Source: Mucidula mucida
Lineage: Eukaryota; Basidiomycota; Agaricomycetes; Agaricales; Physalacriaceae
DNA length: 64,000 bases
Direction: 5' to 3'
Assembly (NCBI GenBank): GCA_015501055.1
Contig: JADNYV010000034.1
Coordinates: 124,001-188,000 of the forward strand
Below are positions 1 through 64,000 of this stretch, in pieces; positions within the stretch are counted from its first letter, which is position 1; each line of letters begins with the position of its first letter. The notes below the pieces were generated by a model. It was not told the origin of the DNA, searched no databases, and saw nothing but the letters and a program-made list of their open reading frames with translations. Position numbers and translations under genes: made by a program.

Positions 1-25
1 CATCTCCAGCACTTGGTTTTACATT

Positions 26-1090
26 ATGGCTCCCAAAGGAGGAAACGCAAAGAAGGAAGGCGGAAGAGCCAAAAAAGCCGAAAACGAAGCCACCAAGAAG
101 GCTGCGGCTGCAGCAGATGCTGTGCGCCTCGATTCGCACCTCATTGCATTCCAAACTCTGACAGAAATCGTCTTTCCAGGAACGTAAAGAGGCTGATGCT
201 TGGAAGGACAACAGCACCAAGGGGGGAAAGGCAGCCAAGGAGGACAAGGAGGCGAAACGTAAAGCCGATCTCGAGCGCAAGGCAGAGAATGCACGGCTCT
301 TGGCGGAGGAGGAGGCGAGCACTCCAAAGGTCAAGGCGCCGCCCAAGGCTGGTGCCAAGAAGGCGGCAGCGAAGACACCTAAGCCTGCTGGGCCTGGAGC
401 TATTGCCGCTGGGGGTATTAGTCCTTCGAGCGAGAAGGACTATGAGAAGGAGGAGCCCGAGAGTTTCGAGGCAACTGGTCTTGACAATGCATTGGATCTG
501 CTCGATGTCGTCACGGCAAAGACTGACAAGGCCAGTGTTGGACAGCAGGCGGCTGGATTGGAGAGACATCCCGAGGTACGGATTCTGATTCACCGATTCA
601 CTCAGGCTGTTGAAACGGATTTGTTTCAATTTTCAGAGACGTTACAAGGTAATATTTATGTGGATTATATTGATTTGATGAAGATCTGCTAACGCGAAAC
701 ACAGGCGGCTTTCGAGGCATACCAGGAACGCGAACTGCCTAATCTCAAAGTAGATGTGCGCCACCTGTGCTTTACAGCTCTGGTTATGCTTGCTGACATA
801 TTCATTAGCACCCGGGATTGCGTCTTCAGCAATACAAAGTAAAACACTGCAGGCCATTGTTCTCGACGCAGTATTTCTGACTCATATGTTCAACAGGACC
901 TGCTGTACAAACAGTTCCAGAAATCGCCTGAGAATCCGTGAGTAAAGTCTTAATTAAATTGTTATGAGATATTCACTTGCTCTCAACCAGCTTCAACCAG
1001 ACGACCGTATCGTACGACGCGTCCAAGGAGGAGCGTGTAGACGCGCTCAAGAGCAAGAAGGCGCAGGTCGAGGAGCGCCTGCGGGCGTAG
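26..1090 (+). CDS. CCDC124/Lso2-like ribosome-associated coiled-coil protein
   Basis: Small, highly charged protein assembled from about six exons. It starts MAPKGGNAKKEGGRAKKAE, has a Lys/Glu/Ala-rich helical middle (ERKEADAWKDN, EDKEAKRKADLERKAENARLLAEEE) and ends in a conserved C-terminus (AAFEAYQERELPNLK, DLLYKQFQKSPENP, FNQTTVSYDASKEERVDALKSKK). This is the CCDC124 pattern. The family (human CCDC124, yeast Lso2) binds idle 80S ribosomes and helps them restart translation; that role is from the family, not visible here. The first ATG, 26 nt into the window, gives the expected N-terminus. Introns lie at about 122-179, within 570-705 (with a micro-exon encoding RRYK near 636-647), and in 750-895 and 939-990. 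The exact splice sites of the middle introns are my reconstruction. Confidence 0.85.
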
Positions 1091-1513
1091 GTGTTCCGCC
1101 AATCAAACATACCTGGGCGGATGGCCGGCAGTAACGCTGTGTATGTAACATGTCTACGTGTAAGTGTCGCTGCCGTTCCTTGACGCGGGCTAGCGACATG
1201 CCCTTACATGCGCCGTGAATGCTGAAGGTTTCATTTCTGTAGACAATATTGTGTACGATCTCTGTAGTTGATTGAGTCTTGTACGAATTGTTAATGTATT
1301 TCATCACATTCTCCACCCCAGTGACCTTTATTAGCATTGTTTTACAGAGGGTTGTACATTGTACAGGTTGGCTGTAATTGGCTGACTGTAAGGCCGCGAA
1401 GCAATGCAGGACACAGCTATTCGCAGTACTGACAGTGATCGACCGATTAGCTAAGCACTGACATTGAAAATTTAAAAGGAAAAATTCGACCGCCTTGTCA
1501 ACCAACTTGCACG
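1091..1513. other. Intergenic: CCDC124-like 3' UTR and calcipressin promoter
   Basis: No coding signal I can support. The stretch lies between two co-oriented genes and must hold the 3' end of the first and the promoter of the second. No clear TATA box was seen. Confidence 0.5.
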
Positions 1514-2285
1514 ATGACTGCTTCCTTCAATATCTCTCTACCCTCATCGTCGTCGCAGACAGTGTCTCCTCGGCCGTTGCAGACGACGAACACGCTGGCA
1601 GTGACCTCGTTGCCCAAGACGTTCTTCCATCCCCAGATAATAGGCGTCCTGAAGACCCATTTCGAGGCATACGGCGAGATAAACCAATGGGTGCCGCTGC
1701 CGACGTTTGGCAGGATCATCGTCGTGTTTGTCTCCAATGACTCTGCTGAGCTAGCCAAGACTGAGTGCGATCCCATAATCCTGCGCGGGGACGTGTACGT
1801 TCCCTTTTTTCCATTTTCATCTGCTCCACTCTAATATCTTGTATTTCAGCTCACAGACCATACTACGCGTATACCGTGCTGATCCCAATCCGCTTGTGAC
1901 GGCCTTTGGCGACGTCGTGCCCCAAGCAAACTACCTGCGCCCACCGGAAATCGAGAAAAACTTTCTCATCTCGCCACCGGGGTCGCCGCCCGTGGGATGG
2001 GAGCCGATCAAGGAGGATCCGCCGAATGCGACGCCCCTCGCCGATGACCTGATTGCGGCGCTGAAGCTGCTCAAGGTGCAGGAGCGCGGTCCGAGTGTGG
2101 AGGTGCTGATGGACCCTGCAGAGGCGGGTGTCGGTGTGTACGTGGAGGACTGCGATCGGGGCAATGATGATGACTGGGATGGCGACGTGGAGGTTGCTGA
2201 GGCTGAGTGGGTGTATGGACAGTCTGCGCCGGCAAGGACAAAGTGGCGGCCCGCGGCTACTGCGATGCCGCCGATATCTGTTTGA
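1514..2285 (+). CDS. RCN1: Calcipressin (regulator of calcineurin, RCAN family)
   Basis: Two exons, with an intron at 1795-1849 (GTACGT...TTTCAG). The N-terminal half resembles the RRM-like fold of RCAN proteins (LAVTSLPKTFFHPQIIGVLKTHFEAYGEINQWVPLPTF). The second exon carries the family hallmark as FLISPPGSPPVGW, the Ser-Pro segment that is phosphorylated in yeast and mammalian members. The extreme C-terminus, TAMPPISV, resembles a degenerate calcineurin-docking PxIxIT site. Calcipressins bind and modulate the Ca2+/calmodulin phosphatase calcineurin in the cytosol. Length, about 240 residues, is normal for fungal members. Confidence 0.9.
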
Positions 2286-2346
2286 GGTGGTGAGTGTTTT
2301 CTCTGCATACCATCCAGGGCCACTGCTTTCCCGGATGATAATCTAT

Positions 2347-2412
2347 CAGACCTGTTCCGAGCCACTTGTGGTGCTGGAGACAAACCGATATTGCCTTTTA
2401 TTTCTGATCTTT
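2347..2412 (+). repeat. Imperfect direct repeat, unit 1
   Basis: Begins CAGACCTGTTC, continues to GGAGACAAACCGAT and then TTGCCTTTTATTTCTGATC. The same order of blocks recurs about 235 bp downstream with small indels. Confidence 0.7.
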
Positions 2413-2579
2413 TATTGCTATTCCTAATCTTTCCTGGAATCTTTGCTGACGACGCCTTTCCAGGTCCGTCCCTCCTCAATCGGCGAGACACTACCAGCCT
2501 TTCTGTGGATTTTAACGGTGAGCATTCATTGCATCTTCGTCGCCGTCGTCCTTTCTCGACATTTGTATGATGTATACCA

Positions 2580-2641
2580 ATCAGACCTGTTCTGATCCTT
2601 TATGGAGACAAACCGATTATTGCCTTTTTATTACTGATCCT
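2580..2641 (+). repeat. Imperfect direct repeat, unit 2
   Basis: Second copy, with CAGACCTGTTCTGATCC, GGAGACAAACCGATTATTG and CCTTTTTATTACTGATCC. It lies downstream of the calcipressin stop and probably arose by local duplication within the 3' UTR. Confidence 0.7.
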
Positions 2642-3023
2642 CGTTCTTGCTTCCCCCTTCCTTTCGTCGTACTAACTTGCTTCTCTTCAGATTTTCACCA
2701 TCACATCATCGACTTTAATGGACTCTTGGATATGCTATGTACAATATGAAATCTATGGACACCCTTGTATTTGATTGTTGTATTCATGCGGACTGTATAG
2801 TATTAGTAGCCTAGGGGATTAGCGATTTAACGTTTAATACATTCATGTGGTCTCGATTCCTTCTTACAGGATTATTGTCGGTGAAGTACCAGAAGATGAT
2901 GTATATTTAATGAAGTAGACCAAGGGACAAGCGCCTCTAATGGCGGTCTGAAACAGGTGCCAAGAAAGCTTGCAATACACTATGAATTAGAAGGAAACGA
3001 TCCGGAGCACGTCTAAGATCTAT

Positions 3024-3557
3024 TCAAAAGGACACGCTTTCCTCGTCACTGAGATCCTCGCGGGCGTCAGCAAAGTCCAAGTCCTCCAAGTCCGCGTCCA
3101 TATCCATCGCGTCCTCCTCCTCGTCTGATCCGAGTTCTTCCAGTTCGTGCATAGACTCGGACGCGCTTTCGGATGTCATCTCTTCTCCAGAATCGTCATC
3201 ATCATCGTCGTCGTCTGTGTCTGATTCAGAAGCCGCCTGCATATCTCAATCAGAGTGTGTTGCTATTGAGCAGTAGTACCGCACATACAGCGACTTTCTG
3301 TTCCTCGCGCGTCGTTGTACGGCCAATGGGTAGGATGGATGCGAAGCCGTGGTTGCGAATGTTGCCAAGCTGCCACGTCGTTGAGCGCACAAGACTCAGA
3401 GTATAATGACTCAACGCACGAGCTCTTCCAATTCAGATTCCTCGTCGTCCAAGTCCGAGAAAGAGAATTTAGCAGCAGAAGGAGGTTGTTGGGCCTTGGC
3501 GAGGAGAGCGGGGAAGCGGTACGGGCGGGGGATGAGGGTTTGAGTTGCGACAGACAT
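3024..3557 (-). CDS. Small acidic-tailed protein, probable APC/C subunit 15-like
   Basis: Three exons reconstruct cleanly in phase. Exon 1 starts MSVATQTLIPRPYRFPALLAK and ends DLDDEESELEEL. A short exon, LGNIRNHGFASILPIGRTTTREEQKVA, follows. The last exon has a very acidic tail (a run of eight Asp, then SDEEEDAMDMDADLEDLD). Introns of about 50 nt start GTGCGT and GTATGT. A 'WL..I...LPIG' core followed by an acidic tail is the layout I know from Apc15/ANAPC15, a small anaphase-promoting complex subunit involved in mitotic checkpoint complex turnover. Assignment rests on that short motif and the layout only; it could be another acidic nuclear protein. Confidence 0.5.
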
Positions 3558-3699
3558 GAGTTACAGGACGCGGTTGAGGTGGTCGTCCAGAGGAAGCTAT
3601 AGTTCGTCACGTGGTCGTTTCTATGTGAAGTCACTGACTGGGAGAATGGAGAGACTAGGGTGGCGTAAGAAATGATCGACCGCTTTGCTTACAGGTAGA

Positions 3700-3960
3700 A
3701 GTTTGCCGAGCTTGCTACCCCAAAACCCGTTCGAAACTGTACCCATTGAGCTAGCATCGGTAATGCGAGATTTGCCGGGTTGTCAGGAGCATGCCTTTCA
3801 CAATAACCCTACATAAGGCCAATACTCAGAGACTCTATACATAATTCGTGAGTTATATTATAATTATATAGCCTCATTCCGAGATTGATATGAACGACGG
3901 CCTTCACGCGAGTAAGTATACCTTGATTTACAGTGAGTTCCCAAATCAATAGTTAAGCGT
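3700..3960 (+). repeat. Dispersed repeat X, copy 1 (matches about 54470-54745)
   Basis: Several blocks match the region beside the other NTF2-like genes in the same orientation: CCGAGCTTGCTACCC, GAGCATGCCTTTCACAA, AGGCCAATACTCAGA, TCATTCCGAGATTGA and CTTCACGCGAGTA. No coding role seen. It appears to be the edge of an old segmental duplication unit that includes the neighbouring NTF2-like gene. Confidence 0.75.
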
Positions 3961-4079
3961 TCAACGCAAATGTTGCATCTCAGTCGGGCGTATTACGCGG
4001 GAAGTCGGTCTGCATGAATCTATGACGGCGTCGCCTTCGGAGCTCTGAAATGCGTCGGCGGCGCGGTTACGTCCACGTT

Positions 4080-4587
4080 TCAAGTTTGAGTCTGATGGAC
4101 CATCCTTCCCACAACGTTGAACATTCTTGGACCCAGCTTGGACCCCTGAACAAGGCGCAGGCGTCGACCTACATCAAGTTGACATCAAGGATGTCCTACT
4201 ATCCCCCCATCACAATCGGCTGGAAATTACGTTACTCTGGGAGACATCGATGATTGCGCGTTGATCACCGCCACGATGTCGTGCTGGCAAGTTCTCAGTG
4301 TCACACCGAACCTAACGAGAACATGATTATCTCTCATGTGCGTCTTCCGCCTCGGAGCTGCTACTGAATGACCGAACATGCTACAGGTGAAGAGTCAGGC
4401 CTTTGTGAACCCGGATCTCCGACTCGACCGGGAGCTCAAGAATGAGTACCGGATTGTGATGACTCTTGTACCGTCCAAAGTCGCTGGAGAGCTTCCAAAG
4501 ATTGCGAGTTACACCGAGTTCATGGACAGCCAGGTCATGGTGGAATTTATCAATGATGGAGGAGTCCGAGGCCACCACATGAGCTGA
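4080..4587 (+). pseudogene. Decayed NTF2/SnoaL-like gene fragment
   Basis: The plus strand holds remnants of the same family as the intact gene on the minus strand just downstream. There is a piece like PLNKAQASTYIK (compare PPLSKAQAVPYLK) and a C-terminal piece with LRLDRELKNEYRIVMTLVPSKV followed by AGELPKIASYTEFMDSQ. The N-terminal half is not recoverable and the tail diverges (GGVRGHHMS). Tail-to-tail with the gene at 4760-5340. A matching relic, also plus strand, sits next to the second gene set at about 52100-52272. Confidence 0.7.
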
Positions 4588-4759
4588 GTACGCCGGAAGT
4601 GCGACGAAACTGCGAAGTATCATGATACAGGTTATATTGGTACAGAAGCTGCCATGTTTGCCTGAACGGTCTATCTTCTAACCGGCACCTACAACAAGTC
4701 TCAGCACAAGAATACCGACCATGTACAACAGCGGTTACCTCTTCAATTGACTACTAACA

Positions 4760-5340
4760 TTACTTCGCCGCAGCTGCCTTTGCCTTGGCTTCGGCGGCTT
4801 GGAAATCTGTAAGGGCTTTGCTGTCCATGAATTCCGTATAGGTCGAGATCTTCGGTAACTCTCCCTCAACCTTCGAGGGCACAAAGTCGAGGACAATCAG
4901 ATACTCGTTCTTCAGGACGCTTCCCAACTTGGAGACCGCCTCGCCTTGAAGCTGAAAGTGGCCGTTACGGTCATCAAAGCATCTAGATTTGAGTTCCACT
5001 CACATGCGAAATGACAGTACTACTGTTAGGTTCGGTAACTGTCAAAACTTTGAACTATCATCAGAATCAGATGGGCTCTATTCATTCTTTGAAATAGAAA
5101 TTTACGCACTACGAAGCTGTTGATCGTCGGCAAGAAGACGTCTTTGAGGTACGGTACCGCTTGAGCTTTGCTCAAGGGCGGGATGTGCAGAGACGTCGGG
5201 AACATGGACCACATGAACTTCTCGTCATCCATAGTCGCTGTAATGGCATCCACGTCCAACGCGTTCCAGCTATTGACATACTGGGCAAACGATCGATGGG
5301 CAGGGCTGGCATTGGGAGGGACAACATAATTCGAAGCCAT
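4760..5340 (-). CDS. NTF2/SnoaL-like small protein, paralog A
   Basis: Three exons. Exon 1 is MASNYVVPPNASPAHRSFAQ to LPTINSFV, exon 2 is FKVLTVTEPNSSTVISH, and exon 3 runs from LQGEAVSKLGSVLKNEY to an Ala/Lys-rich end (EAKAKAAAAK). About 155 residues, no signal peptide. The opening segment, in which a short helix precedes WNALDVDAITATMDDEKFMW, and the following beta-rich part fit the NTF2-like fold shared by SnoaL cyclases, ketosteroid isomerases and stress proteins. No catalytic dyad can be assigned, so the biochemical role is unknown. Two intact paralogs lie at 52411-53001 and 53448-54029; the 3' flank is most like that of the latter. Confidence 0.75.
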
Positions 5341-6367
5341 GAATCTCAGTCGAGTTGCAGCGGCCGCAAGTAATGTTATGGAAACCAGAGACGAAGTGAG
5401 GTTGGGTTGTTGAGTATGAGCAAGTTCAGAAGCTTGCAGCTTTTATCAAGCGTAATCCGAGTCGGTTTTTGAGCTGAGATAGCAGCGCGGCGATTAGCCG
5501 TTGGTTATATCGATGGTCAGAGTGAAAAAGAACGTCATGAGAGTATTTTTGGCGAAGATGTGGCTTCCTGTTGACAGAGCAGTCCGTGCGTGGGAGGTAT
5601 TCAGTTTCCACGTGATGCTTTTGCGATTCCATCGCGCTCGCGACTGACGCCCGCATCATGTCGCTGACGCCGAACGAGTCCTTTTTTCCTGACGATGCAT
5701 CTTGCTAATCCTCATTGATGGTTGTGTCATTTTGACACTCCTTCTGCCTTGATCTCGGCTGTCACTCTCAATGATTGATGGAGAGAACGACCCCCCGGCG
5801 AACTCAACCTAAAAATATCTTTCTGGGAGCTTTTCTGGGAGCGTTTCCGCCAGAGGCAGCAGAATTTGTAAACTTCTCTCAACATCTATGGCCTAGATCT
5901 CTATACCTTCTATGGTAATATTCTTCCGAGCTTCCTGACACCCAGTAATGCGCGTTGGCCAACCTCGGCATTCAAGGCTCTGGCCCAATATCAAACTACG
6001 TTGTTTACGGTCGGTCTGAACACGGCCTACATGTCATCTTTTCATATGCACAGGTAGTCTATTTCTCAATGCGTCCAGCGGTTTGGACTGAACGGTATCT
6101 TGCAAACGGCGACGATCGCCGAGGAGCCAGCTATTTTCAGACTCTACGTTAACCTTCTGCCCCCTCCGATAGCTTTGCTTCTCTGCGCGATTCTCCCGTA
6201 TCGGTGGTGCTATTACGCTAAATTGGTGGCCTCAGTGCCTCCTTGGCTATTCCTAATGACGCCCGCAACGGATTTGCAGGCTACCGGTAAGAATCATACC
6301 TCACAGTGCTTGCGAAATGTGAGTATAAAGGTTAGAGGCTCGGCGCTTCTGTACTACACCAATCGAC
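5341..6367. other. Intergenic: divergent upstream region of NTF2-like A and P450-1
   Basis: The 5640-5950 part is related to sequence upstream of the other NTF2-like genes (for example CATCATGTCGCTGACGCCGA), so it belongs to the same duplicated unit. The 5950-6320 part has short open frames, but I could not support an exon. Confidence 0.5.
6324..6329 (+). promoter_or_regulatory. TATA box of P450-1
   Basis: TATAAA in the context GAGTATAAAGG, about 40 nt before the ATG at 6368. Position and sequence suit a fungal core promoter. Confidence 0.55.
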
Positions 6368-8716
6368 ATGTCTTCTACCACTATTCTTCTCGCACTTGCA
6401 TCTGCAGCCGTCCTATACGCTTTATACAAACGTTATACTAGGTTTTCACTGTCCAAGATTCCTGGACCCAAATCCGATTCGTTTTTGTTTGGCAAGTCTT
6501 CGCTGTCCTCGTGCCATTCCACGACCATGCTGACGACCTCTCTGTATAGGTAACTTCAAAGAGTACGCCCGTTCTGAAGCGGGAGAGGTATGCCGGCCAT
6601 AAATAATTCTCGCTCCAGAGACTAACTTCATTGATAAGGCCGACTTCAAATGGCAATCTCTGTACGGCGATGTTGTTAGAATCAACTCGCCCTTTGGAGT
6701 CAGTGCATGTTTGTTCGTACACAGTGCACCTCTGAATTCTTGACTAGGGCGAACGATTGTTGGTATCCGACCCGAAGGCTCTACATTATGCCTGGCAGCA
6801 GGCTGGATCCTCCTTCGATAAACCGCCTGCGCGTGTCGCATTGTCGGAAATGGCGTTGGGACCTGGCCTGATCAACGTTGTTGGTGAGGCGTTTTTCTCC
6901 TCGCCTGGCGCTGTAGGCTCATAACCGATGTGTAGGTGACGTTCATAAACGCCAACGCAAAGTAATGTCAGTACTTGCATGCTGGTTGGTGCCCTGTGTA
7001 TTCATTGGATTCACAGGATGCCGGGCTTCGGAAGCACTGAAGCGAAAGCCGCATTCCCAATATTCTCCAAGCACGCGGCGAAGGTCGGTTATCGTCCGCA
7101 CTTATGAAATAGGTCGCTTAACACATGCGTAGCTAATGGCAAAATGGGGCGACATGTTCTCGAACGAAGCCACGGAGACCATCGACGTGGATATTCCGTA
7201 CTGGCTCTCCAGGGCAACACTCGATGCCATTGGTGAAGGTAAGCAGATCCCATAACTGGTGGAGGGACTTCTGTCTAATTTGGTATTAGTCGCGTTCGAC
7301 TACCAACTCGGAGCTCTTGATCACAAAGACAACGAGCTTACGAAAGGATACTTCAGTCTCGTGTACGTTGTACCAAGGATTTCGATTTTCATGTGCTCAC
7401 GTTTGGCAATAGCTTCGACCTATTCAACGCACAAACGCCTAAAGATGTCTTGCTCATCAATCTGCTTGACACCCTGCCGCGATCCATTGTTCGGTTCCTA
7501 CTAGCACAACTGCCAAATAGTCGCCTTCAGCGCGGACGAGATACAGGCACTGCGTCCACTAACATTGCCAGGCAGCTCGTCGCGGAGAAGTATGCTGCTC
7601 TACTCGACGGCAAGCCCAGTAAAGATATCATGAGTATCTTGGGTATGTTCTCAGCTGCGTTCATCTGACGTCTACTTACTCGCGATGCAGTCAAAGCCAA
7701 TGCCAATGCTGACAAGAGTACTGGACTGACAGATGTGGAATTGCTCGCGCAAATGAAGTGAGTCCAAACCTCTGAAGCCACCACTTCGACGCTTACGCTC
7801 AAGCAGTACTATTCTTGTTGCCGGTCACGAAACCACCTCGAACACTCTTACGTTCACGCTCCTAGAGCTCGCCAAAAACAAGGACATCCAGAACAAGCTC
7901 CGTGCAGAAATCAGGGAGCATAGGCGCAAGATCTATGCTCAAGGACGTACAGAGTTCACTCCGGCTGACATCGATTCTATGCCGTACTTGGCTGCGGTCG
8001 CAAAGGTAGACGAGTCTTCGTTATTTCGAGTTTCTTGCTAAAAATGTCATGGTAAACAGGAAACACTGCGCTTCCACCCTGTCGTCTATAACCAGTTCAG
8101 GATGGCAGACAAGGATGAAGTGCTTCCTTTGCATCGTCCGATTACAACCAAGACAGGAGAAGTGTTGAACCAGCTGCCCGTTAAGAAGGGGACCATTCTT
8201 ATCGCTTCCATTGCTGGATATAACCGGTATGCAGCTCGCATCGCGTGTTTGCTCGTCACTGAAGTACTTCCAGTCACACGGATGTCTTTGGACTGGACGC
8301 GAGTACCTACAACCCTGACCGGTGGTTGAAGAAGGACTCGAAATACTCCGGTGTACTGCCCGGTGTATATGCGAATGTGTACGCCACTCGCTTCTTTTGA
8401 GCTCTTGAACCGACACGCTATTCTAGTTTCACGTTTGGAGGAGGAGGCCGCTCCTGTATCGGCTGGCGTTTCGCGTGAGTATCCCAACTTTCTTTACCTC
8501 TTGAGCCCGAGTAACGCTCCTCTTAGAATCATGGAAATACACGCCTTCTTGATCGAACTAGTCAAAGACTATGAATACTCTCTCAGTCCGGATATCGATC
8601 CCAGTCGCATTCGTCGGGAGCCTTGCTTCGCTATGTGCCCAACGTTGAAGGGCGAGGAAGACAAGGGCTCGCAGTTGAAGATGACTGTTACAATGGTGCC
8701 GGAAGACGATGACTGA
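6368..8716 (+). CDS. Cytochrome P450 monooxygenase (P450-1)
   Basis: Multi-exon class II P450. The N-terminus is a membrane anchor (STTILLALASAAVLYALYKR) followed by the Pro-rich hinge IPGPKSD. The I-helix oxygen-binding motif reads VAGHETTS, the K-helix ExxR reads KETLRFHP, the PERF-like region NPDRW, and the heme loop FTFGGGGRSCIGWRFA with the Cys ligand near 8450. It ends KMTVTMVPEDDD. All core motifs are intact, so the enzyme should be functional at the ER membrane with a reductase partner. Substrate cannot be inferred. It converges with a related but broken P450. Exact internal splice sites were not all resolved. Confidence 0.9.
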
Positions 8717-10498
8717 TGTAGACGGCCTGAGTAAACGAACAACTTCCAAGAACTATATGACCTTTTAGTATACGGTATAAGGATTCGGCAATAATTGTAG
8801 TCTAGAATAAATGAATCTGACCTTCAGGACGAAAGAATTTCAAGTTCCGGAAACGACCAGTCTGTCAGAGTCAAGACTGTCCTTTGATTTCACGAGAGGT
8901 GATGTATGTTATAGCAGTTTACGAGTCCGAGTACTTTCTGTCTACAACTCATACAGACTAGAGGTACTGTGAAGAGGTTTTACGATCATAGGTAGCTGAC
9001 AGCCAGCCTCTGGCTCGCTTCGTAATACTGGACGTATGACGGGTGTGAAGGATTTACCCACGTCTTCCACAGGACCGCTAGCTCAAATTCGAAAGCACGC
9101 AGCAGAGAGAACAGGAGAGCTTTCATCCTTGAGTGTTTGTCAGTTTGAGCCAGCGAGAAGCACCGGGTGCTTACTCCACAATCGAAGATCGATATCCGAT
9201 GCATGAATGTGCGCCACCGAAAAAGGTGAGCATGTTACTCCAAACGTCTGGAATGGAAGTCACGGATGCTGGTAGCGCTTCCCATCGTTCTGGCCTGCAA
9301 GCAGGCTAAGCTGGTAGATGATGATGAGGGCGCGGCGTGCTTACCGGAAGAGCAACGCGTCAGGGCCCCAAAGCTCCTCGTCGCAGTTAATATGATATAT
9401 GGGAATGTGAAAAGTCTGTCCCTTTTTGAGCCTAAGAGTATACTACGTCAGTTTAGACCCAAATAATGCGAAGGTGGCGCACTCGATCGAATCATGCCAG
9501 ACCCCGCGAGTGTCCTTGTATGGCTGGTTTAATGGAATAAGATCGTCTTGCTGAGCAACGCGAGCAGCCATCGGTACGGGAGCATAAAGTCTAAGACTCT
9601 CGCGTATCACCATATCCAGATACGGACGACCCTTCAAGTCATCCATGATGGGTTTGGAGGGTGAACAGTTCGTCGCGAAGCTTTTGTTGGGCATCAGGAC
9701 TTTGAGAGAGTGCGAGTAACGTCCAAGGCAGAGCAGTACTGGGAAACGCTTGAGATACAGGTTAATTAGAATATGAAGTAAACGATACCTCGTAGTTTCA
9801 TGTCCGGCTACGAGAAACGTTGGAACCTCTGGAACGGCATTGAGGTCGCGCTCATGTTTAGAAGAACCCAACTTACGGGCAAGAACGTCAGCGTCACTCA
9901 TTCGCTGCTCCACCTTCTCAGTCAAAGACAAGTTCGCTTTCACAAGCAAGGAAAAAATCGAGCGTCCATTGTCCAAAGCTTTCTCGGCACCTGAAGCCTC
10001 AGATTTGGCAGCGTCTAATTTACTTCTTCCAATGCGCTCCATGGTTATACCCGCTTTGAATTTGCGCCGCTGAACATATGTCAAGATCTGAAAATGACAG
10101 ATGAAGCTTGGTGTACACAGACAACGTCGAGGACTTACTTCCACAGGAAGTATCATGCTCAATAGTGACATCGTGCGTCTCATGACAGTTGGTCTTATGG
10201 CGGAATTCTTCTGAAAAAAAAACAAGAGTTGCTTGTGAAGTTCGCTTGGGTTTTCCGAGGACTGAAGCGAGTCAAATGAGTAGTCGAAACCTGAATCAAA
10301 ACAATGAGTGAAGTCAGCAACGAAGCAACGAACTGCTGTACGCACCCGCGTGCCCGATGATATCCAGAGTAGCTCGTGCATACCACGGAATGACATTGAT
10401 GCGAGTCGGGCGACCGTCGCACAAGTTGGCCCATATGTCACGCAGCTGAAGGTGCAAGTGAGTAAGTGTTCACTGATATGGCTCATGTTCGAGGCCTG

Positions 10499-10549
10499 TG
10501 GCTACGCTAAGCCCTTTTTAGGCTACGCTGACTTAGCTTAGCGTAGCCA
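10499..10549. repeat. Foldback element inside a P450-2 intron
   Basis: Perfect 14-bp inverted repeat TGGCTACGCTAAGC / GCTTAGCGTAGCCA at the two ends of a 51-bp segment. The 23-bp spacer carries a third GGCTACGCT. It lies in an intron of about 141 nt (10446-10586), longer than the usual 50-60 nt here. It could be a tiny MITE-like insertion or a simple palindromic expansion. Confidence 0.75.
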
Positions 10550-10719
10550 ATCACATTTGACGACGTTCCATATGGACCTGCGAAACCTGGTTTGATTTGG
10601 CCACAAAGACTTCGGTAAGGTCGCGAATTTGCGCAGGTCCAAATGCAGGATTCTGCAGTCCCAGATAAGAGACAGACTATATGCGTTACAGCGAATTTCA
10701 GACATACCAAGATGCGGCG

Positions 10720-10918
10720 CTGAAAAGGATCGAAATACGGATGAGAAGCTGGGTTGACAGTAGTGATCTGCTGGCCCGGCTTTGGCCTGAAGCCGCCGGC
10801 CTGGCCTGGCTTTGCCATCTCCCAAGCCAGGCCTGAGCCGTGGCTTGAAGCGGTATGGCGGCGGGATGCGGCGGGCGCAAGCGCGCGCCCAGATTTCGTT
10901 GTCTTGAGGGGTATAAAC
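10720..10918 (-). other. Oversized GC-rich intron or insertion in P450-2
   Basis: A 199-nt stretch bounded on the minus strand by CAG|GTTTAT and CTTTTCAG|CGC, between GNGIFSKADITQ and RRILNPAFG. It is rich in repeated GGCC, AGGCC and GCCGG blocks, unlike the other introns in the window. Reading it as an intron restores the P450 frame here, but the donor is weak, so it may be an insertion in a dying gene. Confidence 0.5.
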
Positions 10919-11452
10919 CTGGGTGATGTCTGCCTTCGAGAAAATACCATTGCCCGTGCATAGAACAATCAAAAACTCGCGTTGAATGTCCGAGTCGTCC
11001 GAGTCATCAGATATCGGACCATACTGATAGCGCTCGCTCACCTGGGCCAGTTGTGGCAATAAGAGTAGCTCTTACAAATTTGGGTTTGGCGTAATGATAG
11101 GAATTCATAAGGATGTGGGAAATGGCTTTAGTGTCCGATGTCAGAAGTCGCTTTACGCCAAAGAACCCGGAGAACGAGAAAGTCCTCCCATACACCTGGA
11201 GCCACTGAGTTTCCGCCACTCCAATGTCCTTGGAGATTCATCACAAAGCAAAGATCAACATATGGGGTGCTTTCGTACCTTTGACCAGATGTCTTGGAAG
11301 CTACCGAACAAGAGACTACGGCGCCGAGGACCAGGAAGGTAATAAAGAGAAGAGTTTAACTCTATGTACAAAAACTTCGTGAATCGGAGGGTGTGATACG
11401 CGACGACAGTTGCTAGTGCAAGAACAAGGTAGTCAATGGCCCGGGAAGACAT

Positions 11453-13007
11453 GGCTCCAAAGGTTGTACAACTGGAGTATCATCCCCCGAGAGCATTTAT
11501 TGTGCTGTGCGCCTCGAGAAAGTGGACTAGTATCCGACGGACCAGCGACGGACGAAGTTTATCGGACTTGCATCCGTAAAAAGCTTCTCAGCAGTAGTTA
11601 CTACAGGTCCTCAATTTTTGGCGCGTTGTATTTCTCGTCATTGTTGATGGGCAACAATATCATCAATCTGGACTGTATCCCGGTTGACGCGTGAGATGTG
11701 GCGGCAAAGTGCTAGGTAGCTCCAAATCGATCCCGTTTTCTGGAGCCGCTTTGGGACTGTGCAACTAGTTACTTACACGAGAAGGAGCGGCCGTGTACTT
11801 AATGTGTTCGTGGCGGAAGGTGTCGATCTTGCCGGGCGCCGTCATCTCCTCACTCATTTGAACGCGCGAATAAAAAAGCCAAATCGAGGATCACTACTAC
11901 CGTTACGACACGGACAGACCGAGAAGGTCCTGTCCTGACCGAGACGGTTCTGACCTAACCGAGGACAGACGGACACTAGATGAATGAATGTCTTGACAGG
12001 CTAGCGATAAATGAGAAGTAATCCACCGTAGAGAAAAGATGACAGAGGCAAGCTTACTCTGAAGCGTGTGGCGTTGCGCGCCGCATGTCTTCTCTTCGTT
12101 TCAATATCCTAGTATTGGAAGGATATGCCCCCTGGCGTAACGGTGATGCGAATGTTATTTCTGCTTCTCCCCGAGGTCAATCTAGAGCTTGTCAGCGCCA
12201 CCAGCGTATCATTTTGGCAAGAAACAGATAGAACAAGTCAAAAGCTGTTCACAGCACATGGATTTGGAGCAGCCTTCAAGAGTCTTTGAGTTGAGTCCTG
12301 GCGAGTACTTAGTAGTTCGTGGACTCAGCACGCCCTAAATGAGAGGGTTCAAGAACAGCCAGGAGGTCGCAAGAATGTGTCAGCCACGTGTCATATGAAT
12401 GATCTTGCGCCAATTTGAATTTTTGTCCTTTTCCGCTGCGCCCTATAGCTAGCGGCCATGATTGCGCGGAGCATCGCGCCTTCGACTACGCGAATTGTTG
12501 GGTTCTAATCACTTTTCACTACATCCTTTTCTTGGGAGGCAATCCTGGATCGCTTCGGAGTACATTGAATTCAGACTCCTTGAAATAGTATCTCACTCTA
12601 CTCCCGAGCTTCATGTTGATGTACAGTTCTTTTGCAAGCCCGGAGCGCCTCGGACACCGTCACGACCATATCAAAGTAACGTCGTCAATCATTTCTGCGA
12701 CCCGAATTCGAAACTGACCTCATTTTCTGTATTGTCGTTAGCTGAAGGAGATTCGATAGGCGCCAGAACATGACTAAGAGAAGGTAGAGCATACCATCCA
12801 TTCCGAATGAAGTATTCGCTGGATATTCGGCACCTTACTTGTTGGCACGCCACCTCTCCTTTGCAACCTCCATTGTCGCCTGTTTGGCAGATAATCAGTC
12901 TGATAACCTTTCCCGCAATTCTCAAGGCGCTTGATTAAGCGCTCACGATTTTGAAGAATATATATCGTCGTTTCTGAAGAACAACACCATCTCCCTTGTC
13001 TTCATTC
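11453..13007. other. Intergenic: divergent upstream region of P450-2 and the dynamin gene
   Basis: No exon I can support over 1.55 kb. Around 11918-11976 there is a small low-complexity tract of repeated GACCGAGA / CTGACC / GGACAGAC words. The right end is the dynamin promoter. Confidence 0.5.
12959..12965 (+). promoter_or_regulatory. TATA-like element of the dynamin gene
   Basis: TATATAT about 45 nt before the ATG at 13008, correctly placed for a core promoter. Confidence 0.45.
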
Positions 13008-15756
13008 ATGTCTAACACAGCATCATCTATGAGCGACTTCGACGAAGGAGGGGTTGGTCTGGCCAATCCCGATCTTTCGGGACGGCGTCGCGTTCTCTTA
13101 GATCTCATCAATCGTCTTCATAGCACAGGGTACGTGAAGGTCGTCCCATGTTTATGTTACAGGCGCTGACAATGTCGCATCGCAGAGCTCAAGTTGATAT
13201 CGACCTACCTCAAATTGCTGTGATTGGGTCTCAAAGCGCCGGGAAATCTTCCCTCATCGAGTCTATCTCGGGTATTACCCTGCCACGAGCGGCTGGGACT
13301 TGTACTCGGTAAATATGTCGCAGTCGCTAAAGCGTCCTACCACGCTCTAACTTGGCACTACAGCTGCCCGACAGAGTGTCGTCTCGCTCACTCAATCGAC
13401 TGCTGGAAATGCATTGTCTCGTTGCGTTTCATCAAGGATCCTAACGGCCAACTACTCGGGACTGCTAGGAATGAGCAATTTGGCGACATCATCTACGACA
13501 AGGAAGATGTCGAGGAACGCCTTAGACGTGCTCAACGTGCGATTTTGAACCCGAAACGTCGCCCCTCCGAATTTCTGGACGGCGAAGACGAGGATCTCAT
13601 TGACAATCAACTCTCGTTTTCTGCCAACTTCGTCTCCCTCCAGATTAGCGGACCCGGCGTCGCTGACTTGTCTTTCTGCGACTTGCCTGGTATTTCTACT
13701 GTCAACGTGTCTCTACGATGCTCCTGGGCTGACTTGTTCGTAGGACTCATCGCCAGTACTGGCAGCGCCGGAAATGACAGTGATATCAATCTAGTCAAAA
13801 GTCTTGTGGAATCCTATATCTGCAAGCCGAGTTGTTTGATTCTTCTGACGGTGGCTTGCGAGAGTGAGTTTTGATGGCATGGTCGGCGCCTCAACTAACA
13901 ATTGCTTCAGCCGATTTTGAAAACCAAGGTGCCCATCATTTGGCGAAGACGCACGACCCTTTTGGAAAGCGCACCATAGGTCAGTTCCCAATTATTCTAT
14001 TGTGATCACTTCAGCAGCCAACGTTGTATATCATCTAGGTGTCCTCACCAAACCAGATCGCATCCCATCTGGTGAAGAAAGTGCTTGGGTGGCGTTCATT
14101 CGTGGTGAAAAAGAAGCGCTCGACAACAACTGGTACTGTGTCAAGCAGCCTTCGTCAACCGATATCAAGAATGGCATCACTTGGAGCGAAGCCCGACAGA
14201 GAGAGAACGACTTTTTCTCAACTGTTGACCCGTGGGCTAGTTTGGACTCTGTCTATCAACGCTACTTGCGAACTTCTAATCTGGTGGAGCGACTCAGTCA
14301 TATTCTTTCCGATCTCATCTCGAAAAGGCTTGTCGTTTATTCGTTTTGCTTCTACTTGACTGACGAAAATACACCAGACTTCCTGATATTAGGTCTGAAA
14401 TGGAGCGCGCCATAGAAAAAACCTTGCATCAGATCTACGCCATGCCGAAACCTCCTTCTCAGAATCCTCTACAGGAAGTTTCATCCCTCTTGTCCGAATT
14501 TACACGCGATGTATCAACTCATGTCGAGGGCGTCTCCGACGAGGAAGGCATCATACAGAGGGTTCGTCTTGCTCAGGAACAATTCAAAGTAGCCATTCGT
14601 CGCACAGCTCCTGCGTTCAGACCATTCTCCAAAGCACAAGCTGGCTCCTGTGCTTGGAAGCGCCCATCTTTTCTGTCGAGCGAAGAAAGCCCCACGGACA
14701 CGCAAGAGTCCGATTTCATATATGTCGAAGATGTTCATGCTCGCGCGTTACAGTGAGTCGCCTTACTCAGGGTGCAGCTATCATGGCTAATTATTGCTCG
14801 TCAGTGCCCGGACTCGAGAATTGCCAGGCAACTTTCCATTCGTCGTGAAACAAGCATACATTTCGAGATTTGTTGCTCATTGGCATATGCCGGCGAAGGC
14901 GCTCTGCCGGGAAGTGTATGCTTTACTGGGTCGTGAACTGGACCAGATAGTTACCAAACATTTTGGATCCTTTGGGCAAAGACTTCTCGAACAAAAAGTT
15001 CGGTAGGTTGTCGTTGTTGCACTTTCTCTTTACAAACATTCAATATCTTTCGACAGTTTATATATACACGAATGCCTCAAATTACACCTTGAAGCTACCG
15101 AAGCCAAGATTGACTGGTTGGTCAAATTGGAGGATCGTCCATATACGCTGAACACCCATTACCTCGGTGACTACAAGCACAAGTTCCTCAATCATTATAA
15201 GACACAACGGCAACAGACGGCGCATTCTAGTGTGGCCACAGCCCTGGCGAGGTATGTGCCTCCCGTATCACAATTCATGCGTGGCGGAAGAAGACGGACA
15301 ATTGGCATTTACAGTAAACCTACCAATGAGGATGTCAGCGCCATTCTCGCGTGCTGTACACGTATTGGCATTTCCGGTGTCAAGGCGGTGGACCTGGGGG
15401 CACTTCTTCCTCACGACGAAATGGAACATGCACTTGAGATAATGGCTGACGTTCGTGCCTATTTCCAAGGTCGGGGTTCTGTTTCTCAGTGTTCTCCCTC
15501 TGAATTCGTTTCAGTCGCATACAAGCGTTATATCGACAACGTTCCGTTGGCCATTGACTATGACCTCGTTCAAGGACTTGATCGAGGTCTTTTGGTGACG
15601 CTGTATGAACGTCTTGGCATCCACGGGGCGAAGGGACAAGAGATCTGTAAAGAGCTCGCTCAAGAGAGTCCCCAGATGGCTGATCGTCGCGAAGAGTTGA
15701 CAAAGAAGTTGGAACGTCTCCAGACTGCTTATCAGGAGCTCATGCAATCATCCTGA
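13008..15756 (+). CDS. Dynamin-superfamily GTPase (Mx/Vps1-like)
   Basis: Multi-exon gene. The GTPase domain has the G1 P-loop GSQSAGKSS, the switch region [11 protein letters not shown]3 DLPGI (in [13 protein letters not shown]) and G4 TKPD (GVLTKPDRI). A stalk/middle region follows ([26 protein letters not shown]). The C-terminal part has features of a GTPase effector domain ([21 protein letters not shown] ... [28 protein letters not shown]). No pleckstrin-homology domain or transmembrane segment was seen, which fits the Mx-like soluble dynamins common in Agaricomycetes. Expected role: membrane remodelling or an innate-type function. The start [15 protein letters not shown] is the first ATG after the TATA element. 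Confidence 0.88.
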
Positions 15757-16029
15757 ATTTAGATATGAGATTGATAGTCTACGTGTTGTTGTAAGTTGCT
15801 GTGAGATTGAGGCCCTTGTTCTTGGGAATATCGATGTGCGTGAATATGGAGGCTGTAGAGGCAAACTTGGTAAAATACTTTCCAACTTAGAGAGGCGAAC
15901 ACGTCGGAAGGATCTAGTGGTAGTCGGGCCGGTGCCGGAACTCACAATGGACGGTCATCCCATAACGCGACGACCTATCGCAGGTATGTCAAAGACCTCA
16001 TCTGGCATAAGAATTTGAGATTATACAGA

Positions 16030-16797
16030 CTACCCACTCCATCCTTCGCTCGTGTTTAAGTACTTCAGCTGGTTCTCAGTAACGAAATCAAACACTGTCT
16101 CCCAGTCTCGACACACATGTACAATTCCTAGACCGTCTATGCTATGCTTGTTTATCATGGGATCCAACGTCGTGTCACTGGCGCAAAGGACTGTCTGCCT
16201 CATGAGATTTAAGCAGTGTCGCGTGTGATGACCTGCGTCGCCCTGGACGATGGCATCGCGAATTTTCTGCAAGCAGTGCATTTGGTGAAACATCGCTACT
16301 CCTAGACTGTATTTCAGTAATGCCCTCTTCTAGAACGCAGCGTTCCCATACCAAATTTTCTACCTAGAAACAAGGCAATCAGCACAACTGTTCGCTGGGT
16401 ACTGTTTCCTTTTACCATTTGGGCCCAATTTGACGAAGCCGTTGCTCGCTGGGAACATGTCGGTCGTTCGCCAGTCACCCCACGCGTAGAAGTCTGACAG
16501 TCCAAAGTGCTCGCTGTTCTCAACCTTCATGCCGACCGTTGGAAGATGTATAGGCAGTTCCTGCGGATAATCGTCCCCGATGTAACCTTCAAAGAAACTC
16601 GGTCAGCACATCCTTTCTTTCAATACCCAGTGTAGCGTACTGAAGTGACTGTCGTCTCCTTCCTTCATCTCGAGGACGCTTTCGCAGGTTTCTCGACGAT
16701 AGCGAAAAACATAGACAGCAGATAAGTTCAACGCGATGGATAAGAGAAGTCCGGTGTACGCCACCAGCAGGGCATTACGGGGCAGGAGTTGAACCAT
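16030..16797 (-). CDS. UstYa-like oxidase (DUF3328), RiPP/mycotoxin tailoring type
   Basis: Four exons reconstruct in phase; introns start GTACGC, GTAAAA and GTATGG. A short N-terminus precedes one membrane helix (NALLVAYTGLLLSIALNLSA), so it is a type II membrane protein. The lumenal part has GDDYPQELPIHLPTVGM and FYAWGDWRTTDMFP, then RKFGVAMFHQMHCL and HTRHCLNLMRQTVLC, which contain both HxxHC motifs that define UstYa-family proteins, and finally HVCRDWETVFDF. Family members catalyse oxidative cyclisation, hydroxylation or related steps on ribosomal peptides such as ustiloxin, and on cyclochlorotine. About 200 residues, normal for the family. It is divergent from the But2-C-like gene and about 2 kb from the repeat precursor. 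A start at 16899 is possible but gives an implausible N-terminus. Confidence 0.88.
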
Positions 16798-17113
16798 GTC
16801 TGATGCTTCTCCAAAGGCTCTTCTCCAAGTATAAAGGACCTCAGTTTGACAAATAAATGCGCCCAATACACAGCCACTATCAGCAAATGTGAAACGCACT
16901 GGAGGAACGGGGATCCTCGGTCACATAGGTTCACAAATTTAGCTCCCATTTTCAGCCCCGCACAGCGCTCGTAGCAGCTCCGTATGGTTTGCCGCTTCGT
17001 CGAGCACTCTAGAGGTCCCCACTTCCTCCGTTATCAGGGATCCACATGATGCAACTATTCTTGCAACTACTCTGGCTTTGTATCTTCAATTTCTTCCTTC
17101 CCCACCCTACAGT
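16798..17113. promoter_or_regulatory. Divergent promoter region, UstYa-like / But2-C-like genes
   Basis: 316 bp separate the two start codons, so regulatory sites are probably shared. No binding site could be named. Confidence 0.45.
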
Positions 17114-18099
17114 ATGGCAGAGTACATGCGACTTCCGTCCTCGAGTACTGTCGACGACGATGACGAGTACAAAGAGACCTCTGTACCGCAGGTCTCTCGT
17201 GATCGCGGCGGATCTTGCTTCGATAGCCTTCTTCTTGCTAGTCTGATAGCCATGCTTGCTATCGTCGCCGCCGGAGCGTTCCATTTCAGCGTTTTTACTG
17301 CTCCGCCTGGACTTCAGCGCATGCCTAGTACGCGAGAGGTCGTTTCTGGTCTCGTTATCGGAGACTTGAATAAGAATCTCGATGCTGGTAGGGCGATCAT
17401 TCGACACAATTCAAAGAAGCTTCATCCGACCAGTAGGTTGTTCGTTCTGAGTACTTCACAGACTCTCATCATCTTCAGGCGGAAAAATGTGGTTCCCAGC
17501 TGCGATGATCCATGTGAATGCTGAAGAGCCCGATACCACGTACACTTCTGGATCTCATGTCATCCTCAGCCCATCGGTGAAGTTTTATGCGTCTTTTATA
17601 CAACCGACTTCTGAACGTTCATTATAGGACTCGATGATCTATCACTGGAGGTTCAATAGTAGCTGGCCCAAATGCTACATCTCGGGATGGGTTTCGCCGC
17701 TCGCGAAATTGATTGAAGGTGGCAAGTCTTATTCTGTAGAAGGCGACGTGACAGAGATTGAGGTCTGGAACGTGGATTATCCCTCGGACTCAAGCCTTGC
17801 GTCGTTGAGCTGGAACACGCGTCCTATGCGTCAGTCTTTGCTTGGGACCGTGAATTTCACGGATTACGACGTCCAACGCCAGCTGTTCCACAGTGACGGA
17901 AAAGAGCTCAAGAGTCCGACCCCTCTATTCGACTGCATCGACCGCCGCACCATCACGTTGGAGATTGCCTGCAAGGCCTGCCGTCTCGAGTTTGATCAGG
18001 TGTTCTCAGATCCTGCGTTGGGTACGTGTTTGCTTTCTGTAACCTTCGCGGGGATTGATTGTGCCATCCACAGGATTTGAACTCATTGAGTTGGCGTGA
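17114..18099 (+). CDS. Membrane-anchored But2 C-terminal-domain-like protein
   Basis: Starts MAEYMRLPSSSTVDDDDEYKE, a short acidic cytosolic part. One membrane helix follows (LLLASLIAMLAIVAAGAFHFSV), then a beta-rich extracytoplasmic domain with SSWPKCYISGWVSPLAKLI, EIEVWNVDYPSDSSLASLSW, LFDCIDRRTITLEIACKAC and the ending PALGFELIELA. This is the layout of the large Agaricomycete family related to the C-terminal domain of But2 (ubiquitin-like-binding protein). Function in basidiomycetes is unknown. Four exons; the last splice (GGGTACGT...CACAG) gives a clean stop. It sits between the UstYa-like gene and the peptide precursor, which makes it a candidate cluster member, but the family is widespread, so this may be chance. 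Confidence 0.7.
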
Positions 18100-18800
18100 T
18101 TGAAGTATTTCTGTACAGACCTCAATATATACACCTTCAGCTGTATCATGTGTGTAACCTCGGCGCGAACAAACACTGCCACGTACCTATATCTACACGC
18201 AACATAGAATCGTCCATTCAGCGTCGTTGAAGGACATCAACGGTGAGAGTGAGAGGGTATCCACAATTCGTCGCAGTAATGTTGAATGAAACAAGATGCT
18301 TTGCGACGACTCACGGCATGTGGGCTTATCTTCAACTTGAAGCGCCACAATTCAATCTCTGTCTGTCACTTCGCACTCACTGTTCTGGTTCCGTAGAAAT
18401 TCAACTGGTAAATTTAGTATCATACCGGTAATACAGAGTCCCTGTTATTGTACACCTGGCGAATGATCAGCGCTCAGGAATGAATTGCCCTTGCAACCAA
18501 GTGGATGTATATGCGGGTCACCAGATATGGTGGGTAGAAAATAGTGCCTTGCAAACAGACGTTGAATAACCCTACATCAAATGTAGAGTCAGCGTTGAGG
18601 GAGGCTGTGAGGAAGGTATTCTTACCTGCTGCAAGAATAGAACATGCCCGAGAAGTATGCAGCGCCCATGGGGGCTTCAGAGGACATGATGAGAATGCGC
18701 GACTGCGTTTCATGGCCTGATATATCTGCTCGTGCGATGTATAAGAGACGTCGTACTCATCCATCCTGAGCTTTAACAACTTGAAGTTGTAACAACAATC
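18100..18800. other. Intergenic upstream of the repeat-peptide precursor
   Basis: No supported exon. The last 65 bp hold a TATA-like site and a short palindrome (ACAACTT-G-AAGTTGT, 18776-18790) ending 10 nt before the precursor ATG, probably in its 5' leader. Confidence 0.5.
18740..18745 (+). promoter_or_regulatory. TATA-like element of the peptide precursor
   Basis: TATAAG, 56 nt before the ATG at 18801. Distance and sequence suit a core promoter of a small, strongly expressed gene. Confidence 0.5.
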
Positions 18801-19167
18801 ATGCGCTTCACCGCTGTTTTTGCCTCCTTGGTCCTCCTCGTTTCCGCCGTCGCCGCGTTTCGTAAGCTGTCTGTCCTACTGAAGTGGCATAAAGTGCTAA
18901 TGCCATTTAGCTGTGGATAAGCGCGAGGGACCCGAGGACTATGAAGAGCCATACTCGGACTTGACGAAGCGCGCGGGTCCTGAGAACTACGAAGAGCCCT
19001 ACTCTGACCTCACGAAGCGCGAGGGACCAGAGGATTATGAGGAACCCTACTCCGACTTGACCAAGCGCGCAGGTCCAGAGAACTACGAAGAGCCGTATTC
19101 TGACTTGACGAAGCGCGAGGGGCCCGAGAACTATGAGGAGCCATACTCTGACGTCGTCGGGAAGTGA
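18801..19167 (+). CDS. Secreted repeat-peptide precursor (Kex2-processed, dikaritin-like RiPP)
   Basis: Two exons with an intron at 18862-18910 (GTAAGC...TTTAG). Exon 1 encodes a signal peptide (MRFTAVFASLVLLVSAVAAF); the splice gives PVDKR, so the mature part begins right after a Lys-Arg. Five 16-residue units follow: EGPEDYEEPYSDLTKR, AGPENYEEPYSDLTKR, both again, then EGPENYEEPYSDVVGK and stop. Lys-Arg is the Kex2 protease site, so the Golgi should release five peptides of 14-16 residues. There is no Cys and no CaaX box. Signal peptide plus near-identical KR-separated repeats with paired Tyr residues is the layout of dikaritin precursors (UstA, PhomA type), and a UstYa-like gene lies 2 kb away. 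Alternatives are a pheromone-like signal or a surface repellent peptide. Confidence 0.88.
18925..19164 (+). repeat. Five tandem 48-bp coding repeats of the precursor
   Basis: Units start at 18925, 18973, 19021, 19069 and 19117. Units 1 and 3 are the EGPED type and units 2 and 4 the AGPEN type, which suggests duplication of a 96-bp dimer. Units differ mainly at third codon positions (for example CCC/CCT/CCA and TCG/TCT/TCC) while YEEPYSD stays fixed, a sign of selection on the peptide. Confidence 0.92.
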
Positions 19168-19788
19168 ATCGGGGCGATAAATCCTAAGGGGAGCAGTAGG
19201 ACTCAGTTCGAAGGTAAGTCAACTCGGGATAGTCAAGCCTCGTCGGAGTGTCAGGCTAATATCATGGCAGAGCGAGTGTTCAGAGAGGAGAAGAGGATAT
19301 ACATAATACTGTCGATGAGATTTCCGCTTCGAGACTTCTGAGACATCCTGTACAATCAAAGCTTGCTTGTTTGCCATATCATGTCCGAGCGATTGCCACA
19401 TTCAAGGAGTACGAGCGACGGATCATACACCGGACGGAAGACTGCAATAGACCCACCTTTGTTCGTTGTCTTCACCAAACGCGCGAGGAGTGTCACTGTT
19501 GAGGAAAACGGTGATTCGCTGCCACGTGATGAATGGCAAATCAATGCTTTCGGGCCGATCGCGACTCTTTCTTCTCAATCGTCAACAGCGCAGCGTATTC
19601 CATGAAAATCGAATTGGCATGCCCTTACGTGCTTCATTCACTACTCAGTAACCTCGCGAATTGGCTTGGCGCATTCAGTATTTAATTGCGAGCGGGCGAC
19701 ATGTCTCACTGTCCATTTTCCGCGCATTTTGTATCCGGGAGTTAATTTCAGAGCCAACAACCGAAATCCTTACCTTCTTTACGACGTG
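19168..19788. other. Intergenic: precursor 3' UTR and hydrolase promoter
   Basis: No supported exon. Short open frames on both strands lack recognisable features. Confidence 0.5.
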
Positions 19789-22376
19789 ATGCCCCTCAGA
19801 TACACCCTCCTGCCAATCCTTCTTGGGTTTCTACTCGTGTCTGCCCAACTAGTAAGCAGTTTCGCAGCTACTCTGGCTGCTGAGATGACTTGACTCAGGT
19901 ACCAAATCCTACAGGCCCCATAGAATGGACTGTGTGCGACGAGCGGCCCAACGATCCTCACTTCTCTTGCGCGTTCTACGACGTCCCACTTGATTGGACA
20001 GATCCCTCAGACGACCGGAAAGCAACGATATTCCTAGCTAAATATTCTCCCCTAAGTTCGAAAACCTTAGGTACTGTGTTCTACAACCCCGGTGGCCCGT
20101 AAGCACTTTGGTTTGAGCGCGCCGACATCAAAGCTAATTCAACGTGATTGTAGAGGTATCAGCGGGGCAACGTACATTTTGCAAGGCACGGGCGAACGTC
20201 TGAGCAACCGCACCGGCGGGCAATATGACATCGTTGGTTGAGATCCTCGCGGTGTCGGCAAAACAATGTATGTCCTACAAGTTTATATATCCTTTATACA
20301 TCGCCTCATTAAAACATCTAGCCCAGGGAACATAGTCTGCTTTCCAAACTATGCCAATGAAACAGCATATTGGGAGGGGACCATCGTAAACGGTTACGAA
20401 ATTCGTGGCAACTTTACCTACCAGGCTGACGTTGATTTTGCGTATGCGCAGATTGATGTCATGGAAGACAGGTTCGCGTCGTTGCAGAAGCAATGTAAGA
20501 CTATGGAAGGCGGAGCACAGTACATGGAGTATATTGGTACAACAGCGACCGTTCGGGATCTGGTCGGTAGCCTGCCAATTCAACAGCGTCCTCGGTTGAT
20601 ATCGTCTCCTATAGGTCGCTTTAGCTGACAGTATAGATGGTGTGGGCACATCCATCAATTATATCGGTGTTAGTTAGTGAGTCGTTTTCTTGCATTGATT
20701 ACAGACGCGCACTAATGGACGGTTATAGCGGGACCGTCAGTAAGTGGGCCCCCTTCGCGTATGGCGCGTCGTTTTGATCACTGTCTAGTTGGGAGCTACC
20801 TGGTTAATATGTTTCCGGACGTAAGTATATCTGCGCTGACTACCTTCTCGTTCTGAATTTACGTGCCAGTAGCGAGTTGGGAAGATTGTCATCGACGGAG
20901 TGGTTAACCCGGACTACTATGCTCGGAAGCGCGCTGACTTGGTAAGTCGTTGACTGAGTTACGATTGTTATCTTGTCACTCAACAGCATTAGTCGTGGCG
21001 CCGACATGTTGAATCAGCAGATGAAGCCTTTCAGGGTTGGCACACATCGGCCATGTACGCAAGACAAACGTTCATTTGATTCATATAGGTTTTGCTCAAG
21101 GCTGTAAACTCGCCGGACCTTACGGATGCATCTTAGCAAATTCTCCAGTGACAAACGGGCTTGACATTATCGCTTGGACTCATGACCTTGACGTTGTAGG
21201 TCTCCTCTCATTCATAATTCATCCGATTCAAGGTTTACTCGTCAGCGCGCCTATGACAGTTACACTCGAGGTATTGGCGAGGGCTCCTTCATACTGCGTG
21301 CACAACTGTTCAATGACCTCTACTCCCCCGCGAAGTGGTCCGACCTATCGAAGATGCTATACAACTACGATTTGGAGGTGAGAGGACTTACACGTTCTAA
21401 CGTGAAGCGAACAGAACGGGATGCACTGTTTCCGCGAGAGACCGGCGGTAGTCCACCCTCAGAGTCATTATCCCTGGAAGCCATCACATGTGGCGATTCC
21501 GTTGATCGAGGCGACACAACATCTCGGATGGTTTTGGATGAACTCGAAGCCACGGCGCGGGAGGTTTCTGGGCTGTGTGTGTTCCCGCTGCCCGTGGTAC
21601 GCGTTCGCTAATAAGCATTTACAGTTGGAGCCCGCTTTTTGCAATATCATATATGTCATATGTGGCCCGTGCGGGCAAAGGAGCGGTTCCAAGGACCGTT
21701 CAACCAAAAGCTTGCGAATCCTATATTGGTCATTGGAAACACAGCTGATGTAGGTTCTGACGATGGCCGTAAGAGGTTGACGATGACGTTTGTATATAGC
21801 CTATAACACCGTTTATTGATGCGCAATTGACTGCAGAAGAGCTGGGAGACTCGGCGATCTTGATCAAGCAGAACGGGTTTGGGGTGCGTCGTCCAAGCAG
21901 CGCTGCATCGACGTACTCACGCTGTTCGTCAATAACACAGCTCTGGCGTTCAGCAATCAGCCTGTACTCATGAAATCATCCGCAACTTCTTTGTGTACGG
22001 AACGGTCAGTTGTTCCTATCTGTGGTCAATATACTTGCATTGATGTCCACAGCATCCTACCGGTGAGGATACCATCTGCGAAGTCCAAGACATGCAAGTA
22101 TTCTCTACCAAAAATATATCGACTAGCGATATCGCTGCTCACCTGGCCACAACGAATGGGGTCGCGGCCTCGTACGAGAATACAAACACGAAAACGGCAT
22201 ATGTGATTGCTATTATTGTGTTGGGTGCGCTCGTCCTGCTGTTGGCAACAGCTTTGGTTGTTCTGTCGATGCGATCACGAAGGCGGTATAGGGTGGTAGG
22301 GAAGGCATATCCGGTGTCCTTCCATGCTGCTCTGGAAGGTTCCTCGCTTTCTGGTGAGAAGGAGGATAAGGAGTGA
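19789..22376 (+). CDS. TAP-like alpha/beta hydrolase (S33 peptidase family), membrane-anchored, with an in-frame TGA
   Basis: Signal peptide (MPLRYTLLPILLGFLLVSAQ), then WTVCDERPNDPHFSCAFYDVPLDW, the oxyanion region FYNPGGPGISG, and YDIVG-DPRGVGKT. The nucleophile elbow is GVSYGT (GxSxG), followed by IDGVVNPDYY, LANPILVIGNTAD and PITPFIDAQL, as in tripeptidyl-aminopeptidase-like enzymes. A C-terminal membrane helix (VIAIIVLGALVLLLATALVV) has a basic cytosolic tail. It is a secretory-pathway exo- or aminopeptidase by family. Codon 20239-20241 is TGA where the family has an aromatic residue before DPRG, so this copy looks truncated unless the base is an error. Placed directly after the KR-repeat precursor on the same strand, it is a candidate trimming peptidase. 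Confidence 0.78.
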
Positions 22377-22834
22377 TTGGGTAGTTACCATCTTACAGTA
22401 CTAGGGACAATTTGTGTTTTCAGTTACCATCTCGTTCATCACCTCTTGATCGTCTCAGTTCTATCTGTGGCAGGAGAATGATCAGCGCCAGTAGCGCACG
22501 TCTGTCCGCGAATAGATCCTAGTTTTCGAGGCAGAGAATCCATCATCGCTCATACTGTTCAACAAATCAGCGGCAATAGTCCTGTGCAACGTGTGACTGG
22601 ACACAGAACTTGACGGTTGAACCAATAATTGTTGGAATTTCATTCTTCTTCTTCTATAGAGCAATGTGAGTCGAGCTCGAGACTCGAGCGTTGAACGTTG
22701 AACCGGCAATACGGCCCGTCAACAGCCGTTGCTTCGGCAATCTGTCTTGGCTTACTGCTCGACCATCACGATCTCACGACCCGTCTCTTCCTTGTCATCA
22801 CCATCTAAGCTGGAGCTGGAGCGGCAGTAATATC

Positions 22835-23620
22835 ATGTCTTCACAGTCGCTCACGACGACAACGAGGGCGGCTAGTACGTCTGTGGAGCCGGTTCCTTCG
22901 TCGTCATTTAGACCATCGCACACTTGGTCGGACCCCTTCCCTACTCAGTCGCAGTCCAGCGAGACTGGCACGACCGATGGCGGACCCAGCCTCAACTCTT
23001 CCGCCTCCCTATACCTGTACACATTCCTAGCGACGCTGGTGCTGTTGCTGGGCGTGTCAGCTGCGATAGTATTCCGGTCTCTCATCCTCCGCCGCCGTCA
23101 CCGCGCGATGATTGACGAGGCCATTCGAAATGGCACCTGGGTGCCGCCTGCGAACGGGCGCGGGCGGCGCATCGACCCGATGGACAAGCCGCTTATGCAC
23201 GACGCGCATCTCATCGTTGAGGCAAAGTACGCGCATCACGAGTGGGATCTGATGAAGCCGTTTTCTGTTTCGTATTCAGCCCCCGCTGTACAGCCGCCTG
23301 CAGTTCCGCCGCCGCCGCCTCCAACCAGAGAGCGTGTGCGGGAGATGATGAGGCACGTTTGGTCGCATTTTAGTTCGTCGCCCGCTCCACCCGCGCCGGA
23401 GCCCGTAATACCTTTGGCGCCCCCACCCCTTCCCGATGCGTCATCCGGTCCGCTGCGCGTGTCCGTGCTTATTGCCATGCCGTCGCAGAATCATAATTAT
23501 GCGGAACATGAGGAGCTGCCCCATGTCGAGTTTGGTGTAGCCCAGGTGGGCATAGCGGCGCAAGAGTCTGAACAGGGCAAGGCTGGGAGTTTGAGCGAGG
23601 ATGCCGCAAGCAGAGTGTAG
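22835..23620 (+). CDS. Single-pass membrane protein with Ser/Thr-rich ectodomain and Pro-rich tail
   Basis: Start MSSQSLTTTTRAAS is preferred because upstream in-frame sequence has no signal features. An N-terminal Ser/Thr-rich segment of about 60 residues (likely O-glycosylated) precedes one helix (YLYTFLATLVLLLGVSAAIVF) with RRRH on the cytosolic side. The tail has HDAHLIVEAKYAHHEWDLMKPFS, a proline run (PPAVPPPPPP) and VLIAMPSQNHNYAEHEELPHVEFG. One exon. The architecture resembles conserved Agaricomycete hypothetical proteins; function unknown. Confidence 0.72.
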   Translation: MSSQSLTTTTRAASTSVEPVPSSSFRPSHTWSDPFPTQSQSSETGTTDGGPSLNSSASLYLYTFLATLVLLLGVSAAIVFRSLILRRRHRAMIDEAIRNGTWVPPANGRGRRIDPMDKPLMHDAHLIVEAKYAHHEWDLMKPFSVSYSAPAVQPPAVPPPPPPTRERVREMMRHVWSHFSSSPAPPAPEPVIPLAPPPLPDASSGPLRVSVLIAMPSQNHNYAEHEELPHVEFGVAQVGIAAQESEQGKAGSLSEDAASRV

Positions 23621-24092
23621 GCTTAGTGTATTGACTGTATCATCAGAGTACTGTGTATGGCGTCTTTATCTGTATTATAAGATTGGCGGACACGATAATT
23701 ATTCTTCTTGTGAGGTAGATGTTGAAACCGATGTATTAGACACGAAGCTTCATGTTATTCAACGCCACGGAACAGAACGCGATTCCTGCAAGAATACACA
23801 GAATCGTTGAATCATTAGAGCATCGATCATCCTTGGAGAAAAGTATTCAGAATGTCTGGACTTGCAGAGCCCATCTTCTTGAAGCATATCGCGTTCTGAA
23901 GCTGTACACGTTCAAATCAAAGCCAAAATGGCCTGTTTTTGGGACCCAGATGAGTTGTTTCCCATTACGAGGCGTTCCAAACATCCTAATGCAGGCGACG
24001 TGGAAGTCGATCACTTCGCCGTTGCATTCCTGAACACGAACGTCGACGACGCCTAAGCTTCGAGCTCGCCATCCACGACAACGGCGGCCAAT

Positions 24093-25610
24093 ATGCTGGG
24101 CCTGTATACACTCGCTACCGTCTTAATCTGCTTACTGGGATTGTCGACCGCCAAGTCGAGTACTGGAGACTCGGTACTCATTATATTGGATCCTGCTGCG
24201 CAAGAGAATTACTCGATATTCTTCGGTGGACTACGAGGTATGCAGCGCGTAATGCGTGACTCTGAGTCTGCTAACAGCATGCAGAACAGGGCTATAAGCT
24301 GACCTTCCGGGCACCCAAGGACGAGGCACCGGTATTAATCCAAGATGATGTGCCGTCATTCGACCACGTCCTCATGCTCGCCTCTGACACCAAAAGTACG
24401 CGCTCGAACCACGAGACTACGACTATCGTACTCACAAATACCTTCAGACTTTGCAAAGGACATAACACCTCAAAACATCGTTCAATTGCTTTCCTTAAAC
24501 ACCAATGTAATAATCGCGCTCTCTCCCAAGCAAAACATCTTCACCTCCCTTGCCTCCGAATTCTCTCTCATTCTCCCTCCTCCCGGCACTCCCCTCATCT
24601 CTCATTTCCCGGAGCGCAAGGATCCACTCACTGTCATTCCGGTCCAAGTACCTTCAGCACCCATGTTGACGCCCAATACTCCGCCGGTATGGTTCTCAGG
24701 CGTACCATTCGCATTCGGAAACAGCCCTCTCCTTGTTCCCATTCTGAACGCGCCTGTCGAAAGCTTCGCTGCGGACTCTGACAGTACCCCAGATTCGCTT
24801 GTTGACGCAGCCGACAAGGGCGGCGAAGGCCTGTGGGCCGGTCGTCAACTCGGTCTGGTCGCCGGATTCCAGCCTTCGGAGGGTGCGCGCGCCACGTTTG
24901 TGGGAAGTGCCGAGATATTCAGCGACAAGTTTGCGAAGAAGGATCTCCCAACTAGGTAAGCTCAAAATCATTTCGTTCTGCCTCTCTCACTGATCTAATT
25001 GCCAGTGGGAAATCTGGTAACACTCAATTTGCACGCGATCTTACCGCCTGGGCATTCCAGGAGTCCTTGGTTCTCCGTATTGACGAAACGACCCATCATT
25101 TGGTCAATAAAACCGAGCCTGAAGAACACTACACTACCAACGACCAAATTGTACGTCTCTTTTCCCTTGTTGTGGTCCTCTCTGACTAGACTTGGACAGG
25201 TGTACACCACGTACATTTCGCGTTTCAATCCCACCACAGGCGCCTTTGAGCCGTACTCTGGGCTAACCGACCTCCAACTCGAGTTCACGATGCTCGATCC
25301 CCACATCCGCACTGCGCTTCCTGCCGTCACTGGTGAACCCGGTAAATACGAAGTCACCTTCCGCGCACCAGACCGCCACGGGGTGTTCAAGTTTGTCGTG
25401 AACTACAAGCGCAAAGGGTGGACATACCTCCAAAGCGCGATCACTGTACCGGTGGTGCCGCCCAGGCATGATGGGTACCCGCGCTTCTTGAGCGCGGCGT
25501 GGCCGTACTATGTGGGCGCGATTAGCACGAGTGTGGGATTCTTCTTGTTTTCGGCGATGTGGCTTGCTGGGGAGGTGAGGGAGACGAAGAAGGGTAAGAA
25601 GACGGAGTAG
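24093..25610 (+). CDS. WBP1: Oligosaccharyltransferase subunit WBP1 (OST48)
   Basis: Signal peptide (MLGLYTLATVLICLLGLSTA), a GIFT-like N-terminal domain (GDSVLIILDP, YSIFFGGLRGYKLTFRAPKDE, DVPSFDHVLMLAS), the conserved middle ITPQNIVQLLSLNTNVIIALS, then TFRAPDRHGVFKFVVNYKRKGWTYL. It ends with one membrane helix (YYVGAISTSVGFFLFSAMWL) and a Lys-rich tail KKGKKTE that fits the ER-retrieval signal of type I proteins. WBP1/OST48 is an essential part of the ER complex that N-glycosylates nascent proteins. About five exons. A housekeeping gene, so it probably marks the right edge of any cluster. Confidence 0.92.
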
Positions 25611-26400
25611 GGTAGGCGTGTGTGTATGCTAGAGGAGCTCAAAAATATTTATGCACAGGTGTAACGGATGCTAGGGTGTCAACCAGTATTCCGTGAGTCA
25701 GTATCGCCCGATGCGTCATGCCTCAATTACAGGTGCGTGTACGAACTCGGAACTCCTATCTGAGACAAGACGGGCTACGGTGACATACACCATAAGCGAT
25801 CATGTAGAACCCTTACATCAGGCATTTGAGGTTGTGGGTGTGAAAGATGGGTTGCGATTTGGCAGAGAAATCGAGTTCTGTCTTGTGCCGATCATTCTAC
25901 AGAAGGCCAAGCATCGAGGAGTTGGGCGCCACATCAGTCTTTTGCGACGCAACACACTTAAGATACACTACCGACGTGCTCGTTGAGACTGAATTCAATT
26001 ACATTTCATCTAAAACATTGCATACTTACGTATAATACTATTCAAATCCACACCCAAATCACAATCAAACTAGCAGGACAATCTGACTGATGGTTGTGGA
26101 AAACTCAAGTTCACATGTAGTCCTGGTTTAAAATAGTGTTCCGGTCAGACAAACTTGAGTGCGTGTAGGTAAAGCTTCCACCTCACTCGGCGTATCGTCC
26201 CAATTGCGCCGACTGCTGGAGATGTCTCCCACCATCAACCTATTTTCAAGAATCAAATGAGTGATCATCTTCAAGCTTACGAGAGCCTTGCACAGATGCA
26301 TGATGAAACTTTCAATTACTCCCCTCCATCCACAACCATCAGTCAGATTTTCGTGCTAAGTATTTTGTTTCATAGAATGAAAGTACAGAACGGAGTGGAC
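25611..26400. other. Intergenic between convergent WBP1 and O-methyltransferase genes
   Basis: Convergent 3' ends. Short open frames around 25690-26030 carry no recognisable motif. Confidence 0.5.
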
Positions 26401-27893
26401 CTAAGAACTTTCTAGTGCACATTCCATGACACTCATCGAGCCTCTACACGGCCATACCTTCACCACCTGAAGTCCCGCCACGTTTACAAGGCGTTTCATT
26501 TCATCGGCAGTCCTTTCCTTGCCATTGCTACAACAGAACAATCAGTGGACTCCAATCGGGAAGTGTGAGAAGGACTGAACATACATCAAGTTCATCATGT
26601 TCAGATTCTTCATATGGATGTATCGCTCCGAATACCCAGTCTCACCCAGGAGCGCTTCCAAGATTAGAACGCGGGAGGTGGGAGCGAGTGACTTTTTCAG
26701 CTCTGAAAAGATCTTGATGCAGGACGCATCGTCCCAGTCGTGCGCGATGTGCCGGAGGGCGTAGGCGTCTTTGCCTACAGCCGGATTGGGCGTGAAAAAG
26801 TCGTGGACCTGGAAGTCGATGCCTTCCGTGTTCTTCTCCGACCACACAGAGCGCGCTTGGTCGATGACGGACGCGCGGTCCTGTATCGTGATGCGCATGT
26901 GGGGAAACTTGTCCCGGATGGCGAGGCTCAGGTTGCCTATGCCGCCTCCGACGTCCACGATGTGCTCGTGGCGGGACCATGGGTAGTCTGCGATGATTGT
27001 CCCGGTTGTGGCGAGGGTCCCGCCCGCTTCAGCGGCTGATGAGTACGCTGCAATTAAACATGATACACGACACTTACCCATCGCGTTAGCAAAGACATCG
27101 TGGCGCGCCGGATGTCTGTCGTTGTACTGCCACCAGGTACTCTTGCCGTCATTGAAGATGGTATCTCTCGCTAGAGGCGAGGCGCCGATGTCGGTGGAGT
27201 TGTCCCGCATACACTTGAGGATATTATTCGACCCTGCGTACCATTCATTCGCACTGTTGACATCATCATGTCAGACTAGTGTTACCGCAATAGCACGAGG
27301 GACCACTGGCTTACTACATGTCGACATAATCCTCCAATGGACTGTTGCGGACCATCGACTGGCTGATCGCATTATTCGCGAAGCGTTCTGGGTTTTGAGA
27401 CGTCTTCTTGAAGATCTGGGATGCTACCAGCTGACGCATAATTCTAGCTGCGCGCAACAAATCAGCGCGCTATTCCGGGGGACGGCGCATTTCGATAACT
27501 GACCGCACTTGTCCGTGTCGTATCCCGCTTTGTCGGCGATACTCTCAATGTCGAGCTCACCGCCGGCGTCGTCAATGATTTCCGGAATCTTCGCGAGAGA
27601 CACCGCGTGCAACGCTCGTGATTCGAGATACTGAGAAGCAAGCTTGAGTCCATCGGCTCAGGATTAAGCGTGAAAGAAGCGGTTACCTGGGCGGCTACTT
27701 CCATGACCCATTCTCCTGGTTCGTGTAGGAGCGCGAGCAGAGCACCGGCTGCAGAGATTGCGGTCTGGCGCGCGGTGTGCTGAAGGAGAGAAGGTGGTGA
27801 AGAAGGCGAAGCGTTCTTCTCGGCGACAACAGTGTCTACTGCAGAGGACAGGAGGGTTTTGAGGTGGAGTAGGGTGTCGACTTCGGTGGACAT
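26401..27893 (-). CDS. SAM-dependent O-methyltransferase (COMT-like, class II)
   Basis: Starts MSTEVDTLLHLKTLLSSAVDTV. The N-terminal dimerisation/winged-helix part reads IPEIIDDAGGELDIESIADKAG and LARIMRQLVASQIFKK. The catalytic domain has the SAM-binding glycine motif HIVDVGGGIGNLSLAI, the acidic loop ITIQDRASVIDQA, and LRHIAHDWDDASCIKIFSELK, which includes the usual catalytic-His region. The last exon is NGKERTADEMKRLVNVAGL to MECALESS. About six exons; around 450 residues, usual for fungal members, which methylate phenolic hydroxyls of secondary metabolites. It is a plausible tailoring enzyme for a Tyr-containing peptide, but WBP1 lies between it and the precursor. Confidence 0.88.
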
Positions 27894-29371
27894 GACGGTC
27901 TGCGGGCGGAAGAGGACGATGCCAAAACGCTTGGGGTGTTATATGCTTAACGTAAAATGGAGTTTAAAAGTAGAGGCTCAGTTTGAACAGAAGTTACTCC
28001 ATATGTTTCGTGTTGCGACACGCTAAAGAATCAACGGATGGGGGAGAATAAATAGAGCAGCCAGGTACGGTGGTACGCGCATCAGAGATGGTGTGTTTTG
28101 GGTTCTAGTGGACTTCCCCAGAGTAAGATAAGAGGACCGGGATTTGAAGCGATGTCAAAGGGCGTCGAAGGTGTGAGGACAAGAGGATTGTACACCTGTA
28201 ACTTGGGCTTGTTAGCTCGTCAACTACTATTGAGTATGCTTAAAAGACCTGAACGCCGGATGCAAAATCACGTTTCTTTGAAAGACGGGCATACGGGCAT
28301 CGGTGAGAACGGACTTTAGATGATGATGCATATCACCGGTAGCAGATGTATGACTGCAGAGATGGTCATTGCGGGCGAAGCATTGAAGGAGCCTGAGGAT
28401 GGTTGGGTTGATGAATTGATCGACAGAGGTGACCCTGATCAGCAAGCCATGTTAGAACCCAAGACCACTTGATACCCAGTTGTATTCAGCACTTCATACC
28501 CCGGAGGTGAAGCGTTTTTCCTGATACAGACTCCATTTAGCATGGCCAGAAGACCGGGTTTTTCGTGAGAGTCCATAAGGTGCGCGGGCCGTTGTGGAAG
28601 AGAAGTAAAAATCTTGAGCTTCCCAGTTTCGCTTGATGAACCAATGATGAAGCCTTCCGCATTCTTCTTATACCGGAGACAGCACGAATCGGAGTGTTCA
28701 GATGACAACCCATTGCTAAGAGCAATGAAGATTAAGCGCGTCGGAATCATGTACGTACCAATGTCATCGAGCGCAGTTTGACATGATTATCGGAGTCGAC
28801 AAGGAAAGGACTGGTTTCGAGGAGAGTGCACACTGCACAATGCCTCACGAGTGGGTGGGGATGAGGTCCAAAAATCCCGACGTGAGTCGTTCCGGAAGAG
28901 GCAGGCTTCCAAAACGGTAGACGCCAGTGTCACGCCACGCGATCGGCTGCGATCATCCCTCACATGACTTTGTAGCCAATCACATTCGTCCTTCCGACTG
29001 CCACAATCCAGATTATCCACTCCTCAATTCAGTATCTTCATGGCAGACATCCCCATGAAGTTAACCTCTATATCTATACTCGTGACTGGCTTGAAGACTC
29101 ATCTCAACCAGGCTTAACCGCCACGCTAGAGCTACGATTCCTGACTTGGGCGCATTTCTTCGCTGTTTGATTTAATTGGCTTCTTCTTTGATACTAGTGC
29201 TCATGTCATTGCCCACGCACGGCCGCGGTTTTATTTCCTTATCTCTGAGGACTTATCGTTAACTAAGACTTTCCCTGCTGTCAAGTCATGTTACCAGTGA
29301 TAAGGTTCCAAGACCGCCCTTAAATCAAAGGACGCGTTTTTCCCCATTTCGTGCCTTGTCTATCAACCGCC
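27894..29371. other. Intergenic: divergent upstream region of O-methyltransferase and MFS genes
   Basis: 1.48 kb. A minus-strand open frame at 28439-28750 (103 codons) has no recognisable domain and no supported splicing, so I do not call it. The rest shows nothing clear. Confidence 0.45.
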
Positions 29372-31671
29372 ATGGATCATTCGTCGCTCAAGGAGAAGGA
29401 GTCAGAATCGTCGGTGACGACGTATCAGGTCGATCCTACCTATAAGATCGATCCTGTGGCTGAGGCCAAGCTGCGCAGGAAACTAGACTTGCTGTGAGTG
29501 ACCGGCGCGACCGCTCTGCGCAGAACCAACCTTTTTTTCAAGGCTTCTTCCTGTCGCGACGCTTTGTTACACTTTCGTGTTCTTGACGTGCGTATCTGTC
29601 CTCTTCAGCATTGAGCTTGCTGACCCCATTATAGCGTGGTGTATGTTCTTGTGAAGTATTCTCTACAAAATCGACCTGACTATATTTGACGGACAGAACA
29701 TTGGAAATGCTCGCTCCGCTGGCCTCGTTGCTGACCTTGGACTTCACACCTATGACTGTGCGTCGTCATTCCACCTTCCGCGCTCTTCTTAGTTCATAAA
29801 CACTATATACAGTCAACATCGGCACGTCTCTTGTACGTCCTCTTTCGCAGAATGACCCCCCGCCTTGATACCAAGTCAGTTCTATCTCATGTACCTGATA
29901 TGCGAGATACCATTCGCGCTACTCATCAAGCGCGTGGGCTTTTGGCTTGTGCCGTTATCGTACGTCCGGAGGAGTCTGACATCCCACCCCACTTAACGCA
30001 TACTACCCAGAATTGTCTTATTCGGTATCGTCACGCTCTGCACCGCGTTCATCCACGGTATGTCCTCAGAGTCTTGTTACTGGATTCGGACGTGAGTACT
30101 AAGTGCACAAGATCGTGGCGGATTCTACGCGACTCGCATCGTGTTGGGAATGGCAGAGGCTATCACCATGCCTGGGCTTAGGTGCGCGCGATTGTACTGC
30201 GGGGCCGTCAGTGTTGATACCTCTCTAGTTACCTGCTTACGCGTTATTATCGGCGACACGAGCTCACTAGTCGTGTTGGATGTTTCATGTTAGTGGCAGC
30301 TGGTTGTGCAGGTGGATGTAAGCCCATCATTGCAAACAACCTCCTTTATCTTACAAATGTTCTCTCCAAGTCGGTGGTCTTTTAGCGGCTGGACTTCTTA
30401 GCGTTGATCATATTGGAAGCCGGAAGTCGTGGGAGAATATTTTCCTTGTGGAGGGTATCATCACTACGGGCTTTGGGTTACTGCTCTTCTTCATCTTTCC
30501 GACCGACCCAGAGCATACGAGGCTCTTCAATGAAGAAGAGAGACAGCTGGCCATGGCTAGGCTGTATGTCGATCAACCTGCTGTGTGGCTACTCCCAATC
30601 GTTACATGGAACTACTAAGTCCTTTTTAGATCAAGGACACGAAGGAAGAGATTAGCGGTAGCCTGGTGAAGCGCGGTCTACTCGATGTAACCACCATTGC
30701 CTGTTGCTGGCTGTATATCGTGCGGTTTTCTCTACCTTGTGGCATTACATTTGACCGAGTACGTTGAACGCTAGGTCGATAACTGCTCAGTGCAAGGGTT
30801 GGGAATCTTCTTGTAGGTGCCCTGTGACGCGCTGCCGATTGAAGCGAACTAATCTCGCCTCGAAAGGCCCTCCATTCTCAAGACCAATTACCCAGACGCA
30901 TCCACTATACGGATTCAACTTCTAGTCGTCCCCATTTACGTGTACGCCTTTCTGTTTCCCGAGTCTTTTCAGAAAGCTCACTGGTTGTGAAGTACTGCGG
31001 GCGCCGTTGCGTTGCTAGTGACCATTGCTTGCATTAGATTCCGTGTTCACTGGCCCTTCAGTTTGTCTGGAGGTCTTCTCACGATTATTGGATGTACGTG
31101 CAACAGTTGTTAGTGCTCACCAATCTAGATAAAGATACCAACGTCTCTAGATTCTATCTGGATATCCACGGATGCCTCATCGGCAAAGGCTAGATATGCC
31201 GCGTGCTTCCTCAACATGACAGGCGGATTTGTACGTCGATGTTGCTACCAGCCTGCTTAGCCGTTAAACTACTTCTAGATCAATGGTCCTGTCGTTCTTG
31301 GATGGGCGGCTGCTAACGCGTCTCCCGATACTCTGCGAGCGATGGTGGGTGCTGTTGTCACTGGAATTGGCGGGATCGGTTCGATCGCCGGTGTCTGGGC
31401 GTATGTCGCGACCGACGCTGGAAGCGGATACCACAAGGGGAATTCCTTCAATCTTGCTATGGCGGCTTCGTTATGCGTGACGGCCATCGGTCTCTTCCTG
31501 TATCAGAAGCGCGAGAACGTTCATCGCGCGAAAGGCGGGCGAGACTATCGGTTAGAGAAGGGCGACGTTGAGATGTGCGTTCCCCTCGTTTCGCCTTTGA
31601 AGCCTTCGAGACTGATTGAATGTTCAATTAGGTTGGGTAATCTTCATCCCTCATTCAAGTTTATCCATTAG
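29372..31671 (+). CDS. MFS transporter, Dal5/TNA1-type anion:cation symporter family
   Basis: Start MDHSSLKEKESESSVTTYQVD gives an acidic cytosolic N-terminus. The usual fold follows: LLPVATL, NIGNARSAGLVADLG (the D(R)xNIGNAR block), ATRIVLGMAEAITMPGL, GGFGGLLAAGLLSVDHIG, the central loop with FPTDPEHTRLFNEEERQLAMARL, GLGIFLPSILKTNYP, RVHWPFSLSGG, and the C-terminus DVEMLGNLHPSFKFIH. This matches the allantoate/nicotinate/pantothenate permease family at the plasma membrane, mostly importers. Many short introns. A stop seen at 30988 disappears if the intron runs from GTACGC to GTGAAG just upstream. Substrate unknown. Confidence 0.82.
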
Positions 31672-33105
31672 GATTGAACAATGGCCTCGATGCCATGTTA
31701 GATGTACGATTTCAACTGTTTACTCGTTGCTCCATGCTATATTCATTGGGAGATATACGCTTTCATGAGTAAAAAGCCCAATGAAGTTCATAGATTGGCG
31801 TACTATGAGCCGATGGACTGGGGCTCAGATGAGCCTGGCCTGAGTTTGAACACGATAGTATCGAGGTACTAAGGCGGATGCCCAGGTGTGGTTAAAGATG
31901 ACGCGAATACTGCCATTCATCCCATCCATTCACCCAATAACCGTTCTAGACTCGTTACACATGAAAGAAATCACGAAAGAGATAAGGATTCGACTAATAT
32001 CGGTAATGCTGGACGGTTCGGTGCAGACGCCTAGGCTAAGGGAATCGAGCAAGCGAGATTGTTTCCATAAGACGCGCCACGCAAGGGCGTGAAGGTGGGA
32101 ACTGAATCGCCAAAAGCAGCCATCGGAAAATATGGCGGAAGGTTGGACTGGACAAGTTTGATCTGGATCTAAACGAGGGTTCCAGGCAAGACTCGGCGAG
32201 CGCTATCTTCGTGAAGTTGCAAGACACGCATCAAGGAGTTTTCCTTCGCCTATCATGTTTTGCTCCGAGTGTTCAAGACTTTGCGCATCTGGGTTCAATC
32301 ATGGACAAGTTTGCTGTTGCCCTTCCTGAGTTCGTACTCAAGCCGAGCCATGGGGCCAAGCCTTCGGCACAAGGCACAAGGATACACTGAACTACATACT
32401 ACTGAACTCTTTGATTATGTTGCCAGGTCCTGCCTCATCAGAAAGTAATACTGCGGTGGCTGCTCCAGAGTCGATACAAATTCGCTGTACCGATCAACAA
32501 ATTCCTTTCGGTAAAGTCGATTGTTCGTAACTCCTTGTCTCAAGCTGCAGACCATCTAGACCGCGTCTTTAGAGAAAATATAGACGCGTGTTGACTTGTT
32601 GGTCAGACTGGTTGTCATCTTGCAAGATCATTGAAACCGGCCCTTGTCAACGCTAATAGTTACCTTTATTCCACCGTGCTTCGATATCTCTTGGCTTTGG
32701 GGCGTACTCAACAATCTCCCTAATTTCCCTTCGCAATACGCGTTTTCGCGACCGCAAATCTATCAGAGAAGCATCCGCAGTCTGGCCAAGCCTGGATCGT
32801 CATGGCCAAGAAAGCGCTGCCTCCCCCACGACGACCGTTAGCCGACTATCTCTGCCTCCATACTGCTAGGAAACGACTGCGCGTCGGCTAGGACCATCCC
32901 AACAGGCTCCATTCATAGTCCGGCAGTGTGCGGGTGGAGCGTGATTACCCCGCATTACGTGCGGCAGCAAACCCGCTTCATTGACTCGATCCGGAGTATA
33001 AGAAGACCGGCAGGCAGGTGTTATAAACTTGTTGCTGGCCAACTCTAGACTTGCTTCCTGCTTTCATCTTCACTCTCACTCTTTTCTCCTTTCCTGATCA
33101 TAACT
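31672..33105. other. Intergenic, 1.4 kb
   Basis: Only short frames. A piece around 32295-32360 reads like LPEFVLKPSHGAKPSAQG but soon meets stops, so at most it is an old relic. The right end is the promoter of the lipoyl-like gene. Confidence 0.45.
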
Positions 33106-33972
33106 ATGCTGAACATCACATCTGTGGCTCGTCGCCAAAGTATATCGACAAACGTACGGGTTCGCGGGATGGGTACGCTGCTCTTTACTTCGGAATAATA
33201 TTGGGCTCATGGATGTTATGCTTTGATGTTATCTAGCAATCTCCGAATCTCTCAGTCGCCCCGCCATTGTCATGCCGGCCATGTCGCCATTCCTAAACGA
33301 AGCGACAGTGTCGCGGTGGAAAAAGAAAGAGGGAGAGTCCTTCGTTGCCGGCGAACCCATCGTCCAGATTGTATGCGTCACCCCACTATTCCCACATCTA
33401 CCCGCACTAACAGCGGCGCTCCGCATAGGAGTCTGACATTGCGACGATCGACATCGTAGCCGAAAGCCCTGGAATCCTAGGCCAGATCCTTGTAAGGAAC
33501 TCCGGCTCCTTTTCTCGTCTACATGTCCTGATCACGCGACACCTAGATCCCAGACGGGACGCGCAACGTTCCGGTGCAGAAGATCATGGCCATTGTCGCG
33601 AGAAATGCGGAGGAGCTGGCGTTACTGAGGCGTCCTGCCTCCCCCGCTTTCGTGAACCGCGCGAGAACCTCCTCGTTGCCCCCTGTACGTTCACCGTCCC
33701 CGACACCCACGAGACGCGTCACAGTGGAGCGGCCTTTGGTGATGAGTTCCATGAACCACCGTCCCTCTCCGTCTGAGACGCAGCTGAGCATATCACGCGG
33801 GATGGCCACTAAACCGAACATGTCCGCCGCACAAGCTGTCGACGGTGCCAGTCTCAGACGCAAGATCGTCGCGAGCATGGCGCAGTCCTCTGGTTTCAGT
33901 ACGTTCCCTGTGCATTCTGGCAAGAAACACGCATTGACCGCGATACCCAGGTTCGACGAAGAAGTCGAGTGA
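33106..33972 (+). CDS. Mitochondrial lipoyl/biotinyl-like domain protein lacking the lipoyl lysine (E2/PDX1-like)
   Basis: Four exons. N-terminus MLNITSVARRQSISTNVRVRG is a typical mitochondrial presequence. One lipoyl-type domain follows: VMPAMSPFLNEATVSRWKKKEGE, AGEPIVQIESDIATIDIVAE, SPGILGQILIPDGTRNVPVQ. In E2 and PDX1/E3BP proteins the hairpin reads E(T/S)DKA and the Lys carries lipoate; here it reads ESDIA (codon ATT), so no lipoylation is possible. The rest is a Ser/Pro-rich linker and ends AIPRFDEEVE. There is no clear subunit-binding domain and no acyltransferase domain. A structural or regulatory partner of a 2-oxoacid dehydrogenase is possible. Confidence 0.75.
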
Positions 33973-35183
33973 TGAGTACTTTGACGGTATCATCTAGCTC
34001 CGGGTTCTCTTTCTATTCAGTTAATCATCTCTTTCTGCGGTGCGCTCCTTATTGCGATGTAGGCTTTTTATACCTGTACTTCTTCCTCCTCATTTGTACC
34101 ATCACCTGCAAGTTCATTGATATCTTTAATACAATTGCTGTCTGTAACACCTCCACAGTATGTGCTCAGCTGGTGTCAAACGTACATTTTGAATGGATTG
34201 CGGCGCGGTGACTTCCACGGTCATTGTTAGGTCGGGCTCTTTAAGCTATCACACGCTAAATACTTGACAGCTTGAGGTTTCATTGACAGAGAGGGTGGTA
34301 ACTGCTTTGACCCTCGTGTTTTCTATATTGCCGCGCAAGATTGAATACAACAAGACGCGCGAGGCGCATTCTTTCCTTTTCAGGCGCCGCGTAGCGCACC
34401 CGATCGCGCTCTTGATTCCGATCGGATTGTCGGGTCAGTCGGGAAAATACGCCACTAATCATTGCTAGTATCTATAACCTGTAAGAATTGCTTAGACTTT
34501 ACGCATTCGGCATGAACATTTTGTCTGGGCTATGACTGAAAGTTGCATGTCAGACAGACATAGCCAGCGGCCGTAAGCATGTAGTACTCGTGCGAATAAA
34601 TACGCCGTTGTACGACGACACACTGGCACTGGAGACAAACTGGAGAGGGTGGTCGTGTAAGGACCCGGAACGGGCTTCGATCTACCAACACGCAAACCGT
34701 TCTACGCGACGCAACGGATGCCTGTTTGGGTGACGCGTCGAAAATCGATCGCGCCTTTCAGTCGTCGGGAAATTCCCCTTCGGATACTTGCGCCACCGTG
34801 TCTGCCAATCGTTATCTGCAATTTTGAGTAATTTGTGACGCAGTTTTGCAGGCGAATGCACACGATGTTTTCGCTCCCATTCTCCGTGTAGGATATTCTT
34901 CGTAGCCGTGTTTCCGGGCCCGCCCATGCACGTGCGCGTCCTTTGTATAAATTGGTTTCAGAACTATAGATTGATCCGTTTGTCAACGTCTTTCTTTCTT
35001 TCTCATCGACACACTGCCCATAGCGAACGAGCGACGCGTTCCGACGCTACACTGGTTCGTCGATGTACAGTCATGATCTACGTATGCACAGCATTGCTAC
35101 GACGTCACGGTCCGGATCCGGCTTGGTGCGCTTGGCGGAGGCTTCATTCATGATGATTGGTTCTGCGTTTATTCTTGTCGACC
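33973..35183. other. Intergenic, 1.2 kb
   Basis: No supported exon. A TATAAAT-like element at about 34946 lies some 240 nt before the spartin-like ATG, too far to be a sure core promoter. Confidence 0.45.
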
Positions 35184-36868
35184 ATGGCGACCACGCCAGA
35201 AGCCTTCCTGCTCATCACGCTTGAGAACGCGACGTTGAGGACGGGGAGCAGCATACAGACGGGAACACTGGGTCTTGAATGCGTTACTGTGCCGGTGCAT
35301 GGACAGCGCGACGTCTTTTTGGTCTTGAGGATCAACGACGTCGAATTACCCATCGAGCACGACCGCTCAATTAGCCTAGATACCTCTTCTCGCAGCGCGA
35401 GGACGTATACCCTACATCCAACTGACTCGGATCCAAACAGCGTCATTCTGGACGTCAAGACGACATGGCATCCGAGCTTTGTGGCGGACGTGGAGACCTT
35501 TGACGGCATACTCGCCCAATACACCCAATTTACCCACCAGGTGACGGAGAAACCTATACCTGCGTATGTTTCCGAGGTCAGCGAGAAATCCCGACCGCTG
35601 AGCGACTACCGGGGACATCTTGTGCTTGTCAATGAGGATAGTGGCGAGGTGGTTGGCGAGTTTGACAAGAAGATCAACGTCCATGAGGATCCGAAACTCC
35701 GGGAGAGAGGACACGAGAAGGATCCCGTTGTTATTACAGTACCGGAGGGCAAAGTGCAAGATGTAAACGACGAGACGCCTCTCGAATTCTTTGCCCAGGC
35801 CATCCCGCCGACCAGCAGGACTGGATGACTAAATCGGCTACAGTTGTTAGGCGAGTCTTTGTGGCTTTGTATTGACGTTTGTTCTGACCCATTCACAGCC
35901 ATGTAATTACACACGGAACCAGTCTCTTCATTACTGTCCTCTCTGGCGCATCCCAATTGTATATCAATAATTCGTCGCCTTCACCCCATCATCCTGCTAA
36001 TGCTGTCAACGCTACTGGCCCTCCCAAGCCCCCTCCTCGCGCCCTCGTATTTCTTACTTCTGACAAGACACGACAGAATCTCTCTACAGCACATGCGTAC
36101 ACCGGGAAGGCCGTCAAAATCAGCGGGAAGACAATCGGAATGATCAATGGCATGATTAAAAAGACCATGGGTTCAGACAAAAAGGGCAAGGGCAAAGCTG
36201 CGACGACGCCCCCAGAAACTGGATACATTTATGCGGGTTCATCACCTGCATCTGCCCCTCCCGTAAACGGATACGGATCTCCGTACCAGCAGGCGCAGGC
36301 TGCATATCAGCATAACACAGGGAAGGATGCCCCCCCTTCGACGCCGCCTAGCCTACCGCCTAACAAGCCTATTTCACGATCAACATCTCCTACACCGTCC
36401 TATGCCATGCCTTCTCCCGGTGCTCCACCTCCATATTATACATCCAGCTCTGGGTATCTCACGCCCAATGATAACAAACCCCCGCTTCCTCCGCGAAGTC
36501 CATCTTCATCTTCTCGAGCTCCATCACCCAATCCCAACCAATACACGCAAGGTCTCACCACACCGCCTGCGCTTCCCCCGCGCAAAGTCTCAATGACGAA
36601 ACGCGTCTTGCTCTCTGCGGATCTCATCCTGTCGACTATTGATGTGTCGACGAAGCGAGTTTTGGACGCTGGCACGTCGCGTATTGGGGCCGTTGTTGGG
36701 CACAAGTATGGAGACCAGGCGGGGCAGAACTCTGAGATGATGGTGGGTACAGCGAGGAATGTGGCGCTGGTGTATGTGGATATGAAGGGGATTGGGAGGA
36801 AAGCGATTTTGAAGACAATGGGGAAGGAGTATGTTAAAGGGAAATTTCATAGTGGGAAGTCGGCGTAG
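35184..36868 (+). CDS. Spartin-like senescence-domain protein, with an apparent 1-nt frameshift
   Basis: Start MATTPEAFLLITLENATLRTG. The N-terminal beta-rich part ends near TPLEFFAQAIPP. The next recognisable piece, QQDWMTKSATVVSHVITHGTS, is in another frame, and there is no room for an intron, so one base seems missing near 35808-35812. After an intron (GCGAGT or nearby to CACAG) comes LFITVLSGASQLYINN. The senescence domain follows: SDKTRQNLSTAHAYTGKAVK, MTKRVLLSADLILSTIDVST, and GHKYGDQAGQNSEMMVGTARNVALVYVDM. A long Pro/Ser linker separates its halves. Spartin-family proteins act at lipid droplets and endosomes. The frameshift may be real or a base-call error; otherwise the gene looks conserved. 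Confidence 0.78.
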
Positions 36869-39545
36869 GCAGGTTTTTTTTATCGCGTCTTATGGACTAT
36901 TGTCGATACACGGAAGGAAATTGTATATTTGTGTAGTACGCCATGGAGGAATCAAGTTTGTATATCCACTGACAATGACTGTAAGGACTACTACTGAGCC
37001 TGTGAGTGTTTTCTCCCGTTCATGCACTGACAATGACATTTACTATACTAAACTTTTAGGCTCTGTCAGACTGTGTGTAGGAGATAATAACACAACATTT
37101 CGTGTAGTTAAACGGTGGCTAGAATGTCGTGTATCAACTCATTGCGAATTTCGATTGTCAAAACTTTGAGGAACTTCCTACAATGCTTGCGACTCGAAAC
37201 TCCGGCGACGGGCGTCTGCTGTCCGAGTTGTCCCTACGTCTGCGTCTGTTCTCGAACAGAAGGAGTTCATACGCCCTTGGGATTGAGGCAAGGTGCATCT
37301 ACTCGATCCTTTACATCTGCATCATGATGCATGGCAGCGCATCCTCTTTGCAATTAAGGTCCCTTGCGTACTAGAAGAGTGTGTATGAACTGAGTTCGCG
37401 CAATCGGCTGTCAAGTTCAACGCGCCTGGAACCTCAAGGAACAACTTGAATCTTGGGCTTGAATGCTTGCGATTCACAAATCGGGACTCCGTCTGCATTG
37501 ATGGGATAGTAGTGCCACAGTGGCAGCATGTACTCTTTGCAATCAATTTCGCAGGAAACGAGCTTCTGCATAGGTCAATGTAGGCCACTTTTATCGCACT
37601 GTTATTGATTTAATTGGTTAATGGGAAGCTGGTCTCCGAGTCGCCGTAACTACTTATCCTTGTGTTCAAAATGAATTGTTCAAACAATCACAGGTGCTAG
37701 CAGGTACACTGCATTCTAGCGGTATCTCAGCACAAGAATCATGCTGCAGTATTTTACTTGAGAGCAGAAATGAATCTAAGGGAGGAATCTCCGGCAAGCG
37801 CTGAGGACATCGATCAAGAAAGTGGCCGGGGTCAGGTGATCGGACTCAATCTTAACCACAACCGCGACCATTGTTCACCTATAGAGGCAATTGTGGCCAT
37901 TGTACCGCAGTAAGTGGACTGCTCTCATCTTGTGACTTTTTTTTTTTTGTCTGTCATTGTTCACAAAGATCGATGCTGCAGTCACGGTATCGCCGGCCAT
38001 GAACGGTCACTCGCAATCAGACAGAGCCTGGGGCAGCAGCAGGCTAGAAGCCTACTATGGCGACCACGGTTCCATACGCACATGTATACCTGACCCTCCA
38101 GAACGACCGAGATATCCACGTAGACAAAACTCAAGTTCGGCAAAGCGGGTATATCCCGAGGTTTCTGATGGGTAAAAACATGAACTTGGAGACAAAAACA
38201 GTGAGCGTTGATTCTTGCGGTGATCGACGGTCATGATAGGAAAGCACTCAATCAATGGAGGTTAGGACCCTCAGAATCGATAAGAACAGATCCTGGTGCA
38301 GAGATTAGGTAGTGCGTTGAGACCACATACAGTGCTATGGAGACGCGTAACACGCTGAAGACTGTCTATGAGAGAAGGTTTTGCGCGTGGTTGGAGGCAG
38401 GGCATGAAACTAGCCACGGTAATCTCCGGACAACCAAACAAGACTCCATAGAGCAGAGCAGGGTGAAGCACTATGGCCAAGTAAAAAGGGTAGATCAAGA
38501 AAGGATCAATTCTTCAGTGATGTTTCTATGTGACCAGGAATAAGTTGAGAGCTCCTCGGTTTGCGACCTCTTGAATTTGTTGCGTGCTTCATGATCGGGT
38601 TATTTGAAGGAGGGGGAAGAGCCACGTTTGAGGCATACCACACACCGGCTCTCGGGTGCATTTGCCCAGGTACTTTGTATATCGCAGCTGGGGGACGGGA
38701 ATTTGCGTCAGGTCCAGCTTACCGCGGCAGTTTTCATGTATGGCATCCATTCAAGTTGGATGCTTACCTCAAGGATCGCGCAAATTTTGGCCGCCAACCC
38801 GCTCTCTGCAGCATTGAACATGACGCGACGGAAGGTGGTCTCTCTCCTCGCCATCACGTGGTATTAACGTTGCCATCTGCCCAGCCACAGTAAGTTGAAA
38901 CAATGCTTGCTTTCTTTCGTTCCTGATTGCTCAAAGATTTACACTTCGATTGCTATGCAAGAGCACAGCATTGAACCGCGTACAAAAACGTGTTCTCCAC
39001 GAAACGCGCCCATGTTGCCGAAACGCATGTGCGGATGTGTTTGGTGACTGTATATATAGCCTCGGCGTACGCGTCGTATGCCACGGCACGGCCACTGCAG
39101 TTCCTGGCGGAATCATCCGTGATTAATATTATACTGTACTTGGATTATACGACGTAAAGTTACTCGCCGCCGACTTCGGATTTGGAAAGGGTGGAACCAG
39201 AGGGTAACCAAGTGGCTGGAAGGTCCAATGAAGTGGATCAAGTGGCCGAAACAACACCCGTTCATCGGTAGAGCAACTAACGGGCGGCAAAGGAAGCGAC
39301 GACAGAAATTTCGTACCAAAGCAATGGTCAAAGGTCTCTCTCTAACCACAACCTGTTTGTGTCAAGCCGAACGAGTCTGTCTGAGAACAACGTTGCTGCC
39401 ACTGCCTGTGTGAGCGCTGTGTATCGAATTTAGGACTGAAATTATTGCCAATCGTGCATCAAGGGTCTGTTCACCGTGCCTCGGATGTGCACCTGATATA
39501 TAATGCTTATTCGAGTCCTTACGATAACCTTTTCCTCCGGCCAAG
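36869..39545. other. Intergenic, 2.7 kb, gene-poor
   Basis: Longest empty stretch in the window. A run of ten T lies near 37937-37947. Around 37320-37590 similar words (GGCAGC, CTCTTTGCAAT) recur at about 200-bp spacing. A plus-strand frame at 38561-38893 starts near MIGLFEGGGRATFE, which weakly recalls an MFS signature, but it does not extend, so it may be a transporter relic. Confidence 0.4.
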
Positions 39546-41528
39546 ATGTCCTCCTACAACGGCTACGACACGGATGCATACGATAACTGGATTCCAACTG
39601 ACTCCCATTCTGGGTCGGGGTCGGGATCCTCAGGACTCAGTCGACGCCTGAGTACATTCTCAACGCTCTCTGTCGCCACGGCACTCCCCTTGTACTCGGA
39701 AGATGATCACTATCCCTCCCCAATACAACTTCCAGAATATACCCATCCCAGTCCCACTTATACTATACCGTCCGCGAGGACATATCCTCCCTCCAGCGCC
39801 GCCTCGGTGAGCCAGATATCCTCATGTGCGGCATCCATGAGCGAGCTTTCTTTGAGCGCGGCATCCACCAGCACCTGGACATCTGGAGGGTCATCGAGTA
39901 GATCAGGATCGTCCGGTCGTACATCCTCACGACGGGCGCGACCGAGCACAGCGGGTTCCAGCACTGCCAGCTCCTCGTCAAGTTCCGGAGAAATAGGACC
40001 AGCCGCGGTGTACAACCCTTCAACGTCCATATTCCACCGAACGCCTACGACCGACCACGCATTTCATCTGCGCCCAGAAAAGGGGCCTGGAGATCCCTGG
40101 GCAACGCTCATCCTCTCGAGCAATGCGGAAAGCCCGGATAAAACACCCCGTTTTTACGCTGGAAATAAGATCAGAGGCGCGGTGCATTTTAACTTGGCGG
40201 AACCCATGACGCTACGGATGATTACAGTGACCGTGTGTTTCTCGAGCTATCCACAGAAAAGAAAGATCTTGTTGACCCGCTTTGCAGCTTCGTGGCACAA
40301 TTGTTCAACAACGCCTACAGTCAAATCACTCGCACCACTTTCTGGATGATACAGTAGCCGTCTGGTCAAAGGACAGCGCTGCCGGTGACTCTCGGGTCCC
40401 TTTGTCCTCGTCAGGAACGCTCGTCGGGCTCCTCGCTATTCCCTTCGAAATGCAGTTTCCAACCGATATGGATCTCACGGGCGACAACAATGTCACTACC
40501 ACCGTACCCCTCCCAGAGTCCATGCTAGAGCAGAATAGCCCAATCCAACTCGAGTACAAGGTCATCCTCACCATCCACCGAGGGAGGTTCCAATCACCGT
40601 TCAAGTAAGCTTTCTTTTTCCTCTAGAAATACATTATTTCTGACTGGCGCGGTCTGCAGAATACAAGCAGACGTGATATATACACCGCGAGTAACGCCGG
40701 GACCTCCCACGCCCGCCCGACAGCTAGCATATCATAACCACCGCGCGATACCTGGTCCTATCAGCGATCCCAAGGGATGGTTAATCACCGCGCCCATGCA
40801 GTGTCCCGGCAATCTGCGCGGCATCGAGGACGTGATGATCAGCGGGACAGTCAGTCTACCCTCTTGCCCTCCCTCACCTTTCCTCAAACTCACACACAAG
40901 TCTAGGTGTTTCTTCCTTCGCCGGTACGATCTATCTAGGGTGTGGCGCTTCTGTATTGAAACTCATCTCGCGATTGTAGGCAACGTATACCCGGGGCACG
41001 GCAGTGCCGTGCAAAATACATGTGAACACGACGACGACGCGGAATATCAACGTCAAGGACCTCGTGACTATGCGTCTATGCCGACGTATAACGTATTTGG
41101 ATCCCAAAGTGGGTCGGAAGAAACGTCTTAAAGACTGCACCGAGAAAGTAAAGGTCGACATCTGCTCCGTCGTCTGGTTCGCTTCGCGCCCCAAGGGCCG
41201 GGCCGTCACGCTGGAAGGCGAGCTCCACATACACCACCAGCTCCCAGCGTCCGGCAGTTTTCCGCTGTTCAACGTCGAGGTAACGTCTTGAGTTCATACC
41301 ATTTGACAAGCCCGTTGATGGTGTTACCACTAGTACTACGTCGTGCTCATGGCATTTGAATCGGACGAGTTCACGCCGCTCGCCACCAAGCCCTTAATGA
41401 AGCGGAAGATTGAAGTTGCCACCGAGCTCCCCGCGGGCCCGATGCCTCCCCGCCCGGTGACTACCGAACCCCCGGCCAAGTGGCTCAAGACGTCTTATGA
41501 TTCTATGACTCTTCAGACATATTTCTAG
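39546..41528 (+). CDS. Arrestin-like (ART/alpha-arrestin) protein
   Basis: Start MSSYNGYDTDAYDNWIPTDS. A long Ser-rich disordered N-terminus of about 170 residues precedes an arrestin-N-like fold: YAGNKIRGAVHFNLAEPMTLRMITVT, spliced to LRGTIVQQRLQSNHSHHFLDDTVAVW, and LEYKVILTIHRGRF. An arrestin-C-like part follows, with SVVWFASRPKGRAVTLEGELHIHHQLPASGSFPLFNVEYYVVLMAF. It ends SYDSMTLQTYF. Alpha-arrestins recruit Rsp5/NEDD4 ubiquitin ligases to plasma-membrane transporters. No PPxY is seen, but the variant LPxY forms LPLY and LPEY occur in the N-terminus. About six exons; splicing around 40860-40980 is uncertain. Confidence 0.72.
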
Positions 41529-42495
41529 CGTTTCTTATTTAGCAGGTTTCTCTGTATACCCCCACCCCATTATGTACTCTCAGTAGAATATCGTAGCTTC
41601 CCAACACTGTATCCTTAGTGCGCCACAATCTAAATCAATCCGCATGCTATCAATCAACTAATGTTTGACATCTTGAACGTACTATATAATGAGCCATTAA
41701 GCACCTCGCAGCGTTTCTGTGAGAAAGTGCTGAATGAGAAGAGAAGCAAGAGACGATTTAAGGTCCTGAACGATATTCGGTGTAGTTGTTTCTAGTTATT
41801 AGTATTAGCGAGGTAGTATGTCACGCTCTTGTTCCTCGATTGGACATGGAAGTCCAGCGCTTCGCCGTCACGGTGTTGCCTCGATTACTAATACATAGAA
41901 TGCCACTGTGAGCCAAGAGTCCATCAGGTTTGTGCAATAATGATGAAACTTGGGGGCATGCTACTCGTTAAAAGAAGATCCTAAGATGTTCATCCCCAGC
42001 TGCGCCCTCTAGCGTTGGTTAGGGAAGTTGCTTTGCTTCCTTCCGTGTTCCTTTACCTTCATCGATGTTTCCTCGAAAGGGCGGCTCCGCCCCGTGAACG
42101 TTCAAAAAGGTTCGCTAGCCTCTCCTGACACACACCGCTCATCCCCAGTGAAAAGAGGGTCGATGCAGGTCGCGGCCGATCGAAGCAGGTCGCACCCGAT
42201 ATGAGGTAAATCAATGATTTATCGAGGTGTCTTGACGAGAGAGCATACGTCGATATGGTCGACGCTTGTCGAGACATTTTGGAGCAACTATCAAAGCATA
42301 TCGACGAAATTATGTTTGCTTAGGATTTCCATTCAATTCTGGCTTCGATGCCAATTGAGGTCTATCGATGTAGTTGTCGTGGCATATCGAGACATGTTTT
42401 TGGCACCCTGACGAATACATATATCTCGTAAAAAGAACCTGCACCGATAACCACGCCACTACTCCCACTGAACACTGCTTCTCGCACAGATGATA
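41529..42495. other. Intergenic, 0.97 kb
   Basis: No supported exon. The 42220-42400 part is rich in TATCGA/TCGAGA words (at least six), an unusual local composition without recognised function. Confidence 0.45.
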
Positions 42496-43201
42496 TCAAC
42501 CAGATCCTTCTATCCCGCTATCGATGTTGTTCTCATGGCGTGCCGGCTCATCGACATTGACTGACTTCCCCTTGCTCGCCACATGTGCTTTCCAGTCTTT
42601 ATCAAAGTCCGCCTGTTTGCCCGTGCCGCCGTGTTTATCGTACCATGCACGAGAAAATTCACCTCTAATAGAGTAGTAGTTAGCATCAGCATAGTTTAAA
42701 GCAAGATAACTCTTACTTCGCACTGTGTGTCGTTAGTGGTACCATCAACTTTCCTGAGCGCTTCTTCTTGGTTGAGGCTACCTCATTTCCAGAAGCTGCA
42801 GACAGCGCAACTGCGGTAACGATTACAGGCCTTGCAGGCGGCGCACTGAACGAAGTTGGTGCGACATCGGATGCCAACTTTGGGAGTGGCTTCGCTGGTG
42901 GGTTGCCGATAGCCTTGAGAGGAGCCGGTAACGGGATTGATGAGGCCGAGGCAACACTGGTATGGACAGGAGCAGCCACGGGCACTGCGGATTTCATAGA
43001 TCTCGGCATCTCGTCGTCGACTACTGCATCCTGGTCTTGTACTTCTGGTCGTACTACCGTGTCTGAGTCTCGTTCTGCGAAAGATGTAGTCGGCTTGTCT
43101 ATATTGATATCAGGCAATGCGGGTGGGGTGACTGGTGTCTCTGGATCATCTGTTGGAGGAGGCGACACCGCCGGCTGTGGTCTTGAGCTTTTAGCGCTCA
43201 T
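42496..43201 (-). CDS. Hypothetical Pro/Ala-rich protein with a conserved-looking C-terminus
   Basis: Two exons. Exon 1 encodes a disordered Pro/Ala/Val-rich segment (MSAKSSRPQPAVSPPPTDDPE ... KKKRSGKLMVPLTTHSAK). An intron of about 50 nt (GTAAGA...TTAG) leads in phase to GEFSRAWYDKHGGTGKQADFDKDWKAH and an acidic end. The Trp/aromatic C-terminal block looks like the structured part. The KKKRSGK cluster could be a nuclear localisation signal. Family not recognised. It lies tail-side to eEF3 on the same strand. Confidence 0.65.
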
Positions 43202-43359
43202 CGTTCGAATGTCATAAGTAATCATTGCGTCGTAGGTAACAAATATTAAGAAACATGAAAAATACACATATTGGAACAGACAACAAGGATAGAGCGCGGC
43301 CGACGCATAGATAGTGAGGAGAAAAAACAAGATGAGAAACCACCATACAACAAACTCGT

Positions 43360-46300
43360 TCAGAGCTCGTCATCAGTGATTTCCTCACCTCTCTTCTTAC
43401 GTGCCATCCGCTCCTTCTTGAGCTTCCGTGCCTCTGCTGCTGTGATCTTCTTCTGCTTCTTGTTCTCGATCTTGTTACCCATAGCATCGTACTGATCTTC
43501 CTCGTCGCCGTCCTTCTTGTCAATGCGGGGACCGGCGCCCTGGCCTTCGACCCAGTTGTGGCCAGAAGCCTCAAGACGACCATCGCGCATTGCCCACACT
43601 TCCTTGCACAGTGACTCAGAAAAGTCCCGGTTGTGGGTGATGACAAGCACACCACCCTCGAAGACCTTGAGAGCTTCAATGAGTGCGGCGAGTGATTCAC
43701 GATCGAGGTAGTCTGAAAGCGAATGTCAGTAATGAGAAAACGAGCACGATCCCTGAATGAACTCACTAGTCGGCTCATCCAAGCACATAACGTGGGGTCG
43801 ACGCCATGTTGCAGCACCGAGAACAATCTTGACCTTCTGTCCTCCAGAGAGACCCCTCATAGTGTTGTGGGAAACGAACTCAGGCTCGAGACCAAAGTCA
43901 GCGAAGTGCTTCTCAATCTCCCGACGAACGAGAGGACGGAGAAGACCAAGGCGCTGAGCCTCTCTTGTGTCAACCTCGAGCACTTTCTAGAAACACAAGC
44001 AAATGTCAGCGAAAAACACGCGAGCTTGACAGAAAGGCTCACCTTTTCGAATCCACGCTTGATCAGGTCATCTCGTGGCAGCCAGACGTTCTCTGACGAA
44101 CTGAGACCCTTGAACGACACCTCGTACTCGTACGACTGCTTCAGCTTCTTCCTTGCGACAATCTCGTCGATCAACCGCTTCTGGCCCTCGATGACGACGA
44201 CACCTCCATCCTTCATCTTCTGCATCTCCTCCTCAGAGATCTGGCGATTGGCCTTGGTCATCTCCTCCAAGTCCTCACCGGTCTGGTAACGCCATAGCAT
44301 GTACTCAAGAGGCGTCTTGTCCAGGTGGTTATCGATATGGTGGAAAGCATGTTGGGCGACGTAGCCAATGACCAAGTTGGGGTGCTTCCAGATTTCACCA
44401 CCCTTGTTCGGCTCCATGTCGCCGATGAGGAGCTTGACGAGGGTAGATTTACCGGAACCGTTGGGGCCGAGGACGGCGACACGCGAAGAGAGGGATACCT
44501 GTAGAGTGATGTCGAAGAGTTGCTGTACGGGCTGTGTTGGGTACTGGAATCCAACTTTGCGCCTGAAAACAATATTAGAAAGTGAACTTGACAAGCAGAT
44601 ATTACCTACATCTTCAAGAGAGATTTCTCCTTGGTCTTGACACCCTCGAGCAGAGGTGGGTCAGGGAGCTTGAACCTGTAGTCCTCAGCAGCCTCGAGAG
44701 TATAGTATGACTTGGCCTCTGGAACCTGGGCAACGAACTTCTCGAGGTTACCGCGATATCTGCGGAGCTTGAAGCGGTTCAAGTGGAGAACGTCGGTGAT
44801 GGTGTTGTTGAGGAAACTGGAGTCGTGAGACACGATGACTGCAGATACGTGAATTAAGTGACGAATTAACGAAGGTAAACTTACTCGAAGTGCAAGTCTT
44901 GAGATTGGTGAGGTAGCCCTCCAACCAGGCAACGTTGACGACGTCCAAATGGTTAGTGGGCTCATCGAGGAGCAGGATGTCAGCCCTGAAAAGCATCGCA
45001 CGAGCGAGGGCGAGTTTCATCTTCCAACCACCGGACAGACTGCCGATAGCCTGCTGCTGGCGCTCATCGTTGAACCCGACGGAGGCGAGAGTCTCGATGA
45101 CCTCGGTCTCAGTGGCGAGGATACGCTTGTCAGTCAATATGAACGAGAGGACAGAGGTATCTTCTTCGCTGCCATCAATGTCGTGCTCGACATAGAAGGT
45201 GCGGACGTCGTCGGGTGAGGGGAAACCTTCGACTTGGCTGCAGAACGTAAATCAGTAAGCGATTTGTCACAGATGACACGACGACGAACCCGTTGGTGAT
45301 AGCGCGCATGAGAGTGGACTTGCCGGTACCGTTCTTACCGCAGAGACCGTAGCGGTGACCACGCTTGAGGCGGAGAGTAGCCGTGTTGAGGAGAATCTTC
45401 GCACCATAGGCCAAAGAGAACTGGCAGTTGCAAAGATCCTCACCCTCCTCCTCATCCTCGAGAGCCTCGCCTTCGTCGACGTCCTCGGTGGCCGAGCGGA
45501 CGACCCACTCACGAGAGACAGAGATGGGGTCGGGAGTCGAGGCTGCGAAAGCAAGATAAGGAGCCAAAGAGTCCCACTCGGGAACATCAAAGTTCTTGGC
45601 GTTGACGAGGTTAGCAGCAAGGGAGGAAGCGTAGATGGCGGCAACGTGTGCGACGTGAGTCTCGCTGCCGAGCTTCTTGTAGACGGCAGTCAAAGAGTGT
45701 CCGAGCGAGCCGGTGTCAGCAACCTTCAAGGGAGGAAGGTCCGAACCATCGCCTTCGGGAACCTCTCCGACTTGACGAAGAGTAGCAATAGCCTTGCCAA
45801 CAACACCACGGGCCTCAGGGTCACCGATAGAGCCTTCCACCTTGATCAGACCTGGAAGGAGTTTGGGGAGGAAAGGTCGGACGGTGACGGGAGAGTCCAC
45901 GAGCTTGGCCATATTGTCGACGATGCTGTAAACGCAAGTTAGAGAAGGGTAAAGACAGACAAATTGGAACTTACACAGCGACTTTACGCTTGGTGGAAGT
46001 CAACTTCTCGCTGAGACCACGCGAGAGAAGGGGGACCATTAGAGAAAGCGTAGGAGAGTCTACTTCGGAAACGAATGTGGTGGCCGAGAGGAGCATGATG
46101 GTATTAGGCACCTCTTCGACAGGATTAATAAGAGCCTTGATGAGAGCGGGAATAAAGCGTTCAATATCCTTGTTGGAAACCAGAGCAGTAGCCTTTGTAA
46201 GCGAATCACGAGCAGCCTTCTTCACGTCGGCCTTGGTGTCCCAGATGACCTCGGAGAGTACGGGGATAATCTCGGGCATGAGCTTCGCCATCTGAACAGG

Positions 46301-46843
46301 CGCGCTCTTGACCAGCTGGTTGAGGATCACGAGGGAACCGGTCTTGATCTGCCATTTGCCGGCAGTTTTGAGTTCGTGAAGAAGGGCGGGAAGAATGAGG
46401 GCGGTAGCCCAGGGGTTCATAGCTGCAACAAACTCCCTGACGGCCTCGACGGCTGCTGTCCGGACAGCAGGCATCTTGTCGGCGAATGCTTCGAGAAGGG
46501 CGGCGTAGATTCCAGACTCGGCGAATATTGGCTCGAGGGCCTTGACTGCGCCAGACTTGGCGAGCGAGGCGATGGCATCGGCGGCGCCCTCTCGTGCAGC
46601 AGGTGACTTTTTGTCGGCGAGAGACTTGACGACAGCTGGCGCGAAACCAGCTACGGTGAGAGCGTGTGGGCCCTCTTTTTGAGCAACAGCAGCGAGGGTG
46701 CTGGCTGCTGACTCGCGTGAAGACTTGTCGGCAACAAAGAGTGCTGCGATATCGACCTGGCTGTCGGACGGGTGCATGGCAGCCTTGAGATCGGCAGGGG
46801 AGGGAATTGCAGAGGGTGAAGAGGTTGCTGTAGCAGCGGGCAT
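43360..46843 (-). CDS. TEF3: Translation elongation factor 3 (eEF3), ABC-F-type ATPase
   Basis: Complete copy. Start [24 protein letters not shown] repeats follow (for example [21 protein letters not shown]), then a four-helix bundle. ABC1 has Walker [10 protein letters not shown] (near residue 485), signature LSGGWKMKL and Walker [16 protein letters not shown]2 has Walker [10 protein letters not shown], a chromodomain-like insertion ([29 protein letters not shown]), signature [10 protein letters not shown] and Walker [16 protein letters not shown]. The tail is Lys-rich ([25 protein letters not shown]). Fungal eEF3 uses ATP to release E-site tRNA during elongation and is essential in yeast. 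About seven exons. Divergent from the V-ATPase gene. A truncated near-identical copy lies at 58998-61363. Confidence 0.96.
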
Positions 46844-48307
46844 GTCTATAATCTGCACATCGATTTTTAGCGATTTTCCTGCGATTTCACATCGAAACAC
46901 TTGCGCACCTTGGATGGAGGAATGATGGAAGAAAAATGGAGGGTGATGTGCAACAAAGGCTGGTAAGAAACAAGGCACGCTCTATATCTAAGGATGGCAA
47001 ATCTGCCTGCTCGTCTTTCAGTACAGCAAAATCAAAGGGACGGCCAGCGATACTCACCTCTACGGAGGATACGGAGGGAAGAGAGAGAGGTGGAGACGGC
47101 GTCAGCTGGACTGCCAGTTTTGTATGAGAAAATTGTGGCAATTCAAACTCCGCTTTTGGATGGTTCCCATTCAATCGCGGACCTCGCATCTGATCTTTCT
47201 TGTGACTCTCCCCCGGCCATTTGTGGGGTAACAGTTCCGTTCACATACCCCGAGTCTCATTGAGCTTCTGTGGCACCTTAACCGACTCGAAACCCTCTTC
47301 TCAACTGCTCTATTTTTCACTTTCCTGGTTGTCCAAGGCCTAGATGGTCCAAATTGTCCGACTCGACTCTTGGTCATCTGTTCATATTCTAGACAGGAGG
47401 GACGCTAGCCGCCCTCTGGGCACCGCCGCGTGTCTTGCTGTGATATCATGACCTGCTCCGAATACTGCCTTGATACGACTCCGTCACGGTCCAGACGGAA
47501 CTCTTTTATATTCCTCTGCTTCCATAACGGCTGTTCTTCGAGCCCGAACATGCGCTTCTTCACCGGACTATCCTTAGCGATGTCCACGGCATCGTGTTCA
47601 CCTTGTTTTCTGTTATGTTCATCTGCTATGTTCTCGGCCGGCCAGCTGACTCTCGCCACATTTCCAAGTCGTGTTGCACAGCAACGCGTTGTTCTTTACG
47701 TCCTCTGTAGACTCCGGGCTGTATTTCACTCAATCTGAGCCAGAACCACTGCCGCAAATCACGATTGTTGGCGCACGCTGAAACTACATCGCATCATGTT
47801 CATCATCACGTACTGCTATTCAGTTGCCATTCAGTTCATTTTGGCTGCTTCACAACAGTGATCTGGTGGCGATGAACGAACGCGTCTCCTCGCCTCCCGC
47901 TTCACATCTAATAAAGCTAGGCTATGTCATGTTATTTCAGATTGTGGATGAAGAGTCGTTTGTGAATAGACCAAGGTACAGTTCATTCTTCACTGTAGAG
48001 TTGAATCTCCTTTTCCGCGAATTCCATTTTTGTAACTTGATTTTCAACGTGCATGGTGTGTGCAGTACGTGCGTCCTTTATAATCAGATGAAGGCGAGGT
48101 CAATCGGATTTTATTGTATTTGAGATTCGATGATCTGATAGTGATTAATATTTCTTGCCAAAGTCGTGTCTTGACTCTATGTGAACTTGCGCTTTGGTGA
48201 AGGCAGTGTTTGCGCTTGCTTGGCAACGTCAAGGCGTGCCCATCGTTGCCGACGACGAGCTCTCCTTTCTTTCTGACCAACTCGCATAATTCTATCGCCG
48301 TCCAGCA
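46844..48307. promoter_or_regulatory. Divergent promoter region, eEF3 / V-ATPase subunit a
   Basis: 1.46 kb between two housekeeping start codons. It must hold both promoters and 5' leaders, and may hold leader introns or a small gene (see 47405-47659). The sequence is duplicated unchanged between the second copies. Confidence 0.5.
47405..47659 (-). CDS. Possible small ORF between eEF3 and V-ATPase genes
   Basis: An 84-codon frame starting MARVSWPAENIADEHNRKQGE and ending DTRRCPEGG has a hydrophilic, balanced composition that looks more protein-like than its plus-strand shadow. No family recognised and no splice support. It recurs identically in the second copy (61925-62179). It could be an exon of a small gene or chance. 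Confidence 0.25.
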   Translation of the reverse strand: MARVSWPAENIADEHNRKQGEHDAVDIAKDSPVKKRMFGLEEQPLWKQRNIKEFRLDRDGVVSRQYSEQVMISQQDTRRCPEGG

Positions 48308-51300
48308 ATGGCAGACGACTATCCCAGTCTGCTCCGTATGTTTTCCTTTGGCAGTGGTCAGCTCGTTATTGACGACGTGGATAGGTTCGGAGCAGATGAG
48401 CTTGGTGCAGCTATTTGTGCCCACCGAAGTCGCTCATGACACCGTCGCCGAGCTTGGCGAACTCGGGAACATGCAATTCAAAGACGTGAGTATCTTCACA
48501 GCCGTTGGTAAAAATCAGCTTAACAAAGCTGCAAGTTGAATCCCAACGTCAATCCTTTCCAACGTTCATTTGTCGGCGAGATTCGGCGCATCGACGAAAT
48601 GGCGCGTCGAGTAAGGTTCTTTTCTGCTCAGCTGGCTGCGGAAAAAGACGTTGTGCCCATTCGTCCCCTCTACGACTCGGCCCCGTTGATTACTGTCGGT
48701 CCCCGAGCTGCCCAGACGATTGATGAGCTTGACGTTACCCTCGCCGAGCATGAGTCCAGGCTGGTGAAGATGAATGAGAGTTACCAGACTCTCAGTACCA
48801 GGACCAGAGAACTGGTTGAGGCCAAGCATGTGCTGAGGGAAACTGCAGTTTTCTTCGATAGGGTTAGTCTGCTCTTCTGCTTCTCAAATGCTTGTTGACG
48901 TTCCACAGGCTCAAGGACAACAGACTGACATACGCACCTCTTTTGATGAGAGTTCTGCGCCTCTCCTCCAACACGACGACCGAGAAAGCCAGTTCTCGGC
49001 TGGCGCAAACGTTCAGTTTGATTTAGAGTGGGTGTGCTATGCCTCTTGTTAGATTCTCTCTCAGCCATTATAGATTCGTCACCGGAACTTTGGACCGCGC
49101 GCGTATCCCTACATTTGAACGCGTTCTCTGGCGTGTTCTTCGTGGTAATCTCTACATGAATCACACGGATATCGTCGAACCATTTGTGGATCCTGCAACC
49201 GGCGCAGAGACTCGCAAGAATGTCTTCATTATCTTCGCCCACGGTGATGCTTTACTTGCCAAGATTCGCAAGGTCGCAGAATCTATGGGCGCCACTCTTT
49301 ACCCTATCGACGCTAATGCGGACAAACGTGCCGAGGCCCTTCGCGAAGTCTCCATCCGTCTCGAAGATATTGAGACGGTGCTGTATAACACAGGCTCCAA
49401 CCGCCGCTCCGAGATAGTCAGGATCGGGGAAAGCTTGCGCAGCTGGCAGGACGTAGTAAAGAAGGAGAAGCTGATTTACGAAACTCTAAACCTCTTCAAC
49501 TACGATGTCCGGAGGAAGACTCTCATTGCCGAAGGATGGGTACCCACTCGCGACATTACGACGATTCAGGTTGCCCTGCGCAGTGCTACCGAGGAATCTG
49601 GCACTTCGGTTCCACCCATCTTGCATGAGCTCAGGACAAGCAAGACCCCGCCAACATACCACCGTACTAACAAGTTTACCGAGGGTTTCCAAACGATCAT
49701 GGACAGCTACGGTATTGCTGCCTACCAAGAAGTTAATCCTGGTCTCTTTGCGGTCGTCACGTTCCCATTCCTGTTCGCCATCATGTTTGGTGATATTGGA
49801 CACGGATTCATTATTCTTTTCGCTGCCCTCTACATGATTCTTGCCGAGCGCAAACTTGCCAAACAAGACTTGGGCGAGATTTTTGGTCAATTTTTCTTGT
49901 CAGTTTTCCTTCTAGTGCCAACGCAAATGCATGCTGACATTTTGAACAGCGGTCGTTATATCATTCTTCTTATGGGCGCATTCTCTATTTATACGGGGCT
50001 GATGTATAACGATATCTTCTCCAAGTCTCTCCACCTGTGGCACTCTGCATGGGACTTCCCAGACGCTGACGGTGCTGGTAAGGTCGTTGGGACGATTGGT
50101 TCCCATAGATATCCCTTTGGTCTCGACCCAGGTTGGCACGGCGCGGACAACAACCTGGTGTTCGTCAACTCGTACAAGATGAAGATGTCTATTGTATTGG
50201 GTGTTATTCACGTAAGTCCGTGGACCCATTCACTGAAAATTCTCTGACGGTTGATATGATCTAGATGACGTTCGCCCTATGCTTGCAAGTCCCGAATCAT
50301 ATCAAGTTCAAACGCCCCGTCGACATCTACGCCAACTTCATCCCCCAGATCATCTTCTTGATGTCCATCTTCGGCTACCTTGTCATATGTATCCTCTACA
50401 AGTGGTCAGTTGATTGGAGTCAGACCAGCGTCAAACCACCTTCATTGTTGGTCATGTTGATTTCGATGTTCTTGTCGCCGGGTACTGTCGAGGAACCACT
50501 GTATCGTGGTCAGGGACCCATTCAAGTTGTTCTGTTGTTGCTGGCGGCCGTCTGTGTTCCGTGGTTGCTCATAACGAAGCCGTACATTCAATACAAAGAG
50601 ATGAAGAAGATTCACGACCAAGGCTATGTCGGTCTCAATCATGAAGCGCCTGCTCGTGACAGTTCGGACGAAGCGCTTGAAGGAGAGGAAGAGGGTAATG
50701 GACGTGCGATCGCTGAAGCTGCCGACGAGGAACATGTAAGTCACTTCCATACCATGCTGCGGATGTGAAACTGATAGTGCGGGCGCCCAGGAGGAACATG
50801 ATTTTGGCGAGGTTGTGATTCATCAGATCATCCACACTATTGAGTTTTGCTTGGGATGTATCTCGCATACAGCGTCATACCTGCGTCTGTGGGCGCTGTC
50901 GCTTGCCCATGCCCAGCTTAGTGAGGTGCTGTGGTCTATGATACACACGCCTGTTCCCAACTCTATCCGCGTGGCGGGCAAAGACGACGTGATTCCGACT
51001 AGCAAGCCGTTCACGGACAAACATGGCTTTGTCCGTGATTCCATCAGGTAAGACATTGCTGTTTCTTGTTCGACTCCCAGAAGCACCTGACGATTGATTG
51101 CAGTATCAAGAAAGGCGACACTATCATCATTCCGATATTTATTATGAACACCGATCCTGCGATATGGGGCGAGGACGCTGCAGAGTTCAAGTACGAGCCT
51201 TGTCTTTCTGGCATCATCGAGGTTGAAACTGACGGTGCTCTCATGGCAGACCAGAACGATGGGAGAAGGCTCCGGAGGCGGTATCCGCCGTTCCCGGTGT

Positions 51301-51582
51301 GTGGGGCAATATCATGACCTTCCTCGGGGGACCGCGCGCGTGCATCGGCTACCGATTCTCGCTGGCTGAGTGAGTTCTACTACTGCTCGTGTTTGTGGCG
51401 CGCTAAGTTACAATAGGACGAAGGCCATTGTGTTCACTCTGATGCGCGCTTTCGAGGTGGAGCTTGCTGTGCCGCATGGGGACATCGCGAAGAAGACGTC
51501 TGTTGTGCAGCGCCCGTATTTGAGGAACAACGCTGCGGCGGGAAACCAGCTGCCTATCATCATCAGACCAGTCCGTGCTTGA
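48308..51582 (+). CDS. V-ATPase subunit a, fused in frame to a P450 C-terminus
   Basis: Start [10 protein letters not shown]; then [27 protein letters not shown], the long cytosolic N-terminal half ([27 protein letters not shown] [17 protein letters not shown]), and the membrane half ([27 protein letters not shown]-like [15 protein letters not shown]). It reaches [23 protein letters not shown], which includes the Arg essential for proton transfer in yeast Vph1. At about 50940 the V-ATPase sequence stops, before its last membrane helix. The same frame then runs through [19 protein letters not shown] into a P450 tail with three correctly phased introns and ends [10 protein letters not shown]. 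So a chimeric protein is encoded with no stop at the joint. Whether it exists in the organism or is an assembly join is unknown. Confidence 0.8.
50941..51582 (+). pseudogene. C-terminal P450 fragment (3' part of the fusion)
   Basis: Begins just after the K-helix (compare RLYAPVP in P450-2 with IHTPVPN here). It continues with [48 protein letters not shown], and heme loop [17 protein letters not shown] with the Cys ligand near 51340, then [17 protein letters not shown]. The N-terminal anchor, I-helix and ExxR are absent, so it cannot be a working P450. The reading frame itself is intact and continuous with the V-ATPase gene. Confidence 0.85.
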
Positions 51583-52099
51583 TTTATTCCTGATTTACGG
51601 ACGTTGTAGTAGTAATCTTTTTGTATTTGTAGTTACCTTTCCTTTCCTTTGTCGAAATATGATGTTCTAATAATTGAGGTTAAGTAAACTGAGGTCTTCG
51701 CCAACGATCCTATCGGCTTGGGGTAGCGACTGTTGTCCCGTCTAGTGGACCATGTTTCGCAACCTGAGGCAGGCTTGGACGAACAAATTTCGGTCGGTAC
51801 TTCGGCGAAATGTGTGTGTAAACTCCAATGACAATTCTGGCAGCAGCCCGTTCTTCCGCAAGTGCTACTCCACTCCTGGCCTGATGCTCGAAAGTCCACC
51901 AGAGCTCTCTCAGTTTGGTTCACGACCAATTCATTCTGAAGTAGGGCTCCGATGTGGCTCAACCGGTGGTGGCGAGTGAATTGGCGGCGCATACTTAGTA
52001 TCCAGCCTGTAATAATCTTTGCATGCAGGTGGTTTGGGAGCGTTCGATGCAATGTTGTTCTCAGTCCGGGGAAATCGGTCTGCAGCCATAAGAATCGCT
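51583..52099. other. Intergenic between the P450 tail and the NTF2-like relic
   Basis: Includes the likely 3' UTR of the fusion (TTTGTATTTGTAG near 51621). No supported exon. Confidence 0.45.
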
Positions 52100-52272
52100 G
52101 ACGTCCGACTCGACCGGGAGCTCAAGAATGAATACCTGATTGTGATGACTTTTGTACCGTCCAAAGTGACTGGAGAGCTTCCGAGATTGCGAATTACACC
52201 GAGTATATAGACAGCCAAGTCATGGTAGAATGTAAGAAGATGATAGAAGAGTCCGAGGCGAACCGATGAGAG
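52100..52272 (+). pseudogene. Decayed NTF2/SnoaL-like C-terminal fragment
   Basis: Encodes VRLDRELKNEYLIVMTFVPSKV and TGELP, then shifts frame and meets stops. Closely related to the relic at 4400-4590 and likewise tail-to-tail with an intact minus-strand family member. Confidence 0.7.
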
Positions 52273-52410
52273 GGAAGCTGAGTACGCCGGATGTGCGTTT
52301 TGCGCAACGAAACTATCACGATACAGGTTGAATTGCCATGTACAGAAGCTGCAACAACTGTCTTCACGCAATGTCCTATCGGCGCCCACAATCCAAGTTG
52401 ACTACCAACA

Positions 52411-53001
52411 TCAGTATGCCACAGCGCCTGCTTTTGCCCTGGCCTCGGCTTCGGCAGCGTGGAAGTCTGTAACGGCTTTGCTGTCCATGAATTCCGTGTA
52501 GGTCGAGATCTTTGGTAACTCTCCCTCGACCTTCGAGGGCACAAAGTTGAGGACAATCAGATACTCGTTCTTCAGGACATTCCCCAACTTGGAGACCGCC
52601 TCGCCTTGAAGCTGAAAGCAGCTGTTATGGTCATCAAAACATCTAAGTTTGAGTTCCACTCACATGCGAAATGAGAGTGCTGCTGTTAGGTTCGGTAACT
52701 GTCAGAACTGTGAACTGTCATCAGAGTCAGATGCGCTCTTTTCGTTTCATTGAAATACAGATTTACGCACTACGAAGCTGTTCATCACCGGAACGAAGGC
52801 CTCTTTGATGTATGGTACCGCCTGAGCTTTGCTCAAGGGCGGGATGTGCAGAGACGTAGGGAACATGGACCACATGAACTTCTCGTCATCCATAGTCGTT
52901 GTGATGGCATCCACGTCCAACGCGTTCAAACCATTAACATACTTGGCGAACGTTCGATGGGCAGGGCTGGCATTGGGAGGGACAACGTAGTTCGAAGACA
53001 T
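52411..53001 (-). CDS. NTF2/SnoaL-like small protein, paralog C
   Basis: Same three-exon plan as the gene at 4760-5340. It starts MSSNYVVPPNASPAHRTFAKYV and has NALDVDAITTTMDDEKFMWSMFP, FVPSKVEGELPKISTYTEFM, and the ending EARAKAGAVAY. Differences from paralog A are mostly conservative, so the protein is probably still made. Function unknown. Next to paralog D on the same strand. Confidence 0.75.
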
Positions 53002-53447
53002 CGAGTTGCAGCTGATGATATGCGGACCAGAGACGAAGTGAGGTTGGGGTGTTGAGTATTGAGCAAGTTCAGAAGCTTGCAGCTTTTATCGAGAGTGAGC
53101 CGAGTCGACTTTTGAGCTGAGGTGGCAGAGCGGCGTGTAGTTGTCGGTTAAATCGACAGTTAGAGTAAAGATAAGGCCGTCATGAGAGTATGTTTGTGGT
53201 GCTCAGGACTCCCGCCAGCATCATGTCGCTGATGCCGAACGAATCCCTTTTTTCCGGCCGAGTATGTTGCTCATCTTCGATGTTCACTCCCTCTGCCTTC
53301 GAAGATTATATTGGTACAGAAGGTGCAAAGTTTTCCCAAACTGTCTATGTTCACGCGATCTTCTAACCGGCACCTACAACAAGAAGTTTCAGCACAAGAA
53401 TACCGACCATGTACAACAACGGTTACCTTTTCGATTGACTACTAACA

Positions 53448-54029
53448 TTACTTCGCCGCCGCTGCCCTTGCCTTGGCTTCGGCGGCCAGGAACTCTGTAA
53501 GGGCTTTGCTGTCCGTGAACTCCCAGTAAGTCGAGATCTTTGGTAACTCTCCCTCAACCTTCGAGGGCACAAAGTTAAGGACAATCAGATACTCGTTCTT
53601 CAGGACATTCCCCCGCTTGGAGACCCCCTCGCTTTGCACCTGAAACAGCCGTTATGGTCATCAGAGCATCTAGATTTGAATTTTGCACTCACATGCGAAA
53701 TGACAGTGCTACTGTTAGGTTCGGTGAATGTCAAAACTCTGAACTATCATCAGAATCAGATCGGCTGTATTCTTTCCTTGATATTAAGATCTACGCACTG
53801 CGAAGCTGTCGAGAGTTGCCAAGATGTGGTCTTTGAGGTATGCTACCGCTTGAGCTTTGCTCAAGGGCGGGATCTTCATAGACGTTGGGAGTATCGACCA
53901 CATGAACTTTTCGTCGTCCATAGTCGCTGTAATGGCATCCAAATCCAAAGCGTTCCAGCTATTGACAAACTCGGCAAAGGAGCGATGGGCAGGGCTGGCA
54001 TTGGGGGGGACAACATAATTCGAAGCCAT
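53448..54029 (-). CDS. NTF2/SnoaL-like small protein, paralog D
   Basis: Starts MASNYVVPPNASPAHRSFAEFV. Exon 1 continues NALDLDAITATMDDEKFMWSIL, exon 2 is FRVLTFTEPNSSTVISH, and exon 3 runs VQSEGVSKRGNVLKNEYLIV to EAKARAAAAK. It is more diverged than A and C in the middle (LKDHILATLDSFA). The 3' flank, with CCGGCACCTACAACAAG and CACAAGAATACCGACCATG, matches that of paralog A. Confidence 0.75.
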
Positions 54030-54235
54030 GGTTCTCAGAGCTGATGATATTATGCGGACCAGAGAAAAAGTGAGGTTGGGGTGTTGAGTACTGAGCAAGT
54101 TCAGAAGCTTGCAGCTTTTATCGAGCGTCAGCCAATGAGGTGGTAGAGCGGCGAGTAGATATCGGGTAAATTGATGGTTAGAGAAAATGAAAGGCCGTCG
54201 TGACAGTAAGTTTTTGGTGCTCAGGACACCCGCCA

Positions 54236-54745
54236 GCATCATGTCGCTGACGCCGAACGAGTCCCGTTTTCCCGGCGCCGGATGTTGCTAATCCTCAGTG
54301 TTCGGCACTCCTTCTGCCTTCTGCCTTGATGTCAGCTTTTACAGTCGATGATTGACAAAGAAAACGACCTTCCTAAGTCAAGTATCTGTCTACTCTTCCG
54401 TCGGAGAGAAGCTTTCCTTGAACATGTGACAGATTATGACGTAGATTCCTGTACCTCTCATGGTTAAAGTCTTCCGAGCTTGCTACCCAAAACCCGTCAG
54501 AAACTTCACCCTATTGAGCTAGTATCCGTAACGCGAGAGTCGCCGAGCTGTTGAATTCAAGTCATGAGCATGCCTTTCACAAACTGCTCCTCAGGCCAAT
54601 ACTCAGAAACTCGATTCATTGTTCACGAGTCACAGCACAATTACAGCTCGAGCGTTCAGATGCAGATTTCACAGCCTCATTCCGAGATTGACATGAACGG
54701 CCTTCACGCGAGTATACCATGTTTTACAATGAGTTCCCGGATCAG
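54236..54745 (+). repeat. Upstream part of the NTF2-like unit plus dispersed repeat X, copy 2
   Basis: 54236-54480 is related to 5640-5950 (shared CATCATGTCGCTGACGCCGA). 54470-54745 is related to 3700-3960 in the same orientation. The order shows tandem units of X, relic, gene and upstream region. Confidence 0.7.
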
Positions 54746-54768
54746 CAGCCAGGTCGAGAGATACGAGC

Positions 54769-56645
54769 TCACAAATTCAGCGCATATTCACCCAGCTTTC
54801 GTCCAACTCCAGACATTTTGTATCCTCCGAAAGGAACGTTGGCCTCCACAGTGTTGTAGTTGTTGACGAAGAGAGACCCGGCCTCCAAGGCGTGAGACAC
54901 CCGAATGGCGCGCGCTGAGTTCTCGGTGAATTCAGCCGCGGCTAAGCCGTAGTCGGTATCTCAATAGCCTCTATACACGAGTTAGTGTCGTTCACAATGA
55001 TCGAGAAAGCACGCACCCTCCTCCGTCTTGAACTTGATGACGGCGGCAACAGGCCCAAAGATTTCCTCGCCGAAAGCCTTCGTCTTGTTGTTGCCTGTCA
55101 TAATGGTTGACGCGACGAAATAGCCAACATCGCACAGCCGGACTCCTCCAGCGTGGGACTGGGCACCTTATTTCTTCGCAATGTCAACGTATCCTAGAAT
55201 ACGTTTGAGTCATTGTTAGTAAGGGCGTACATTGTTGTACTACTCACATCCATCTGCGCCTGAGACACCTGGGGCATCGTCGAAGATGATATTCGGACTC
55301 TTTCCGCCCAACTCGAGCGTAACGGGCTCGAGATTCGTCCGTGCTTCCGGGAAGCCTCTTGAATGCGTCGACCCGTTGCGGTGCTTTCTGTGAAGGCGAG
55401 TTTCATGATATGAGGGTGTTCGCTTATGGCTTGGCCAGCGGTATGTCCTGCACGCAAACTTTAAGCAAATGACAATTTAGGAAGGAATTGCACGCACCGT
55501 ATCCGTTCACAATGTTGACGACACCTGAAAGATACACGTGGTTAGATGCGAGTGACGACACAAGTATGAAGGTGGGATTACCTGGCGGGAATCCAGTCTT
55601 ATTGACGAGTTCCGCAATCTTGAACGCTGTGAGCGGTGTTAATTTAGATGACTAGGCCGGGTTTAGTTCAATGTGAATATAAGCGCAAGGGACAACAATA
55701 CTTTTACAACGATGGTGTTCCCAGTTGTCAGCGCAGGACCAAGTTTCCACGCGAGAGTCATTTGTGTACATTCTAAAACCGAGCATACACTTTCGGCGTA
55801 GGACGCTAGCGCACCGTAGGACCATTCCACGGAACGATGGCACCCTAATCCCGAACGTGAAAAAAAAAAGAATGACGTCGAAACGCTGCTGCACTAACCA
55901 CAACACCGAAGGGCTCATGTTTGGTGTACGCTAATTTGAGTTCGTTCGTCTGAAAGAACGATCAGCTCGTTTTGACATGCTGATTTCATGATAATTAACC
56001 TCAATCGTCTTCCCGTAAATCTTGTCGGCCCAGCCAGCGTAGTACCGAAGAGTGCTGACTGACACATTGTAATCAAAGGGATGCCCGCTGAACGTTTCGC
56101 CTGTCCAACTCGTGAACAAAGTCACTTGTTGCATGTACCACGAGTGACATACCAAAATTCAACGACTCCAAAGCAGCGATTTGCTCTGAATTGCGTTCTA
56201 GAAGGTCCGCCAACTTGTGTGAGGAGGTTCCACGCTGAGAACCTGGTACTTTAAGGCCCCAGAAAGTTTGTATGCCTGGCATGTTCTTAGATCAATTGAT
56301 CAACGACTGTCAAATTTTTGCGCATACCTGTTGGGCGGCCTTGACTGCGAGGTCAACAGCCTCTTTGGTCTCAGCAGCGACGGAGGTTATCTTTTCACCA
56401 GTCGCTGAGGAAGATACGGCGTAAATGGATCGAAAGCGACACAATTAGGCGTCGAACATACCTGGATTGGAGACGCTGTATAGGAGGGCGATGAGTTCAA
56501 CTGACCTCAAACGATAGGGAACACAATAGAACGTACTCGATAGTGCCGCATCGACGAACTGTCCATTGATGAACAGTCCAGTGTTGAGATTGATAGTCGC
56601 GTTAAAGTGGGGGGTCTCGAATTTCTTGGTGAATGTCGAAGGCAT
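54769..56645 (-). pseudogene. Aldehyde dehydrogenase pseudogene
   Basis: N-terminus MPSTFTKKFETPHFNATINLNTGLFINGQFVDAAL, then KLADLLERNSEQIAALESLN, LRYYAGWADKIYGKTIEV, LAWKLGPALTTGNTIVVK, NLEPVTLELGGKSPNIIFDDA, EEIFGPVAAVIKF and VPFGGYKMSGVGRKLGEYALN. The pieces lie in different frames (for example STATGRRIQEAS versus TNLEPVTLELGGK), and an in-frame stop follows DIAKK. The region with the catalytic Cys (normally GQ.C.A) between FDDA and GYVDIA is missing. The gene cannot make an active enzyme. Confidence 0.85.
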
Positions 56646-57104
56646 GATGGGGTGTGTATGGCTTGCTTGATGTCAACATGACCATAAAGAGCCTTCGTAT
56701 ACGTGCCCAACGCGAACCATCAGGTCATGGGGAGGGGATATGTGGATGCTCGCTTTTGCAGGTGGGAAATTAGACGTTAAGAACGTCAGACAATCACACT
56801 GTGCAGACCAACATGAATGCGGGTCGTAGAATAGAATAGTTGCCACATACCGTTTACAATAATAATATACGTAGCACGTAAAAACAACGCTGAGGGGCCC
56901 AGTAGTCGCATATCGGAAAGCAAGACCTATAAAATATGCCAAGCGCTCCAAAGGTGCCGATACTATGATGAAGTCCTTGCATTCACTTGAACGTTGGCCC
57001 GCGAAATTCGATATATATTCGTAGTCATCAGTTCGAGAACTCTGGCGAACACTGATAAATACAGCATTCGCTTGATAGTCATCTCCACCAAAAGGATCGT
57101 CATG
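56646..57104. other. Intergenic between the ALDH pseudogene and the F-box gene
   Basis: Upstream of the dead ALDH gene and downstream of the F-box gene. No supported exon. Confidence 0.45.
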
Positions 57105-58457
57105 CTACCAATTCCCCATCTGGGCCTTCGAAGCGCCAGCCGCGCGCCCCAAACACGAGTGAGCAAACCGTAGGGCCTTCTGATGCGTCGTTTGTAAAGC
57201 GAGGACACTCCTTTCGTCCGTTAATCTGATAGTGTTCAGTCTACCAACCCTCATCTCTGCCAATGCAGCAAAAACTGCTTTGAATTCGTGATTGCTTGTT
57301 GGTTGGTGGTTCAAACAAAGCCGTAAACAAAGCCGCGTGACCGATGAGGGTAAAACGAGAGGTTCAGGTGGCGCATCCGTAGACATACAGACGGGGAGGA
57401 GAACTAAAGTCTCAAGGTGAGGGCAGTGCTCCTCGATTTCACGACAAGCAGCGGAGAGATGTGGTCCCCAATAGTAGACTGATCTGAAAATTATTGTTTT
57501 GAGCTGCCGTCCATGCGCTTTCAATACTGGGAGCATGGATCGGATCTCCCGCGCTGAGTACATCTGTGGATTGTAGAATGGCCGATTTGCTGTATAGATG
57601 TCGTACACGAGCACACGCAAGGACGGCAGGTGTGGTGGAAGATAACTGAAGAAATTCACCGGTGGGTCACGGACGTGTAGATAGCTGAGTAGCGGCGCGG
57701 CGCCTTCACAGGCCACCTCCTCTGAAGGCGCATGCATACCTGGCTGTGATATGTGGGGTGTCGTGAACGAACGAAGCTTTCGTAATGACTGGAATATATA
57801 AGGCCACGTATCGGCGGAGAATGAGACGCCGCGATGAATCTTTGCCTCTAGCACTTCAAGATCTGGACAGCTTGTGCATAGGGAGATCATGACAGACTTG
57901 TCGAGGGTGAAGTTGCGATCGGTATATCTGTGCTCTGTGCCCAATGAGAAACCAAAGTAACGGAGGTTCGGTAGGCATCGAATGATGGAGGATATCTGCA
58001 TTTGCTCTTGATGATGGAGGGCATGGGGAACACGGATAACGAGGGCTCGCGTATAGGACCCCAGAGTATGCATGTCTTGACGTTGCGAAGCCTCAAGGGT
58101 GTGGCAGAGCAATGTAAGGGCATAACACTCGACGAGGAAGATGGACTCATATAGTATCCCAAGAGTGGCACTACGCCAGGCTTTGCAGACCAAGACGAGT
58201 CGGGATCTAGTTTTCTATATCGAGTCCAAATGTCAGCAACAATTCGACATAACAAAAGCCTGACTCACAAGATGAACCCTATCCATGCGGATGTTGTCTT
58301 TTGACATGGGATTCAAGAGCGCCTCAGGTCCATAACTATATTGAGGAATAACAGTCGCGAAGTGGAAGATGTCCTGCCAAATTTCAAGAGGAAGTTGAAG
58401 CAGAATTTGCCTACTTGGACGAGGGTTGGTCGGAGGCCTGTGTATTGTAGCGGGCAT
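57105..58457 (-). CDS. F-box protein
   Basis: Two exons. The N-terminal F-box is split by the intron: LLQLPLEIWQDIFHFATVIP, then RSRLVLVCKAWRSATLGILYESIFL. A leucine-rich C-terminal half follows with repeated short beta/alpha-like units (SIIRCLPNLRYFGFSLG, LCTSCPDLEVLEAKIH, HCPHLETLVLLPV). F-box proteins link substrates to the SCF ubiquitin ligase, and Agaricomycetes have very large families. Substrate unknown. The start MPATIHRPPTNPRPSRQ sits in a normal context. Confidence 0.85.
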
Positions 58458-58722
58458 GATGCTGTTTTCAATTGTAAACAGGATGTGGCAGTCGGAATTC
58501 AAGTAATGCTGTGACAATCTGTCACAGACCATCGTCCCGGTTGAGGTCTCCACCTCGCGCTCCTCTTCTAACTAAAAGCTTCTATCGTCGACAGACACCT
58601 TACTATTGAGCAGACATAAACACCAATGGGGGTGACGACCGCGGCCCAGGAAGTATTTCATTCCCAGGGCGCGTCGAACGGCGACATATATTCACACAAA
58701 AAGTACACAAACTGGTCCCACT

Positions 58723-59006
58723 CTACAAACGCCTTCCACGACGACCGCCCTTGCGCCTGGTGCAATCCGTCGGAACGGGGGTCACATCCTCAATCCTTCC
58801 GATCCGCATTCCGGCACGCGCCAAGGCGCGTAGCGCGGACTGCGCGCCAGGCCCGGGCGTCTTTGTGCCGGTGCCTCCAGTGGCGCGGAGCTTGATGTGC
58901 AGGGCGGTGAATCCGACTTCGCGGCAGCGCGTGGCCACGTCCTGTGCCGCCAACATGGCCGCGTAGGGAGAGGACTCGTCACGGTCGGCTTTGACTTTCA
59001 TTCCGC
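58723..59006 (-). pseudogene. RPS14: 3' exon of ribosomal protein uS11 (RPS14), 5' part missing
   Basis: Encodes [20 protein letters not shown], then [33 protein letters not shown] and the ending KGGRRGRRL, the highly conserved C-terminal two thirds of small-subunit protein uS11. It begins right after an intron acceptor (GTTTACAG). Upstream, where the earlier exons should be, the sequence instead becomes eEF3. No start codon remains in a sensible place, so this copy cannot make the normal protein. Confidence 0.92.
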
Positions 59007-61363
59007 CTGTAAACAATCCTGTAGAGTGATGTTGAAGAGTTGCTGTACGGGCTGTGTTGGGTACTGGAATCCAACTTTGCGCCTGAAAACAATATTAGAA
59101 AGTGAACTTGACAAGCAGATATTACCTACATCTTCAAGAGAGATTTCTCCTTGGTCTTGACACCCTCGAGCAGAGGTGGGTCAGGGAGCTTGAACCTGTA
59201 GTCCTCAGCAGCCTCGAGAGTATAGTATGACTTGGCCTCTGGAACCTGGGCAACGAACTTCTCGAGGTTACCGCGATATCTGCGGAGCTTGAAGCGGTTC
59301 AAGTGGAGAACGTCGGTGATGGTGTTGTTGAGGAAACTGGAGTCGTGAGACACGATGACTGCAGATACGTGAATTAAGTGACGAATTAACGAAGGTAAAC
59401 TTACTCGAAGTGCAAGTCTTGAGATTGGTGAGGTAGCCCTCCAACCAGGCAACGTTGACGACGTCCAAATGGTTAGTGGGCTCATCGAGGAGCAGGATGT
59501 CAGCCCTGAAAAGCATCGCACGAGCGAGGGCGAGTTTCATCTTCCAACCACCGGACAGACTGCCGATAGCCTGCTGCTGGCGCTCATCGTTGAACCCGAC
59601 GGAGGCGAGAGTCTCGATGACCTCGGTCTCAGTGGCGAGGATACGCTTGTCAGTCAATATGAACGAGAGGACAGAGGTATCTTCTTCGCTGCCATCAATG
59701 TCGTGCTCGACATAGAAGGTGCGGACGTCGTCGGGTGAGGGGAAACCTTCGACTTGGCTGCAGAACGTAAATCAGTAAGCGATTTGTCACAGATGACACG
59801 ACGACGAACCCGTTGGTGATAGCGCGCATGAGAGTGGACTTGCCGGTACCGTTCTTACCGCAGAGACCGTAGCGGTGACCACGCTTGAGGCGGAGAGTAG
59901 CCGTGTTGAGGAGAATCTTCGCACCATAGGCCAAAGAGAACTGGCAGTTGCAAAGATCCTCACCCTCCTCCTCATCCTCGAGAGCCTCGCCTTCGTCGAC
60001 GTCCTCGGTGGCCGAGCGGACGACCCACTCACGAGAGACAGAGATGGGGTCGGGAGTCGAGGCTGCGAAAGCAAGATAAGGAGCCAAAGAGTCCCACTCG
60101 GGAACATCAAAGTTCTTGGCGTTGACGAGGTTAGCAGCAAGGGAGGAAGCGTAGATGGCGGCAACGTGTGCGACGTGAGTCTCGCTGCCGAGCTTCTTGT
60201 AGACGGCAGTCAAAGAGTGTCCGAGCGAGCCGGTGTCAGCAACCTTCAAGGGAGGAAGGTCCGAACCATCGCCTTCGGGAACCTCTCCGACTTGACGAAG
60301 AGTAGCAATAGCCTTGCCAACAACACCACGGGCCTCAGGGTCACCGATAGAGCCTTCCACCTTGATCAGACCTGGAAGGAGTTTGGGGAGGAAAGGTCGG
60401 ACGGTGACGGGAGAGTCCACGAGCTTGGCCATATTGTCGACGATGCTGTAAACGCAAGTTAGAGAAGGGTAAAGACAGACAAATTGGAACTTACACAGCG
60501 ACTTTACGCTTGGTGGAAGTCAACTTCTCGCTGAGACCACGCGAGAGAAGGGGGACCATTAGAGAAAGCGTAGGAGAGTCTACTTCGGAAACGAATGTGG
60601 TGGCCGAGAGGAGCATGATGGTATTAGGCACCTCTTCGACAGGATTAATAAGAGCCTTGATGAGAGCGGGAATAAAGCGTTCAATATCCTTGTTGGAAAC
60701 CAGAGCAGTAGCCTTTGTAAGCGAATCACGAGCAGCCTTCTTCACGTCGGCCTTGGTGTCCCAGATGACCTCGGAGAGTACGGGGATAATCTCGGGCATG
60801 AGCTTCGCCATCTGAACAGGCGCGCTCTTGACCAGCTGGTTGAGGATCACGAGGGAACCGGTCTTGATCTGCCATTTGCCGGCAGTTTTGAGTTCGTGAA
60901 GAAGGGCGGGAAGAATGAGGGCGGTAGCCCAGGGGTTCATAGCTGCAACAAACTCCCTGACGGCCTCGACGGCTGCTGTCCGGACAGCAGGCATCTTGTC
61001 GGCGAATGCTTCGAGAAGGGCGGCGTAGATTCCAGACTCGGCGAATATTGGCTCGAGGGCCTTGACTGCGCCAGACTTGGCGAGCGAGGCGATGGCATCG
61101 GCGGCGCCCTCTCGTGCAGCAGGTGACTTTTTGTCGGCGAGAGACTTGACGACAGCTGGCGCGAAACCAGCTACGGTGAGAGCGTGTGGGCCCTCTTTTT
61201 GAGCAACAGCAGCGAGGGTGCTGGCTGCTGACTCGCGTGAAGACTTGTCGGCAACAAAGAGTGCTGCGATATCGACCTGGCTGTCGGACGGGTGCATGGC
61301 AGCCTTGAGATCGGCAGGGGAGGGAATTGCAGAGGGTGAAGAGGTTGCTGTAGCAGCGGGCAT
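58998..61363 (-). pseudogene. TEF3: eEF3, second copy, truncated at the start of ABC2
   Basis: Identical to the complete gene from the start codon through HEAT repeats and ABC1 to [16 protein letters not shown]. One change (Asp to Asn) gives FNITLQ. After ITLQ the sequence leaves eEF3, reads DCLQAE and stops. All of ABC2 and the basic tail are lost, so it is unlikely to support translation. The joint is with RPS14. Confidence 0.92.
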
Positions 61364-62828
61364 GTCTATAATCTGCACATCGATTTTTAGCGATTTTCCT
61401 GCGATTTCACATCGAAACACTTGCGCACCTTGGATGGAGGAATGATGGAAGAAAAATGGAGGGTGATGTGCAACAAAGGCTGGTAAGAAACAAGGCACGC
61501 TCTATATCTAAGGATGGCAAATCTGCCTGCTCGTCTTTCAGTACAGCAAAATCAAAGGGACGGCCAGCGATACTCACCTCTACGGAGGATACGGAGGGAA
61601 GAGAGAGAGGTGGAGACGGCGTCAGCTGGACTGCCAGTTTTGTATGAGAAAATTGTGGCAATTCAAACTCCGCTTTTGGATGGTTCCCATTCAATCGCGG
61701 ACCTCGCATCTGATCTTTCTTGTGACTCTCCCCCGGCCATTTGTGGGGTAACAGTTCCGTTCACATACCCCGAGTCTCATTGAGCTTCTGTGGCACCTTA
61801 ACCGACTCGAAACCCTCTTCTCAACTGCTCTATTTTTCACTTTCCTGGTTGTCCAAGGCCTAGATGGTCCAAATTGTCCGACTCGACTCTTGGTCATCTG
61901 TTCATATTCTAGACAGGAGGGACGCTAGCCGCCCTCTGGGCACCGCCGCGTGTCTTGCTGTGATATCATGACCTGCTCCGAATACTGCCTTGATACGACT
62001 CCGTCACGGTCCAGACGGAACTCTTTTATATTCCTCTGCTTCCATAACGGCTGTTCTTCGAGCCCGAACATGCGCTTCTTCACCGGACTATCCTTAGCGA
62101 TGTCCACGGCATCGTGTTCACCTTGTTTTCTGTTATGTTCATCTGCTATGTTCTCGGCCGGCCAGCTGACTCTCGCCACATTTCCAAGTCGTGTTGCACA
62201 GCAACGCGTTGTTCTTTACGTCCTCTGTAGACTCCGGGCTGTATTTCACTCAATCTGAGCCAGAACCACTGCCGCAAATCACGATTGTTGGCGCACGCTG
62301 AAACTACATCGCATCATGTTCATCATCACGTACTGCTATTCAGTTGCCATTCAGTTCATTTTGGCTGCTTCACAACAGTGATCTGGTGGCGATGAACGAA
62401 CGCGTCTCCTCGCCTCCCGCTTCACATCTAATAAAGCTAGGCTATGTCATGTTATTTCAGATTGTGGATGAAGAGTCGTTTGTGAATAGACCAAGGTACA
62501 GTTCATTCTTCACTGTAGAGTTGAATCTCCTTTTCCGCGAATTCCATTTTTGTAACTTGATTTTCAACGTGCATGGTGTGTGCAGTACGTGCGTCCTTTA
62601 TAATCAGATGAAGGCGAGGTCAATCGGATTTTATTGTATTTGAGATTCGATGATCTGATAGTGATTAATATTTCTTGCCAAAGTCGTGTCTTGACTCTAT
62701 GTGAACTTGCGCTTTGGTGAAGGCAGTGTTTTGCGCTTGCTTGGCAACGTCAAGGCGTGCCCATCGTTGCCGACGACGAGCTCTCCTTTCTTTCTGACCA
62801 ACTCGGATAATTCTATCGCCGTCCAGCA
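61364..62828. promoter_or_regulatory. Divergent promoter region, second copy
   Basis: Duplicate of 46844-48307 with one extra T and one C-to-G change. Confidence 0.5.
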
Positions 62829-64000
62829 ATGGCAGACGACTATCCCAGTCTGCTCCGTATGTTTTCCTTTGGCAGTGGTCAGCTCGTTATTGACGACGTG
62901 GATAGGTTCGGAGCAGATGAGCTTGGTGCAGCTATTTGTGCCCACCGAAGTCGCTCATGACACCGTCGCCGAGCTTGGCGAACTCGGGAACATGCAATTC
63001 AAAGACGTGAGTATCTTCACAGCCGTTGGTAAAAATCAGCTTAACAAAGCTGCAAGTTGAATCCCAACGTCAATCCTTTCCAACGTTCATTTGTCGGCGA
63101 GATTCGGCGCATCGACGAAATGGCGCGTCGAGTAAGGTTCTTTTCTGCTCAGCTGGCTGCGGAAAAAGACGTTGTGCCCATTCGTCCCCTCTACGACTCG
63201 GCCCCGTTGATTACTGTCGGTCCCCGAGCTGCCCAGACGATTGATGAGCTTGACGTTACCCTCGCCGAGCATGAGTCCAGGCTGGTGAAGATGAATGAGA
63301 GTTACCAGACTCTCAGTACCAGGACCAGAGAACTGGTTGAGGCCAAGCATGTGCTGAGGGAAACTGCAGTTTTCTTCGATAGGGTTAGTCTGCTCTTCTG
63401 CTTCTCAAATGCTTGTTGACGTTCCACAGGCTCAAGGACAACAGACTGACATACGCACCTCTTTTGATGAGAGTTCTGCGCCTCTCCTCCAACACGACGA
63501 CCGAGAAAGCCAGTTCTCGGCTGGCGCAAACGTTCAGTTTGATTTAGAGTGGGTGTGCTATGCCTCTTGTTAGATTCTCTCTCAGCCATTATAGATTCGT
63601 CACCGGAACTTTGGACCGCGCGCGTATCCCTACATTTGAACGCGTTCTCTGGCGTGTTCTTCGTGGTAATCTCTACATGAATCACACGGATATCGTCGAA
63701 CCATTTGTGGATCCTGCAACCGGCGCAGAGACTCGCAAGAATGTCTTCATTATCTTCGCCCACGGTGATGCTTTACTTGCCAAGATTCGCAAGGTCGCAG
63801 AATCTATGGGCGCCACTCTTTACCCTATCGACGCTAATGCGGACAAACGTGCCGAGGCCCTTCGCGAAGTCTCCATCCGTCTCGAAGATATTGAGACGGT
63901 GCTGTATAACACAGGCTCCAACCGCCGCTCCGAGATAGTCAGGATCGGGGAAAGCTTGCGCAGCTGGCAGGACGTAGTAAAGAAGGAGAAGCTGATTTAC
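62829..64000 (+). CDS. V-ATPase subunit a, second copy, partial at window end
   Basis: Same sequence as the first copy from [10 protein letters not shown] to about KKEKLIY; the window ends inside the cytosolic N-terminal half. No coding difference from copy 1 was seen. If the gene continues normally it would be the intact V-ATPase gene, in contrast to the P450-fused copy 1. Confidence 0.9.

What the first reader, a model, noticed from the sequence alone, without database searches (positions are those of the whole stretch)
16030..19167. Candidate dikaritin-like RiPP locus in a basidiomycete
Seen: a secreted precursor with five KR-separated repeats, each with YEEPYSD, lies about 2 kb from a UstYa-like protein holding both HxxHC motifs. 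Known: in ustiloxin, phomopsin and asperipin pathways a Kex2-processed repeat precursor is cyclised by UstYa-family proteins at Tyr or other side chains. Inference: this locus makes a cyclic or cross-linked peptide from the repeat core. Characterised dikaritins are mainly ascomycete, so a basidiomycete case with this acidic core would be new.
Basis: partly seen in the sequence, partly recalled or inferred. Interest (0 to 1): 0.92.

Follow-up and report, generated by a model that had tools for sequence, protein, structure and literature searches.

The report
Mushroom cross-linked peptide (RiPP) locus
A mushroom genome carries a gene for a repeat protein with a secretion-signal-like start and five near-identical short peptides, about 2 kb from a gene for a UstYa-type enzyme; the peptides are likely cut apart and predicted to be chemically cross-linked by that enzyme, and the same peptide core recurs in other mushroom-forming fungi, which would make it a conserved mushroom counterpart of the ascomycete dikaritins.

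Summary
Window 18801-19167 (+) encodes a 105-aa precursor: signal-like start, then five 16-residue units, all with YEEPYSD, four ending in KR. About 2 kb away, 16797-16030 (-) encodes a 203-aa UstYa protein (Pfam PF11807) with two HxxHC motifs, the dicopper site of this family. One gene of unknown function lies between. Both genes recur on the other haplotype.

New here: the core is a family. Four other precursors (two Mycena, one Stereum, one JGI contig) repeat GP-x-[NDS]-Y-E-x-x-Y-S, 16 units with the window's five; one 12-residue stretch is identical in Stereum (Russulales) and the window (Agaricales). Among the window's units synonymous sites are saturated (pS 0.85) while the core is held (pN 0.04). 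In Mycena alexandri precursor and UstYa are listed on contigs of one length, 193,758 bases, so very likely one contig. In Stereum the UstYa hits found lie on other contigs. No expression or mass data exist; cross-linking is inference.

Such pairs were already counted in Basidiomycota in 2020 (103 of 1680 precursors), so the kind is known; this core family appears new, and I found no characterised basidiomycete dikaritin in the papers searched.

The parts
18801..19167 (+). Precursor gene, two exons (18801-18861, 18911-19167), 105 aa, signal-like N-terminus then PVDKR and five repeat units
   Evidence: the genome search matched it only here and on haplotype contig C230
18801..18861 (+). Exon 1: signal-peptide-like segment MRFTAVFASLVLLVSAVAAF
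   Evidence: read from the translation; no signal-peptide predictor was available
18925..18972 (+). Repeat unit 1 EGPEDYEEPYSDLT-KR
18973..19020 (+). Repeat unit 2 AGPENYEEPYSDLT-KR
19021..19068 (+). Repeat unit 3 EGPEDYEEPYSDLT-KR
19069..19116 (+). Repeat unit 4 AGPENYEEPYSDLT-KR
19117..19164 (+). Repeat unit 5 EGPENYEEPYSDVVGK, then stop
16030..16797 (-). UstYa-family (PF11807, DUF3328) gene, four exons, 203 aa, N-terminal transmembrane-like helix
   Evidence: helix 9-43 in the model of the 95% identical ortholog P0004
16273..16287 (-). First HxxHC motif, HQMHC
   Evidence: sequence; its His and Cys columns are 90% or more conserved in the 45 aligned proteins
16213..16227 (-). Second HxxHC motif, HTRHC
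   Evidence: sequence; His columns 90% or more conserved, C143 invariant in the 45 aligned proteins
17114..18099 (+). Gene between the pair: predicted membrane protein of unknown function, very weak But2-like match (E 0.14, below the cut-off)
   Evidence: approximate hand-spliced model; the genome search returned only the two haplotype copies; membership in the pathway not shown
18740..18747 (+). TATAAGAG, a TATA-box-like sequence 54-61 bases before the precursor start codon
   Evidence: sequence; function not tested

Best explanation
The locus encodes a repeat precursor and a UstYa-family protein, and most likely makes a ribosomal peptide that is predicted to be cut out by kexin and then oxidatively cross-linked by the UstYa enzyme. 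Shown: the gene pair, the five units (four ending in KR), the double HxxHC motif, a kexin-type and a Ste13-type (DPPIV_N) gene in the same genome, recurrence of the core GP-x-[NDS]-Y-E-x-x-Y-S in four other precursors, and one and the same listed contig length for the two genes in Mycena alexandri. Inferred: the precursor enters the secretory pathway; kexin cuts after KR and a carboxypeptidase trims KR, giving 14-residue peptides [EA]GPE[DN]YEEPYSDLT; in relatives whose units begin with an extra X-P dipeptide, a Ste13-type peptidase removes it to give the same XGP start; the membrane-anchored UstYa, with two coppers at HxxHC(x)nHxxHC, uses dioxygen to join one conserved tyrosine of the Y-E-x-x-Y pair to the other or to a neighbouring side chain, with loss of 2 H per bond. 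Because the core is held nearly constant between two fungal orders, an endogenous signalling or developmental role seems more likely to me than a fast-changing toxin; that last step is the least supported.
For: Anatomy. UstYa family match. Two HxxHC motifs in 64 of 75 UstYa relatives (one in 4, none in 7); the six motif positions are 90% or more conserved in 45 aligned proteins (window plus 44 of the 75 hits). In the model of the 95% identical Hymenopellis ortholog (mean pLDDT 64.8, pTM 0.44; block means 56 to 86 over residues 111-160) the motifs start two adjacent helices, 116-133 and 138-152, like the helix pair described for CctR, whose HxxHC(x)nHxxHC is a binuclear copper site and whose His/Cys-to-Ala mutants were inactive (PMC12435403, passages). 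Invariant C153 and C177 are 24 apart, CctR's dimer cysteines C190 and C213 are 23 apart (likeness of spacing only; the sequences were not aligned). Precursor relatives with the core: P0001 (E 7.8e-6), P0002 (3.2e-4), P0003 (2.4e-3) and P0079 with the profile; 16 units match in 5 of 7 precursor candidates, window included. Codon test over the window's units: pS 0.851 (59.0/69.3), pN 0.041 (12.0/290.7), 10 pairs. Mycena alexandri precursor and UstYa both listed with a contig of 193,758 bases; a random gene would fall on it with odds of about 0.7% or less if the genome is 30 Mb or more (its true size not looked up). Kexin P-domain (PF01483): two matches, on two contigs; DPPIV_N (PF00930): one locus on each of two contigs. 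Precursor proteins of the two haplotypes identical.
Against: No expression, mass or mutant data. In Stereum hirsutum the precursor (contig 2,758,430) is not on the contig of either UstYa relative listed (1,736,555 and 1,715,195); a more distant UstYa could lie nearby, not testable here. For Mycena sp. CBHHK59/15 no UstYa was in the hit list. Among the named species of the UstYa list only Mycena alexandri and Stereum hirsutum also gave a precursor hit; small genes are often not annotated, but the absence is on record. No tyrosinase or transporter was seen among the neighbouring ORFs scanned. P0080, a degenerate relative, keeps PYS but lacks the first Tyr in its three core-like units. The protein model is of middling confidence and matched no solved structure.
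Confidence: 0.6

Rival explanations
1. The precursor gives linear peptides only, like other Agaricomycete Kex2-processed repeat proteins, and the nearby UstYa acts on some other substrate.
For: Unmodified or minimally processed linear peptides from such precursors were detected in Agaricomycetes (PMC9769878, passages); 1577 of 1680 Basidiomycota precursors (1680 minus 103) had no DUF3328 gene among the 15 nearest genes (PMC7329392); in Stereum the precursor is not on the contig of either UstYa hit.
Against: The pair lies 2 kb apart here on both haplotypes and shares a listed contig length in Mycena alexandri; my detector saw no repeat precursor in the stretches fetched around this genome's other UstYa hits, so adjacency is not the rule here; 16 of 19 core-like units keep two Tyr at the same spacing.
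Confidence: 0.25
2. UstYa modifies the core but does not close a ring: it hydroxylates or desaturates side chains.
For: Members of the family are implicated in hydroxylation, halogenation and desaturation as well as cyclisation (PMC12435403 and PMC10512285, passages).
Against: The conserved Y-E-x-x-Y pair is what a cross-link would need, and 65.6% of repeated sequences beside DUF3328 genes hold Tyr against 38.2% of the others (PMC7329392); neither point is decisive.
Confidence: 0.2
3. The acidic Tyr peptides act as structural or metal-binding surface peptides, or are Tyr-sulfated, comparable in use to the Rep1 repeat peptides of Ustilago.
For: The three core peptides computed carry a side-chain charge of -4 to -6; Rep1 is a repeat precursor whose peptides control hyphal wall properties (PMC6339444, passage).
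Against: Nothing found points to it; sulfation enzymes and assembly were not searched for.
Confidence: 0.07

Closest known systems
Dikaritins (ustiloxin B, phomopsin, asperipin-2a, victorin; epichloecyclins)
   Same: Multi-unit precursor with dibasic sites and signal-like start, UstYa/DUF3328 protein with two HxxHC motifs close by; as in asperipin-2a one UstYa gene was seen at the locus
   Different: Basidiomycete host; 14-residue acidic core with Y-E-x-x-Y instead of short YAIG, YVIPID or FYYTGY-type cores (those letters are recalled); no tyrosinase or transporter among the neighbouring ORFs scanned; chemistry unknown; core shared between fungal orders
Agaricomycete Kex2-processed repeat proteins (KEPs)
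   Same: Signal-like start, repeats, Kex2 sites; Ste13-type X-P dipeptides in the relatives
   Different: A UstYa gene lies close by; the AADW-ending and QYKAPSW peptides described in PMC9769878 (passages) have other cores
CctR, AprY and ApnU (copper-dependent DUF3328 enzymes)
   Same: N-terminal membrane helix, HxxHC(x)nHxxHC on a helix pair, a later Cys pair at like spacing (compared with CctR as described in PMC12435403)
   Different: Substrate and reaction of the window's enzyme unknown; sequences not aligned here; the AprY and ApnU papers were not held

Membership tests
Dikaritins | DUF3328/UstYa protein as class-defining enzyme (PMC12048977, passages) | tested here: met
   PF11807 50.6 bits, cut-off 25, E 3e-13; 75 relatives, 71 or more of them carrying the PF11807 label or a motif
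Dikaritins | Two HxxHC motifs in it | tested here: met
   HQMHC and HTRHC
Dikaritins | Secreted precursor with several core repeats separated by dibasic sites | tested here: met
   Five units; the secretion signal is read by eye, not by a predictor
Dikaritins | Core holds a residue that can be cross-linked, usually Tyr | tested here: met
   Two Tyr in each of five units; which residue reacts is unknown
Dikaritins | Tyrosinase, methyltransferase, peptidase or transporter in the cluster (not always present) | tested here: inconclusive
   Pfam scans of 20 selected ORFs or pieces between 9.4 and 31.7 kb: a P450 at 9.4-10.5 kb and an O-methyltransferase at 26.5-27.3 kb, separated from the pair by dynamin and OST48 genes; no tyrosinase or transporter among them
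Dikaritins | Product is a side-chain cross-linked peptide | not testable with these tools
   needs LC-MS/MS and NMR
Kex2-processed repeat proteins | Signal peptide, internal repeats, Kex2 sites between them (PMC6339444, passages) | tested here: met
   signal read by eye; kexin-type gene present in the genome
Conserved gene pair | Same two genes together in other species | tested here: inconclusive
   Shared contig length in Mycena alexandri; not in Stereum for the two UstYa hits listed; gene order not readable here

The most novel reading that the evidence does not exclude
This is the first recognised family of mushroom dikaritins: a UstYa dicopper enzyme ties the two tyrosines of a GPxxYExxYS peptide that has stayed nearly unchanged since Agaricales and Russulales split, serving as a conserved cyclic signal of mushroom-forming fungi instead of a toxin.
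Probability: 0.3. Interest if true: 0.8.

Novelty: new member of a known kind. Interest (0 to 1): 0.57.

Why it matters
A survey found Kex2-type precursors beside DUF3328 genes mainly in ascomycetes and left open whether Basidiomycota use a different cyclisation factor or hardly cyclise such peptides at all (PMC7329392). A compact locus with a conserved core, exact predicted masses and relatives in other mushroom-forming fungi makes that question directly testable. A core held nearly constant between orders is also unusual for a group known for toxins, so it could point to a biological role for cyclic peptides in mushroom growth or development.

Tried and rejected
Copies elsewhere in the genome: the precursor was matched only at C316 and the haplotype contig C230 (E up to 1). 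Repeat precursors beside the other UstYa loci: none detected in the stretches fetched around all 15 Pfam hits; the detector needs three similar units within one open frame and the flanks read run from about 0.9 kb (at a contig end) upward, so split, degenerate or more distant precursors could be missed. Against the window's UstYa, the other loci of this genome gave 28 to 39% identity, apart from one 19-residue piece at 63%; the C327 locus gave no match. So the window gene is not a recent paralog of those.

Neighbours as cluster members: the P450, dynamin, OST48 and O-methyltransferase genes were considered; dynamin and OST48 are housekeeping genes (general knowledge) and flank the pair, so I do not count the P450 or methyltransferase. 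The downstream frame from about 19790 to 22373, which I first took by eye for an S33-type peptidase, has an in-frame stop in both haplotypes near 20239, and the pieces scanned matched no Pfam family, so it is not used as evidence.

The plasmid search gave no match; the viral-contig scan had 4 pattern matches, none encoding a relative. No solved structure matches the UstYa profile (E up to 1), and Foldseek gave nothing at E 0.001 or better. Low divergence of the 16.0-19.2 kb block between haplotypes (0 to 8 differing columns per kb, against 87 per kb in the 3.3 kb upstream) also covers non-coding DNA, so I do not read it as selection.

The profile search scores its own seeds high by construction; only P0079, P0080 and P0081 are new there, and of these only P0079 carries the full core. 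P0081 resembles the annotated leader of the Stereum protein and has no core.

Six core strings were searched in paper texts, 0 papers; supplementary tables of Umemura 2020 could not be read, so the family may be listed there. PMC10206099 (outline seen) proved unrelated.

In checking this report against the calls I mended: the identity range of the other UstYa loci (28 to 39, not 36), the wording on which sites precede the X-P dipeptides, and a circular count of units (now 16 of 19).
Full report
What is there. The window is bases 124001-188000 of contig 316 of a 59.9-Mb genome. The closest UstYa relative is 95% identical, in Hymenopellis radicata (Agaricales, Physalacriaceae), so the organism is a close relative of that mushroom; I did not identify it further. 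The precursor gene runs 18801-19167 on the plus strand with one 49-base intron and encodes 105 residues: a signal-like hydrophobic start, PVDKR, then five 16-residue units. The UstYa gene runs 16797-16030 on the minus strand with three short introns and encodes 203 residues. The start codons are 2,004 bases apart and the genes point away from each other. Between them lies one predicted membrane protein gene (17114-18099, plus) with no paralog returned by the genome search and only a very weak But2-like match.

More than chance. One frame in the window passes a repeat-precursor detector and none in 100 dinucleotide-preserving shuffles. The five units differ heavily at synonymous sites (pS 0.851, 59.0 of 69.3) but hardly in protein (pN 0.041, 12.0 of 290.7; 12-residue core, 10 pairs). 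The units therefore look like old copies held by selection on the peptide, and not like a fresh tandem duplication. The second haplotype encodes the identical precursor protein (2 silent differences); the UstYa alleles differ by 3 residues and 1 silent site.

A family of cores. A search of 5.8 billion proteins found three relatives with the single sequence (E up to 0.01) and three more with a profile (E up to 10). In Mycena alexandri the units read AGPLNYEEPYSPDEM and like; in Mycena sp. CBHHK59/15 EGPENYEEPYSPDEV and like; in a protein from a 921-base JGI contig EGPEDYEEDYSPDEIV and IGPISYEEPYSPDEIV; in Stereum hirsutum TGPNNYEIGYSDYQGA twice and then EGPEDYEEPYSD. Sixteen units in five of the seven precursor candidates fit GP-x-[NDS]-Y-E-x-x-Y-S, the window's five included; P0080 (degenerate, three core-like units without the first Tyr) and P0081 (no core) do not. 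The stretch EGPEDYEEPYSD is letter-identical in the window and in Stereum, which belongs to a different order. In 8 of the 16 units an X-P dipeptide stands right before the XGP start, after KR, RR, a single Arg or the signal end; in the other 8 XGP follows KR directly, all five of the window among them (my count). Removal of X-P by a Ste13-type peptidase, reported for other Agaricomycete precursors (PMC9769878, passages), would give the same start everywhere. That convergence supports XGP as the true N-terminus; it is an inference.

Linkage elsewhere. The Mycena alexandri precursor P0001 and its UstYa P0011 (65% identical to the window's) are both listed with a contig of 193,758 bases, so very likely they share it; their distance cannot be read here. 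A random gene would fall on that contig with odds of about 0.7% or less for a genome of 30 Mb or more (genome size not looked up). Against this, the Stereum precursor is on a contig of a different length from both Stereum UstYa hits, and for the second Mycena no UstYa was in the list. In a tree of 34 UstYa proteins (window and 33 of the 75 hits) the window and Hymenopellis group with 14 Mycena proteins (93/91), within a wider set of 21 with Piloderma, Sparassis and two JGI proteins (91/99); 15 of 31 inner branches are open.

The enzyme. Two HxxHC motifs are present in 64 of the 75 relatives listed, one in 4 and none in 7. In the model of the Hymenopellis ortholog there is an N-terminal helix 9-43 and the motifs lie on two neighbouring helices (modest confidence overall). 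This is like the anatomy reported for CctR: membrane helix, lumenal domain, a helix pair carrying HxxHC(x)nHxxHC that binds two coppers, activity lost on His or Cys to Ala change, dioxygen needed (PMC12435403, passages). A 2025 paper summarises that DUF3328 enzymes use a dicopper site, for instance for the Tyr-O to Phe-C-beta ether of asperipin-2a (PMC12186524, passages). One DUF3328 protein is present in the asperipin-2a pathway (PMC7329392, section 7).

Mechanism. I commit to kexin cleavage, trimming, and oxidative cross-linking at the Y-E-x-x-Y pair by the UstYa enzyme. Gene pair, motifs, kexin-type and dipeptidase-type genes and core recurrence are shown; secretion, cleavage, trimming, copper loading and the cross-link are inferred. 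The kexin and dipeptidase matches are one locus on each of two contigs, which I take to be the two haplotypes.

Against known work. Umemura 2020 (passages, section 7, and part 1 of 2 of section 6 read) counted 1647 of 5372 Ascomycota and 103 of 1680 Basidiomycota repeat precursors with a DUF3328 gene among the nearest 15 genes, and wrote that the cyclisation factor might differ between the phyla or that cyclisation might hardly occur in Basidiomycota. Other papers list characterised dikaritins only from ascomycetes (PMC9233826, PMC10512285 and PMC12048977, passages). The O. raphanipes genome paper reports five fungal-RiPP-like regions and one more mixed with terpene, without describing them in the passages I saw (PMC9961838), so this locus may have been flagged by software in a relative. 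Pleurotus has 16 UstYa-like genes, six of them developmentally expressed (PMC8893723, passages), which fits a possible developmental role but concerns other genes. My ten paper searches cover only openly licensed papers.

Verdict. A real dikaritin-like locus, a new member of a known kind, with a conserved core that raises its interest. The cross-link is likely but unproven.

Noticed in passing
window about 44498-49500 and 59018-64000: A stretch with EF3-like and V-ATPase subunit ORFs appears repeated directly about 14,520 bases further on; the two 300-base pieces compared are 100% identical. An assembly duplication or a very recent segmental duplication.
   Followed up: partly
window about 19790-22373 (+): A frame that looks by eye like a secreted S33-type peptidase has an in-frame stop near 20239 in both haplotypes; the pieces scanned gave no Pfam match.
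   Followed up: partly
window 15757-19167 against contig C230: The UstYa to precursor block is nearly identical between haplotypes (0 to 18 differing columns per kb) while the stretch just upstream, with the dynamin gene, differs at 87 per kb; possible gene conversion or recent shared ancestry.
   Followed up: partly
G000 C1:20472-21703 and C103:12221-13452: Two UstYa hits in divergent orientation, less than 1 kb apart, on both of two similar contigs, with no repeat precursor detected in the stretches read.
   Followed up: partly
window 4775-5293 and 52435-53982: Dispersed 300-base direct repeats, 61 to 90% identical to their reference copies, about 47.7 kb apart, plus a 168-base pair at 53118 and 54136.
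   Followed up: no
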